The notes beneath the pieces are model-generated. The model searched no databases, was not told the origin of the DNA, and saw only the letters and a list, made by a program, of their open reading frames with translations. Source: Pseudeuparius sepicola (Eukaryota; Arthropoda; Insecta; Coleoptera; Anthribidae). Taken from it: 64,000 nt of DNA. The position numbers and the translations under genes are program-made. The stretch's first letter is position 1. Each line of letters starts with the position of its first letter. Positions 1-64,000 of the stretch are shown here, one piece after another. Where the stretch lies: positions 111,094,035 to 111,158,034 of the forward strand of contig OY987298.1 of the NCBI GenBank assembly GCA_963920635.1, given 5' to 3'.

Positions 1-809
1 AATTTTTTCAGAGAACATGCATATTGTAGAAATATTCATAAAAACTGTAGAAACGTAGAAACATTATCTGAACATTCAGGCACCATTCAGGTGTTCGCCT
101 TTTGAAGGTACTATTTATTTCACGTATTATAAATATTCACAATATCTTGAAAGTATGTTCCACAAATATTTACTGAAGATTTATTTGAAAACTTCAGAAG
201 CATTTTTGAATGTTCTATATATATATCCATTTAATATTCACGTGTTGCATTCAGTTGCAGGGTACGAACCTACGACCATCGATTTACAAGTTCAACGCTC
301 TGACCAACTGAGCCATCGACTTACTTGGAAATATTGCCTAAAAATAGTGTAAGCTAGAATCTCGGTGACGTCTTGATATTCCAGTTTTTGCCACTCGTGA
401 ACATACATAAGTATATCGTGAATGTCTTGTATACAACCATTTGTAAACATTCATAAGATATTTGCTGTATGTATGAATATACTATTTAGCATGTTCCAGC
501 AATATTCCAAAATTATTGCACATTCCTAAGTTAAATGTTCAATTTGTAAATATTTATAGAACCACTAAGTTAGGAATATGTTACACAAGCTATTGTGGAA
601 ATATCCCTTCTTATTCATCTAACATATTAGGATATTTGTATCTGCGGTTAACATATATCTTGGTAATATGCAGTTACTGAACATATTTCGTAAAATACCT
701 ACGTATTGTATTGTAACAATGTTTTATAAATATGGGGGAATATTTTTTGCACATTAGGAACTTATTTTGCATATTCAAAAAATAGGATTAGATGCTATAG
801 GTATATGGG
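1..809 (-). repeat. TIR-like repeat with tRNA-Thr-like module, copy A (truncated by window start)
   Basis: This copy reads on the minus strand. It matches 45107-45909 nearly end to end, in opposite orientation. Shared landmarks include the mid-element tRNA-like stretch, a segment around 660-770, and a terminus resembling CCCATATAGC near 800-809, where this copy carries a small insertion. The other end lies before base 1. Similarity to copy B may continue weakly a few bases past 809, so the inner border is uncertain. No protein-coding capacity is seen. A scrap of the same family's other end lies at 8382-8456. Confidence 0.6.
255..325 (-). other. tRNA-Thr(UGU)-like sequence inside repeat (tRNA-derived, not a tRNA gene)
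   Basis: On the minus strand there is an A-box-like TGGCTCAGTTGG and a B-box-like GGTTCGTACCC. The T-arm is intact, with five pairs around a seven-base loop. The anticodon loop CTTGTAA gives a UGU anticodon on a stem with four of five pairs. The acceptor stem does not pair, and no CCA or T-run terminator follows in the right place. This is typical of a tRNA-derived SINE head rather than a functional tRNA. It lies within the repeat at 1-809, as its sister does in the copy at 45107-45909. Confidence 0.55.
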
Positions 810-1318
810 AACGAGAACGCAAAATAATAGGTAGGTATCTATACTAAATATGTGGGGGGATATCTGTGCGATATCTACATATCTGGATTTGTTTTTTTAT
901 CTAATCTGAAACTTTATTTGCCAATTGAAAATCTTACCTAATTCCATAATATATTATAATAAACCGACTTACAAACCTTCGTACCGATAAACCGTCTACT
1001 CAGCATGACTAACAAGGTACAACTACTTCTTGGTACTTAAGTATAAGTATATACGTTTTAGTTTGATATTTGCAACTTCAAGGGCCTCGTACTTTTACTG
1101 TAGGCAGGGCAGGGAAGCGGGAATTAAGTATGCGAAGTTAATTATTGGTAAAAATTTTACTTTCAAATATAAAATCAGCATTTAGTTTCAAAGGAAAGAA
1201 TCTGATAAATGCCTAGAGTAGGTAGGTAGTACTTCTACCTACTTGAGACGGGACGGCACCACTGAAGTATACCTGCCATTATTGATTATTTGGACAAAAA
1301 TTGCAAGTTGAGTAAAAA

Positions 1319-1336
1319 TACACACACACACACACA
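1319..1336. repeat. (CA)n microsatellite
   Basis: This is a short run of about eight perfect CA dinucleotides at the left edge of a GC-richer patch. Confidence 0.9.
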
Positions 1337-1339
1337 TTG

Positions 1340-1990
1340 TGCCGTTCGCAAATATGCCCCACGCACAGATGCAACAATTCAAATTAGAATGTAAACAAGT
1401 AAACAACAACAAACTAACCTAACCTTTCTCCTTGGTACGGCCACTCGCGTCGAAAGAACAACACAAACACCAGTATACGGTGGGGTTTTGTAATCCTGGG
1501 GACGTTTTCGGCACTCGAATCTACGAAAAAGACACCCGCAACGGCACGAAAGTCTCTCCGCGCAGAAAAAAAGAGGACGACAGACGGTACTCTCGGGTAG
1601 CAGTTCGTCGCACAGCACACGCACGCCAGCCTGCGAGATAAACTAATGAATGAACCACATGGTAGGGGCCGATGGCCAGGCCGTGATTGGCTGCGGCCTC
1701 CGCGAGTCGGCTAAATTTAGTCTCGGTCAATGCAAGTGCGCTTAGTAGGAATTATTTTATGAATTAGTCGGAAGTTTTATCAATAGACAGTTCGGCAATT
1801 TGAAAGATCGGGCAGCAGCTCCAAGGCGAGTCTTAGTTTTTTTTTTGTCAAAACGACCGGCGGTTGATCCCAGATCTCGTTCGGCCTGTTGCTTGAATGA
1901 GTGGCGTCATGGGCGGCGGCGTGCGGCCGGTACTACTATACTCTAGCCACAGAATATTTAGTTATTCTGTGCTCTAGCGTTGCTGCCATA
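1340..1990. other. GC-rich patch, possible promoter/5' exon or repeat
   Basis: This stretch of about 600 bp is clearly richer in G, C and CpG than its AT-rich surroundings. It gives several overlapping open frames on both strands (between 1379 and 1730), none with recognisable protein features. It could be a promoter or untranslated exon of a gene outside the window, or a GC-rich repeat. Nothing in the sequence decides between these. The 810-1318 stretch to its left holds nothing I recognise. Confidence 0.3.
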
Positions 1991-2025
1991 GGCGCAGATC
2001 CGGGGAGGTATTTTGTGTTAAAATA

Positions 2026-3252
2026 CAGGGTGTAACTGAACTGATGGTCAAAAATGAAAGTACGTATTCTTGGAGTCAAAATAAGTGTACTACTTCATAT
2101 ATTTTTTTCTCCTACGAGCCATAGTTTTTTTTTATACAGAGCGTGGAAGGTTGGAGAAAAATACACATATTTCTTAGTTAGTATCTTTAGAAGTATATGA
2201 GATATTTTCTTCAAACTTGGCGTTTCACATGAGCAGATGAGCCGTCAAACTTAAGATTGACATGAAGCTTCCGAGGCTCCCAGTTGCGGAGATACAGGTG
2301 TTATTAAAATTAGTTATATCAGAAAAATATGAATACCCTGTATAATCGCATTTTTTTTTAATTGGTTTTGAATGGTAAATAGAATGGTTAACAAAAAGTA
2401 TCTCTTACTACTTTTTCATATTCGCAGCCGTTTCTTAATTATTTTAAAAGAACGGCAACGCTGCAATGAACAATAGTCACTTTAAGAATAAATCTAGCAA
2501 TCTGTGGATGTCAATTAATAATTATTTAACAAAATACAAAAGCAAAAACGATAATAAAAGAAACGTAACGCTATTATAAAATTAAATTATTAAATGTTCG
2601 AAATGACCGCCGTCTCTTTCAATACACGCAACTATGCGTTTCCGCATGTTTATTATTGCCATTGGCAAGCCCATAGCAAAAGCGCATATCAGTCAATTCT
2701 TCGAATGAAAATATCATTTTTCAAAATATTGATACTAAAAGTGCAAAGTTCGCAGCCAAATGATTCAAATAATGCTAAGTTTAATTGACATCCACAGATT
2801 GTTGGATTTATTCATTAAATGACTTTTTTATTGCAGCATTGCCGTTCCTTGAAAATAATTAAGAAACGGCTGAGAATATGAAAAAATACTAAGAGACGCT
2901 TTTGTTAACCATTGAATTTACCATTCAAAAAATTTTTTCAAATGCGATTATACAGGGTATTCATATTTTTCTGAACTAATTAATTTTAATAACACCCTGT
3001 ATCTCTGCAACTGGGAGCCTCAGAAGCTTCATATTAACCTTATTTGACAGCTCATCCGCTCATGTGATACGCCAAGTTTGAACAAAATATCTCGCATACT
3101 TCTAGAAATATGTGTATTTTTCTCCAAACTTCTACGCTCTGTATAAAAAAAAACTAGGGCCCGTAGGAGAAAAAAATATATAAAGAAGTGCCCTTATTTT
3201 GTCCCCAAGAATACGTGGTTTAATTTTTGACCATCAGTTCAGTTACACCTTG
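2026..3252. mobile_element. Mariner/Tc1-type foldback element with ~470-490 bp inverted arms, TA target
   Basis: The element is flanked by TA on both sides and its ends read CAGGGTGTAACTGAACTGAT (left) and the near-complement on the right. The arms run to about 2517 and from about 2782, leaving a ~265-bp centre. That centre still encodes, on the minus strand, the end of a Tc1/mariner-superfamily transposase. The element therefore looks like an internally deleted mariner relative, not a random MITE. It is not autonomous. Arm divergence is visible, so it is not very recent. Confidence 0.8.
2589..2670 (-). pseudogene. Transposase C-terminal remnant (Tc1/mariner superfamily)
   Basis: The minus-strand frame through about 2665-2590 reads INMRKRIVACIERDGGHFEHL-like residues. 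This resembles the conserved C-terminal tail of many insect Tc1/mariner transposases (Arg-rich helix, then C-I-E-x-x-G-x-H-x-E-H). The frame is closed by a stop just upstream, and no catalytic residues remain. It sits exactly between the inverted arms of the 2026-3252 element, which supports its identity as a leftover of the parent transposase. Confidence 0.6.
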
Positions 3253-3395
3253 TATATTCGTATCAACTTTGATATTTTTTGTGGCTTTCATATTTGTTGG
3301 GAGGTTATTAAACATTAAATATTTGTAAGCATTTGTAACATAATGGAGTTTGTTCAAATTCTGTCCCAACATTATAATTACATAGGTTAAATATT

Positions 3396-3768
3396 AAACT
3401 ATACTAAAATCGAGCAATCCGTACGCCTGGCGTAAATAAAACCACGTGTTCAATGACGATCCGCGATTGGTCGGTAGGCTATAAAATTTTACCCGACTGG
3501 GCGAGAGGGACGTACTCGATCGCAAAAGTGTAGTTATTCGGTTTATCTTGTTGTTTTCAGCTATTTAGACACTGTCACAAATAATTTTACCGATGTTTTG
3601 AACCATTTTAATTAAGCCAATAATTATTTTCAGAAATATTTTGATATAAACAATTGTAAAACTAAAATTAAATAAAGGTCGTGCCTCAGTGCAGCCCTGG
3701 CGAACATTTCAACGCACGTGCTCTAGTTTACGTCAGGCGTATGAGTTGCTCGATTTTAGTTATAGTTT
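3396..3768. mobile_element. ~373-bp TIR element with internal TATA and AATAAA motifs
   Basis: The ends are imperfect inverted repeats of about 40 bp (AAACTATA, then CTAAAATCGAGCAA, then a GTACGCC/CATACGCC block). Inside are a TATAAAAT at about 3481 and an AATAAA at about 3672, an arrangement reminiscent of an LTR or a small promoter-bearing MITE. No convincing target duplication is seen. From 3769 to 5020 the DNA is AT-rich and holds nothing I recognise. Confidence 0.5.
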
Positions 3769-5020
3769 GATCATCTGACATAGAAATTGTTATTGGGAGT
3801 AGGTACTTATTCTAATCTGCAGTTTATAAATAAATCATAAATCAGTTTATTTGTTTAGCAAAAATAACCCAGTAATTTTTTCAACATTTGTGTCAGATCA
3901 TTTGATATTTATTACTTGACTTTTTTGTTAGCTGTCAGTATCGCATTAAGCAGAAAAACGTTTAAACAATGTTTATTTAATTATGTTGAAACCCCCGTTT
4001 TAATTTAAGTTGAAACAATGTTGTATCGATTATCTTATTGTCTTGTAGAATGTTAAGTTTAAGTGGGTAGGTATATCGCAGACTAACCTTGCCAAGAAAC
4101 ATAAAGATTGTGGTTTAAACTTAGGGCAGCATATACGTACACTATTAAAAATTATCATATGGCTATATACCATCATGGGTTCAACAGTTATCTTACGGGG
4201 GCCTTATTAAACCTACAGATAGGTAACTGGTTTAGAAAAGTAAAAAAATGGAATAGTTATTTTGAAATTTAACATATCAACTCATTCCGAAAAGGACCTG
4301 GAATTGTAAAACAATTGGCAATTAAAGTTTTTAAAAAAGAAGTTAACATTCCTTTCGTAGTTATAAAAGATTTTTGTAAATTAAGAACTATTATTAGAAT
4401 CTATTTTCGAAATTGAAAAGCACGATATAATACCTAATACTTCACAAAGAAATAGTTCTGTGAATCCTCTTCGGAAAAAAAGCGGAAATTAAACAAAATT
4501 ATAAATTAGAATATATTTATTATTTATGAATTATGAATAAATAAATGACTACCTATATGTTTTCAACTGTGTTTTAATATGTCTTGGAGCATTTTATCAG
4601 TGTTGAATTTTTTTTGTTATTGATTTACATATAATATGAATATTATCATAATCCAAAAATGCTCTTCAAAAACAAACTAATCAAAGAAGGCCCACGCAAT
4701 TATTAACAAAATAATCCTATAATCTGTGTGCCATAATAAAAACTATTTAAGGCAAAATTCGCACCTTCTGAAAACACATTTGCTGCAATAAAGCCCTTTT
4801 TTCTCGTATTGGTTGGAGAAATTTTCATAAAAAATTCGTGTTCAAAAAACAAAAGAGTGAACTTTATTGACTTTCATTTGTTTACAATTCTTAAAAAATA
4901 AATCCGAAAAAGCAAAAGCATCTAAAGCTCACTTTTTGTTTTTATGAACTTAAAAAAAGCACAAGTCGCTTTCTGAAGGCGCGATTGGGTGTTTCGTGGC
5001 GTGAGTTTACGCAGTACGCC

Positions 5021-6409
5021 CATTGAAATGACAAGTAGATGGAAGGAGTGTAGAGAGAGAAACTGGCAGCCAAATAAATCAGCTGATTCCGGCAAAAACC
5101 ACATAACACAAAAGAAATGTTTGTCCTAACTTTCAATTTTTGTGTCCTGTGCTTCAAACGAGTTCTGTTGTCAAACGTTATTTTAATTTTCCTTCTGTCC
5201 CAAGTCCCAATACGAGTAGGTGTAATTATTGTATTATTTATATTTAATTTGAGTTCGTGTCGTGGTGGCAGTTTCGTATAAAACGGCGTTGAGTTTTCTT
5301 AGTTGGTGTTTGGTTTAATATTATATGTTTAGATCGGAGAGAAAATTTAATTTAGCTATGTGGCTATATTCTTTCTGTTTAAGTTGTAAATTACAAAAAA
5401 AGGGGGTCAACTCCTGTTGTGTATTTGGATGTACCAAACGGGGCGGAAAGAATAAGAATAGTGGGGTTTCTTTTCATTCGTAAGTCTTAAAAATCTTTGC
5501 TAATAACTTTGCAGTTTTCCAAGAGATAAGGTGATGGTGATATTAGAGACAAGTGGATTGCAGCAATAAAAAGGAAAAATTTTGTACTGTTTACAAGTAT
5601 TTACTTGCATTTGTAGTCGACAATTTATTGAGAGCAATTTCATAGAGAATTTTGGGCAGCGCAAACTTAAAAAGTATGTAATTACTACAGTTTTTTATTT
5701 TGCAAGTCATGATAGAAACTATCAAGGGAAAAACTGGCAAATTAAATATTGTGCTTATGAACCTAGCTCTTCGTAGTCAAAGATGGAATTAATCTTGAGG
5801 TTCTGGTCCCTTTAATAAGGTAATTATTTGTAATTCTTTTTGTTAGATGCCTAAACATTAAAAATTATATAAAAATATGTAAAAGCTACCTGTCTTACAT
5901 GCTTTTCCTATTAAATTCAATTTTAAAATTAATAAATCAGTTAAGATAAGTAATTAAAGTTGAAAATGTATACCTTATCCTAGATATTTTGTCCTTTTGT
6001 TATTTTAAAATAAACTTTTATTTTGTAATTTGTATTTTATTTGTCTCGGTTTACTTCCAGGTACATAAAATTGCCATGTAGGTAATTTTTTTTAATCAAA
6101 TCACTACTTTTTTCTGTGCAATATTTACATAATTGTGGTTATATAGAAAAATTCTCATTCCTACAAACAAGCCCCGAATTTCGGAATACAGATCATACAA
6201 TAAAGAGAATTACGGACATGCCCATTAAATTCGCCCATTAATATGCAATATCCCTATATAGCTCCTTTGCCTGAATCAGCTGGCACGTTCATTAGGCGTC
6301 CTTGTCTTACTTATTGCAATTTGAAACCTATCTCTCTCTAGAGTTGGCTGCCCCAAACAACAATGAAAATGGTACCTCTGCGACTTCCATTGTACTTATC
6401 AATTCGATG
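5021..6409 (+). mobile_element. P-element-like non-autonomous transposon carrying a THAP domain remnant, copy A
   Basis: The ends are inverted repeats (CATTGAAATGACAAGTAGAT on the left; on the right the complement of CATCGAATTGATAAGTACAA). They are flanked by an 8-bp direct repeat: AGTACGCC at 5013-5020 and AATACGCC at 6410-6417, one mismatch. A THAP zinc finger, the DNA-binding domain of P-superfamily transposases, is encoded inside in two exons. No catalytic transposase region remains. The paralogue at 32884-35626, in reverse orientation, shares nearly the whole length, so the borders rest on two independent insertions. Confidence 0.78.
5406..5776 (+). pseudogene. THAP-domain remnant of a P-like transposase (two exons, frameshifted)
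   Basis: Exon 1 (5406-5479) encodes CCVFGCTKRGGKNKNSGVSF, giving the first Cys pair of a C2CH THAP finger, and ends at a GTAAGT donor. Exon 2 starts at 5515 after TTTGCAG. The junction restores H-S-F-P-R-D-K, the conserved HxFP block. After this the frame slips: RDKWIAAIKRKNF lies one frame over, and CSRQFIESNF in yet another, where the zinc-binding His is Gln. The first slip is shared with the copy at 32884-35626, so it predates amplification of this non-autonomous family. The 65-residue open frame at 5582-5776 is only the last part. Confidence 0.65.
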
Positions 6410-6515
6410 AATACGCCTAACTGTGACGTCATCACGTCGGGCGGTTCGGCGGACAGATTGGAGTGATTGAGCTATCCTGTCTGGTTTAACGTTCTTGGGT
6501 CAAATTGACTTAAAC

Positions 6516-7815
6516 CGTTGACTGATATATTAGCCGCGTTCCTTTTGCCACTTTTCTTAAGAATTCTTACTTTACCTCAGTTGGTGGGAGTTCCTTTTAC
6601 AAATGAGAATGTGAGCTAAAGTGAGATTTTTTTAACTCCCCCTTTACCCTTCAAGCACATCCTCGCGGGGACACTCACTATTGAGCATATTGGCTCAGTT
6701 TGGTGGTGGTGAAAATTCCCTTTCACAAGATGAGCCTTTGAGAGGAAAAAAAAGAGTGGCTTGGCTAACAACTGAGCTAAAATTCTCAGTGTAGGGGCAA
6801 AAGGAACGCGGCTATCATTAAAGACTGTTCACGGCTGTCACGTCTGACCACAGAGATCATATATACAGTTATAATGTTGAAGAAGTCCCTTTTATGGAAA
6901 ATTGTGGATTTGCGCATGGGCCTATGGAACATGCGCATTAGACCTTTCAGACCGCGCAATGCAAAACAGTGGTTGTTTTTCTGAATTACTATCTCCCTAC
7001 AAACTTGTATATTGGTAATAAATTGAGTTCACCTCGACGTGGACTGGTCAAGACTTCGATAACTGCAACTAGGTTCGTTTATACTTGCAAAACTAGTTTC
7101 GTCCAAACTACTAGAATTTGTTTCACTGCGGTGCTAGAACTTGACTTGTTTTCATCTACCTTTATTAACTTTAGCACTAAAACAAATGAGTTTACACCAC
7201 AATCATGTTAATATACTTACTTAAATGATGGTTGAGGGGGTTTTAATAGAAGAGTTGGTACTGCATTTTCAATTAGCTGCGTTTTGACTCGTTTCGTTTT
7301 TAAACACTCTTGTGTAAAATGAGCAGAACATATTCGAGATGATCATGCACTTAATTAGATAAAACACTCAAACAACTAAAACGCGAAGAAACTATTAATA
7401 ATGAGCTGAAAATCTACAAAATTATGCCACAAAGCGTGTATGATGCAAACAACGGTAGCGACAAACTAAGTAGGTGTTTGTCGCTGTCAAATGGCTGTCA
7501 AAGAGTGTCAAGTTTCACAAAACACTACCTCAAATTGCAAATGCGCATGTCCACTGGGTCTATTTATTACTATTTTTTACTGTTTTATGATTTTAATTCG
7601 TCAAAGATTTTCCGCGCATCCTATGTATAAAAACATCGTCCAGCACTCTACCTATATATATGATCTCTATGCGTCGGACACATTTTTTGCTCACCATGCG
7701 CTTTGCGGAGACAAAATACAATGCAGAATACATTGTTAGCCATCAGAGCCATCTGTTTTCCAGGACATAAAGCTATATAGCCGTGAGAAGTCTTATATAA
7801 ATACGTCAGTCAACG
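6516..7815. mobile_element. ~1.3-kb TIR element (CGTTGACTGA ends, AAAC duplication)
   Basis: The ends begin CGTTGACTGAYRTATT on both sides and continue with similarity to AAAGACT(G/T)(T/C)TCACGGC. A perfect 4-bp AAAC lies immediately outside each end (6512-6515, 7816-7819). A shorter, internally deleted relative lies at 28296-28475, in which the two end regions sit side by side. The interior holds no recognised coding sequence. The element is interrupted at 6533-6812 by a younger MITE. Confidence 0.6.
6533..6812. mobile_element. 280-bp MITE nested at a TA site
   Basis: The ends GCCGCGTTCCTTTTGCC and its complement are flanked by TA on both sides. The relative at 28296-28475 shows the corresponding unoccupied site (GTATTATCAAAG against ATATTA-element-TATCATTAAAG), which supports both the borders and a TA duplication. 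No coding capacity is seen. Confidence 0.7.
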
Positions 7816-7819
7816 AAAC

Positions 7820-8381
7820 AACTTTTTCAAGTAAAAATTTTTGGATTTTTAACAAAGAAGCGAAGTATTGATAGTATTTTTTTAAATGTCAGTTTTGATA
7901 GATATCGAAAGTCAGGTGACTAAGTTTCACTTTGTCATTATCTCTTTTAAAGTAAAATATGTAACTCCAAAGTTTAAAAAAAAATCCTCTATGATTGAAG
8001 GACACTGAGATATAAGGAATAAATACAAAAATGTATGAAAATATCAAAAACGTTTAGAGATACCAAAAAGTAGGCAACCTCTATGTTTCCGCTAGGAAAT
8101 TTGATTGTCTAGTAACAGCAATATACCTATTTTTATCGGAAAATTCAAAATGTTATTATTTGTTCATTTTTACCCCCTCAACCCCCTATAATCAAATAAA
8201 CGATAATCCGACGTTTTGTTTTGTGTGAAAAATTACAACTTTTTTGTTCAAAATCCAATGCTGACTCTCATCGGCAATATAGATTTCTTGGAAAAACCTA
8301 TCTAAGACAGCCGCAACGGCACACTGCATATGCACTGTCCTTAGTACATGTCCTTCACCAAAAAAATTATCTTTGTTCAGA
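7820..8381. other. AT-rich stretch without recognised features
   Basis: I see no coding pattern, inverted-repeat ends or known motifs here. Short open frames on the plus strand lack any protein-like pattern. Confidence 0.4.
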
Positions 8382-8456
8382 TAATGTTTCTACAGTTTTT
8401 ATGAATATTTTCTCTGAAAAATATTATCAGAATATTCCGCCAATGTAATTTTGCTA
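8382..8456 (+). repeat. Terminal fragment of the CCCATATAGC/tRNA-Thr-like repeat family
   Basis: This 75-bp stretch matches 45813-45909 (GATAATGTTTCTACAG, ATTATCAGAATATTCCGCCA, then TTTTGCTATATGG) with an internal deletion. It is a third representative of the family seen at 1-809 and 45107-45909, and helps mark that end as a true family border. Confidence 0.65.
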
Positions 8457-9207
8457 TATGGCATTAGCCTCGCGACACCGCGGCGAGTTATTTTCCCGAA
8501 AACCTGTTTGCCCCGAGTCCCGATTGACCCCAGCGAAGCGTCCCGATTCGTCCCATTTGACGGTACAGGTGTATTTGATCATCTGTATTCTGTACCCCTA
8601 CTCCTGTAGCTACGCCGCAGAAGGAGAACTGTACAGTGCAATTCTCAGAGGAATAACTTGGTTATTGTGCATTTGTTTTAACTCATAAACGATAACATTT
8701 TTGTTTAATAGAGTAGTTTTTCGGTTTTTCTTTTGTTTTCCATTTTTTTCTTCACTTTTCGTTTGAAAATTTAACCTGCTTGGGGGGGGGGGTTGAACCC
8801 CCGAACCCCCCCCCCATGGGCACGCCACTGTTCTAGAAGGCAATGTGCGGTGCGAAGATATGACCACCAGAGAGCCGAAGACCCTGTGTAATTTTCTGAA
8901 ACTATCTGAGTACCCTTTTGCATAAAGCTTCTTAGTGCCATCAATTTTCAATATAAAAGTTTTTCTCTGTCTCTTAAAATAAACATTCCACGGCCATTAA
9001 TAGTTTTGCTCAATTTGAGTTTTTTTTAATATTGCGCGACAAGTTGGCCATGGATGCCGATTTCTTTTGCAGCACCACTTAGCTGTCCAAAATTGTCCCA
9101 TTTTTGTTTCTTACGTTTTTTTTTGTAGGCCGCAAAATGAGCGAGAAAATCGCGGTGGTAGACCTAAAAAAATCATCCTGTATATGTCTCCACTTTTAGG
9201 TCAAATA
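8457..9207. other. Unassigned stretch with G/C homopolymer tracts
   Basis: This is a mixed-composition stretch. It contains a run of G's then C's around 8783-8815 next to a CCCATGGGCACGCC block, of the kind often seen in decayed repeats. The minus open frame at 8610-8951 spans these tracts and has no recognisable protein pattern. Confidence 0.3.
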
Positions 9208-9399
9208 TTATACCAAATATGGGATCTTCGCTTTGCTCTCTGGCGATGACTTCCGACAGTCTTTATTTTTATTACAGGGTCTTTTTGACATTGCATGAGC
9301 ATTCTTATGGTTTTCCCCTTTGCGGTGTTCCACGTTGAAGTCATATTCCTGCAGCCTTTGCAGCCATCTTGCCACTTGTCCTTCTGGATTCTTGAACCA
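9208..9399 (-). pseudogene. Ty3/gypsy polyprotein fragment, end of RNase H domain
   Basis: The minus-strand frame reads WFKNPEGQVARWLQRLQEYD followed by an FNVEHRKGENHKNAHAMSKRP-like stretch. This is the highly conserved end of the RNase H domain of Ty3/gypsy retrotransposons, where the family usually has N-A-D-A-L-S-R-R-P. The catalytic-region Asp of that block is His here. The frame ends at a stop at 9208, and upstream (higher coordinates) it runs into a stop within a few codons. Only about 60 codons survive, with no LTRs nearby, so this is an old scrap. Confidence 0.75.
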
Positions 9400-9839
9400 G
9401 GTATGTGCTCAGACCTCAGAGTTTCTACTTGATGACAATTGATTGCAACAAGGTGCTATTACATAAGTCAGACGTGCACGTTGCGTCGTGCACCCCATTT
9501 TATTCCCCGAAGAACAATGGGTCCTATTTTTTTACAGGATGAGCATGGATAGTGGCCCTAGTTACCGAATCCAATAAGACGAATTACAAAGAAAACAACC
9601 TAACTTTGGTGGTTTGTTTGTCTAACCTTAAATTTTCAAGCAAGTTTGTGGTTCGTGGTTCTGCCTCTGTCTCAAGTTCTGAATTTTTATTTTGCGTTCA
9701 AGAACCAAGGCATAACTATAATATTATTGCTTAATAAAATTAATGATGGTACAGTGTTCGAGGTATTTGAATCATGTTGCATCTGTTCTTCAAGTTCCAA
9801 TTGGAAAGCTTTCGATAAATGAAAATTTGGTAAGTTTGT

Positions 9840-10028
9840 TGCCTAGTCAAATAAACAGAACTTATGGTGGGTTTATAGGCCATTGAATATAAGAAATACG
9901 TCCCCTATAGGCTCAATGCTAAACTAGTCTATGGGCCATGCCAACAATGAACAAAAACAAAGAACAAGGCAGTGTAGACCCGGTGGCTAGCACCGTTCAC
10001 ATGGTGACGATGGCCCGTATATTAGTTC
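9840..10028 (+). repeat. Dispersed repeat, left part (split by the 10029-10863 insertion)
   Basis: This stretch plus 10864-10920 matches, in reverse orientation, the uninterrupted copy at 28480-28690 (landmarks: TAGTCTATGGGCCATGCC, AACAATGAACAA, GTGTAGACCC, ATGGTGACGATGGCCC). That copy provides the unoccupied site for the transposon between them. The element's own class is not clear. The stretch 9416-9839 holds nothing else I recognise. Confidence 0.65.
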
Positions 10029-10863
10029 TGGACTAACACTATATTAAAGACCCGAGCATGCCCTCATATTTCATTGTTGTTTATGGATTGGGGTGGCGCT
10101 ACAGGACGAAAAAAATTATAGGTTATAGGAGGGCATTCTGGGGGTCAATAAATCCTTTATCTATGCTGGGGGTATTGGGATGTCAGTTTCTGACGTTTAA
10201 AAAATCCAAAATTTTAAATATCCAGCTTTATTATGGTTTACCTTCTTTTTACGGTAACGAATTGTCTTTGCATCCAGTATTTGGCAGTTTTATCCTATTA
10301 ATACGGATTTTCGAGGTAGATTTGTTTGTGATAACATGAAATTTTCGCGCACATGAAGAAAATGGTATGCACAGACCATTAGGTGAATTTCAGAAGAACA
10401 AACACTATTTTGGAAGAGTATTTTTTAACGTATGCAGGAATGAAAATAGAAAATTTTGTTTATAGCTTCAAAGCGATCCAATAGTCCTCCATATAAAGAA
10501 GAAACTGAAAAATCGAATGTGTTTTATGCTTTCACATACTACAACTAGCCATGGACTGCGTTTCAAACCAAAAGGTACCAAATACTCTTGCTTGCTTTTT
10601 AGACTCGCTTTTCTTAGAAAATGTATGGAAATATGCCATGTGAACTTGTCAAATTAGAGGGACATAACAAACAAATATTTTATTTTATTTTGAATATTAA
10701 CTTTGTTGTAACAGACATATTTGCATGTTTTTATTTTATACAAGATTCTGCAACAATGGTGTTTTAACTAAAACCACCATGTAAATTTGTTTCGTCGTGT
10801 AGCGCCAGTGGCGATCGCTTGAAACAGTGCTATGCACAGGTCTTTAATATAGTGTCGGTCCAG
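10029..10863. mobile_element. 835-bp TIR element with perfect 8-bp target duplication
   Basis: An ATTAGTTC direct repeat flanks the element (10021-10028 and 10864-10871). The same site is present once, uninterrupted, in the paralogous repeat at 28480-28690. The ends are inverted repeats of about 24 bp containing CACTATATTAAAGACC. An 8-bp duplication fits the hAT or P superfamilies, but no transposase is present to decide. A diverged relative lies at 51491-52260 in opposite orientation, sharing a GCGATCGCCACTGGCGCTAC block and several internal blocks. Confidence 0.78.
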
Positions 10864-10920
10864 ATTAGTTCGCATAGTCTCGTCGGGGCTTGGCATCTTA
10901 AATTCAGTCGCGTATACAGC
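10864..10920 (+). repeat. Dispersed repeat, right part
   Basis: This continues the repeat at 9840-10028 after the inserted element, beginning with the second ATTAGTTC copy. It matches 28485-28540 in reverse orientation. Beyond it, to 11277, the DNA is AT-rich and unassigned. Confidence 0.6.
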
Positions 10921-11277
10921 TTTCCACAAGAAAAATAATAGTTAATAAGGAAAGCGAGCGTCGTGTACACTTTGTATAATAATTTTGACTCATGTGAAGA
11001 AACACATCAATTATTGCTGGATTACTGTGCTTTTATTTGTTTCATTCGTCTGGGATTTTGCTTTAAGTTAGAAAATAGGTACCGTTCCGGTACGTTTGCA
11101 CTTCTCCCCGATTTTTGTGAAACTTAGTAGCTGACCTTGTCAAATGTCCAATTTATATGCCACATAATAAATGGCTGCATCTAAGGTTACCAAGTAGAAG
11201 CGAGTTCATGTTGTTCAAATGGGGAAGTTGCACTCTTTAATGACAATGAAAATGAAAACTAGGAACGAAAATACTAA

Positions 11278-11660
11278 AGTCTATCCAAGATACAGCGGCA
11301 GTGGATCAAAACATTGGCCACCACGTGACCTATTCTCTTATTGGTCTGGCCGTCATAAAATGTCAAGTGTTTACGCGGCGAGCAGAATGCAGGGCCGGCT
11401 CTTCCCTCAGTCGAGTTTTCTGAATATTTTAGATCGGATCGCGAGCAGTATATTCTGTAAATTTATTTTGCTACGTACTTAATTTAAGGAAATTTATAAA
11501 AATCTGCGAAAGGCAGAAACACACATTTTAGAACTTTTAAAAGAATTAGTTGAGAATTACATGCCACTTGGAATCTCATATTAGTCCGACCCTGGTAATC
11601 GATCGCAAGGCGGTCATGTGACTTTGTTTATATCTACTGCCGCTGTATCTTGGATAGACT
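11278..11660. mobile_element. 383-bp TIR element (AGTCTATCCAAGATACAGCG ends)
   Basis: Perfect inverted ends of about 27 bp (AGTCTATCCAAGATACAGCG, then GCAGT) continue with weaker similarity through an ACATTGGCCACC/ACAAAGTCACAT region. No clear target duplication and no coding capacity are seen. The DNA from 11661 to 12215 is AT-rich with nothing recognised. Confidence 0.65.
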
Positions 11661-12215
11661 ATAGACACGTATTTTTGTTTTTTTCATTTCGAGTTTATTT
11701 AAGCTAAAAAATGTTTTTCTATTTAGGTACGTGACGTCATCAAGCGGCTATTTGAAAGTGGCACGCAAGCTAATGATTTTTTAGTTCAAAATGTTGGTGG
11801 GATTGTCAACAACCCTGGGTTATCTGGTTCTAAACTATGAATTTTGTCTTCTCATGTCAATCGGTTTCGGCATTTATCATGTGATTTTCGAGGTTTTATG
11901 GAGTTTTTTGTGAAATTACGCCTGAACTTTCTTCATTGAAAATATTTTGGCTTCATACTTACTTATTTATTTGCGGATAAGCCAGTTATACTATTTAAAA
12001 ACGTAAGACAGCATTTTATTACCTATTTCTCTTTCTCTTCAGAGGTAACAGGAAAATATGAATTTATTTTGTATAGTAATATGCATAAAAGCATCTATAA
12101 ATGGTAAATTATCGGATTTTGCCTCTAAATATCCACCTACCATTTTAATTTTTAAACACAATAAAAATCATCATCAAAAAATTGCGAGGTCTCCTCAGCT
12201 GCTTGAAAAATACAA

Positions 12216-12224
12216 ACTGAAAAC
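12216..12224 (+). repeat. Left target-site duplication ACTGAAAAC
   Basis: This is an exact 9-bp match, in direct orientation, to 24976-24984, immediately outside the inverted ends of the foldback element. The flanks beyond it are unrelated to each other. Confidence 0.85.
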
Positions 12225-12480
12225 ATGAGCGTGAAAACAGCCACCAGTTTCTGGCCACCGGTTTCTCGCGGGCGCCGTCCCGCGCTATGCCGCCGATAAA
12301 GTCGTGGTCTCTTATCCACCGCACGATTTCCTCATTCTGAGTGCGCAACTGGTGCCAAGAAATAACAAAATAGTTTTATTGCAAAGTATAGACAAAAATT
12401 GTACTGATTATGACCGCCCGAATAACATCTTGTAACAAATAGAAGGGATAAACAAAATAAAATGGCAACTAAAAAAAGGA
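12225..12480 (+). repeat. Left unique terminal inverted repeat of the foldback
   Basis: This 256-bp segment begins ATGAGCGTGAAAACAGCCAC and appears identical to the reverse complement of 24720-24975. The outer ~120 bp are GC-rich with small internal hairpins (the CCACCAGTTTCTGG and GCCACCGG blocks). The inner half is AT-rich. It abuts the satellite at AAGTGGTGG. Confidence 0.85.
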
Positions 12481-15400
12481 AAGTGGTGGCTGGGCTGAAC
12501 TGTACGAGCTGCAATCGATTTTTTTGTCTAAAACTCATCCGCTGTGATCCCTAATGTTCCCCTATAAGTCCCAGAATTTGTTGCTCACGATTAACCCCAA
12601 AATAGCCCCTAATAGAAAAAATACATAAGTGGTGGCTGGGCTGAACTGTAAGAGCTGCGATAGATTTTTTTGTCTATATCTCATCCACTGTGATCCCTAA
12701 TGTTCCCCTATAAGTCCCAGAATTTGTTGCTCACGATTAACCCCAAAACAACCCCTAATAGAAAAAATACATAAGTGGTGGCTGGGCTGAACTGTAAGAG
12801 CTGCGATCGATTTTTTTGTCTAAATCTCATCCACTGTGATCTTTAATGTTCCCCTATAAGTCCCAGAATTTGTTGCTCACGATTAACCCCAAAACAACCC
12901 CTAATAGAAAAAATACATAAGTGGTGGCTGGGCTGAACTGTAAGAGCTGCGATCGATTTTTTTGTCTAAATCTCATCCACTGTGATCCCTAATGTTCCCC
13001 TATAAGTCCCAGAATTTGTTGCTCACGATTAACCCCAAAACAACCCCTAATAGAAAAAATACATAAGTGGTGGCTGGGCTGAACTGTAAGAGCTGCGATC
13101 GATTTTTTTGTCTAAATCTCATCCACTGTGATCCCTAATGTTCCCCTATAAGTCCCAGAATTTGTTGCTCTCGATTAACCCCAAAACAACCCCTAATAGA
13201 AAAAATACATAAGTGGTGGCTGGGCTGAACTGTACGAGCTGCGACCGATTTTTTTGAATAAATCTCATCCACTGTGATCCCTAATGTGCCCCTATAAGTC
13301 CCAGAATTTGTTGCTCTCGATTAACCCCAAAACAGCCCCTAATAGATAAAATACATAAGTGGTGGCTGGGCTGAACTGTACGAGCTGCGATCGATTCTTT
13401 TGAATAAATCTCATCCACTGTGATCCCTAATGTTTCCCTATAAGTCCCAGAATTTGTTGCTCTCGATTAACCCCAAAACAACCCCTAATAGAAAAAATAC
13501 ATAAGTGGTGGCTGGGCTGAACTGTACGAGCTGCGATCGATTTTTTTGTCTAAATCTCATCCACTGTGATCCCTAATGTTCCCCTATAAATCCCAGAATT
13601 TGTTGCTCTCGATTAACCCCAAGACAACCCCTAATAGATAAAATACATAAGTGGTGGCTGGGCTGAACTGTAAGAGCTGCGATCGATTTTTTTGTCTAAA
13701 TCTCATCCACTGTGATCCCTAATGTTCCCCTATAAGTCCCAGAATTTGTTGCTCTCGATTAACCCCAAAACAACCCCTAATAGAAAAAATACATAAGTGG
13801 TGGCTGGGCTGAACTGTACAAGCTGCGATCGATTCTTTTGAATAAATCTCATCCACTGTGATCCCTAATGTTTCCCTATAAGTCCCAGAATTTGTTGCTC
13901 TCGATTAACCCCAAAACAACCCCTAATAGAAAAAATATATAAGTGGTAGCTGGGCTGAACTGTAAGAGCTGCGATCGATTTTTTTGAATAAATCTCATCC
14001 ACTGTGATCCCTAATGTGCCCCTATAAGTCCCAGAATTTGTTGCTCTCGATTAACCCCAAAACAGCCCGTAATAGATAAAATACATAAGTGGTGGCTGGG
14101 CTGAACTGTACGAGCTGCGATCGATTCTTTTGAATAAATCTCATCCACTGTGATCCCTAATGTTTCCCTATAAGTCCCAGAATTTGTTGCTCTCGATTAA
14201 CCCCAAAACAACCCCTAATAGAAAAAATACATAAGTGGTGGCTGGGCTGAACTGTACGAGCTGCGATCGATTTTTTTGTCTAAATCTCATCCACTGTGAT
14301 CCCTAATGTTCCCCTATAAATCCCAGAATTTGTTGCTCTCGATTAACCCCAAGACAACCCCTAATAGATAAAATACATAAGTGGTGGCTGGGCTGAACTG
14401 TAAGAGCTGCGATCGATTTTTTTGTCTAAATCTCATCCACTGTGATCCCTAATGTTCCCCTATAAGTCCCAGAATTTGTTGCTCTCGATTAACCCCAAAA
14501 CAACCCCTAATAGAAAAAATACATAAGTGGTGGCTGGGCTGAACTGTACGAGCTGCGATCGATTTTTTTGTCTAAATCTCATCCACTGTGATCCCTAATG
14601 TTCCCCTATAAATCCCAGAATTTGTTGCTCTCGATTAACCCCAAAACAACCCCTAATAGAAAAAATACATAAGTGGTGGCTGGGCTGAACTGTACGAGCT
14701 GCGACCGATTTTTTTGAATAAATCTCATCCACTGTGATCCCTAATGTGCCCCTATAAGTCCCAGAATTTGTTGCTCTCGATTAACCCCAAAACAACCCCT
14801 AATAGAAAAAATACATAAGTGGTGGCTGGGCTGAACTGTAAGAGCTGCGATCGATTTTTTTGTCTAAATCTCATCCACTGTGATCCCTAATGTTCCCCTA
14901 TAAATCCCAGAATTTGTTGCTCTCGATTAACCCCAAGACAACCCCTAATAGATAAAATACATAAGTGGTGGCTGAGCTGAACTGTAAGAGCTGCGATCGA
15001 TTTTTTTGTCTAAATCTCATCCACTGTGATCCCTAATGTTCCCCTATAAGTCCCAGAATTTGTTGCTCTCGATTAACCCCAAAACAACCCCTAATAGAAA
15101 AAATACATAAGTGGTGGCTGGGCTGAACTGTAAGAGCTGCGATCGATTTTTTTGTCTAAATCTCATCCACTGTGATCCTTAATGTTCCCCTATAAATCCC
15201 AGAATTTGTTGCTCTCGATTAACCCCAAGACAACCCCTAATAGATAAAATACATAAGTGGTGGCTGGGCTGAACTGTAAGAGCTGCGATCGATTTTTTTG
15301 TCTAAATCTCATCCACTGTGATCCCTAATGTTCCCCTATAAGTCCCAGAATTTGTTGCTCTCGATTAACCCCAAAACAACCCCTAATAGAAAAAATACAT

Positions 15401-18020
15401 AAGTGGTGGCTGGGCTGAACTGTACGAGCTGCGATCGATTTTTTTGTCTAAATCTCATCCACTGTGATCCCTAATGTTCCCCTATAAATCCCAGAATTTG
15501 TTGCTCTCGATTAACCCCAAGACAACCCCTAATAGATAAAATACATAAGTGGTGGCTGGGCTGAACTGTAAGAGCTGCGATCGATTTTTTTGTCTAAATC
15601 TCATCCACTGTGATCCCTAATGTTCCCCTATAAGTCCCAGAATTTGTTGCTCTCGATTAACCCCAAAACAACCCCTAATAGAAAAAATACATAAGTGGTG
15701 GCTGGGCTGAACTGTAAGAGCTGCGATCGATTTTTTTGTCTAAATCTCATCCACTGTGATCCCTAATGTTCCCCTATAAGTCCCAGAATTTGTTGCTCTC
15801 GATTAACCCCAAAACAGCCCCTAATAGAGAAAATACATAAGTGGTGGCTGGGCTGAACTGTACGAGCTGCGATCGATTTTTTTGAATAAATCTAATCCAC
15901 TGTGAAGCCTAATGTTCCCCTATAAGTCCCAGAATTTGTTGCTCTCGATTAACCCCAAAACAACCCCTAATAGAAAAAATACATAAGTGGTGGCTGGGCT
16001 GAACTGTACGAGCTGCGATCGATTTTTTTGTCTAAATCTCATCCACTGTGATCCCTAATGTTCCCCTATAAATCCCAGAATTTGTTGCTCTCGATTAACC
16101 CCAAGACAACCCCTAATAGATAAAATACATAAGTGGTGGCTGGGCTGAACTGTAAGAGCTGCGATCGATTTTTTTGTCTAAATCTCATCCACTGTGATCC
16201 CTAATGTTCCCCTATAAATCCCAGAATTTGTTGCTCTCGATTAACCCCAAAACAACCCCTAATAGAAAAAAAAACATAAGTGGTGGCTGGGCTGAACTGT
16301 ACGAGCTGCGATCGATTCTTTTGAATAAATCTCATCCACTGTGATCCCTAATGTCCCCCTATAAATCCCAGAATTTGTTGCTCTCGATTAACCCCAAAAC
16401 AACCCCTAATAGAAAAAATACATAAGTGGTGGCTGGGCTGAACTGTACGAGCTGCGATCGATTTTTTTGAATAAATCTAATCCACTGTGATGCCTAATGT
16501 TCCCCTATAAGTCCCAGAATTTGTTGCTCTCGATTAACCCCAAAACAACCCCTAATAGAAAAAATACATAAGTGGTGGCTGGGCTGAACTGTACGAGCTG
16601 CGATCGATTTTTTTGAATAAATCTAATCCACTGTGATGCCTAATGTTCCCCTATAAGTCCCAGAATTTGTTGCTCTCGATTAACCCCAAAACAGCCCCTA
16701 ATAGAGAAAATACATAAGTGGTGGCTGGGCTGAACTGTACGAGCTGCGATCGATTTTTTTGAATAAATCTAATCCACTGTGAAGCCTAATGTTCCCCTAT
16801 AAGTCCCAGAATTTGTTGCTCTCGATTAACCCCAAAACAACCCCTAATAGAAAAAATACATAAGTGGTGGCTGGGCTGAACTGTACGAGCTGCGATCGAT
16901 TTTTTTGTAAATCTCATCCACTGTGATCCCTAATGTTCCCCTATAAGTCCCAGAATTTGTTGCTCTCGATTAACCCCAAAACAACCCCTAATATAAAAAA
17001 ATACATAAGTGGTGGCTGGGCTGAACTGTAAGAGCTGCGATCGATTTTTTTGTCTAAATCTCATCCACTGTGATCCCTAATGTTCCCCTATAAGTCCCAG
17101 AATTTGTTGCTCTCGATTAACCCCAAAACAACCCCTAATAGAAAAAATACATAAGTGGTGGCTGGGCTGAACTGTAAGAGCTGCGATCGATTTTTTTGTC
17201 TAAATCTCATCCACTGTGATCCCTAATGTTCCCCTATAAGTCCCAGAATTTGTTGCTCACGATTAACCCCAAAACAACCCCTAATAGAAAAAATACATAA
17301 GTGGTGGCTGGGCTGAACTGTAAGAGCTGCGATCGATTTTTTTGTCTAAATCTCATCCACTGTGATCCCTAATGTTCCCCTATAAGTCCCAGAATTTGTT
17401 GCTCTCGATTAACCCCAAAACAACCCCTAATATAAAAAAATACATAAGTGGTGGCTGGGCTGAACTGTACGAGCTGCGATCGATTTTTTTGAATAAATCT
17501 CATCCACTGTGACCCCTAATGTTCCCCTATAAGTCCCAGAATTTGTTGCTCTCGATTAACCCCAAAACAACCCCTAATAGAAAAAATACATAAGTGGTGG
17601 CTGGGCTGAACTGTACGAGCTGCGATCGATTTTTTTGTCTAAATCTCATCCACTGTGATCCCTAATGTTCCCCTATAAGTCCCAGAATTTGTTGCTCTCG
17701 ATTAACCCCAAAACAACCCCTAATAGAAAAAATACATAAGTGGTGGCTGGGCTGAACTGTACGAGCTGCGATCGATTTTTTTGTCTAAATCTCATCCACT
17801 GTGATCCCTAATGTTCCCCTATAAGTCCCAGAATTTGTTGCTCTCGATTAACCCCAAAACAACCCCTAATATAAAAAAATACATAAGTGGTGGCTGGGCT
17901 GAACTGTACGAGCTGCGATCGATTTTTTTGTCTAAATCTCATCCACTGTGATCCCTAATGTTCCCCTATAAATCCCAGAATTTGTTGCTCTCGATTAACC
18001 CCAAAACAACCCCTAATAGA
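12481..18020 (+). repeat. Satellite array, left arm: ~38 tandem copies of a 146-bp unit
   Basis: The unit starts AAGTGGTGGCTGGGCTGAAC and ends AATACAT, with the period measured as 146 bp at successive starts 12481, 12627, 12773 and 12919. Units differ at a few diagnostic sites: GTCTAAATC or GAATAAATC, TAAGAGCTG or TACGAGCTG, AGAAAAAA or AGATAAAA. Blocks of five units recur at 730 bp (for example 13211 against 13941), so a higher-order structure exists. No credible gene is inside. Confidence 0.95.
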
Positions 18021-21000
18021 ACAACAAATTCTGGGACTTATAGGGGAACATTAGGCTTCACAGTGGATTAGATTTATTCAAAAAAATCGATCGCAGCTCG
18101 TACAGTTCAGCCCAGCCACCACTTATGTATTTTTTTATATTAGGGGTTGTTTTGGGGTTAATCGAGAGCAACAAATTCTGGGACTTATAGGGGAACATTA
18201 GGAATCACAGTGGATGAGATTTAGACAAAAAAATCGATCGCAGCTCGTACAGTTCAGCCCAGCCACCACTTATGTATTTTATCTATTAGGGGTTGTCTTG
18301 GGGTTAATCGAGAGCAACAAATTCTGGGATTTATAGGGGAACATTAGGGATCACAGTGGATGAGATTTAGACAAAAAAATCGATCGCAGCTCATACAGTT
18401 CAGCCCAGCCACCACTTATGTATTTTTTCTATTAGGGGTTGTTTTGGGGTTAATCGAGAGCAACAAATTCTGGGACTTATAGGGGAACATTAGGCTTCAC
18501 AGTGGATTCGATTTATTCAAAAAAATCGATCGCAGCTCGTACAGTTCAGCCCAGCCACCACTTATGTATTTTTTTATATTAGGGGTTGTTTTGGGGTTAA
18601 TCGAGAGCAACAAATTCTGGGACTTATAGGGGAACATTAGGCTTCACAGTGGATTAGATTTATTCAAAAAAATCGATCGCAGCTCGTACAGTTCAGCCCA
18701 GCCACCACTTATGTATTTTTTTATATTAGGGGTTGTTTTGGGGTTAATCGAGAGCAACAAATTCTGGGACTTATAGGGGAACATTAGGCTTCACAGTGGA
18801 TTAGATTTATTCAAAAAAATCGATCGCAGCTCGTACAGTTCAGCCCAGCCACCACTTATGTATTTTTTTATATTAGGGGTTGTTTTGGGGTTAATCGAGA
18901 GCAACAAATTCTGGGACTTATAGGGGAACATTAGGGATCACAGTGGATGAGATTTAGACAAAAAAATCGATCGCAGCTCGTACAGTTCAGCCCAGCCACC
19001 ACTTATGTATTTTTTTATATTAGGGGTTGTTTTGGGGTTAATCGAGAGCAACAAATTCTGGGACTTATAGGGGAACATTAGGGATCACAGTGGATGAGAT
19101 TTAGACAAAAAAATCGATCGCAGCTCGTACAGTTCAGCCCAGCCACCACTTATGTATTTTTTCTATTAGGGGTTGTTTTGGGGTTAATCGAGAGCAACAA
19201 ATTCTGGGACTTATAGGGGAACATTAGGGATCACAGTGGATGAGATTTAGACAAAAAATCGATCGCAGCTCTTACAGTTCAGCCCAGCCACCACTTATGT
19301 ATTTTATCTATTAGGGGTTGTCTTGGGGTTAATCGAGAGCAACAAATTCTGGGATTTATAGGGGAACATTAGGGATCACAGTGGATGAGATTTAGACAAA
19401 AAAATCGATCGCAGCTCGTACAGTTCAGCCCAGCCACCACTTATGTATTTTTTCTATTAGGGGTTGTTTTGGGGTTAATCGAGAGCAACAAATTCTGGGA
19501 CTTATAGGGGAACATTAGGGATCACAGTGGATGAGATTTAGACAAAAAAATCGATCGCAGCTCGTACAGTTCAGCCCAGCCACCACTTATGTATTTTTTC
19601 TATTAGGGGTTGTTTTGGGGTTAATCGAGAGCAACAAATTCTGGGACTTATAGGGGAACATTAGGGGTCACAGTGGATGAGATTTATTCAAAAAAATCGA
19701 TCGCAGCTCGTACAGTTCAGCCCAGCCACCACTTATGTATTTTTTTATATTAGGGGTTGTTTTGGGGTTAATCGAGAGCAACAAATTCTGGGACTTATAG
19801 GGGAACATTAGGGATCACAGTGGATGAGATTTAGACAAAAAAATCGATCGCAGCTCTTACAGTTCAGCCCAGCCACCACTTATGTATTTTTTCTATTAGG
19901 GGTTGTTTTGGGGTTAATCGTGAGCAACAAATTCTGGGACTTATAGGGGAACATTAGGGATCACAGTGGATGAGATTTAGACAAAAAAATCGATCGCAGC
20001 TCTTACAGTTCAGCCCAGCCACCACTTATGTATTTTATCTATTAGGGGTTGTCTTGGGGTTAATCGAGAGCAACAAATTCTGGGATTTATAGGGGAACAT
20101 TAGGGATCACAGTGGATGAGATTTAGACAAAAAAATCGATCGCAGCTCGTACAGTTCAGCCCAGCCACCACTTATGTATTTTTTCTATTAGGGGTTGTTT
20201 TGGGGTTAATCGAGAGCAACAAATTCTGGGACTTATAGGGGAACATTAGGGGTCACAGTGGATGAGATTTATTCAAAAAAATCGATCGCAGCTCGTACAG
20301 TTCAGCCCAGCCACCACTTATGTATTTTTTTATATTAGGGGTTGTTTTGGGGTTAATCGAGAGCAACAAATTCTGGGACTTATAGGGGAACATTAGGGAT
20401 CACAGTGGATGAGATTTAGACAAAAAAATCGATCGCAGCTCTTACAGTTCAGCCCAGCCACCACTTATGTATTTTTTCTATTAGGGGTTGTTTTGGGGTT
20501 AATCGTGAGCAACAAATTCTGGGACTTATAGGGGAACATTAGGGATCACAGTGGATGAGATTTAGACAAAAAAATCGATCGCAGCTCTTACAGTTCAGCC
20601 CAGCCACCACTTATGTATTTTTTCTATTAGGGGTTGTCTTGGGGTTAATCGAGAGCAACAAATTCTGGAATTTATAGGGGAACATTAGGGATCACAGTGG
20701 ATGAGATTTAGACAAAAAAATCGATCGCAGCTCGTACAGTTCAGCCCAGCCACCACTTATGTATTTTTTTATATTAGGGGTTGTTTTGGGGTTAATCGAG
20801 AGCAACAAATTCTGGGACTTATAGGGGAACATTAGGCTTCACAGTGGATTCGATTTATTCAAAAAAATCGATCGCAGCTCGTACAGTTCAGCCCAGCCAC
20901 CACTTATGTATTTTATTATATTAGGGGTTGTTTTCGGGTTAATCGAGAGCAACAAATTCTGGGACTTATAGGGGAACATTAGGCTTCACAGTGGATTAGA

Positions 21001-24000
21001 TTTATTCAAAAAAATCGATCGCAGCTCGTACAGTTCAGCCCAGCCACCACTTATGTATTTTTTTATATTAGGGGTTGTTTTGGGGTTAATCGAGAGCAAC
21101 AAATTCTGGGACTTATAGGGGAACATTAGGGATCACAGTGGATGAGATTTATTCAAAAAAATCGATCGCAGCTCGTACAGTTCAGCCCAGCCACCACTTA
21201 TGTATTTTTTTATATTAGGGGTTGTTTTGGGGTTAATCGAGAGCAACAAATTCTGGGACTTATAGGGGAACATTAGGGATCACAGTGGATGAGATTTAGA
21301 CAAAAAAATCGATCGCAGCTCTTACAGTTCAGCCCAGCCACCACTTATGTATTTTTTCTATTAGGGGTTGTTTTGGGGTTAATCGTGAGCAACAAATTCT
21401 GGGACTTATAGGGGAACATTAGGGATCACAGTGGATGAGATTTAGACAAAAAAATCGATCGCAGCTCTTACAGTTCAGCCCAGCCACCACTTATGTATTT
21501 TTTCTATTAGGGGTTGTCTTGGGGTTAATCGAGAGCAACAAATTCTGGAATTTATAGGGGAACATTAGGGATCACAGTGGATGAGATTTAGACAAAAAAA
21601 TCGATCGCAGCTCGTACAGTTCAGCCCAGCCACCACTTATGTATTTTTTCTATTAGGGGTTGTTTTGGGGTTAATCGAGAGCAACAAATTCTGGGACTTA
21701 TAGGGGAACATTAGGCTTCACAGTGGATTCGATTTATTCAAAAAAATCGATCGCAGCTCGTACAGTTCAGCCCAGCCACCACTTATGTATTTTATTATAT
21801 TAGGGGTTGTTTTCGGGTTAATCGAGAGCAACAAATTCTGGGACTTATAGGGGAACATTAGGCTTCACAGTGGATTAGATTTATTCAAAAAAATCGATCG
21901 CAGCTCGTACAGTTCAGCCCAGCCACCACTTATGTATTTTTTTATATTAGGGGTTGTTTTGGGGTTAATCGAGAGCAACAAATTCTGGGACTTATAGGGG
22001 AACATTAGGCTTCACAGTGGATTAGATTTATTCAAAAAAATCGATCGCAGCTCGTACAGTTCAGCCCAGCCACCACTTATGTATTTTTTTATATTAGGGG
22101 TTGTTTTGGGGTTAATCGAGAGCAACAAATTCTGGGACTTATAGGGGAACATTAGGGATCACAGTGGATGAGATTTAGACAAAAAAATCGATCGCAGCTC
22201 GTACAGTTCAGCCCAGCCACCACTTATGTATTTTTTTATATTAGGGGTTGTTTTGGGGTTAATCGAGAGCAACAAATTCTGGGACTTATAGGGGAACATT
22301 AGGGATCACAGTGGATGAGATTTAGACAAAAAAATCGATCGCAGCTCGTACAGTTCAGCCCAGCCACCACTTATGTATTTTTTCTATTAGGGGTTGTTTT
22401 GGGGTTAATCGAGAGCAACAAATTCTGGGACTTATAGGGGAACATTAGGGATCACAGTGGATGAGATTTAGACAAAAAATCGATCGCAGCTCTTACAGTT
22501 CAGCCCAGCCACCACTTATGTATTTTATCTATTAGGGGTTATTTTTATTATCTTGGGGTTAATCGAGAGCAACAAATTCTGGGATTTATAGGGGAACATT
22601 AGGGATCACAGTGGATGAGATTTAGACAAAAAAATCGATCGCAGCTCGTACAGTTCAGCCCAGCCACCACTTATGTATTTTTTCTATTAGGGGTTGTTTT
22701 GGGGTTAATCGAGAGCAACAAATTCTGGGACTTATAGGGGAACATTACGGATCACAGTGGATGAGATTTAGACAAAAAAATCGATCGCAGCTCGTACAGT
22801 TCAGCCCAGCCACCACTTATGTATTTTTTCTATTAGGGGTTGTTTTGGGGTTAATCGAGAGCAACAAATTCTGGGACTTATAGGGGAACATTAGGGGTCA
22901 CAGTGGATGAGATTTATTCAAAAAAATCGATCGCAGCTCGTACAGTTCAGCCCAGCCACCACTTATGTATTTTTTTATATTAGGGGTTGTTTTGGGGTTA
23001 ATCGAGAGCAACAAATTCTGGGACTTATAGGGGAACATTAGGGATCACAGTGGATGAGATTTAGACAAAAAAATCGATCGCAGCTCTTACAGTTCAGCCC
23101 AGCCACCACTTATGTATTTTTTCTATTAGGGGTTGTTTTGGGGTTAATCGTGAGCAACAAATTCTGGGACTTATAGGGGAACATTAGGGATCACAGTGGA
23201 TGAGATTTAGACAAAAAAATCGATCGCAGCTCTTACAGTTCAGCCCAGCCACCACTTATGTATTTTATCTATTAGGGGTTGTCTTGGGGTTAATCGAGAG
23301 CAACAAATTCTGGAATTTATAGGGGAACATTAGGGATCACAGTGGATGAGATTTAGACAAAAAAATCGATCGCAGCTCGTACAGTTCAGCCCAGCCACCA
23401 CTTATGTATTTTTTCTATTAGGGGTTGTTTTGGGGTTAATCGAGAGCAACAAATTCTGGGACTTATAGGGGAACATTAGGGGTCACAGTGGATGAGATTT
23501 ATTCAAAAAAATCGATCGCAGCTCGTACAGTTCAGCACAGCCACCACTTATGTATTTTTTTATATTAGGGGTTGTTTTGGGGTTAATCGAGAGCAACAAA
23601 TTCTGGGACTTATAGGGGAACATTAGGGATCACAGTGGATGAGATTTAGACAAAAAAATCGATCGCAGCTCTTACAGTTCAGCCCAGCCACCACTTATGT
23701 ATTTTTTCTATTAGGGGTTGTTTTGGGGTTAATCGTGAGCAACAAATTCTGGGACTTATAGGGGAACATTAGGGATCACAGTGGATGAGATTTAGACAAA
23801 AAAATCGATCGCAGCTCTTACAGTTCAGCCCAGCCACCACTTATGTATTTTTTCTATTAGGGGTTGTCTTGGGGTTAATCGAGAGCAACAAATTCTGGAA
23901 TTTATAGGGGAACATTAGGGATCACAGTGGATGAGATTTAGACAAAAAAATCGATCGCAGCTCGTACAGTTCAGCCCAGCCACCACTTATGTATTTTTTC

Positions 24001-24719
24001 TATTAGGGGTTGTTTTGGGGTTAATCGAGAGCAACAAATTCTGGGACTTATAGGGGAACATTAGGGGTCACAGTGGATGAGATTTATTCAAAAAAATCGA
24101 TCGCAGCTCGTACAGTTCAGCACAGCCACCACTTATGTATTTTTTTATATTAGGGGTTGTTTTGGGGTTAATCGAGAGCAACAAATTCTGGGACTTATAG
24201 GGGAACATTAGGGATCACAGTGGATGAGATTTAGACAAAAAAATCGATCGCAGCTCTTACAGTTCAGCCCAGCCACCACTTATGTATTTTTTCTATTAGG
24301 GGTTGTTTTGGGGTTAATCGTGAGCAACAAATTCTGGGACTTATAGGGGAACATTAGGGATCACAGTGGATGAGATTTAGACAAAAAAATCGATCGCAGC
24401 TCTTACAGTTCAGCCCAGCCACCACTTATGTATTTTTTCTATTAGGGGTTGTTTTGGGGTTAATCGTGAGCAACAAATTCTGGGACTTATAGGGGAACAT
24501 TAGGGATCACAGTGGATGAGATATAGACAAAAAAATCGATCGCAGCTCTTACAGTTCAGCCCAGCCACCACTTATGTATTTTTTCTATTAGGGGCTGTTT
24601 TGGGGTTAATCGTGAGCAACAAATTCTGGGACTTATAGGGGAACATTAGGGATCACAGCGGATGAGTTTTAGACAAAAAAATCGATTGCAGCTCGTACAG
24701 TTCAGCCCAGCCACCACTT
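18021..24719 (-). repeat. Satellite array, right arm: ~46 copies of the 146-bp unit, inverted
   Basis: This is the same unit in reverse complement. Higher-order blocks recur at about 4 and 6 units, as traced by the rare CTGGAATTTAT variant near 20665, 21541, 23309 and 23893. One unit near 22540 carries a ~12-bp insertion. The outermost unit shares private variants with the outermost left unit. The switch of orientation at about 18020 is abrupt, with no spacer. Confidence 0.95.
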
Positions 24720-24975
24720 TCCTTTTTTTAGTTGCCATTTTATTTTGTTTATCCCTTCTATTTGTTACAAGATGTTATTCGGGCGGTCATAATCAGTACA
24801 ATTTTTGTCTATACTTTGCAATAAAACTATTTTGTTATTTCTTGGCACCAGTTGCGCACTCAGAATGAGGAAATCGTGCGGTGGATAAGAGACCACGACT
24901 TTATCGGCGGCATAGCGCGGGACGGCGCCCGCGAGAAACCGGTGGCCAGAAACTGGTGGCTGTTTTCACGCTCAT
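24720..24975 (-). repeat. Right unique terminal inverted repeat of the foldback
   Basis: This is the reverse complement of 12225-12480, with no difference seen by eye. Such identity implies recent insertion or ongoing arm-to-arm gene conversion. Confidence 0.85.
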
Positions 24976-24984
24976 ACTGAAAAC
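24976..24984 (+). repeat. Right target-site duplication ACTGAAAAC
   Basis: This is the second copy of the 9-bp direct repeat. Being direct rather than inverted, it cannot be part of the palindrome and marks an insertion event. Confidence 0.85.
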
Positions 24985-25038
24985 TACAAAAATCAAGGTT
25001 AGGCTGACAACTGATGACACTGACAGACGCACATATTA

Positions 25039-25182
25039 GCTTTGTTCGCGGAGCAGTTTGGAACCAGTTGTGAACTAGTAACTGTCGCTGTGATTGATTA
25101 ATTCAAATTTTAGATTTTTTTGAGCCAATCACATTGATAGTTACTGGTTCAGAACTGTTCCGAACTGCTCCGCGAACAAAGC
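25039..25182. mobile_element. 144-bp palindromic MITE with TATTA duplication
   Basis: Inverted arms beginning GCTTTGTTCGCGGAGCAGTT are flanked by TATTA at 25034-25038 and 25183-25187. The element resembles the one at 35261-35405, which has GCTCTGTTCG ends, similar length and an AT-rich 5-bp flank, so the two probably belong to one family. Confidence 0.7.
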
Positions 25183-25189
25183 TATTACT

Positions 25190-27985
25190 ATTAGAGGATA
25201 GACGCATGCGCTGATGACGCGTCGCTACCAACCTGAAGGTGCAACTATACGAAAATTCCTAGTTACCGCTTGATGACGTCAAAGTTGAAAAATTATGTTT
25301 TAAAATGCAATAACAGCTTTGTTGCAAACTATATTCGATTGAAACTTGAATTATAGGAAATAAAAATGTTTTTTTTGTTCTAAAAAAGAGATTTCCACTT
25401 TGATTTTAACTACCCCATTGAGTGGCTTGCAAGCGACCACAAATTATTTCCGCATGGTTGCTTGCGCTTGCTGTAAGGTCAGTCTGCACATGCACAATAT
25501 TTTTCCAATATTTACAACTGATAATATGATGAAAATCCCGAAAACTAGAGGAACCATTTGGAAAATACTTATAAATAAACTTTATTTCTGTTTCAAATCA
25601 AAACAATCGTCTTCATACTTTGAGGGTTATACTCGGATATACCTACCGGCATAAACGTTAAATCTGTGAACCATCTCAAGTGAATCGTGCGCTTTAAAGC
25701 GCAATTTGGACACAGCCAACGTATTCATATCATATATCACATTTTAGAGATATCCAAATTATGCAAGCAACAATGATTGGTGATAAGTAGGAATGGAAGT
25801 TTTATGTATAGGTACACAGTATAATAGTTAATTCAGGAAAAAATACAATTATTAAGCATCTGGTTTGATCCTTTAGTTCAGTAAAGTTAAGGTTTAATAT
25901 TGCAATTCATTGGGTAAGAATTTTTTTCTATCAATAGTACACCATATAGAAAGCTTAAATCGAGAGTTCGACCATCAACCTTTTGCAGGTTTTCTGCCAT
26001 TTTGAATTTAGGGGTAAATTAGTTTTTCACGGATAACATCTGTATTTTTTAATTTTACCAAAAAGATAGCCGACACCATTTTTAATGGAAAAAAGGTGCT
26101 CTGCAAATTTGTGTTCTTGGCATTTTCTTGAATTTTTATATACAGATTGAACAGGTTTTCTTTGCAGGTCCCATATTCAACGTACATGTGACCATGGGTC
26201 CGGAAATGCTTGGTAAAAAAGATAAAGAATGTTGAAGTTTATTTTTCTAAACTTTTTTTAATAATATTTCAAACACGACAAATGATACCTATTAACTTAA
26301 AATTTAGTACACAGTGTGCGGGTATAAAATGCGATAAACTGAAGCTAAAGTATACAGGATTTTTAAACCTCCCATTCATTTTTTCTTTTATTTTGGTTGC
26401 TGCCCAGAAAAAGTGATAATTTCGGGAATGGGCTCAACTCGGTACTTAGAAAACGACACATTTTGGGGCCTACGTGTATGAGCAAATTTTTGTTCTTTCG
26501 GTGCAAACGATGGATTGCCGAGATTTGAAGGGCATAGAAGAATAATTAGGTACTTCAGTTTGTGGGGTTTACAAGAGGTGTTATTTTTTAAAAATTTAAC
26601 TTTTCACTACTTTCCATAAAAGTTTTTGCTTTCTCCGAAATCAAGATTCACGTTGAGAGAGAAAAAAGATAACCTCAAAAAAGTTACGAGTAAAAGCACG
26701 ATAAAAAAATAGCTTGAGTGGCGCTCTCTGTAAGATAAGTAGAACTTGACACTTTCAGCCTATTCTCCATCACCCAAAAAAAAACAAGATTTAAGGTCAT
26801 TTAGTTTTAAATAGATAAAAAGGCATTTAGGTTTGGATAGATATGAAAGCCCTGTCATTATTATATTTCTGTGGAAAATAAGAAAATTTTGGCTGACTGG
26901 AAACTGGAAAATGAGAAGCGATAAAAAAAAAGAAAGAAACAATATTAGACTTAAACTAGCTAGTTTACTATCAAACTCGATCACAGACCACACCTTACAT
27001 TAAGTAAGAGATTTTGCAATCAGACCAGCCGCTTGACCTTTTTTCTTATTCTGAATTAGTTATTAAACTGTTAACCTCATTATAAACTTCGTAAAACTTC
27101 GTTATGTCTAAACCGAGGTCTAAACGTACATTCATTCAAATCGATAACTCAGCAGATATTAGTTAAAGAATAAAACCTACATATTTGGTGCAAAAAGAGG
27201 TTAATTACCAATCATTGTTGGTTGCCTAAGTTGGATATCTCCTGAAGTATGATGCCTACTGTCTACATTTATTATGTGATACATCAATTTTGGAGCACAT
27301 TTTGCCGATTTCAATGCAAACATTTGATTTTATCGTTATGGCAAAAGAGTACCATTTTGTTGCAAAATAAAAAGATGCACTAAAATAATGAACCTGCGAG
27401 ACCAAAAAGTTAACACCTCAAAAAAGTTATGAGTAGAATACCCATTGTGCTACCCTGCCCAAGACCCCGCCCCTCCGCCTCTGGTCGATGAGAATAAATT
27501 GTTTTTACACAAAATTGTTGCAATTCAGTTATTAAAGAATTGCACCAAGTTTCATTTAAATTGCATAACTTCTGTAGAAGTTATTGCGATAAAGATGTTT
27601 TCAAACTATACTTTTATCACCCTGTAACTTTCTTATTATGCATTTTAGGATTTGTTACGGTATCAAGAGAAAGGCGGCCACACTGTCGGCCAGCGTTCCT
27701 GCAACGGCGATCACGCCCCTCTCTGACTGTCTTAAATTTGGCAGCCTTGGTAATTTTTTTCATAACCTTCGGCCCCAAACTAGGGGTTATACCAAGTTTC
27801 ACGAAAATCAGAAAGATGTGCCAGAAGTAAAAATACCAGAACAATAAAAAAAATACTATTTTCAAGACAAAAATCAATGAAAATTCCATTTGGAGATTAC
27901 TTTGTACACTAATTGCATTGGTGTTTTTTTTGCCATTTGTTCCACTCTAAACTCACTTACTAAAACTAATTACACACAATAGTAT
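25190..27985. other. Long AT-rich stretch without recognised genes
   Basis: No exon-like coding pattern, TIR element or tandem array was recognised in about 2.8 kb. Short motifs such as TCAAAAAAGTTA recur near 26676 and 27418, suggesting old repeats. The open frames near 27540-27889 lie in a slightly GC-richer segment but show no protein-like features. Confidence 0.4.
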
Positions 27986-27991
27986 ATTATA

Positions 27992-28096
27992 AAGAGTTTT
28001 TTTTTTAAATAAGTCTTCTTTCTTAAAACTCTTTTTATTATTTATTTAAAAAAAAGAGTTGTGAGAAAGAAGTCTTATTTAAAAAAACACTCTGTA
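27992..28096. repeat. ~105-bp imperfect palindrome
   Basis: The arms carry the AAATAAGTCTTCTTTCT and AGAAAGAAGTCTTATTT blocks around an AT-rich centre. It would fold into a hairpin and is probably a small foldback MITE. The borders are not certain. Confidence 0.6.
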
Positions 28097-28295
28097 TATC
28101 AAAGGACTCACATTATGGTGAAACCAATTCAATAGTATATTAATACATAACAAAGAATTATATGAATATGAAATATGAAACGAATAGGAAAACGTGCCGC
28201 TAATTTTACTAAAAAAGGCACACTGAGCACAATCGTCAATCAGTTTTGTTTGTGCATTGTTCTTGTTTCAATTATATTTTTGCATGCATATAGTT

Positions 28296-28475
28296 GTTGA
28301 CTGACGTATTATCAAAGACTGCTCATGGTCGTCACACCTGACACATGTTTGCCCCACCCTGCGCTTTCCGGAAACAAAATACAATGTAAAATGCATTGTT
28401 AACCATCAGCGCCATCTATTTTCTAGGACATGAAGCTATAGCTGTTAGAAGTCTTTATAAATACATCAGTCAACA
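28296..28475. mobile_element. Short internally deleted relative of the 6516-7815 element
   Basis: Ends TGTTGACTGAYGTATT on both sides enclose only about 180 bp. The left part matches the region right of the nested MITE at 6815-6860. The right part matches 7690-7810 (GACAAAATACAATG, CATCAG.GCCATCT and ACATAAAGCTATA blocks). It supplies the unoccupied TA site for the MITE at 6533-6812. Confidence 0.6.
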
Positions 28476-28479
28476 ATAC

Positions 28480-28690
28480 GCAACTGAATTTAAGATGCCA
28501 ACGCCCCGACGGGACTATGCGAACTAATATATGGGCCATCGTCACCATATGCTTTGTGCTAGCCTTGGGTCTACACTGCGTTGTTCTTTGTTCTTGTTCA
28601 TTGTTGGCATGGCCCATAGACTAGTTTAGCGTTGAGCTTATAGGGGGCGTATTGCTTATATTCAATGGCGTATATAGTGGTGTACCTACC
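28480..28690 (-). repeat. Uninterrupted copy of the dispersed repeat split at 10029-10863
   Basis: On the minus strand this reads through GGCCCATATATTAGTTCGCA without interruption, whereas the copy at 9840-10920 has an 835-bp element inserted in ATTAGTTC. From 28691 to 29417 nothing further is recognised. Confidence 0.65.
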
Positions 28691-29417
28691 TAATTAGTGG
28701 AACTTGCATACCCCAAGTGGCGATAAATAACACATGTCAGTTGTGGATAAAAGAGTCATAACCTCACTTTCTGAAAATGTAAGTAGTCAAATGTATAAAA
28801 AAACAGAGTTAAGCCACTGATTAATTTTCTGGACTCGCTATAGCGAGTATTTACTGTATTTAGAAACCTACATTTACTTGCCAGTCCAGCACTTCACAAA
28901 GAATACACGAAAGGCGCACTGTTGCTAAAACATAAATTATTGATGACTGTACACACATTAAGTGTTGTCATGACGTCACAGTTTTTTTATAATTTTTTGG
29001 CTATTTTTCATAAGACCCACAGCCAAAGTGAATTCCCGCTTAATTTTGAACAGAAGCACAAAATCTGAGGTGATGAAAACCATAAACAGGATAGAAATAT
29101 ATAAGTATTCATTTCACAGTTTGACAACTATCTCTAGAACTATATCCTTGTATGCCTATTTTGTCATAAGTTGCGACAACTAATTTGTTCTCTGTTGACA
29201 ACAACACTAAAGTATAACCTGGACCAACACTATTGGCGAGTCCCAGTTGCAATGATTTCTCAAACAAAATGTATTTCAATAGCAGTGCTTTGTTATTTAC
29301 ATTTGGAGAACTGCTTGTTTTGGTGTGTTAACAAAGTTTTTATAGGTAGATTGGTTACTAATAGCCTGAAATTTTATTAAACCAAGAATTCTAAATTATG
29401 TTTTACAAGCTTATTTT

Positions 29418-29758
29418 AGCTGTCCTCCTTTTCAGTTTTAAGTGATCTCAAATCGATTCCGAATTACTTTGAGATCACATCAGCTGACATCGAGTGTTCC
29501 TTTTACCTTTTACAAATGTTCAGTTGATTATGAAGTGATCAGTTTACGCAGCAAATCGATTTTTATGTAATTTGTGTTGGTTTTGAGTATTTCTGGGGTT
29601 AAGATGGTGGAAAATATTGAAAAATTCATTCAAGGGTTAGATTATAGATAACGTGGTCGTACACTGTTCCATTTACCAATAAAAAATCATTTCACTATCA
29701 GATCACTTCATGTTCATTTCACTTCAAATTCACTTGTGCAAAAAATCAAAAGGAGGAC
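29418..29758. mobile_element. Possible ~340-bp TIR element (GTCCTCCTTTT ends)
   Basis: Short inverted ends of about 13 bp (TGTCCTCCTTTT and its complement) enclose DNA with repeated GTGATCTCAAAT, GATCAC and CACTTCA motifs. The target duplication is unclear. It could also be the end of the transposon whose decayed transposases follow. Confidence 0.35.
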
Positions 29759-29819
29759 AACTTTTGTAATGTGTGTCTACAGTGCGACCCTTTTTTTTGT
29801 AGTTACCTTGTAAAGTTTA

Positions 29820-30653
29820 TTAAATGTGCGATTTGATTTGTTCATCTAATGCGTTTTTAAACTCATTGCTAAGAAAATTTAAAAACCCAACTGTATCATT
29901 AAAGAAAAATTCTGTCTTTTTGTATTCCACATCAAACATTTTTTTTTGTGAATACTGTCTCCTTGCATTTATGATGAATTCTAGATTGTGAGCTGACCAG
30001 TGTCGGCAATTGTGACTCCAAACCACCCCATTTGTGTTAAAGGTGGCTTTGTCGCCAAATAAAATTTTGTCTAAAAAGTTACCTTTGTTTAGATATTCTT
30101 CCTGCAGCCAATAGTAAAACTAATCTTCTTACTCTTACTATCTTCATCTCCCAGTTCCAATGTATACAAAAGTTTGGCTTAAAGCTTTTATTTTGTTTTG
30201 TTCCAGACATCTTGTAACACTTTCTCTAGTGATATTAGGGTACAAACTAGCCATTTTATTTCTAGTTTGGGGATTGCCATTAAAATATTGTAAAATCTAT
30301 TTATTTTTTCTTAAAAGTCCTCGGCGTCCATTATGTCTGGCTATAAGCAAATTTTTAGAAACTGATCCCGTTTCATTGAAAATTTTATTTACATGTTGCA
30401 CAGTACTTTGACTTACTAGTCTATCTGGATGTAATAGTAGATAGTAGTAACTTGTTTTATTTAGCCCGATATGGCTGATATTAAATTCTCCCGCTACTTC
30501 TCTTACCGAACAATTTAAATTTCTATGATTAATAAGAACAATAAAACAAACTGTGATATCAGTATCAGGTCCATTTCGGCAGAACTTCAAACCGTTTAAC
30601 ATCAGTTTGAAATTATCATGATGAACATGTGCAGTTTCATTTTGATGTTCCAA
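29820..30653 (-). pseudogene. Mariner-like transposase, decayed
   Basis: The N-terminal part (30653-30297) contains SVREVAGEFNISH and LHPDRLVSQSTVQHV followed by NETGSVS, the paired helix-turn-helix region of an insect mariner-like transposase. After frameshifts, the catalytic start follows at about 30160-29940, with LQEEYLNKG and ILFGDKATFNTNGVVWSHN. The latter includes the first catalytic Asp but has Lys where the family has Glu after it. The second and third acidic residues are absent, because the frame ends at 29820 in unrelated sequence. It is clearly dead. It lies in the same orientation as, and downstream of, a separate Tc1 transposase remnant, which suggests two insertions. Confidence 0.75.
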
Positions 30654-30659
30654 AAGAGA

Positions 30660-30834
30660 AAATGTGTCTTGGCAGCAAGGTTGTTTGGTCTAAAACAAAA
30701 TGGTTTTAAATTATTGTTCAAAACATGTTCTAAACACTTGATAATGTTTAAAACACAATTTGTTTTAAACTGTTTAAAACCCGTTTAAAACTTTCATTTT
30801 AAAACACGTTTTTATTTTAAAATTAAATAGAAAA
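30660..30834. repeat. AAAAC/GTTTT-rich low-complexity stretch
   Basis: Repeated GTTTAAAAC and GTTTTAAA motifs in both orientations fill about 120 bp between the two transposase remnants. It may be the degraded end of one of the elements. Confidence 0.5.
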
Positions 30835-31548
30835 TTACCACTGCGTTACATCGCCTTTTCGACTTATTACTGCCTCGATACGTCTCAACATAGTGTTAAA
30901 TAATGTTTGGCAATAATCTGGAGTGAAACAATTCCAAATTTCTTGGAGAAGAGCACGCAACTCTAGAACGGTTCTTGCGGGTTGTGATCGCAACTTCTTC
31001 ATTATATATTCCATAATGTTTCAATCGGCGAAAGATCTGGACTGCTAGCGGTCCATTTTAAAAGGGAAATATTGTTTTGTAATCCAATCTTTTACTTTTT
31101 TAGCCGTATGACAAGAGGCGCCATCTTGTTGGAAGATACATTCAATATTTTGCAAACGCAGTTCTTCAATTTTTACTTTCAAATTATTTAGAAGGACGTT
31201 AATGTGTTTCTCAGTGTTCATGTTGCCATCTACAAAGTGTAATTTTCCGACCCCTTTAGCTGACATACATCCCAAACTCATCACGGAGGACGGAAACTTA
31301 ACTTTCTTCTTAAGGCAGTCCGTGTAATACACTTCTCCTTTAGTTCTAATGACGGGCCTTCGACTATCACCAACACAAACTTCAAATCTGGCCTCATCAC
31401 TCCATATACCTAATAGGGAAGTTGGCGATTTTTCAAAGTTGGCATTATTTCTTTCCTTGTTTTGTTTTCTTTTGTTGTCATGAGCCGCCAGTGCCAAATT
31501 CAGCGAACGGCACAAAAGACCGACTCGTCTAGATGACAGGAACTTAAC
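30835..31548 (-). pseudogene. Tc1-like transposase (DD34E type), frameshifted
   Basis: The catalytic core is well preserved. WSDEARFEVCVGD holds the first Asp, MSLGCMSAKGVGKLHFVDGN is the conserved centre, and FQQDGASCHTAKKVKDWI holds the second Asp. One frame over, TASSPDLSPIETLWNI holds the final Glu. The tail returns to a third frame (IMEYIMKKLRSQPART, then ALLQEIWNCF, then LRRIEAVISRKGD) and ends at 30835. At least two frameshifts (near 31050 and 31010) separate these blocks. The N-terminal HTH domains are missing: homology fades just above 31548. It lies a few hundred bases upstream of the recognised AIMP3 exons, on the opposite strand, possibly within that gene's upstream intron. Confidence 0.85.
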
Positions 31549-31770
31549 CTAAATCGTAATTTTCTATAATGTTGCCACGCACCTATATGGGAAGCTATAT
31601 AGATCTGTGCTGTTACCAACAACTTTATAGAGTCAAAGAAAATATCAGATTGCCCAATTAAATTTAAAAAAGCGGGATTTTGGTTTATAATGTAATTGTC
31701 TGCTGAATTTACATTTGATAATGGATCTTTTAGCTTCCAACAAGAATTTCCAATAATAAATCAGTTACAG

Positions 31771-31931
31771 GAAATATTAATATAATCTTAACCTTAATAA
31801 AAGAAACCAAACTCAACTTATTTAAGTTTGAAAATAACTGGGAGGAAGTGTTAATTAGGCAGTGGATAGAATATGCCATTGTTTATGCTAGCAATGTTGA
31901 TAATTCCCAAAATGCACACATCATGCTAAAG
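31771..31931 (+). CDS. AIMP3: AIMP3/EEF1E1-like, internal exon (GST-C region)
   Basis: This is the first of three consecutive exons of a protein matching eukaryotic AIMP3 (p18, EEF1E1), the scaffold subunit of the multi-aminoacyl-tRNA-synthetase complex. It begins after TTACAG with two bases of a split codon, then reads NINIILTLIKETKLNLFKFE and NNWEEVLIRQWIEYAIVYAS. In the family this is the end of the N-terminal region running into the QW(L/I)EY helix of the GST-C fold. It ends AAG|GTATAA in phase 0. Introns of 61 and 63 nt follow. The exon encoding the N-terminus was not found; the upstream sequence contains a Tc1 remnant on the other strand. Confidence 0.8.
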
Positions 31932-31992
31932 GTATAAAAATTAACACTGAACATAATTACTGATTTCACAAAACTTACCTCTACAATTTCAG

Positions 31993-32088
31993 GACTTAAA
32001 TGAGTTGTTGGCTTGCAATACATACCTGCTATCTAACAAATTGACTGCAGCTGATGTTCTTTTGTATTGTTTCCTGTACAGTATTATG
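31993..32088 (+). CDS. AIMP3: AIMP3/EEF1E1-like, penultimate exon
   Basis: This exon is 96 nt, phase 0 at both ends, between TTTCAG and GTGGGT. It encodes DLNELLACNTYLLSNKLTAA followed by DVLLYCFLYSIM. The family pattern is DLNxYL, then (F/L)TxADxLLYYxLH, a conserved GST-C helix pair that includes the N-capping/hydrophobic-staple Thr-x-x-Asp. Joining it to its neighbours keeps the reading frame throughout. The intron that follows is unusual in having no stop and a length divisible by three, so retention would add 21 residues. Confidence 0.85.
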
Positions 32089-32151
32089 GTGGGTATTCTT
32101 ATTTATAGACTTCAATGGAGACATACTGGACTAAACATTTGTTTGTTCCAG
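32089..32151 (+). other. 63-nt stop-free, frame-preserving intron in AIMP3
   Basis: It begins GTGGGT, ends TTCCAG, and is 63 nt (21 codons) with no in-frame stop, so exons 31993-32088 and 32152-32304 form one continuous open frame through it. Homology to AIMP3 resumes exactly at both splice borders, and the 21 intervening residues (VGILIYRLQWRH...) have no counterpart, which argues that it is an intron. Retention would place an insertion inside the GST-C helical bundle. Confidence 0.7.
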
Positions 32152-32304
32152 GAATCTTTGGGGCCGCTAGAAAAGGAACGTTATTTGAATGTATCCCGAT
32201 GGTTCGACAACATCCAGCAAGATTCCTCTCTAAGGCAGTCTAATAAGCTAATTGATTTTAGCACCAATTATTTGTCAAGTTTAGCTCCAGCTAGGCGAAT
32301 TTAG
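32152..32304 (+). CDS. AIMP3: AIMP3/EEF1E1-like, terminal coding exon
   Basis: This encodes ESLGPLEKERYLNVSRWFDN and IQQDSSLRQSNKLIDFSTNY, ending APARRI and a TAG stop at 32302-32304. The KE(R/K)YLNVSRWF-xx-IQ block is the signature of AIMP3/EEF1E1 and is almost unchanged from vertebrates, so identification is secure. No AATAAA is seen in the next few hundred bases; AT-rich variants such as AATATA occur near 32317. The gene points away from the inverted P-like element at 32884. Confidence 0.88.
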   Translation, partial: ESLGPLEKERYLNVSRWFDNIQQDSSLRQSNKLIDFSTNYLSSLAPARRI

Positions 32305-32883
32305 TGACACATTATAAATATATTATCTCATATATTACAAATATTTATTGAAATTATTGCTTTATTTTAATAATATTTTCCGTTTCTCGCCAATTATTCA
32401 AATTGGAAGGCTTGTGATTCCACTTCACCATGTCAACTCAGAAACAAGCGGAAACTATTTAGATATTAAAGAAAATTTAAATATCCTTTCAATATTGCAG
32501 CATACTTTTAGCAATGAGAAGAAATACTAACCACAAAGCTAACGTTTTGCTTAAATATCAATATCATAGACAAGGCTTTTAGGCATTTATTTAAATAACT
32601 AGACAGTTTTCGATTTTAAAAGTATTAAAAACACTTTACGGGATTATTTAGGAAATTTAGGGCAAGTAGTTTTTGGTGTACTATGACTGTTCCCGAACAG
32701 AGAGTATCTTTATCTTCTCGTTATACTTTCTCGTCACGTGGAAATTGGGACCCAAAAGGGCCAACAGTGTTTTCACAGTCCTTACTGTATAACAGATATT
32801 AGATTAACACTTTTGGTTTTTAAAATTTGATGACCAGCGATTTTTCTGAATCTGAATCAAGTAGGCCAAAATCATGGACGAAC
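32305..32883 (+). other. AIMP3 3' flank
   Basis: This is AT-rich 3' untranslated or intergenic DNA. A 60-codon open frame at 32348-32530 has fairly protein-like composition, but no start context, splice evidence or family match. No other features are recognised up to the 8-bp duplication at 32876. Confidence 0.4.
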
Positions 32884-33542
32884 CATCGAATTGGTAAGTA
32901 CCATGGAAGTCACACAGGTGTGATTTTCATTGTTGTTTGGGGCAGCCAACTCTAGAGAGAGATAGGTTTCAAATGGTAATAAGTAAGACAAGGACGCGTA
33001 ATGAACGTGTCAGCTGATTCAGGCAAAGGATGTATAAAGGGATGTTGCATATTAATAAGCGAATTTAATGGGCATGTTCCGTAATTCTCTTCATTGTATG
33101 ATCTGTATTCCGTAATTCGGGACTTGTTTGTAGGAATGAGAATTTTTTCCTAGTTCAATTCGATGTTTTCAACAGCATTTGGAATATAACCACAATTATG
33201 TAAAAATTGCACAGAAAAAAGTAGTGAATTAATAAAAAAAATTACATGGAAATTTTATTTACCTGGAAGAAAATGTAAACAAACAAAATACAAATTCCAA
33301 AATCAAAGTTTATTTTAAAATAAAGGCGACAAAATATCTAGGATAAGGTGTAAATTTTCAACATTAATTACTTATCTTAACTGATTTATTAATTTTAGAA
33401 TAAAATTTAATAGGAAAAGCATCTAAGACAGGTAGCTTTTACATATTTTTATATAATTTTTAATGTTTAGGCATCTAACAAAAAGAATTACGAATAAGTA
33501 CCTTGTTAAAGGGACCACCAGAACCACAATTTCCATCTTTGA

Positions 33543-33925
33543 CTACGAAGAGCTAGGTTCATTAGCACAATATTTTGCCAGTTTTTCCCTTGATAGAGTT
33601 TCTATCATAATATGACTTGGAAAATAAAAAACTGTAGTAGTTACATACTTTTTAAGTTTGCGCTGCCTAATATTCTCTATGAAATCGCTCTTATCAAAAT
33701 GTTGTAAAAATGTAAATACTTTTAGACAGTACACAATTTTTCATTTTTATTGCTGAAATCCACTTGTCTCTAATATCACCTTATCTCTTGGAAAACTGCA
33801 AAGATATTAGCAAAGATTTTTAAAACTTCATATTTAATAATAAGGCTTCCAAATGAAAAGAAACCCCACTGTTCTTATGCTTTCCACTCCGTTTGGTACA
33901 TTCAAATACACAACAGGAGTTGATC
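33543..33925 (-). pseudogene. THAP-domain remnant in copy B
   Basis: On the minus strand this carries the same exon structure as copy A: a first exon ending in the Cys-pair/GVSFH region, then HSFPRDK and the slipped RDKWI block. It ends in an open frame at 33734-33543 with KSDFIENIRQRKLKKY matching copy A. The CSRQF block of copy A is further altered here (LQHFDKS). The first-exon region is repeated once more at 34040-34093, continuing at 35081 on the far side of the nested mariner element. Confidence 0.6.
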
Positions 33926-34095
33926 ATCTTTTTTGTAATCTATTTATTGCTGAAATCCATTTGTCTCTAATATCACCTTATCTCTTGGAAAACTGCAAAG
34001 TTATTAGCAAAGATTTTTAAAACTACATATTTAATAATAAGGCTTACGAATGAAAAGAAACCCCACTGTTCTTATGCTTTCCACCCTGTTTGGTA

Positions 34096-35077
34096 CAGGG
34101 TTATGCACATAACATTTTACCCCCCTTGACTCTCTTATTTTTCGTGATAGAAAAAAATGGTAAATAGAAAAGTTGTAGGGAATTTTCTTGCGAGTTTAAA
34201 GAGCATATCAGATCTGCCGATATACAGGGTGTTGTCAAGATAGAAACCAAACCTATTTTTTTAAAATAGAACACCCTGTATATTATTGGTTTTTCAAATC
34301 TATTCTTTATTGCAATTCCAACGATATATATATATGGAATATGTTTGGTTCAATGGTTTACTCGGAATTTGCTCTCATAACAAAAGTTTGACATTTGACA
34401 GTTGTAAACCATTCGGTTTAGTTTTGTAGTTTCTTGCAATAAATAAATAAAAAATAATAAACATAAAAACAAACCAGATTTACAAATCTGGTTTGTATGA
34501 ATTTGACCTATATATTATAAACTACTATGAAATTAGCATCTACATTATAAAAGATGTTCGATGGCGCCTCCATCCTGCGCAAGAAGAGATTATATCGCTT
34601 AACTAGGCTTCTCTTAAAATTTATTACTGCGCCAGATTCATTGAGGAGTCGCATTTCTTCAGTTATCTTCTGTTTTAATTGGTTGATATCGTTTGTTCTT
34701 TCAAATGTCAAACTTTTGTTATTATGACAGTTTATTATTTTTCATGGCAATCTGGATATTTAACTAATAGGTATATAATAATCCAGTATTTAAAAGCAAA
34801 TTGCGAGTAAACCATTGAACCAAACATATGACATATATATATATATATCGTTGGAATCGGAATGAAGAATAGATTTGAAAAAAACAATAACATACAGGGT
34901 GTTCTATTTAAAAAACATAGGTTTGCTTTGTATCTTGACAACACCCTGTATATCGGCAGATCTGATATGCTCTTTAAACTCACAATAAAATTCCCTACGA
35001 CTTTTCTATTTACCATTTTTTTCTATCACGAAAAATAAAAGAGTTAAGGGGGGTAAAATGTTATGTGCATAACCCTG
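34096..35077. mobile_element. 982-bp mariner-type foldback nested in the P-like element
   Basis: It is flanked by TA (34094-34095, 35078-35079). The corresponding site in copy A (GGTACATCC, near 5430 on the other strand) and in the tandem duplicate near 33898 is unoccupied, so the borders are well supported. The arms of about 300-350 bp begin CAGGGTTATGCACATAACAT. Each arm contains a smaller ~57-bp palindrome bounded by TACAGGGTGTT and AACACCCTGTA (34225-34281, 34893-34951). The centre keeps the end of a transposase on the minus strand. Confidence 0.85.
34508..34711 (-). pseudogene. Tc1/mariner-type transposase C-terminal remnant
   Basis: This 67-residue frame reads TNDINQLKQKITEEMRLLNE and SLVKRYNLFLRRMEA. 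It resembles the final helices of Tc1/mariner transposases, in which an L-x-x-R/K-I-x-E-x segment precedes an Arg-rich helix. No catalytic residues are present. Its location between the inverted arms mirrors the transposase scrap in the 2026-3252 element. Confidence 0.45.
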
Positions 35078-35260
35078 TACATCCAAATACACAACAGGAG
35101 TTGACCATCTTTTTGTAATCTACATACGACAGAGAATGTAGCCACATAGCTAAATTAAATTTTCTCTCTGATAAAAATATTAAACCAAACACCAACTAAG
35201 AAAACTCAATGCCGTTTTATATAAAACTACAACCGCGACACGATCTCAAATCAAATATAA

Positions 35261-35405
35261 GCTCTGTTCGTGTTCAATTTTAAGAACTGTCCCAAAACGA
35301 TTCTCGTACTATCATTAGTAAATTAAAATCCCCGGGACTGTTTTAGACCAATGACAGTACGAGAACCGTTTTGGGACGGTCCTTAAAATTGAACGCGAAC
35401 AGAGC
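35261..35405. mobile_element. 145-bp palindromic MITE
   Basis: The arms begin GCTCTGTTCGYGTTCAATTT and the element is inserted in copy B of the P-like transposon but absent from copy A. Flanks are TATAA on the left and AATAA on the right, similar to the 5-bp duplication of the related element at 25039-25182. Confidence 0.7.
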
Positions 35406-35639
35406 AATAAATATAATAATTATTGGGACAGAAGGAAAATGACGTTTGACGACGGAACTCGTTTAAAGCACAGGACAGAAAAAATAGAAGTTAAGACAGT
35501 TTGATGTTTTACCTATTTTGTGTTATGTGGTTTTTGCCGGAATCGGCTGATTTATTTACTATTTCACTTAAGTTTGGCTGCCAGTTTCTCTCTCTACCCA
35601 CCTTCCATCTACTTGTCGATTCAATGGGACGAACTAACA

Positions 35640-36073
35640 TGGTAGTGTCTATCTTGATTGTGAAAAGATATTAAACCTATGGAAAGTAACAAACAAATAT
35701 ATCTTATTGTAAGTTATTAACAGTAGAATCTGCAAGATTAATTTTAGAATTTTGTTTATAACGGAAAGGCGGAAAGTGTTTTATATATGCTCACATTTAT
35801 CCACTAACCTCTGCAAGGAAGTCATTTAAAAATTTAGCCATCAAAGGACAGGTATTATAGATCGGGAGTAAGTGACAGATTTTTGGATGTGATTTTACAC
35901 TGTAGGTATGACTTTCAGAGGGCATTATAATGAATATATTTCCAAGATAGTAGGTACATGAGCCTTCATTTATTCCAAAACTATATTTTTATACGATTTC
36001 AGTCAGGCTGCCATATGTGTTTTATAATGAAGTTAAAAATAGAAAATTCCTCTTGAAAACCATAGAGCTCATG
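35640..36073. other. AT-rich stretch, nothing recognised
   Basis: I see no coding pattern or element ends between the P-like element's duplication and the next TIR element. Confidence 0.4.
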
Positions 36074-36286
36074 TCAGCGTGGCCACTATTATGGTCATGC
36101 GAACTATTATGGTCACACCCACAGTTCTTGTTATAAAACTGCTGAAGAAAATATGGCATGCTTATGCATGCTTATGCCCAATTATGTGAATGATAACATT
36201 CACTGGCAGCCCGTTAGAAAATGCGTAAAAATTATTTATTAAAATAAAAGTGACCATTATAATAATAGCACTTTGGGTCCACGCTG
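36074..36286. mobile_element. ~213-bp TIR element (TCAGCGTGG ends)
   Basis: The ends TCAGCGTGGCCACTATTATG and the complement of a TCAGCGTGGACCC...CTATTATTATAATGGTC end are inverted. A direct repeat of ACTATTATGGTCA lies within the left end. The target duplication is not clear. Confidence 0.45.
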
Positions 36287-36619
36287 ATGGTGTGCCTATG
36301 TCACCATCAGCTGTTTCGCATTACATAGGTACTACCGCGCCAACTATAGTTTCAACTGTCCAAAAGACCGGTCCCTGTGAATCCTCAACACCATAGAGTT
36401 GGAGGATTTAGGGGTATGACTGGGTGAATTTAGAAAAAAATATATGATGCAACCCTGCATTTAATGTCACTGTGCTCGATTGCGATTTGCCATTATGTAA
36501 ATGTAAAAGCTGTATAATAGTTGGTTGATATGGAATGTTATCTAACCAACTTAATGTTATAATCTTTGTTTAGTTATATTTAATTATATTAATGGGGGTA
36601 TCCCATAAATAAATAAATA

Positions 36620-37354
36620 CTGCCCTGTTTAATGGAAGCGCCATATATGCAAGAATATGGTTTTGTGATAATTAATTGTGGTTTTGTCTTATACCAAAGA
36701 TCATAATACTGGAATATTATGATCTTTGCTTATACCTCCTGCCATCAACAATTTTTAAATATCCAAAGTGATTTTTTTTTTTGGGAATGAAACACCAAAT
36801 GCGTTAAAAATTTTCCTGATTGAATAACTTGCTAATTAATTTGAAACTTTTGAAGAAACTGCATATATACGACAATTTTATTGTTCAAAATGTTAATTTG
36901 AATTACCGTATTTGTGAGATAGCAAACTAAAAACACAGGTAAACAGAAAACCTATATTTACGAATTTTTATTGTTATAACAATATACAATATATCATATC
37001 TGTGATATCTTGGTTTTAAGTTAAATAAAAAACTATAAAAAACCTTAGAACTTTCATAGGTACTAACTTGCGTTCTTTTTTTTTTGTAATATCCTGTGTT
37101 TACTTATAAAAATTGTAATATACCGCAAATGATCTTAACACTTTGCAAGGTAGTTGTCCCTTATATGGTACAAGTATGGCAACTACTTCTAACAACTACT
37201 GCACCATATGGCAAATCTTACAAGCCAAATGGAAAAACTGCATATACGGCAAACACAAAAAATAAGTAGGTGGATAATCATCTGAAGAGTCCAATTATGC
37301 AATAAACGAAAATCATGAAAATGTTGGTTATGGCGTTTTCATTAGACAGGGCAG
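36620..37354. mobile_element. 735-bp TIR element (CTGCCCTGT ends, AATA duplication)
   Basis: The inverted ends CTGCCCTGTTTAATGGAAGC and CTGCCCTGTCTAATGAAAAC (the latter on the other strand) are flanked by AATA on both sides. Internal ATATGCA/CATATACGGC motifs recur near both ends. No coding sequence is recognised. Confidence 0.55.
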
Positions 37355-37561
37355 AATAATAGTTCAAAGCCAAAATAGAACATTCACAGTGATCCAAAAC
37401 TGTCTTAGTTGTGTAAATAGGAAAACGTGGGCCCATGTTCAAAATTACAAGTAACCCTGTCTCCCTAGATTTCTTTCAATTCAAAATTATTTATTTAAAA
37501 TTATTTTTTAAATATTATCAGTACTTCCACATAAAATTTTTGATGTCCATTATGTAATGTA

Positions 37562-37822
37562 AATTTAAAAATTTCAATATTTCCATCAAACCGAGCCGCG
37601 AATTCTAGAACCGTAAGATATGTGGAAAATACTGACATGTTTTATGACTTTCATTGCCAGTCACTATTTCTCCAAGATTTTGCCAAAATGGATGTATTTG
37701 TTCGTAAAAACATAGAAAATGACATATCACTCCCTTTGAAATTTACCACATTATTACACAGGATGAATTCGACCGACTTGTATTTATTTAGGAAGCAACT
37801 TGCAGATTTTAACAATTATTAG
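37562..37822 (+). other. Unidentified protein-like open frame
   Basis: A plus-strand frame runs in phase from about 37562 to a TAG at 37820-37822. It includes ISIFPSNRAANSRTVRYVEN, YDFHCQSLFLQDFAKMD and FTTLLHRMNSTDLYLFRKQL. The composition looks coding (varied, few homopolymers), but there is no ATG with good context and no family I recognise. It could be a terminal exon of an unknown gene or a transposon scrap. It lies about 600 bp beyond the talin stop codon, on the opposite strand. Confidence 0.3.
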
Positions 37823-37977
37823 TATTTTTTCAAGGTCCTTTGTAACTTTGTCCATGCTAAAAAGGGACCTTTAGTAAAATAGTTAAGCCTTAAGCCAGAA
37901 CCCACAACTGAATTATTATTCGACTCTGTGCTCTGTCATCAATTGAGGATATGGAAAGACAAAGTTTTTATTAATAT

Positions 37978-37983
37978 TTTATT
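37978..37983 (-). terminator. Candidate poly(A) signal for talin
   Basis: AATAAA occurs on the minus strand here and at 37967-37972, about 420-440 nt beyond the talin stop codon. Another AATAAA at 38384-38389 is only 15 nt past the stop and would give an unusually short 3' UTR. Sequence alone cannot choose. Confidence 0.3.
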
Positions 37984-38403
37984 TTCACGGACATTAAATT
38001 ACAGTACAAAGTACAAATTAAAAATTATACAATCATTGGAACATTCCACTTTTAAAAGTATATATTAAAATTTATACAGAAATTTTAGATATTTTAGGCA
38101 CTTTACTATCCAAATCCTAATGTCAGAGCTTCATAAAGCATTTGCAGGCACTTTTCAGTATTAAATTACATAATATACATGTGGAGAGAACCGTGTTTAT
38201 ATAAAACTATATAAAGCTTAAATTATTATTGGCACAATAATATAAATTGTAAGTCTAAAAATATTTGGTTAAAAACAACCACAGTTAAACAAGCATAAAG
38301 TTAGCACCACAGTCAAATAACGACACCTTCAATATTTAAGTAGGTAAATTAAAAAATAAGTAAAATGTACAAGTATGGCAGCCTTTATTGCATTTTTTTG
38401 GCA

Positions 38404-39316
38404 TTATTCGAACTTGAAACTTTTTGTGGATGATTCTTTTTTCGAGGACTTTGTCATTGTTGTAGTTTTCTTTTCAATTATTTGTTGTGTCACTGATTTT
38501 TTCAACATTCTTTGCTCTAGCGTATCGTCGTCTCTTAAAACTGGAGGTTCATTGGTGTACTCAACATTGGAAGAGTATGAAGAATGATACTGATCGTCTC
38601 CACCGCCATTCTTAAAGGAACTGAAATCCCTGAGTGGTGGAGGTGGGTTGAAGTTCCCAAAATTTCCGTCTCTATCGCCTGAAGTTGTGTAATATTTATC
38701 ACTGCTCGTCGAATAGCTAACCTGTGGAGCAGATTGATAACTTTCGTATCTATATGAATCTGTTTTGTAACCTGTTGGAGTCTTAAATGTGTTCGTTGTG
38801 TATTCTGAGCTCGAATATCCGTCGGAAGCTGGGTGGTATTGACTTTGCAATGTTGTAGTACCTAATGGCGATGAAGGATATTGGGGCTTTGAAGAAGAAT
38901 AATCAAAAGCTCTTTCTTGTGTTGAACCAAAGGGCTTAGGAGAGGTATTTGAAACTCCATAACTCGGTGAAGGACTAGATACACCATAACCTCTACCTAG
39001 AGTAGCATTAGGAGTACTCGATGAGTAAGGTTGATAATTTGGAGACAAATTTTTAGGTTCCGCGTAATGAGAAGATGTGGGAGAAAATCTTGGTGCATTT
39101 TGTGAAAATGAGTTGTAGCTGGGTTGGTTATAGCTGTTAGTAATACCATAGGTGGCAGTATCTAAGTCGTTAATTTGTGGCTGCAGTAAATTCTTGGTGC
39201 GTTCAAGGGAGTTAATTTTCTCAGGGCTCTCCAGGTGACTGTAACTGTCCGTGTAGAACCGACTGGGGGATGACTGGTTGTGTGCTGAATGAGCTGAATC
39301 GTAGCCTTGCGCATAG
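38404..39316 (-). CDS. rhea: Talin, terminal coding exon: insect-type C-terminal tail
   Basis: It begins after TTTTCCAG at 39316. The first base C completes the CG left by the exon at 47780, giving Arg, and the frame runs 303 residues to TAA at 38404-38406. Vertebrate talins stop right after the dimerisation helix; insect talins carry an extension, which this exon would encode. The extension is Ser/Tyr/Pro/Asn-rich with no helices obvious: repeated SPSPSYGVS-, YSSSEYT- and SYxxYQSAPQ-like stretches, then a NFNPPPPLRDFSSF Pro-rich patch. The last ~45 residues are charged (DDDTLEQRMLKKSVTQQIIE followed by KKTTTMTKSSKK and SFKFE). It is probably disordered and could bind SH3, WW or kinase partners; that is inference. 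The identification as talin rests on exact phase joining to unmistakable talin exons upstream. Confidence 0.85.
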
Positions 39317-39339
39317 CTGGAAAAGTAAATTAGACACAT

Positions 39340-39625
39340 CAGGTATTAAAATAAGAACATTCGCCTATAATGTGAGAATATAATTTTTTTTTCACGAAAA
39401 TGAACAAATATCCAAATTTTAATGCAATGTATTTTTGATGGTAAAAAATGTCCCACCCTACTACATTTTCCAGAATAAGAATTGAAACGATTTCTAGCCT
39501 GCTCTGATGAACGCTTCTTGATAAGTAGAGAAATTCCAAATTTTCTATTTTGAATTTTCATTGGTTCAACGGTTTTCTTCAGATTTGGGACAGATTTTTA
39601 TGCAGTATTGAATGTCAAATCAGTA
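39340..39625. other. Talin intron start region
   Basis: This is the acceptor-proximal end of the ~8.5-kb talin intron (39317-47779). Short minus open frames here lie in intron sequence and look spurious. Confidence 0.5.
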
Positions 39626-40296
39626 TAGTATTTTTAAAGTCACTTGAAACAGCATAAAAAACTCTAATTGCATAAAAAAAAACTCAATATTACGCGTCAC
39701 TCAGTTTTTTAAAGATATACGCATATTCTAAAAGCAACATAATATTTCACTTTTAGGTTTTTTTTAAGGTTGTCGTCAAACACAAAGTAAAGGTTAATGC
39801 ACCATACAATATTGTCAAAAGGTCTCTAAAAAGCCATATCGATTGCAACTATTTATGCAAGTATATCCTAAAATCTGTGAAATTATCGCACGCCTATCCA
39901 CCGCATTTCGCTGTACAAGTGGCCGGCCGTCGAACAGTGTAGCCCATGCAAATATTGGTGATATATTATATTAGGCGAGCATGCAGTCAATTGTTTTTAC
40001 TACAATATATATCGTCTCTGTCTCCTTCATCTCCTTTTACTTATAATACCAGGTGAGGTTTAATATGGTTAAAAAAGTGTTTTGACTCGTATTTTATTGC
40101 CGGAAGAGCCTGTTCTCGAGCTACCCTGGTAGAATATAAATGAACTCACTTGGAACACAGTGATATACGAGGCGCGATCTATTTCATAGCTTTTACCACG
40201 CTCTGCTACTGGTAAAAATACCAGACTTATCAGCCGAAATCACCCGTATAAAATTCACAGGTTTTTATGCTGTTCCAAGTGACTTTAGAAATACTA
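39626..40296. mobile_element. 671-bp TIR element at a TA site, in talin intron
   Basis: The ends TAGTATTTTTAAAGTCACTT and TAGTATTTCTAAAGTCACTT (other strand) continue inverted through GRAACAGCATAAAAA for about 40 bp. They are flanked by TA (39624-39625, 40297-40298). No coding sequence is recognised, and the interior is AT-rich. Confidence 0.65.
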
Positions 40297-41061
40297 TACA
40301 GTTAATTTAGTATGTCATCCAGAAAGTATTTTTTACAAAACTTAAAAGATCTTGACAACTAATAATTGCTGATTAAAAAAGTAGAATGTAATTTTGTTAA
40401 ATATTTCATTGTTTTCTTTTTGCAACCACAACCTTTTTTGTGTTATTAACTTTTTCATTTTTTACAGCAGTTTTAGATGGTTTCCTATTACTGAGAATAA
40501 TTATAATTACTTACCTTGACATCAAATTCTATTTTCCTACTAAGACAGTTTCACTCTGTACATGCAAAAAATAAATATATGTTAGTAGGTAAAGGAAAAT
40601 AAAATAAATATAAGACAACAGGAACAATAGACAAAACACCACAAACGACATGCATTTCGAAAATATTTATCAGGAAATTAACAAAATGGAATAATAATGA
40701 ACCACATGTTTCATAATACATTAAACCGTTGAGTGAGGGAATAATAAGAGGCGCTACCTCCATGTATCTTAGCGAGTTAATTATTATTGTTAGTGTTAAG
40801 ATGAAGGGTAAGGATTGTCTCTCACCACAGAAAAACCGTTTTTCTGTGCTCTCACCATATGCTTGTACAGAGTGTCCCAATCGTTCCTTGGGACACTCCT
40901 GCCTCCTAGCGTTGAGTGACGCTAGAAGGCATGCAGAAAACAATATTTTTTATATTTTTATGGGGCACCATTCTTTTTGTTTAAATAAGGCAGAAAATGG
41001 GAGAGAATAAGTGGCGAGATGGTAAAAAGGGCGACAAAAAATAAGTAAGAAGGCGTTTTTC
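40297..41061. other. Unassigned intron DNA with a repeat-like segment
   Basis: The segment around 40722-40760 (CCGTTGAGTGAGGGAATAATAAGAGGCGC) is similar, inverted, to 47185-47222, so a dispersed repeat is involved. The 130-codon minus frame at 40551-40943 has no recognisable family and spans this repeat, so I do not call it a gene. Confidence 0.35.
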
Positions 41062-41151
41062 TTACACCACCAGATTTTTACCAAAAGTCACTTGCAGCAA
41101 GGGAAACAACCTCTCATAGCAGATTTGCAAAAACCAGGGGCGTAGGTACTA

Positions 41152-41426
41152 CGAGACCAGAATCATATCATTTGGCCCAGCCAATACTTGTTACATTATT
41201 TAATTTAGTGTCCTAAGTATATATATCTAGTTTTCTAATTATAATCTTAGTAAAAATTGTTTATAAAAATGTCTCAAATTACAATAATAATAGTTTGATT
41301 TGATAGTTTTCTTTTGTTTTTATTCAAAAGAGGAATTTCTAGAGGATTAAATGGGGTAATTAAATAATAGTGTCTAAAATAAAAAATAAAATATTGGCTG
41401 GGCCAAATGATATGATTCTGGTCTTG
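41152..41426. mobile_element. 275-bp MITE in satellite, TA target (copy 1)
   Basis: Inverted ends of ~35 bp (CGAGACCAGAATCATATCAT then TTGGCCCAGCCAATA) are flanked by TA. Neighbouring satellite units show the unoccupied site GGGGCGTACTATGTTC, which confirms the borders. Confidence 0.75.
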
Positions 41427-42810
41427 TATGTTCTAAAATTCGTTAAATTTTTTTCGAATTTATTTTTGGTGGAAGGCGATTTTGTTACACCACCAGATTT
41501 TTAATAAAAGTCTTTTGTAGCAAGAAAAACAACCTGTCATAGCAATTTAAAAAAAATCAGGGGCGTACTATATTCTATAAATCGTTAATTTTTTTTCTAA
41601 TTTATTTTTGATGGAAAGCGATTTTGTTACCCCACCAGTTTTTTACCAAAAGACTTTTGTTGCAAGAGAAACAACCTGTCGTAGCAGATTTGAAAAAATC
41701 AGGGGCGTACTATATTCTAAAATTTGTTAATTTTTTTCGAATTTATTTTTGGTGGAAGGTGATTTTGTTACACCACCAGATTTTTACCAAGTCTTTTGTG
41801 GCAAGAAAACCCCCCGCCGTAGCATATTTGAAAAATGTCAGGGGCGTACTATGGGCTAAAATTTTCTCGATTTTTTTTTCGATGGCGATTTTGTTACACC
41901 ACCAGATTTTTACCAAAAATCACTTGCAGCAAGAAAAACAACCTGTCATACAAATTAGAAAAAAATCAGGGGAGAACTATGTTCTAAAATTCGTTAATTT
42001 TTTTCGACTTTATTTTTGGTGGAAGGCGATTTTTTTACACCACCAGATTTTTACCAAAAGTCTTTCGTGGCAAGAAAACCCCCCCGCCGTAGCAGATTTG
42101 AAAAATGTCAGGGGCGTACTATGGGCTAGAATTTTCTCGATTTTTTTATGTTCGAAGGCGATTTTGTTATACCACCAGATTTTTACCAAAAGTCACTTGC
42201 AGCAAGAGAAACAACCTGTCATAGCAGATTTGAAAAAAATCAGGGGCGTACTATGCTCTAAAATTCGTTAATTTATTTTGAATTTATTTTTGGTGGTAGG
42301 CGACTTAGTTACACCACCAAATTTTAACCAAAAGTCTTTTGTGGCAAGAAAACCCCCCGCCGTAGCAGATTTGAAAAATGTCAGGGGCGTACTATGGGCT
42401 AAAATTTTCTCAATTTTTTTATGTTTGAAAGCGATTTTGTTATACCACCAGATTTTTACCAAAAGTGACTTGCAGCAAGAGAAACAACCTGTCATAGCAG
42501 ATTTGAAAAAAAAATCAGGGGAGTACTATGTTCTAAAATTCGTTAAATTATTTTCGAATTTATTTTGGTGGAAGGCGATTTTGTTCCAGATTTTTACCAA
42601 AAGTCTTTTGCAGCAAGAGAAACAACCTGTCATAGAAGATTTCAAAAAAATCAGGGGCGCACTATGGGCTAAAATTCGTTAAATTTTTTTCGAATTTATT
42701 TTTGGTGAAAGGCAATTTTGTTACACCACCAGATTTTTACCAAAAGTCACTTGCAGCAAGGGAAACAACCTCTCATAGCAGATTTGCAAAAACCAGGGGC
42801 GTAGGTACTA

Positions 42811-43085
42811 CGAGACCAGAATCATATCATTTGGCCCAGCCAATACTTGTTACATTATTTAATTTAGTGTCCTAAGTATATATATCTAGTTTTCTAATTA
42901 TAATCTTAGTAAAAATTGTTTATAAAAATGTCTCAAATTACAATAATAATAGTTTGATTTGATAGTTTTCTTTTGTTTTTATTCAAAAGAGGAATTTCTA
43001 GAGGATTAAATGGGGTAATTAAATAATAGTGTCTAAAATAAAAAATAAAATATTGGCTGGGCCAAATGATATGATTCTGGTCTTG
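42811..43085. mobile_element. 275-bp MITE in satellite (copy 2, by segmental duplication)
   Basis: This is identical in sequence and in satellite context to 41152-41426, exactly 1,659 bp further on. It was therefore copied with the array, not independently inserted. Confidence 0.8.
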
Positions 43086-44520
43086 TATGTTCTAAAATTC
43101 GTTAAATTTTTTTCGAATTTATTTTTGGTGGAAGGCGATTTTGTTACACCACCAGATTTTTAATAAAAGTCTTTTGTAGCAAGAAAAACAACCTGTCATA
43201 GCAATTTAAAAAAAATCAGGGGCGTACTATATTCTATAAATCGTTAATTTTTTTTCTAATTTATTTTTGATGGAAAGCGATTTTGTTACCCCACCAGTTT
43301 TTTACCAAAAGACTTTTGTTGCAAGAGAAACAACCTGTCGTAGCAGATTTGAAAAAATCAGGGGCGTACTATATTCTAAAATTTGTTAATTTTTTTCGAA
43401 TTTATTTTTGGTGGAAGGTGATTTTGTTACACCACCAGATTTTTACCAAGTCTTTTGTGGCAAGAAAACCCCCCGCCGTAGCATATTTGAAAAATGTCAG
43501 GGGCGTACTATGGGCTAAAATTTTCTCGATTTTTTTTTCGATGGCGATTTTGTTACACCACCAGATTTTTACCAAAAATCACTTGCAGCAAGAAAAACAA
43601 CCTGTCATACAAATTAGAAAAAAATCAGGGGAGAACTATGTTCTAAAATTCGTTAATTTTTTTCGACTTTATTTTTGGTGGAAGGCGATTTTTTTACACC
43701 ACCAGATTTTTACCAAAAGTCTTTCGTGGCAAGAAAACCCCCCCGCCGTAGCAGATTTGAAAAATGTCAGGGGCGTACTATGGGCTAGAATTTTCTCGAT
43801 TTTTTTATGTTCGAAGGCGATTTTGTTATACCACCAGATTTTTACCAAAAGTCACTTGCAGCAAGAGAAACAACCTGTCATAGCAGATTTGAAAAAAATC
43901 AGGGGCGTACTATGCTCTAAAATTCGTTAATTTATTTTGAATTTATTTTTGGTGGTAGGCGACTTAGTTACACCACCAAATTTTAACCAAAAGTCTTTTG
44001 TGGCAAGAAAACCCCCCACCGTAGCAGATTTGAAAAATGTCAGGGGCGTACTATGGGCTAAAATTTTCTCAATTTTTTTATGTTTGAAAGCGATTTTGTT
44101 ATACCACCAGATTTTTACCAAAAGTGACTTGCAGCAAGAGAAACAACCTGTCATAGCAGATTTGAAAAAAAAATCAGGGGAGTACTATGTTCTAAAATTC
44201 GTTAAATTATTTTCGAATTTATTTTGGTGGAAGGCGATTTTGTTCCAGATTTTTACCAAAAGTCTTTTGCAGCAAGAGAAACAACCTGTCATAGAAGATT
44301 TCAAAAAAATCAGGGGCGCACTATGGGCTAAAATTCGTTAAATTTTTTTCGAATTTATTTTTGGTGAAAGGCAATTTTGTTACACCACCAGTTTTTTACC
44401 AAAAGTCTTTTGTGGCAAGAAAACTCCTCGCCGTAGCAGATTTGAAAAATGTCTGAGGCGTACTATGGGCTAAAATTTTCTCGAATTTTTTTATGTTTGA
44501 AGGCGATTTTGTTACACCAC

Positions 44521-45046
44521 CAGATTTAGAACATAGTACGCCCCTGATTTTTTTTCAAATCTGCTATGACAGGTTGTTTCTATTGCTATAAAAGACTTTT
44601 GGTAAAAATTTGGTGGTGTAACAAAATCGCCGTCTACCAAAAATAAATTCGAAAAAAATTGACGAATTTTAGAACATAGTTCGCCTCTGATTTTTTTCAA
44701 ATCTGCTATGACAGGATGTTTCTCTTGCTGCAAGTGATTTTTGGTAAAAATCTGGTGGTGTAACAAAATCGCCTTCCACCAAAAAGAAATTCGAAAAAAT
44801 TTAACGAATTTTAGAATATAGTAAGCCCCTGATTTTTTTTAAATCTGCTATGATCTGCTACAAAAGACTTTTGGTAAAAATCTGGTGGCGTAACAAAATC
44901 GCCTTCCACCAAAAATAAGTTCCAAACATTTTTTTTACGAATTTTAGAATATAGTACGCCACTGATTTTTTTCAAATCTGCTATGACATGTTATTTCTCT
45001 TGCTGCAAGTGATTTTTGGCAAAAATCTGGTGATGTAACAAAATTG
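44521..45046 (-). repeat. Second satellite array, inverted end segment
   Basis: Orientation flips abruptly near 44525 (CCAGATTTA|GAACATAGTACGCCC). About four units of the same satellite then follow in reverse complement, with starts near 44591, 44732, 44868 and 45010. This head-to-head arrangement echoes the foldback at 12225-24975 on a smaller scale. Confidence 0.85.
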
Positions 45047-45106
45047 AGCGAAGTCTCTAAAAACATCTCAAATAATTTAAAGAATTTGAATTTTTGCTTG
45101 CTACTT

Positions 45107-45909
45107 CCCATATAGCATTTAATATTTTTTGAATATGCAAAATAAGTTCCTAATGTGCAAAAAATATTCCCCATATTTATAAAACATTGTTACAATATTT
45201 TACGAAATATGTTCAGTAACTCCATATACCCAAGATATTTGTTAATCGCAGATACAAATATAATATGTTAGATGAATGTACAAATGATGTATATGTTTGT
45301 TTTGAATAAGAAGGGATATTTCCACAATATCTTGTGTAACATATTCCTAACTTAGTGGTTCCATAAATATTTACAAATTGAACATTTAACTTAAGTACAT
45401 TATAGGCACGTTCACCTTAGGAACGTGCAATTTGGAATATTGCTGGAACATGCTAAATAATATATTCATACAGCAAATATGTTATGAATGTTCACAAACA
45501 GTACTTATTCCTACTCTTGTGATGTCACAGAGATTCTAGCTTACACTATTTTTAGATAATGTTTCCAAGTACCTCGATGGCTCAGTTGGTTAGAGCGTCA
45601 ACTTGTAAATCGATGGTCGTAGGTTCGAACCCAGGAACTGGTGTTGGCGGATTTTTTTTTATTTTATAATGTACACGTGAATATTAAATGGATATAATAG
45701 AACATTCATTGAATATTTGTGGAACGTGCATTCAATATATTTGTGAATGTTTATAATACGTGAAATAGTACCTTCAAAAGGCGAACACCTGAATGTTGCC
45801 TGAATGTTCAGATAATGTTTCTACAGTTTTTATGAATATTCCTACAATATGCATATTCTCTGAAAAAACATTATCAGAATATTCCGCCAATGTGATTTTG
45901 CTATGTGGG
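45107..45909 (+). repeat. TIR-like repeat with tRNA-Thr-like module, copy B (full length)
   Basis: This ~803-bp AT-rich element has ends CCCATATAGCA and the complement of CCCACATAGCA. Immediately outside are TTGCTTGCTACTT (45094-45106) and TTGTTTGCTATTA (45910-45922), a possible 13-bp imperfect direct repeat (10 of 13). Copy A at 1-809 is the inverted relative. Weak similarity to copy A may extend slightly left of 45107, so the left border is provisional. Confidence 0.6.
45573..45642 (+). other. tRNA-Thr(UGU)-like sequence, copy B
   Basis: The A box TGGCTCAGTTGG and a perfect B-box GGTTCGAACCC are present, with CTTGTAA at the anticodon loop. One base of the anticodon stem is missing and the acceptor stem does not pair, so it is not a functional tRNA. 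The conserved Pol III boxes suggest that transcription of the element matters. Confidence 0.55.
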
Positions 45910-45922
45910 TTGTTTGCTATTA

Positions 45923-46565
45923 CGGTTCTGATTTTTTTGCATTAGCTTCTTTTCTTGATCAGAAATATCCCCACCGTTCTTTTTGAACAATACCTTATCT
46001 TAATTATTTTTTAATCACATGTATATGGACGACTACTTATAATACTTGACTTGGTCCACTGGAAAAACGTGATTTTGATTTCTGTATCTGTTTCCCTGTT
46101 AAAGGTAACTTTGGTGTTTTGCGCTAATTTCGCAACACCCTGTATATACCAAACCTTAAAAAAATAGGAAGTTCTCTTGATTACAAACAACTTTTTATCG
46201 AACTTTTTTCCGTAGCTCCCCAACTTCTCGAGATTTAAGGCCATGCTATAAATATGTGGACCACCCTGTATGTTTATGGCGAAAATGAAGTGACAATTAA
46301 CTGGGAAATTCAAAAATTGAATAAAATATTGTTTCCGGAGGGAGTTTCAGACGAAATTAGAAAGTTGTAAGATCACCTGCGCATATCGGACAAGCGGTAT
46401 AATTAAAACTTGAAATTCTAGGTAAATGATAAAACCGTTGAGTGATCCTTGCCTCAACGATAAAACATATCCTTTTGTTCAATTTATATTTAAAAAATCT
46501 TATTCTAAAATAAAAATTAAGAGCGCTTTAGACGAAAAGCCATCTTAAATAGGACAGCCTGTGTA
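45923..46565. other. Unassigned intron DNA with Tc1/mariner end scraps
   Basis: Two AACACCCTGTA-type terminal motifs (near 46134 and 46262) are typical of mariner-related ends. The minus open frame at 46011-46313 spans one of them and has no protein-like match. Confidence 0.4.
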
Positions 46566-46946
46566 TTATCTTCTATTAGATAGTGTGGAAGATAAATAAT
46601 ATAAAATATTGCAACTTGGAAAAACATGCAAATTCATTGTTTTCGTATTCACTTCCGCGTCCTTTACTCCAATATTAATGATTAATAAAATATGAACCGC
46701 ATTATTCCGTAACAATTTCCTTTTTCCACTTTTGTAGATGTATTTTTCTTCAAAGTGGTTTTCACACACTACCCTTCCTTTTAGGTCTTTATTATCCATG
46801 TCTAATAAAAGCACATTTCCGCAATTTAATACCCATTCTTTCACACGCAATTTGTTTGCAACAGGAAAACGAATGCAAACAAATTTTCCATTCTTAATAT
46901 GCATATTACAAATAATGTAGGAGCATATATTTTTTGCTTGTTGCAT
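46566..46946 (-). CDS. THAP-domain protein or N-terminal exon (intact C2CH)
   Basis: Starting at the ATG at 46946, this 126-residue frame carries a THAP zinc finger. It has C-S-Y-I-I-C near the N-terminus, then KFVCIRFPVANKLRVKEWVL with the conserved F-P, NCGNVLLLDMDNKDLKGRVV, and CENHF giving the C-x2-H pair. KRKLLRNNAVHIL follows, equivalent to the usual AVPxLF end. All four zinc ligands are present, though the usual His of HxFP is Ile-Arg. Residues after position ~85 match nothing, so the true transcript may splice. It lies in the talin intron on the same strand. It could be a P-element/THAP transposase N-terminus or a host THAP gene; no catalytic domain follows nearby. Confidence 0.55.
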   Translation of the reverse strand: MQQAKNICSYIICNMHIKNGKFVCIRFPVANKLRVKEWVLNCGNVLLLDMDNKDLKGRVVCENHFEEKYIYKSGKRKLLRNNAVHILLIINIGVKDAEVNTKTMNLHVFPSCNILYYLSSTLSNRR

Positions 46947-46979
46947 CGCAGGGGAATCACTAAAACGTATCCTGAATAA

Positions 46980-47230
46980 ATAAAACAACTAGCCGGACTA
47001 GCCGCTCCACGCTAGACATCGAAGTGAATCCAAAGCCGGCGAAATGGGAAGCTCTGCGGTCCGCGCTATGCGCTCGATGTACACGTGAACACGACGAGAG
47101 GAGAACTGAAGAATCTCATCGCCGGCGACTGAGGCGCCATCTACACCACAATTTTCATTTGGGGCTCGAAATCGCCGCATTAAGAGGCGCCTCTTATTAT
47201 TCCTTTACTCAATTATTAAACATAGGATTA
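46980..47230. repeat. GC-richer dispersed repeat segment
   Basis: The segment contains GGCGCCTCTTATTATTCCTT near 47185, which is similar in reverse orientation to 40722-40760. It precedes the THAP ORF on the minus strand, so it could hold its promoter. Open frames on both strands are probably non-coding. Confidence 0.35.
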
Positions 47231-47779
47231 ATTTGATTTTTTGCTAATAAAAAATAGGTAGCATAAACAAAATTAGATTCCAAAGAGCATGTATCATAAT
47301 AAAACCCCATCTAAACAAAAAACTATTTTGTGGTTATCGAATTAATAGAAACATTTCATTTTTGTTTTTATTGCAGTACACATCCCATTACTGCCAAAGT
47401 CAATAAATATTTAAAAGTTTATCATTGACAAAACAAAATGACAAAATGTATAATATACCGAAGCAAGTGTCACCACCAACAACCTGACAATAAGGTCATT
47501 TTTATTGTTTGTTCTGTCGGAGACCTAAAATCTCTGGTCTAGCTTTTTGTTAACTTTAAAAAGTCTGTCTGGGATATACAAAAAAAAAGTTAACTTTGTT
47601 TTTATTCAATTGATTTAATTCTTGTATTGTTTTTATTCACCTTATTTCTTTTGTTAATTTCTCGACACCAAAATTAATATAATTAAAACCATAGTTACCA
47701 GTTTGTAAGTGCGAAACTACCTGGTTGCACGTTTAGTATCGGTTAGGGGAGGGTGGACAGAGACACACCTTCAACTCAC

Positions 47780-47989
47780 CGCATTGAGTCCGCCTCTTGC
47801 GCGGAACTAATATACCCGTCCGTGTCGTCGCCGGATGTGTCGTATCCTTTGAACCGGTACTTGGCCTGTCGGATGGCGTTCAGTCTGTTCCGGGCTTCTT
47901 CCAGCTCCCTTTCGATCCTGTGCACTTCAGAGCGAGCATCGATTTCCTGGGCAATGCCGCCAACCATCTTGCGATTTAGTACGAGGTAT
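47780..47989 (-). CDS. rhea: Talin, dimerisation-helix exon
   Basis: The exon begins after TTCGCAG. Its first base A completes the AG left by the exon at 59241 to give Arg, then it reads YLVLNRKMVGGIAQEIDARS and EVHRIERELEEARNRLNAIR followed by QAKYRF. This is the talin C-terminal signature: K-M-V-G-G-I-A-Q starts the last helices, and R-E-L-E-E-A-R-x-x-L-x-x-I-R-Q is the dimerisation helix that completes the actin-binding site. Vertebrate talin ends a few residues later, but here an acidic linker (GYDTSGDDTDGYISS) continues to a GTGAGT donor at 47779, leaving CG for the tail exon at 39316. Confidence 0.93.
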
Positions 47990-49357
47990 CTGCGAAAAAA
48001 AATCAAAATCCACATCTAATTGAGGTCATAATTTCTATTCGATTTTTAATTTGTGATTAATGTCGTGTCTTCATAATATTCATAATTTATTAAATCGAAC
48101 ACCGAATTATCTACCCAAAATGTGTGATCAAGACACAGAATTTATATGGAAATAGACCATTACTGCATAAACTCTCCTTGAGCCCCCAGACTATCAGTCA
48201 TTAATTGCAGTGAAAAGAGATATCGATACTTTTGGCATTGTTGTTAATAGCTTCACTTCCCTGTCACTTTAACTTAATTAATTAATTAATAATTAATAAC
48301 TATTTCACTATTCTTGTTAAATATATTTGCCATGCTAGATATATTCAGCGTACTTAATAAATAGGTTTAGGTTACACATGAACAGGTGATAGAAAACCAT
48401 AAAATCTGGCTATTTTGTGGTTTAACTTTTTACCCACAGCCACCTCATTTTCGACATTTCCAACTCTTAAAGATATTCAAATGAAATTTGGTATACGGTA
48501 TAGGCAAGCTTTTAAATTCAACAAAGTATATGTGATATCACAAGTGCAGAAATGTTTGAACGGCCCAATCACATTGCATTGGTGGATTCTATAACATATT
48601 TGTCCTGATTTTGAAAACCGCCCTATGCATTGATCAAGTACCCATTACAAAATGTGATAACGTATGCTAAGAATCTAGCAGATCTTGCCAGATGACAGAA
48701 ATCTGAAAGTCCCAACTTTACATCAGATAAATGTTAAATTAGAGGAAATTATTCGAAAAGGTTCCTTCTAATTTATTATTATGAATTTAATCTTCATCTG
48801 GAAACACCCTGCATATTCTATCCATATAATGCTTCTTTTAATATCAACTAAAACTAATTGTTTAAATAGGTTCAATTGAAAATTCCCCTTTTAAAAATAT
48901 GCTATTATACTTCACAACATCCGATTTATTGGCAAGTGTCTGGATGTGGTTCAGAGTCAACTGGATCAGCACAAGAACTATGTTTTTATGTATATCAGAA
49001 CGTTGGAAAAGTGAGCAGCAGTTAGTGCAGCACTCATGGAGGTGTGGCCATATGGTGTAAAAATACGGCACTGTCGCATTGATAAAGGCCTGCCAGCTGG
49101 CGACGCAAACCGTTACTACGTCATCACAGGGAGGTAGCTTTTTGTAGTTGTCTACGTTTACTTGTCTGGCGATTTTCCTTCTTTAAAGAACGTTTGTTGT
49201 ATTTATTGTGTATTGGACTGTGTTTATTTAGTAATATAGCACGTGAAGTTTTATTAATAAGGTGGTAAAACAGCAGTGGTTCAGAATAAAGTGAATAAAA
49301 TTCAATTTTAGTTTATAGATTTTAGGTTGTGCCTATAGTTTCGGACTTATTTAAATC
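47990..49357. other. Talin intron, unassigned
   Basis: This is the acceptor side of the ~11.3-kb intron (47990-59240). It is AT-rich, with an ATTAATTAATTAATAATTAAT low-complexity run near 48275. No exon or element was recognised, apart from a motif resembling an AACACCCTGCA element end near 48800. Confidence 0.45.
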
Positions 49358-49462
49358 ATGCAGTGGACGTGTTCTGTTCCCAACTGTAAGGGAAACTACA
49401 AAGGCGGTCCTAAAGTGCCTGTTTTTTCCTCCCTAAAGACCTCATTTTACAATTTTACGTGA
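49358..49462 (+). pseudogene. THAP-domain N-terminal remnant
   Basis: The ATG at 49358 opens MQWTCSVPNCKGNYKGGPKV followed by PVFS, a typical THAP start with a C-x4-C pair. The expected F-P-K-D block appears one frame over (LPKDL), and the frame ends at 49462. It is probably a P-superfamily scrap, lying just upstream of, and in the same orientation as, a LINE remnant. Confidence 0.6.
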
Positions 49463-49699
49463 TTAAACGTAACCACTTTGAAATCAGGAAGTTTTGTGGT
49501 TTTATTAATTTGAATTTAGTTGTATCTAGGCACGCAAATAAGAAATAATTGGCATTTACAAAAATTTTACCAGTAGATATCTAAATGCACCAAAAGCCCT
49601 TGAAAATGTGACTTTCACTCTCGTAGATTATTATCCGTGTTGTAAAACCATATGTAAACCATCATTTTAAAGTGTTTTTTTTTACCAAATTTACCAAGC

Positions 49700-51480
49700 T
49701 GGCATATTGAAATTTGAACTTGGCGCCTTAGGCCACCTCCCTTGGATGACTCATCGCTTTCAGCTGCCTGGCCTTGTCATTGCGACGGTGCCGAAAAATA
49801 ACTTACAATGGAGACAACGAAAATACTTGGTGGAGATTTCTCATTTATTTTTATTGGAATGTGCGGCCATTGAAGCTAAGATTAGTAATTGTAATGTGTT
49901 AGTTTTATGTATCGTCCTCCTGATGCAAATTTTAATGTATTCATAAAGTGGAATTATTGTTGCTTGGTAAGTTAAATCTTGAGCTTGTTTTTCTTGCAGG
50001 TGACTTTAACCTTGAATTAAAAAGTAGGAAATAAAGAAACAATAATGTTTTTGTTGCTTCTGGGTTCGGTTGGTATGCTCCCCACAATTGGGCAGGTTAC
50101 GATGTTCGGAGGTAGATGGGGAAGTTGCATTGATAATGTGTTCACAAACTGTTCTGAGTGGATGTCTGAACTTATTGACATGGGTGTATCAGACCACATG
50201 GCACAGATTTTAACCTTTGAAGTTGGATTATCTAATGGGGAGGGTAGTTTTGCAAATTTTTTTCTGATTGCAGTTTAAATTGAGGTTGTCTGAACAGGAC
50301 TGGCAATGTATGTGTGCCCATGGAAGGATGTCAATGCACAATGGTATTCTTTTATGGGTATAGTGGTGTTTGTTTCTGAGGCGAGTTTTCCACTTAAGAA
50401 AGTAAAGGTTGGTTGTAGTAAAAATGTAAACATTATGATTATGACGAAGTTCTGCAATGTAAGCAATTACTTGACATAATGAGGGAGTTTAGCAATAAAA
50501 GTGTGCTTGGGAGATTGTAAATACTTTTAGGGGTAATCAGCCAAGAAATAGTGGTCAATAATGTTTTCTTTGAGGAGGCTGCTCGAAAGGTTTTGGGAAA
50601 TAGAGTGACACAGCAATTTTTTAGAGATTGTCCTGAAATAATTAATTCAATGTAAGCAGAGCCTATTACCAGATGAGAAATCCTTGCAATGCTGTGAAAC
50701 CTTAAAAACACAATAAGTACAGGGTATGATGATGTGCCCACCTCTTTGTTGAAGTATTGTAGCATGGTCTGTTTCCGGACTTATTAAAGATAGCTTTAGT
50801 TAAACCATTATTTAAAAGAAGAGATGATTTGTTAGTTGAGAGCTATAGACCCATAAGTTTGTTGCCATCTTTTTCAAAGGTTTTTGAAAAATGATGTGTA
50901 TTTCGCTGTGTAGTTTCTTTGACTCGCAAAATCTACTGCATTGTTTTCAGCATGGAGATGTAAAGGGCAGATCTATTGAAACCGCGATATTTAAACTTTT
51001 GGAGCATATTATGTTCTATGGACTGGAGAACAAAATTGTCGTAACTTTTTTGGATTTGTCATTCTACTACAAAAACTGCAGCGTTATGGTGTTAGAGGCA
51101 AGGCTTATGACTGGATAAAGTCATATTTGTCAAATAGATTTCAGAAAGTGGAAGTGGTGCGTAATAATCATAAATATAGGTCGGATGTACTGCGTATCAC
51201 ACTTGGTGTACCACAGGGGAGTATCATGGGAGCACTATTGTTTCTTGTTTGCCTAAATGACTTGTCGGGTAGTTTGTCACTTGGACAATGTTCGATTATC
51301 AACTATTCTGACAAACACAAATCCGACATCAGCAGCGGGTGATGTGCCCGAACTGATATCAGTGACAACATTAAGAAGGTGCTTAAAGATTTGGATGACT
51401 GGTTTCTTAAAAATAATTACTGAATACAAACAAAACCATTTTTATTAACTTTAAAATTGATGTGTCACTTAACGAATGCT
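49700..51480 (+). pseudogene. Non-LTR retrotransposon ORF2 remnant (CR1/Jockey group)
   Basis: Several frames together show a LINE ORF2. The endonuclease part is near 49825-49965 (VEISHLF, then in the next frame YRPPDANFNVFIK), with AGDFNLELK at about 49998 and RWGSCIDNVFTNCSEWMSEL plus GVSDHMAQILTFE at 50115-50225. The reverse transcriptase follows with LVKPLFKRR...ESYRPISLLPSFSKVFE (50795-50895), SIETAIFKLLEHI and VVTFLDLS (50965-51060), and SYLSNRFQKVEVV with TLGVPQGSIMGALLF (51120-51245). The usual YADD box is damaged (YSDK). Multiple stops and frameshifts show it is long dead. A 3' scrap lies at 52365-52480. Confidence 0.85.
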
Positions 51481-51490
51481 ATATTGAAAA

Positions 51491-52260
51491 CCTGTACAGA
51501 GCGCTGCTTCAAGTGATCGCCACTGGCGCTACACGATGAAAAAAACGTACCGGGTTTTTGTTTCTTTCGCTGAAGGTACTGATGGGCGTGTTGTTGCTTT
51601 ACGAACTAAATTGTCATAAAAATGAAAGTTTCCTCAGATATGGTTAAATGTTAGAAACACCATTGCTGCAATTGTTGCAGAATCTTTTATAAAATAAATA
51701 AAAACATGCAAATGTGTCTGTTAACAACGAATTTAATATAAAAATAAAATGTTTGTTTGTTATGTCCCTTTAATTTGACAAGCTTACAAGGCATATTTGC
51801 ATACATTATTTTCTTAAGAGCGAATCTAAAAAGCAAGCAAGAGAATTTTGGTACCTTTTGGTTCCATTAAATTTTTCAGTTACTTCTTTATATAGTAGAC
51901 CATTGGTTCTTTTTGGGACTTTAAACAAATTTTCTATTTTACTCTTCCAAAATATAACATCTAGAATTCTTGTTTCTTCAACTGCTTGAATAACTCATCC
52001 CATAATTTCAAAATAGTATTTCATCTTGTGCAATTCACAGAATGGCCTGTGTATACGATTTTCTCCATATGTAGGGAAATGACATATGTTTTCACAAACA
52101 AATCTACTTACCAAAACTATATTAATATGACAAAACTTCGAAATATTGACCGTCAAGAGAATTTGTTACCGTAAAAAGAACATAAATGGTCGCCAATTTT
52201 TTTATCGAGTAGCGCCACTCCAGTTCATGAAATATGACATTATGCTCGGATGTTTACTAT
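51491..52260 (+). mobile_element. Relative of the 10029-10863 TIR element, inside LINE debris
   Basis: This matches the 10029-10863 element in reverse orientation across most of its length (GATCGCCACTGGCGCTACAC, AAAAACATGCAAATRTGTCT, TTGTTTGTTATGTCCCT, AAAAAGCAAGCAAGAG blocks). The outermost ~25 bp of both ends are missing or altered, so no duplication can be recognised. It separates two parts of a LINE. Confidence 0.6.
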
Positions 52261-52364
52261 ACAGGGTGAGTCTGAAATAACTGGCATCCTTTTTTTGGGT
52301 AAGAGAGATGGTCATTCTGAACAACTTTTCTTTTCCTATCTCCGAAATTTTTCTTTGACAACTT

Positions 52365-52480
52365 TCAGTCTGTACTGAGTTTTGGAATTGTTTTCTGGGG
52401 CACTGCGGTGGGAGTTGATAAGATTTTTAGAATCAGGGGAGATGCATGTAAAAGTTTTTATGAGGAATATTTTTTCAATA
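52365..52480 (+). pseudogene. LINE ORF2 3' fragment
   Basis: The frame FQSVLSFGIVFWGTAVGVDK followed by IFRIRG matches the conserved stretch downstream of the reverse transcriptase in CR1/Jockey-group LINEs (YG-I-I-x-W-G). It is probably part of the same element as 49700-51480. Confidence 0.6.
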
Positions 52481-52522
52481 AAATCAAAAATTTAAAACTC
52501 TATCTGCGACATACTCTATAGG

Positions 52523-52855
52523 AAATAAATTAAAAGTAAAAAAATATTTTTAAAAAAAGCTTTTATTTAAATGCGCTAAAAAGAATAAAATAATCTTTTC
52601 TTTTAAAACTTTTACTATCAACTTATAACGTCATTCCACAATTTATATGATATAAAAGCTTGTCGCGAGATTTAAGTAGTGGTATTTACTTAGTTTGAAA
52701 ACTTAAATCTCGCGACAAGCTTTTATATCATATAAATTGTGGAATGACGTTATAAGTTGATAGTAAAAGTTTTAAAAGAAAAGATTATTTTATTCTTTTT
52801 AGCGCATTTAAATAAAAGCTGTTTTTAAAAATATTTTTTTACTTTTAATTTATTT
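52523..52855. repeat. 333-bp near-perfect hairpin (155-bp arms, 23-bp loop)
   Basis: Positions 52523-52677 and 52701-52855 are reverse complements with about one or two differences. The inner arms meet at CGCGAGATTTAAGT and ACTTAAATCTCGCG. No target duplication is obvious. Such a hairpin is very unstable in replication, so near-identity suggests recent origin. It lies between a LINE end and a helicase scrap. Confidence 0.85.
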
Positions 52856-52856
52856 T

Positions 52857-53056
52857 GTAATTTTTAGTTTGGCCAGGTGTCTGAGTCTATTCATCTCAGT
52901 TAACGCATCATTGTTGCAAGGTCGTTTGCCGGTTAGTTTAGAACAGTCTAGCTCTTCAATGAGGAGACCTTCTAATGATCTAACCCTACTTAAGGCCACG
53001 TATGCTTGACCAGGCGCGAAGAGCTTGGAGCCTAAATATACAACGAGACAGGTTGC
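52857..53056 (-). pseudogene. Pif1-like helicase C-terminal fragment (Helitron-type)
   Basis: The minus-strand frame reads VVYLGSKLFAPGQAYVALSR followed by VRSLEGLLIEELDCSKLTGK and ALTEMNRL. The G-Q-x-Y-V-A-L-S-R-V block is helicase motif VI of Pif1/RecD-type enzymes, as carried by Helitrons. Only the last ~65 codons remain. It is preceded (on its own strand) by a tandem repeat, so the rest was lost or replaced. Confidence 0.8.
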
Positions 53057-53105
53057 AGACCAATGCTGTTGACGCCTATCTCACCAAACTACACAAGTTA
53101 AAGTT

Positions 53106-53593
53106 AACTAGTCCGCCATCTTGGGTGTTCCGCCATGTTGGATTTAGAATGACGTCACACATATAATCATGCATTGTCATCCAAATTAAACGTGTGTACA
53201 AAATTTTAGCTCGATCGGTTGAAATTTAACTAGTCCGCCATCTTGAGTGTTCCGCCATGTTGGATTTAGAATGACGTCACACATATAATCATGCATTGTC
53301 ATCCAAATTAAACGTGTGTACAAAATTTCAGCTCGATCGGTTGAAATTTAACTAGTCCGCCATCTTGAGTGTTCCGCCATGTTGGATTTAGAATGACGTC
53401 ACACATATAATCATGCATTGTCATCCAAATTAAACGTGTGTACAAAATTTCAGCTCGATCGGTTGAAATTTAACTAGTCCGCCATCTTGGGTGATCCGCC
53501 ATGTTGGATTTAGAATGACGTCACACATATAATCATGCATTGTCATCCAAATTAAACGTGTGTACAAAATTTCAGCTCGATCGGTTGAAGATA
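53106..53593. repeat. Tandem array, four copies of a 122-bp unit
   Basis: Unit starts AACTAGTCCGCCATCTTG at 53106, 53228, 53350 and 53472. Each unit contains ATGACGTCACACATATAATC and ends AGCTCGATCGGTTGAAATTT. The copies differ by only a few bases. Similar CCGCCATCTTG/GATCGGTT motifs are familiar from insect Helitron-type repeats, which fits the neighbouring helicase scrap. Confidence 0.9.
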
Positions 53594-53633
53594 TCTGCTT
53601 CAAAATTGAGTTGCAAGATTCCACCCGAACAAA

Positions 53634-53664
<31 letters not shown>

Positions 53665-53667
53665 CAT
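53634..53667. repeat. (ACAT)n microsatellite
   Basis: About eight perfect tetranucleotide repeats directly follow the 122-bp array, then a GCAAGTTAAATAAAAGC motif. Confidence 0.9.
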
Positions 53668-53699
53668 TGCAAGTTAAATAAAAGCTTTTAAAATACAGT

Positions 53700-54885
53700 A
53701 TGTTCATTAAACGGCAAAGTGAGAAAACCAGGTTTAGAGTTTTTCCTGGCTCTAATGCTGTAGTTATATGTAATTAGCTTTAGTGTGAAATAGAATTGAG
53801 TAAGTTACTTTATCGAAATGTAGAGTTTTTTCCTTAAATTCCACCTGTCGCTAATTACCTTAAAAATTTTGTTTCATTTATTCTAATTTTGATTTACCGT
53901 GTATTTTGTTTGTAATTGTGCTTGCTTTATTACTTTTTTTTTGCAATATATCATTTTATAAATAGTTACTGAAAATCTGTAGGCATTGTATTTTTGCGAA
54001 GGACAGGTTGTTGACATTATTGTTTATAATATGGTATCAAATTTTGTAACTCGAGTCGGGATTTCGTTTACTGATAGGATGAAACTTGACTTTAGGTGTT
54101 TTCTGCTAGTAAAAATTGAAAACGTAATCTGTGGGCAGAAATGTAAAAACAGGAAATATTCACTGCCGAAAAAGAAAACATTTACATTGTCACATTGACA
54201 CGTCATTCCAAAATATTTCTGTCTGACCAAGGCGCTGCTCCAAGAAGCTGATTGTATTAAAATACTAAAATGAAAATAGTTCAGATGAAGTTATAAAGTA
54301 TTAATTAAAACGGGGCTTGTTCGCCCCGGTCACAGACCACAAAAAAATCAGTCTACTTACCTATTTATTGTCAGAAAAAATAATGGGATAAATTTATTGG
54401 TTGTACGAGAGCTCTGTACACACTAGGGAGTACTGATTTGCTTGTGGACATACTAGAAATACCTATATTATGTATAAAGAGCCTATATAATCAAGGGTAT
54501 CTGTTTTGTTATTGGATGGGGGGAGCTAATAGTTAATAATAAATAAATGGTAATATACAGAAAAATATATATTATAGAGCACGATTATGATTAGTTTATT
54601 TTGTTATTTGTTTTCTAGTAGAGATAGGTACACGCGCGGCCCTTGAAATAGTTCCAATACGTGCGATCGCAAAGGAGTTTAACTGACAACGTTGCAATTA
54701 GCCCTCCCTCTCTCTCGGTAATTCTCGATAACCCCTTTTGAGAAACGGAACGGCTGTCGAATCGCAACGAAACAGACAGAAAATCCTCTGACACCACTCT
54801 TGTAAATTGCGTGTTTTTTCTTATTTCTAGATTTTACGGGGATCCGGGAAGCATCGGAACCTCACCTGAAGACTATGGGGAAGCT
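53700..54885. other. Unassigned intron DNA
   Basis: Nothing coding is recognised in this stretch. A GC-richer patch near 54630-54800 holds a 60-codon minus open frame without family features. Confidence 0.4.
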
Positions 54886-54889
54886 TTAA

Positions 54890-55230
54890 GGCTCAATGTA
54901 CAGCACGTATGTGGTGATTCAAAATTTTGACCCATAAAATGGCTTTTTTCGATCTGTAGCGAGTAACACGCATAAATTAAAACTTTTGGTCAATACAAAT
55001 TTTAATCTAAGTAATTACTCACATTTTGAGACAAAAATTATAAATGCTAATAACGGCCATTGTGATAAATATTTTTAAATAATTTTTGTCTCAAAATGTG
55101 AGTAATTACTTGGATTAAAATTTGTATTGACCAAAAGTTTTAATTTATGCGTGTTACTCGCTACAGATCGAAAAAAGCCATTTTATGGGTCAAAATTTTG
55201 AATCACCACGCACGTGCTGTATATTGAGTC
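54890..55230. mobile_element. 341-bp foldback element flanked by TTAA
   Basis: The inverted arms of ~150 bp begin GGCTCAATGTACAGCACGT and GACTCAATATACAGCACGT (other strand). They are flanked by TTAA at 54886-54889 and 55231-55234, pointing to piggyBac or Kolobok mobilisation. The arms are highly similar and the loop is ~30-35 bp. No coding sequence is present. Confidence 0.78.
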
Positions 55231-55234
55231 TTAA

Positions 55235-55970
55235 GAACCAAATTAAATCAAAGTTTTGGTTCGCGGTTAAGATAAAGAAGTGTAATAAACCAATGTAAAA
55301 AACCACTACGTGATTCTTCTATAATAACACAATCATACTTATACTTTAATTAACTAATACCACCTTGAAAATCAAATAAACCCACCTAGTTTCACGTTAC
55401 GTGAATCACAAAACACCAAGAAACAGTGTGAACCTTCAAATCCACTTATAAATTATTATAATAACAATGCAGCGATTTAACCTATTTTCGTTGACTGACG
55501 TCAATGCTATTTTCTACCTATACAGAAGAGGAGCGGAGTGGTGCGAGGGAATGTAGGGGAAGCTGTTGATTTGAGAAGCCGTAGAATTGGCGCAACGTTG
55601 CCGCACTTACCCGAAATTCTTGATTTCTTGCTCATTTCTCATACCTAGTGGAAACATTTATGAGGCCGCGCCTGTACATATTTCTTTTATTTTTCTGTAT
55701 ATTGAAACGAAGATCCCCTAGAAAAATTCCTCAAAAAAATTCGCCTGTGGCGCAGCTTAGTAATTAAATTACCTGATTTTTTTAAATTACTCTTTATTAC
55801 ATATTATTTTAGGCTCACCTCGAAGCAAATTTCTATATTATACGCCACTGAGGTCCACAATGAACCAGTGGCATTGATGCGTGTAACATGCATCATAAAT
55901 TTATAAATCTGCACCTTTCCACTAAAAAGACCAATGACCATATTCAAAGTTTTAAGAAATTAGTAGATTA
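55235..55970. other. Unassigned intron DNA
   Basis: No recognisable coding sequence, element ends or tandem repeats were found between the two TTAA-flanked elements. Confidence 0.4.
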
Positions 55971-55974
55971 TTAA

Positions 55975-56487
55975 CACGTTGACTGCCGCACTACGAGTAA
56001 ACACGTAGTTGGTTTTTTGTCCAGGACGCAAGCTCGTAATATAAGCACAGGATCAGACTGGTATCCACAGACACTTCGAGCATTAATAATATGGCTTCAT
56101 AGAACAAAAATAAATGTACTTCGATATTTTTTGGCTATATAAAAATTTAATACAAAAAATTACAATATAAGTACGTATACAAAAACGTTTTGAAAATATT
56201 TATGTGTGATATTGTTTTTTATCTATGCATAATGCAGGCTTTTCTTCACACACAGGACAATAGTAGCGTGTTTACCTGTGTTTTTTCTGGTGGGTGCACA
56301 TACGGCAAAGTTATGTTGAAGCCAACAAGAGATAATTCGGAAGGGTAAAAAAAGACAAAAACGAGATGGAAAATAAAAAAATATATACGAAATGTTTTCT
56401 TTGAGTAGAAATCTACAAGAAAAAGTTATTTAAACGTTATGGCGTCTGGGACAAAAATTTACTTGGTTATGTGTGGCAGTCAATGTG
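55975..56487 (-). mobile_element. piggyBac-type MITE with residual Cys-rich C-terminus
   Basis: It is flanked by TTAA (55971-55974, 56488-56491), with inverted ends CACGTTGACTGCC and CACATTGACTGCC, a classic piggyBac pattern. On the minus strand around 56330-56215, RMCTHQKKHR (stop) TRYYCPVCEEKPALC resembles the Cys-rich zinc-binding tail of piggyBac transposases. The element therefore derives from an autonomous piggyBac by loss of the catalytic part. Confidence 0.82.
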
Positions 56488-56499
56488 TTAATTTTATTA

Positions 56500-57390
56500 A
56501 TTTTATAACATAACATTATAAATCAATAGGTGATATCACTAACTGGTTACGATGCATGTATGACATTGTTACACTGAGGAATAGGGTACTTGACAATATT
56601 TTTAATTGCTCTAAAATTGTACTATGTTTACAGTAATGTACAGTACACGTAATAAATGAATCAACGGCTTTTAACCCTTATTTATTGATGATAATTAAAG
56701 ACGAAGTTGCATAATTATGCTCAGGCTGAAATCTACAGTTTCGTCGTTCTATTGTGCAGAACGCCAAAAGTTGCAACTCTGTGCCTCTCAGGAGAAACGG
56801 AACTGTAACGTTGCCGGTGCCCGTTTACAATAATTCGTGGAACAAGGACAAATTGCAGTTTTCTATTCAAGTATCTCCAGCTTGCCTATGAATATCTGTT
56901 ACTTAATGTATTGCACTCTCTGAGCTTTAACTAACGCAATTGCACACACAAATTTTGTCAGACTTTTTTATTACGAATATGTTCCGTATATTGACTCCTC
57001 TATAGCAAAGTGGTGTCTGTTTATGCTGCACCACTGGAAACTATATCCTTCATCTCTGCCACGTAACACTTTAGTTAAAATATCTGTATACAGAACATAC
57101 TATAAATATTCAGGTATCAATAATGGGAGAAATATTCCCGTATGTGGCAACGTTACCCACCCACCTAGGCATCTAACCATATTCATATATCCACATGTCA
57201 TCTAACACGTATGGTTTTCTGATCAGCAGATGACATCCTGTGATGCCAACTGTCATTCCGTATCTCGCTAAATCAAAACATTAGGAGATAATATCTGTGC
57301 AATTTATTATAGTTTGTTATTGATATTTACTATTATATTATTGTTTGCAGACCTAGTTATCGTGTTGTTAGATGTGTAAGGTAAGGTATC
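56500..57390. other. Unassigned intron DNA
   Basis: This is AT-rich. The short plus open frame at 57023-57205 shows no family features. Confidence 0.4.
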
Positions 57391-57511
57391 ATGGACCCTG
57401 AAAGGACAATCCGTAATTTGCCGAAATTGGATGCTTTTTTAGTAGCACAATTTTTTCTAATAATCCGATGTTAGCGTCTGCCGAAATTCATGGCATAAAA
57501 CTGCAAAGGTT
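57391..57511 (+). pseudogene. N-terminal fragment of a transposon-type protein (tentative)
   Basis: The ATG at about 57391 opens MDPERTIRNLPKLDAFLVAQ followed by FF. One frame over, SNNPMLASAEIHGIKLQR continues. The pattern L-P-K-x-D-x-F-x-V, F-F, N-P/S-x-x-F, A-E-x-x-G-x-K resembles the N-termini of large insect mobile-element proteins that later carry a YqaJ-type exonuclease domain. I recall this family only loosely. One frameshift already breaks it, and no further exons were found. Confidence 0.35.
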
Positions 57512-57519
57512 TGTACCTA

Positions 57520-59236
57520 GGTTGTAGTAATAGCACAGTACTATGATGAATTATTTATAAAGAGAGAACCTCGGCCTAGGGACCATCTTGAAGGTGCGTT
57601 TATAAAGGCGCCATAGTGCTTGGAAGTACTGAGCCCGAATTCCGGACTTTAGGCTCAACCTAGCCAAAAAAATTTGCAGGAAAACGATTGAATAGGTATT
57701 TATGAAAAAAACACTTCTTGACTAAATGTGGTTTCACGGGGCATCATAAGTCTGGGAGTTTGATGTTAGAATTTTGAAATTTCAAGTTTCCTTGCAACTT
57801 TCACTGCCGAATAAGGTTATGTTTCAGATCACTTCAGTGGTATCTCTATGTTGCCAAATTGCCTTTTTAAAACACTTGTGACGTCATAAGTGCTTTCCCA
57901 CCAAATTTCGAAGAAAGTCTAAAAACTTGATAATTACGTAAATATATATTTTTTAAATAATCGTAGGGTCTTAGGCAAGTGTCCAGGAATTGTTTTATCA
58001 GTTTGTAAAATTTCGTCAAGTACCCTATTACAGAAAATTCCTAGAGGATTTTGGGGAGAATGTCTTCTGACAAAATCTGGATTCGTACGGCCAAATTTTT
58101 TATTTTACAACATACCACATTTTCCCTTATGAGGGCAGTATATATAATATATTATTAAATTATCTAATTTTTTCAAAGACAACTTATTGCCGAAAAAAAG
58201 AATGTAAATCCTAATAGGGCTGGACATTTAATATCGGAAATATCTGAAACTAACATATATTCCCTAACCTATAATAAGTCCTGATGATTGGTGAATGTCC
58301 AGGATAAATAATACAGTGTATCCGCGTTTGCATTTGAACACTCTAGAAATCTATGAAGAGCCTAAGGGAACATATCTCGATTGGGCTAGTTATGATTTTT
58401 GTAAATAAGCAATTTTCAGAATACCGTATAAGAAATGGATGGTGCCAATGAATTGGCTATAGCTCAAAACCTTTTGTACAAAATATCAATACTCTTAAAT
58501 TATTACTTACACAAAGTGGGACAAAAATTTTAAAAAATTAAAAATAAATTGATTTTTGAAGTACTCTGGTGATCTTTTTTCATGAATCGATTAAGCTTTG
58601 CCTATGGTATTATTTTGCATAGTATAGCCAGCCTAACTCATACAGGGTGTTCGGTAAAAAAGTATAACTTGACAAAAATCCTGTATTAAAAAACACAATT
58701 AAAAAAATCATTAAAGAAAAAATCTGGATTCCACTGCATTATGTCGGTCCCCCTTGGAAAAACATACTTTGTTTTAACATTTCCTTACAATTGGAGGCAT
58801 CATCCTCCATCTTTAATAATGCTTTATTCATCACGTTTAAATAATTAAAACAATTAAAACGGTACCTAAGCATCTACATATTTTTTGACAGTTACCTAAT
58901 TAAGGGGCGTAATGTAAAATTCCAAATATTTTCTGCTTAAAATAATGCCTAATAAAAATATAAATATTTATTTTCCAGCCATTATTGACAAAATTAATAA
59001 TGTAAGTGGCATCAACTTAGACTAGCAAGACAGATTTAATTTCCTAACAACTCAATATAGTAAGGTAGTTGGTAGATTAATCAGGTACCTACACTATTAA
59101 AAATTTAATTATCTCATTACAGAAACAGAAAACAGGATACGAAATAATCTTAAAATGTGTCCTGTCAAATTGGTTGAATGGTAGAGACGAAATTGAGAAC
59201 AGTAATTAATTAACAGTAATGAATCAAGTGCTGGAC
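57520..59236. other. Talin intron, unassigned, with one mariner-end scrap
   Basis: No coding pattern is recognised. An ACAGGGTGTTCGGTAAAAAA motif at about 58642 resembles a mariner-type element end, without a partner that I could find. Confidence 0.4.
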
Positions 59237-59240
59237 TTAC

Positions 59241-59442
59241 CTCTCTTCTTCTACATTCTTTGCTCTTTGTGCTGCCCTGACAAGGTTATCTGTCGATCTG
59301 ATTACTGCATTTCCAGCAGCGTGCAGCCTCCTAGTTGCCTCCGTGTCTGCCTCTGCTTTCACTTTGCATGCAACTAACAACTGCGCTGTTGAACTCGCAA
59401 CTTGCTTCGCAGCGGCTATCAGTTTGTCCTCACTGCCCATAC
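59241..59442 (-). CDS. rhea: Talin, exon of the I/LWEQ actin-binding module
   Basis: The exon begins after TGTTTCAG with two bases of a split codon, then reads GSEDKLIAAAKQVASSTAQL followed by LVACKVKAEAD and RRLHAAGNAVIRSTDNLVRA. V-A-x-S-T-A-Q-L-(x)-V-A-x-(x)-V-K-A is the hallmark of the I/LWEQ (THATCH, R13) domain shared by talin, HIP1R and Sla2; the downstream exons decide for talin. Talin links integrin tails to actin at focal adhesions and muscle attachment sites. The exon ends EEE plus AG at a GTAAGT donor (59240-59239) and joins the exon at 47989 in phase. The exons for the head and most rod domains lie beyond the window. Confidence 0.93.
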
Positions 59443-59956
59443 CTGAAACAAATAATCAGATGTATAAAGTAGGTCACAGGAGTGTTGGCATACACGTTAT
59501 CAATTTTTGTATCAATCAGAGACACAAGGTCTATTCTTACATATGCAAAACTGAGTTACTACGTTTGCCCTTTTGTCTTTGATTAGACGACATATGACCG
59601 GCTGACTTAAACTCTTCTGTACATGTGTCAGATAAAGACACCAATAGATTGTGTGGCGAGTTCATAACCACCAAACCACAAGGGAAGCGAGCGAAGAATG
59701 AAGGGTATTTGTCACAAACATGTCATTCTCACAGCATAAATTTTAAAAATTGTGTTTTAATAATATCAAAAATTGTGTTTTAATAATATCAAAATACCTG
59801 GCCAAAGACTTAATTTTGAAGCCAGAGACAGTTATTAAATTATTTCAAAGGTGAGATACGCAACGGAGGACCACTTTTACTAGTCCTGTTGCCCAAGAGG
59901 TAAATTAGACATTATGACAGTAGATAGTGCTTATGAAATAACATATTTTTCATCAT

Positions 59957-60172
59957 GTGTCTCAAGCCTTGGGCATTAGTTTACGGACAGTTGCGTGCAT
60001 TTCACACAAAGTGCCGAAAGCAAAGGATAAAGATGTTGCCGAAAAAAAAAAAACTACTTCGGCGGCAAAATATGGATCTCGACAGAACATCAGAACTGCG
60101 GATTTGCCAGAGGAAATGAAAATGGAAATCATAAATGTTATTTATAATATATATATATATATCAGAAAATAA
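59957..60172 (+). pseudogene. Helix-turn-helix fragment of a transposon-type protein (tentative)
   Basis: The frame VSQALGISLRTVACISHKV followed by PKAKDKDVAEKKKTTSAAKY resembles the N-terminal HTH (x-A-L-x-I-S-x-x-T-V) plus basic linker of DDE transposases found in insects. It ends in an (AT)n run at 60143-60163. No catalytic domain follows. Confidence 0.4.
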
Positions 60173-60643
60173 GTTCACATTTACTTAATTCTACACTCAT
60201 GGCCATTGAATGAAATATTTTTTTAGATATCAATTTCGTTATTTTTTAAGAAACATACAACATTTCTAAAATATCCGATCCGACAATTTTGTCCATGAGT
60301 GTATGTTCCTATAAATAGTCATTCTACAAGAAAAAGAATTCTGTTAATGCAAAAGTATTGAGTGTTGACTTTAAGCTGAAAAATTAAGAGGAATATTCTA
60401 AATTATCTGTAGTTGCAGATTTTGCAGAAAGACGAAGTTGCAGATTTTGAGTAAGACGAAGCTTGTGCAAAAATTATTGTCCAAAATAATAGCCTTTTTG
60501 TTACGAATTACGTACATTTCAATTATTATTAAAACTTTAAATGTCAAAGTTTGCACCTCTACTAAGCAAAAAACAACTTTCGCAAATAAAATAATATTAT
60601 TATGCCAATCAATGCATGGAAAGAAGCAGAGAAATATTATATA

Positions 60644-61563
60644 CAGTGCCCGTCAAAAAGTTGGAACCAGAAGGGATATTTTTTTATTTTTCTGCTAAGA
60701 TGAAACTACTCTAGGGCGTTCATCTCTGCTTCTAAAAAGATTTGAAATGAGATCATTAAATGTCGTGTCTTCATTTGACATACCTGTCAAAAATGATATT
60801 TAATTAAATAAATGGCCAAAATACGCTTTATTTGTGATTTTATCGAAAAAAGTTAGTTGAAAAAGTTGCTTGGAATTTTATTTTACCTCTATTTGCAAAT
60901 TTTCAGACAAAAATTCTGACAATGATAAATTTTTAATTTTTTGAAAAAATATAAAAACTAATAAAAATCATTTTTTTCGGTGTGCCATATTTGACTTTAG
61001 AATTTTGCCTATCATCTAAACGTGATATTTTTTAGTTATGGACCCTTTCTGGGTTGTAATCGGCTAGTTTCAAGAAAAACTCAACTAACAAGGCGCAATT
61101 TTGGACAATTTATTTTTTGTTACAATGTATTGCCAGATGTAATTGCTCCTTGTTAGTTGAGTTGAGCTAAACTAAAAAATATCAGGTTTGGATGATAGGC
61201 AAACAATTCTAAAGTCAAATATGGCGCACCGAAAAAAATTAAATTTATTAGTTTTCATATTTTTTCATAAAAATAAAAAATATCATTGTTAGAATTTTTG
61301 AATGAAAATTTGCACATAGGGGCAAAATAAAATTTCAAGCAACTTTTTCAAATAACTTTTTTCGATAAAATCACAAATAAAGCATATTTTGGCTATTTAT
61401 TGAATTAAATGTCATTTTTGACAAGTATGTCAAACGACGTCACGACGTTTAATGATCTCATTTCAAATCTTTTTGAAAGCAGAGATGATCGCCCCAGAGT
61501 AGTTTCATCTTAGCCCAAAAATAAAAAAAATCCCTTATGGTTCCAACTTTTTGGCGGGCACTG
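60644..61563. mobile_element. 920-bp Tc1/mariner-type foldback, TA target
   Basis: The ends CAGTGCCCGTCAAAAAGTTG and CAGTGCCCGCCAAAAAGTTG (other strand) are flanked by TA (60642-60643, 61564-61565). The inverted similarity runs nearly to the centre (arms ~420-450 bp), leaving almost no unique interior, and the arms have diverged moderately. No coding sequence is present. Confidence 0.83.
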
Positions 61564-61565
61564 TA

Positions 61566-62830
61566 TAAGAAATGGAAATATTCTAAAATACAAACAGTAT
61601 TTATTAGTTTGGCATCTGATTTCATATTTTAGATTTTTAAATTAAAAAATACCATTTTTTAATTGTTCCAAACGGATTTTGAAATTTGCTTAAAGGCTGG
61701 TTACATAGGTTGGCACATGACTGGGTGCAGTCAGGCAATTAAATACCTATGTTTTGTGGAATTGATTAAGGTAATTGTCAGTAGATTTAAATTTGTAATT
61801 CATTTATCATTTACAAAAAACACTTATCTCTGAAGACACTGAGGGAGGAACTGGCTATTAAAATAAGAGCGCAAGCAACACGTTTTTACGATGCTCGCCT
61901 AGGTAAAGAGGGTTATAGATAATAAAGTTCTTGTTGTGAGGAGCAAATGGAAGTGTTCGACGAGTAGAATATGATTAGCTGCATGACATTCTAAAACCCA
62001 ATATGGCCGAATGTCCTAAGATAGCAGATTGTCTTTTTCTTCACAACAACCTTGACATGAGTGTCAAATGAAAGGGTTTGAGAAGCAAAAAACGAGAATT
62101 ACGTGACGTCATCCTAAATTCGATCTGAGGGATGCCACATGCATTTGATTCACTTTTTCATTTTTACCTCTATCAATCCTCACAGCAGACCTGTCAGCAT
62201 ATTGTGATAAAATAGGTATATTATGAATAGTAATGTTCGTCTAACATAATAGCAACAGTAATATTTTATAAGCGCCCAAGTTTTTTAAATTAATTTGTAT
62301 TTGTTTTATTTTTCTGTTATTAATATACCTACATAGATGCATTTGTCGACGGTATTAAAAAGTCAATATAACTTCCTTGTGTTCCATAAATTATTAAAGG
62401 ATATGGTTAAAATTTTGATTTTAGTTTTAGTTGTATTTATGCTTATCTTTTGTCTTTATAACATCCTATTAGTTAGCTACATATACAGTCAGCAAAATAC
62501 CCCTGCTATCACTGGATAGTCAGACCATCAGTTTATAATTTTCAAGGCACAGTAAAATATACATATCAAAGTAATGCTTCGCTATATAGGTTTGTGGAAA
62601 AAAAACCATTTTACATTTACAAATTAATATTCTCCAGGGATGGTAGTCTGTGTTTATCCAGTTGCAGTTAGAACTATAAATATTTTCTTTTCTAGTCTAT
62701 GGCACTGGAGGCTGTAGCCTCAATTTGCTTGATTCAGTGACAAAATTGATGACATGAATGTCAACACTCCTGAATCGTACTTTACTTTGGAAGTATTTTT
62801 AGTACTAAGCAAAAAGAAGTTACTTTAAGG
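61566..62830. other. Unassigned DNA
   Basis: No exon or element is recognised. The short hydrophobic open frame at 62337-62519 is AT-driven. Confidence 0.4.
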
Positions 62831-64000
62831 TAGAGATGGGTCGCTGGGAATATTCCCAGGAATATTCCCGGGACGGGAGCATTAAAAAATTGGGAATATT
62901 CCCAACAAATGGGAGCATTGATTCGAAAACTCCCAAAACTCCCGGGAATATTCCCAAATTTTAAATTGGCCGCTATTAAGCTGTCAATTGTATCACTGAT
63001 TGAGAATTTAACTTCAAATTTTGGTTTGGAAAAATAAAACGTTCATTTTAAATGATTTAATTTTAAATGAAGAACTAGGGCCCCTGAGGTTGCTCTCTGC
63101 TTGTATTTAGTGCTTGAGTTTTATTCACTACTGGTACTAGGTAAGTTTTCAGTTGAAGTTGTTTTTGTTTTGTTTATTTAATTAAAATTAAATAATTCGT
63201 TGAAAAAAACAGGGCTATCAGCAAAAGTGTTTATTACAATAATATCTTTAATGAACCATAATTGTTATGTTCCAAGCTTTCGCCCTTTGATTAAGGGCTT
63301 CATCAGGGAATTATAAATTATATTAATAGTTCGATTATTCCAAGAATTATATAAATTTGGTGTTTCAATATGGCCGAAAAAGAAGTAATATGGCAGAAGG
63401 GATTTGATATTTATGCAATTTTTTTATCTTCACATTTCAGTAGAATCATATATCAAATCCCTTCCGCCATATTACTTCTTTTTCGGTCATATTGAAACAC
63501 GAAATTTATATAATTTTTGCAATAATTGAATTATAAATATAATTTCCTGACGAAGCCCTCAATCAAAGGGCGAAAGCTTGGAACATTAATAATTATTATG
63601 GTTCATTAAAAATTATTGTAACACTGTTGCTTGCTGATAACGATAACCATGTTATTGATTTCCATCATTAAAATTAAATACTTATATCCTAATATCATAT
63701 GCATATAATATGCTCAATACAGAAACCTAACCTTTAATATTCTATTCTTTATTTAATTTATGCAATTTATGCAAATTCAGTAGAAGTACTATACTTATCA
63801 TATATCGATTTAAAGGGAAACATGTAAGAAATACAGTTCAAATGATGAATCATTATTCTGAAAACTCCTGGGTTTTTTTGAAAAATCCCAGGAGTTTTTA
63901 CAAAGCTCCGGGAGTATTGACAGCTAAATAAAATGGCGGATGGGAGCTTTTAGGCTGGGAGGAATGGGAGTTTTTAAAAATCCCGGGAGTAAACCCATCA
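62831..64000. mobile_element. hAT-like non-autonomous element, right end just outside window
   Basis: The left end TAGAGATGGGTCGC is typical of one large hAT lineage. Subterminal CCCGGGA/GGGAATATTCCC palindromes follow. The last bases of the window (CCCGGGAGTAAACCCATCA) are the complement of a similar end and would need only a few more bases. The target duplication cannot be tested here. A palindromic element is nested inside. Confidence 0.65.
63219..63636. mobile_element. 418-bp palindromic element nested in the hAT-like element
   Basis: The inverted arms contain TTACAATAAT, ATGAACCATAAT, TTCCAAGCTTTCGCCCTTTG and GGGCTTC(A/G)TCAGG blocks, plus ATTACTTCTTTTTCGG near the centre. The outermost match is CAGCAA/TTGCTG, and the duplication is unclear. 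The arms are diverged but long (~190 bp). Confidence 0.7.

Follow-up and report, generated by a model that had tools for sequence, protein, structure and literature searches.

The locus analysed here raises the question of whether a long block of tandem 146-bp repeats in a beetle genome is a satellite array or the body of one giant mobile element. The initial annotation of the window (the whole stretch of DNA analysed, 64 kb with 35% G+C) had favoured the mobile element, describing a 9-bp direct duplication immediately outside both ends and two apparently identical 256-bp terminal repeats enclosing two arrays in opposite orientation, of about 38 and 46 copies. As shown in Table 1, each of these features was recovered: the duplication, ACTGAAAAC, is exact, and the terminal repeats match at 256 of 256 positions when one of them is inverted. 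Together they delimit an element of 12,751 bp (12225-24975), in which the 146-bp units fill 12,239 bp.

Table 1. Structural features of the element, with positions in the 64-kb window
Feature	Position	Strand	Evidence
Left target-site duplication, ACTGAAAAC, 9 bp	12216..12224	+	Exact copy at 24976-24984, directly outside the inverted ends
Left terminal inverted repeat (256 bp) with a G+C-rich outer half	12225..12480	+	Matches 24720-24975, once reverse-complemented, at all 256 positions
Left arm, tandem array of 38 units of 146 bp, the innermost shortened to 137 bp	12481..18021	+	TRF, unit cutting, alignment
Right arm, tandem array of 46 units of 146 bp running the opposite way, the innermost shortened to 103 bp; block of ~22 units present twice	18022..24719	-	TRF, unit cutting, lag-22 periodicity, self-match
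Right terminal inverted repeat, 256 bp	24720..24975	-	Inverted match to the left end
Right target-site duplication, ACTGAAAAC, 9 bp	24976..24984	+	Exact copy of 12216-12224

The boundaries of the element were not freely chosen, since they are fixed by the inverted ends, and a 9-bp match at such borders is rare: it was seen in 59 of 2,000,000 random boundary pairs drawn from the rest of the window, while alternative estimates gave a chance of 8e-6 (from base composition) or 2.4e-5 (from 9-mer counts). On the + strand of the window ACTGAAAAC occurs at the two borders of the element only, with one distant copy on the reverse strand at 63145. The inverted identity runs beyond the terminal inverted repeats (TIRs) as far as element position 378, the first mismatch being at position 379, and the inverted comparison of the first 800 positions contains 4 differences. 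Outside the element, the flanks (about 1 kb on each side) share short local matches only, with raw scores, taken with no shuffle control, of 29 in direct and 32 in inverted orientation; because of this, the symmetry is confined to the element. No further copy of the element was found within the 64-kb window, and exact searches with the unit pattern and the end pattern gave 0 matches in viral_contigs and 0 in genome_contigs (viral and prokaryotic DNA).

The 256-bp end is G+C-rich in its outer half (0.53, 0.72, 0.56 and 0.53 in successive 32-bp steps, then 0.22-0.38). Its outer 130 bp showed no special hairpin (z = -1.03; 31 of 200 shuffles folded equally well). No significant likeness to the 146-bp unit was seen either, the best local score of 20 being reached by 250 of 1,000 dinucleotide shuffles. 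Since end and unit have no significant stretch in common, the idea that the unit arose from the end domain, in the way of the Tetris element discussed below, is not supported and was rejected.

With a 146-bp period, TRF counted 37.9 units for 12481-18021 and 45.7 for 18018-24719, and cutting at a shared 25-base anchor gave 38 + 46 units, 84 in all as assembled. The two orientations join at about 18021/18022 with no spacer, inside the overlap of a few bases between the two TRF rows. Apart from the innermost pair (137 and 103 bp) all units measure 145-155 bp, which leaves no room for foreign sequence between them. The units are very similar to one another: a full unit departs from the consensus in a mean of 3.57 alignment columns, and the 82 full units represent 41 different types, 6 of which are common to both arms. 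As a consequence of this similarity, alignment of the two halves has little power to fix their register. The left half and the inverted right half are 96.4% identical across the entire 5.8 kb, and a register shifted by two units aligns nearly equally (96.37% over 5,562 columns).

With units numbered inward from the outermost pair, L01 and R01, two variant positions co-occur in L01 and R01 only among the 82 full units, and a match between arms at least as good as that of the outer three units (a number chosen after seeing the data) arose in 1 of 20,000 random orders. Descent of the two arms from a single terminal repeat would be expected to give such mirroring of the outer units and the co-occurring variants in L01 and R01. 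Towards the centre most of this mirror order has disappeared. The run L33-L36 is identical to R33-R36, although it can also be matched to R11-R14 with no more than one difference in each unit. The idea that the arms form a fully mirrored palindrome was rejected: the mirroring is partial, and the mirror distance averages 5.68, only slightly less than the 5.87 averaged between arms. In the right arm the two copies of the 3.2-kb block, each of about 22 units, match at 98.3% over 3,480 columns, and the mean distance at lag 22 was 2.35, when the 1st percentile of the lowest-lag value in shuffled orders was 4.18. In the left arm no block periodicity was detected, its lowest lag mean being 4.75 and the average of shuffled orders 4.58. 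Clustering of units by arm was weak, the observed value being reached in 237 of 5,000 label permutations. This pattern fits a history in which both arms came from one terminal repeat and then turned over largely separately, with some sharing of variants between arms.

Inverted tandem arrays of such length are hard to assemble, and the assembly may have duplicated the block that the right arm contains twice, which raises the concern that the locus is an artefact, either a fold-back chimera or an array of the wrong size. A fold-back chimera, however, would mirror the flanks as well, and the short local matches found there argue against it; moreover, the arms are unequal both in the number of their units and in their order, and the 9-bp duplication is present at both ends of the element. 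We consider an artefact of assembly improbable.

A satellite array is a further alternative in a beetle. Satellite arrays with 'macro-dyad symmetry' occur in Tribolium pericentromeres, and in T. madens the two main satellites are described as lying mostly in two opposed subarrays of a few to several tens of kb (PMC13081366), which the arrays described here resemble. On such a reading the 9-bp match would be a coincidence. Both outer ends of the array, however, are capped by a 256-bp repeat that is not satellite and are flanked by the duplication, and the window also holds gene sequence, such as an exon resembling EEF1E1 at 31957-32304; in addition, the terms 'terminal inverted', 'foldback', 'MITE' and 'Mutator' are absent from the main text of the Tribolium study (PMC13081366). 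An ordinary satellite of this kind is, in our judgement, scarcely credible as an explanation. Since transposon-like ends and a target duplication bound the array, the view of the initial annotation that this is not a centromere-type satellite is supported at this locus.

The element appears to encode nothing of its own. It contains no open reading frame of at least 110 aa, and three tandem consensus units have a longest open stretch of 44 codons. The end has an open stretch of 43 codons that reads outward (12226-12354), for which the protein search gave no candidate among proteins 0.55 to 1.75 times the query length. Because no coding function was seen in the element, a transposase from elsewhere must act if the element moves.

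Taken together, the locus very probably arose by one insertion of a foldback DNA transposon, an element with long TIRs, that is non-coding and non-autonomous, whatever its superfamily. The proposal of one giant mobile element is thus well supported for this single copy by the target duplication and the perfect TIRs. These two characters speak for a DNA transposon of the TIR order, and its long TIRs made of tandem repeats in unequal number (38 vs 46) place it in the foldback class. Drosophila FB elements have composite TIRs with tandem repeats, whose number is unequal at the two ends, and the FB-like label given earlier stands as far as architecture is concerned; membership of the Mutator superfamily is suggested by two characters, the 9-bp duplication and the long ends.

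MULEs are described as having TIRs typically >100 bp long and duplications of 8-10 bp (PMC5225508), and the element falls within these limits with ends of at least 256 bp and a duplication of 9 bp. The P superfamily element Galileo is described with duplications of 7 bp, rarely 8 bp, and the consensus GTANTAC (PMC4168063), to which the 9-bp ACTGAAAAC does not conform. Since the MULE end and duplication sizes fit, as does the nematode element Tm1, and since Galileo duplications are mostly 7 bp, Mutator is the likeliest superfamily, and we regard it as the probable source of the moving transposase. Taken by itself, a 9-bp duplication is compatible with another superfamily. The mover of this foldback transposon could instead have been a transposase from outside Mutator (P/Galileo-like, hAT or Merlin); this would be a sub-case of the same foldback insertion, and we think it rather unlikely. 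hAT duplications are 8 bp long, which speaks against hAT as the mover, and those of Merlin are 8-9 bp, a length that would fit. On the side of a non-Mutator mover, the window contains an open frame with a THAP domain at 46566-46988 (Pfam E 6e-9), perhaps a transposon or host remnant, although nothing ties it to the element. In favour of a P-like mover, Galileo is foldback-like and yet belongs to the P superfamily (PMC4168063, PMC3573991); against it, the Galileo duplications described in D. willistoni are 7 bp, or 8 bp in three copies (PMC4168063), vs 9 bp here.

Under the preferred reading, a foldback element probably mobilised by Mutator, a transposase acting in trans, and probably belonging to the MULE/Phantom/FB kind, would recognise the identical 256-bp ends, and the element, presumably moving by cut and paste, would have been joined to a 9-bp staggered cut so that ACTGAAAAC was duplicated. 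The 146-bp arrays would have grown or been renewed by unequal exchange and block duplication, the processes to which we attribute the turnover of the arms, and by exchange between arms; we infer the place of this growth, as we do the identity of the transposase. One Galileo subfamily has demonstrated transposase-binding sites within its repeats, according to a study that calls the same idea untested for Foldback and Phantom (PMC3688188). By analogy, extra transposase-binding sites may be a benefit of the arms.

The design itself is already known. Tetris, of Drosophila virilis and D. americana, follows the same plan on a smaller scale, and the TCAST elements are a beetle case of satellite within TIRs; the present element stands out by being so large, by having no middle domain and by resembling the 'macro-dyad' satellites of Tribolium. 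As described (PMC4079207), Tetris is a non-autonomous foldback element with no conserved ORF, whose TIRs consist of an outer flanking domain followed by tandem units of about 220 bp, a layout comparable to that found here. Three of its complete copies have duplications of 8-9 bp, and rearranged copies have 9-10 bp, against 9 bp here; its units also build satellite-like arrays of up to 66 copies (PMC4079207). Tetris was put in Mutator from the length of its duplications and earlier suggestions about foldback elements (PMC4079207). In contrast with our element, its TIRs reach 1,735 bp (the halves here measure about 5.8 and 7.0 kb), it has a middle and sometimes an inner domain, neither of which is present here, and its end and unit have in common a 37-bp stretch at about 80% (PMC4079207), with no significant match here. 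Its hosts also belong to a different insect order from the beetle studied here.

Among the matches listed from the open-licence PMC literature, the TCAST transposon-like elements of Tribolium castaneum were the only beetle foldback elements of such design. They are described as non-autonomous, with satellite inside their TIRs and target duplications, as here; they differ in measuring up to 1,181 bp, in carrying one satellite monomer plus one inverted segment, and in having TIRs of about 269 bp, an ACT duplication and a link to mariner/Tc1 (PMC3411249). Tm1, from root-knot nematodes, has 9-bp duplications and composite TIRs with tandem repeats, and in Tm1 and Drosophila FB alike the number of tandem repeats is reported as unequal between the two ends (PMC3169594). 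The units of Tm1, however, are 13-15 bp long vs 146 bp here, asymmetric 7-bp motifs stand beyond its inverted repeat whereas our ends are symmetric from the first base, and a Phantom-like transposase is known for it (PMC3169594), when none was seen for our element. Galileo of Drosophila has long TIRs too, of which some contain tandem repeats (of about 210 bp in D. mojavensis and about 140 bp in one D. willistoni copy), and is distinguished by its P superfamily membership, mostly 7-bp duplications and far fewer units per TIR, according to the descriptions available (PMC3573991, PMC4168063, PMC3688188). Finally, the macro-dyad arrays of Tribolium madens and its relatives are, like the element, two opposed blocks of one beetle satellite, kb to tens of kb long, but they are described as abundant, probably (peri)centromeric satellites in megabase regions, in passages that mention neither transposon ends nor target duplications (PMC13081366).

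Elsewhere in the window, a second inverted satellite occupies 41050-45044, with units of about 142 bp running one way to about 44525 and then the opposite way, and containing a 1.74-kb stretch twice at 99% identity (41050-42791 and 42709-44449). Both of its blocks begin at equal unit phase, near 41057 and 45043, with a match of 89 columns, and this hints at a sibling element. No convincing target duplication was found near it, the longest direct repeats being A/T runs that lie some 105 and 77 bp outside the blocks, and for this reason we did not accept it as a sibling transposon, though it may be one. Nested in the 142-bp array, and duplicated along with it, is a small TA-flanked element (41150-41428, copy at about 42809-43087) with inverted ends of about 59 bp that are 85% alike. 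Two palindromic elements lie at 60640-61567 and 54886-55234; one has TA adjoining CAGTGCCCG ends and is presumably mariner/Tc1-like, and the other has TTAA at both ends. At 53100-53589 a 122-bp unit forms four head-to-tail copies with 98% matches. An inverted pair, 73% identical, is found at 3-824 and 45092-45868; the first copy contains an Rfam tRNA match (257-315, minus strand), where ARAGORN reported none, and the pair is perhaps a dispersed repeat with a tRNA-like part.

As for genes, a 313-aa open reading frame (38404-39345) had 25 protein matches, Callosobruchus analis being the one named relative. The EEF1E1-like exon, which we take to be AIMP3 by its alternative name, had 9 protein matches with identities of 40-52%, of which 7 were named: Molorchus, Sitophilus, Henosepilachna, Photinus, Cylas (two) and Phaedon, all of them beetle genera. 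These coding traces point to a beetle as host.

What may such an element contribute to satellite evolution? According to PMC13081366, opposed satellite blocks ('macro-dyad symmetries') are documented only in Tribolium, where 79 of 124 satellites are reported to overlap partially with annotated transposons, the annotations concerned being always predominantly low-complexity, simple-repeat, satellite or unclassified. The authors of the Tetris study had already proposed that element as a source of satellites (PMC4079207). It is conceivable, though we hold it to be quite unlikely, that foldback transposons of the present type are both birthplace and carrier of the beetle 'macro-dyad' satellites, the opposed 146-bp arms seeding arrays whose ends decay to leave opposed-block satellites. 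If this were true, the locus would be an intermediate that still has both ends and its target duplication. The locus itself is an apparently intact insertion with a nearly wholly satellite-like body, and it indicates that intact transposon ends can enclose opposed blocks with tens of satellite-like units. Family members with differing unit numbers, if they exist, would let the stages between transposon arm and satellite be put in order, and would provide a test of a foldback origin for opposed satellite blocks in beetles.
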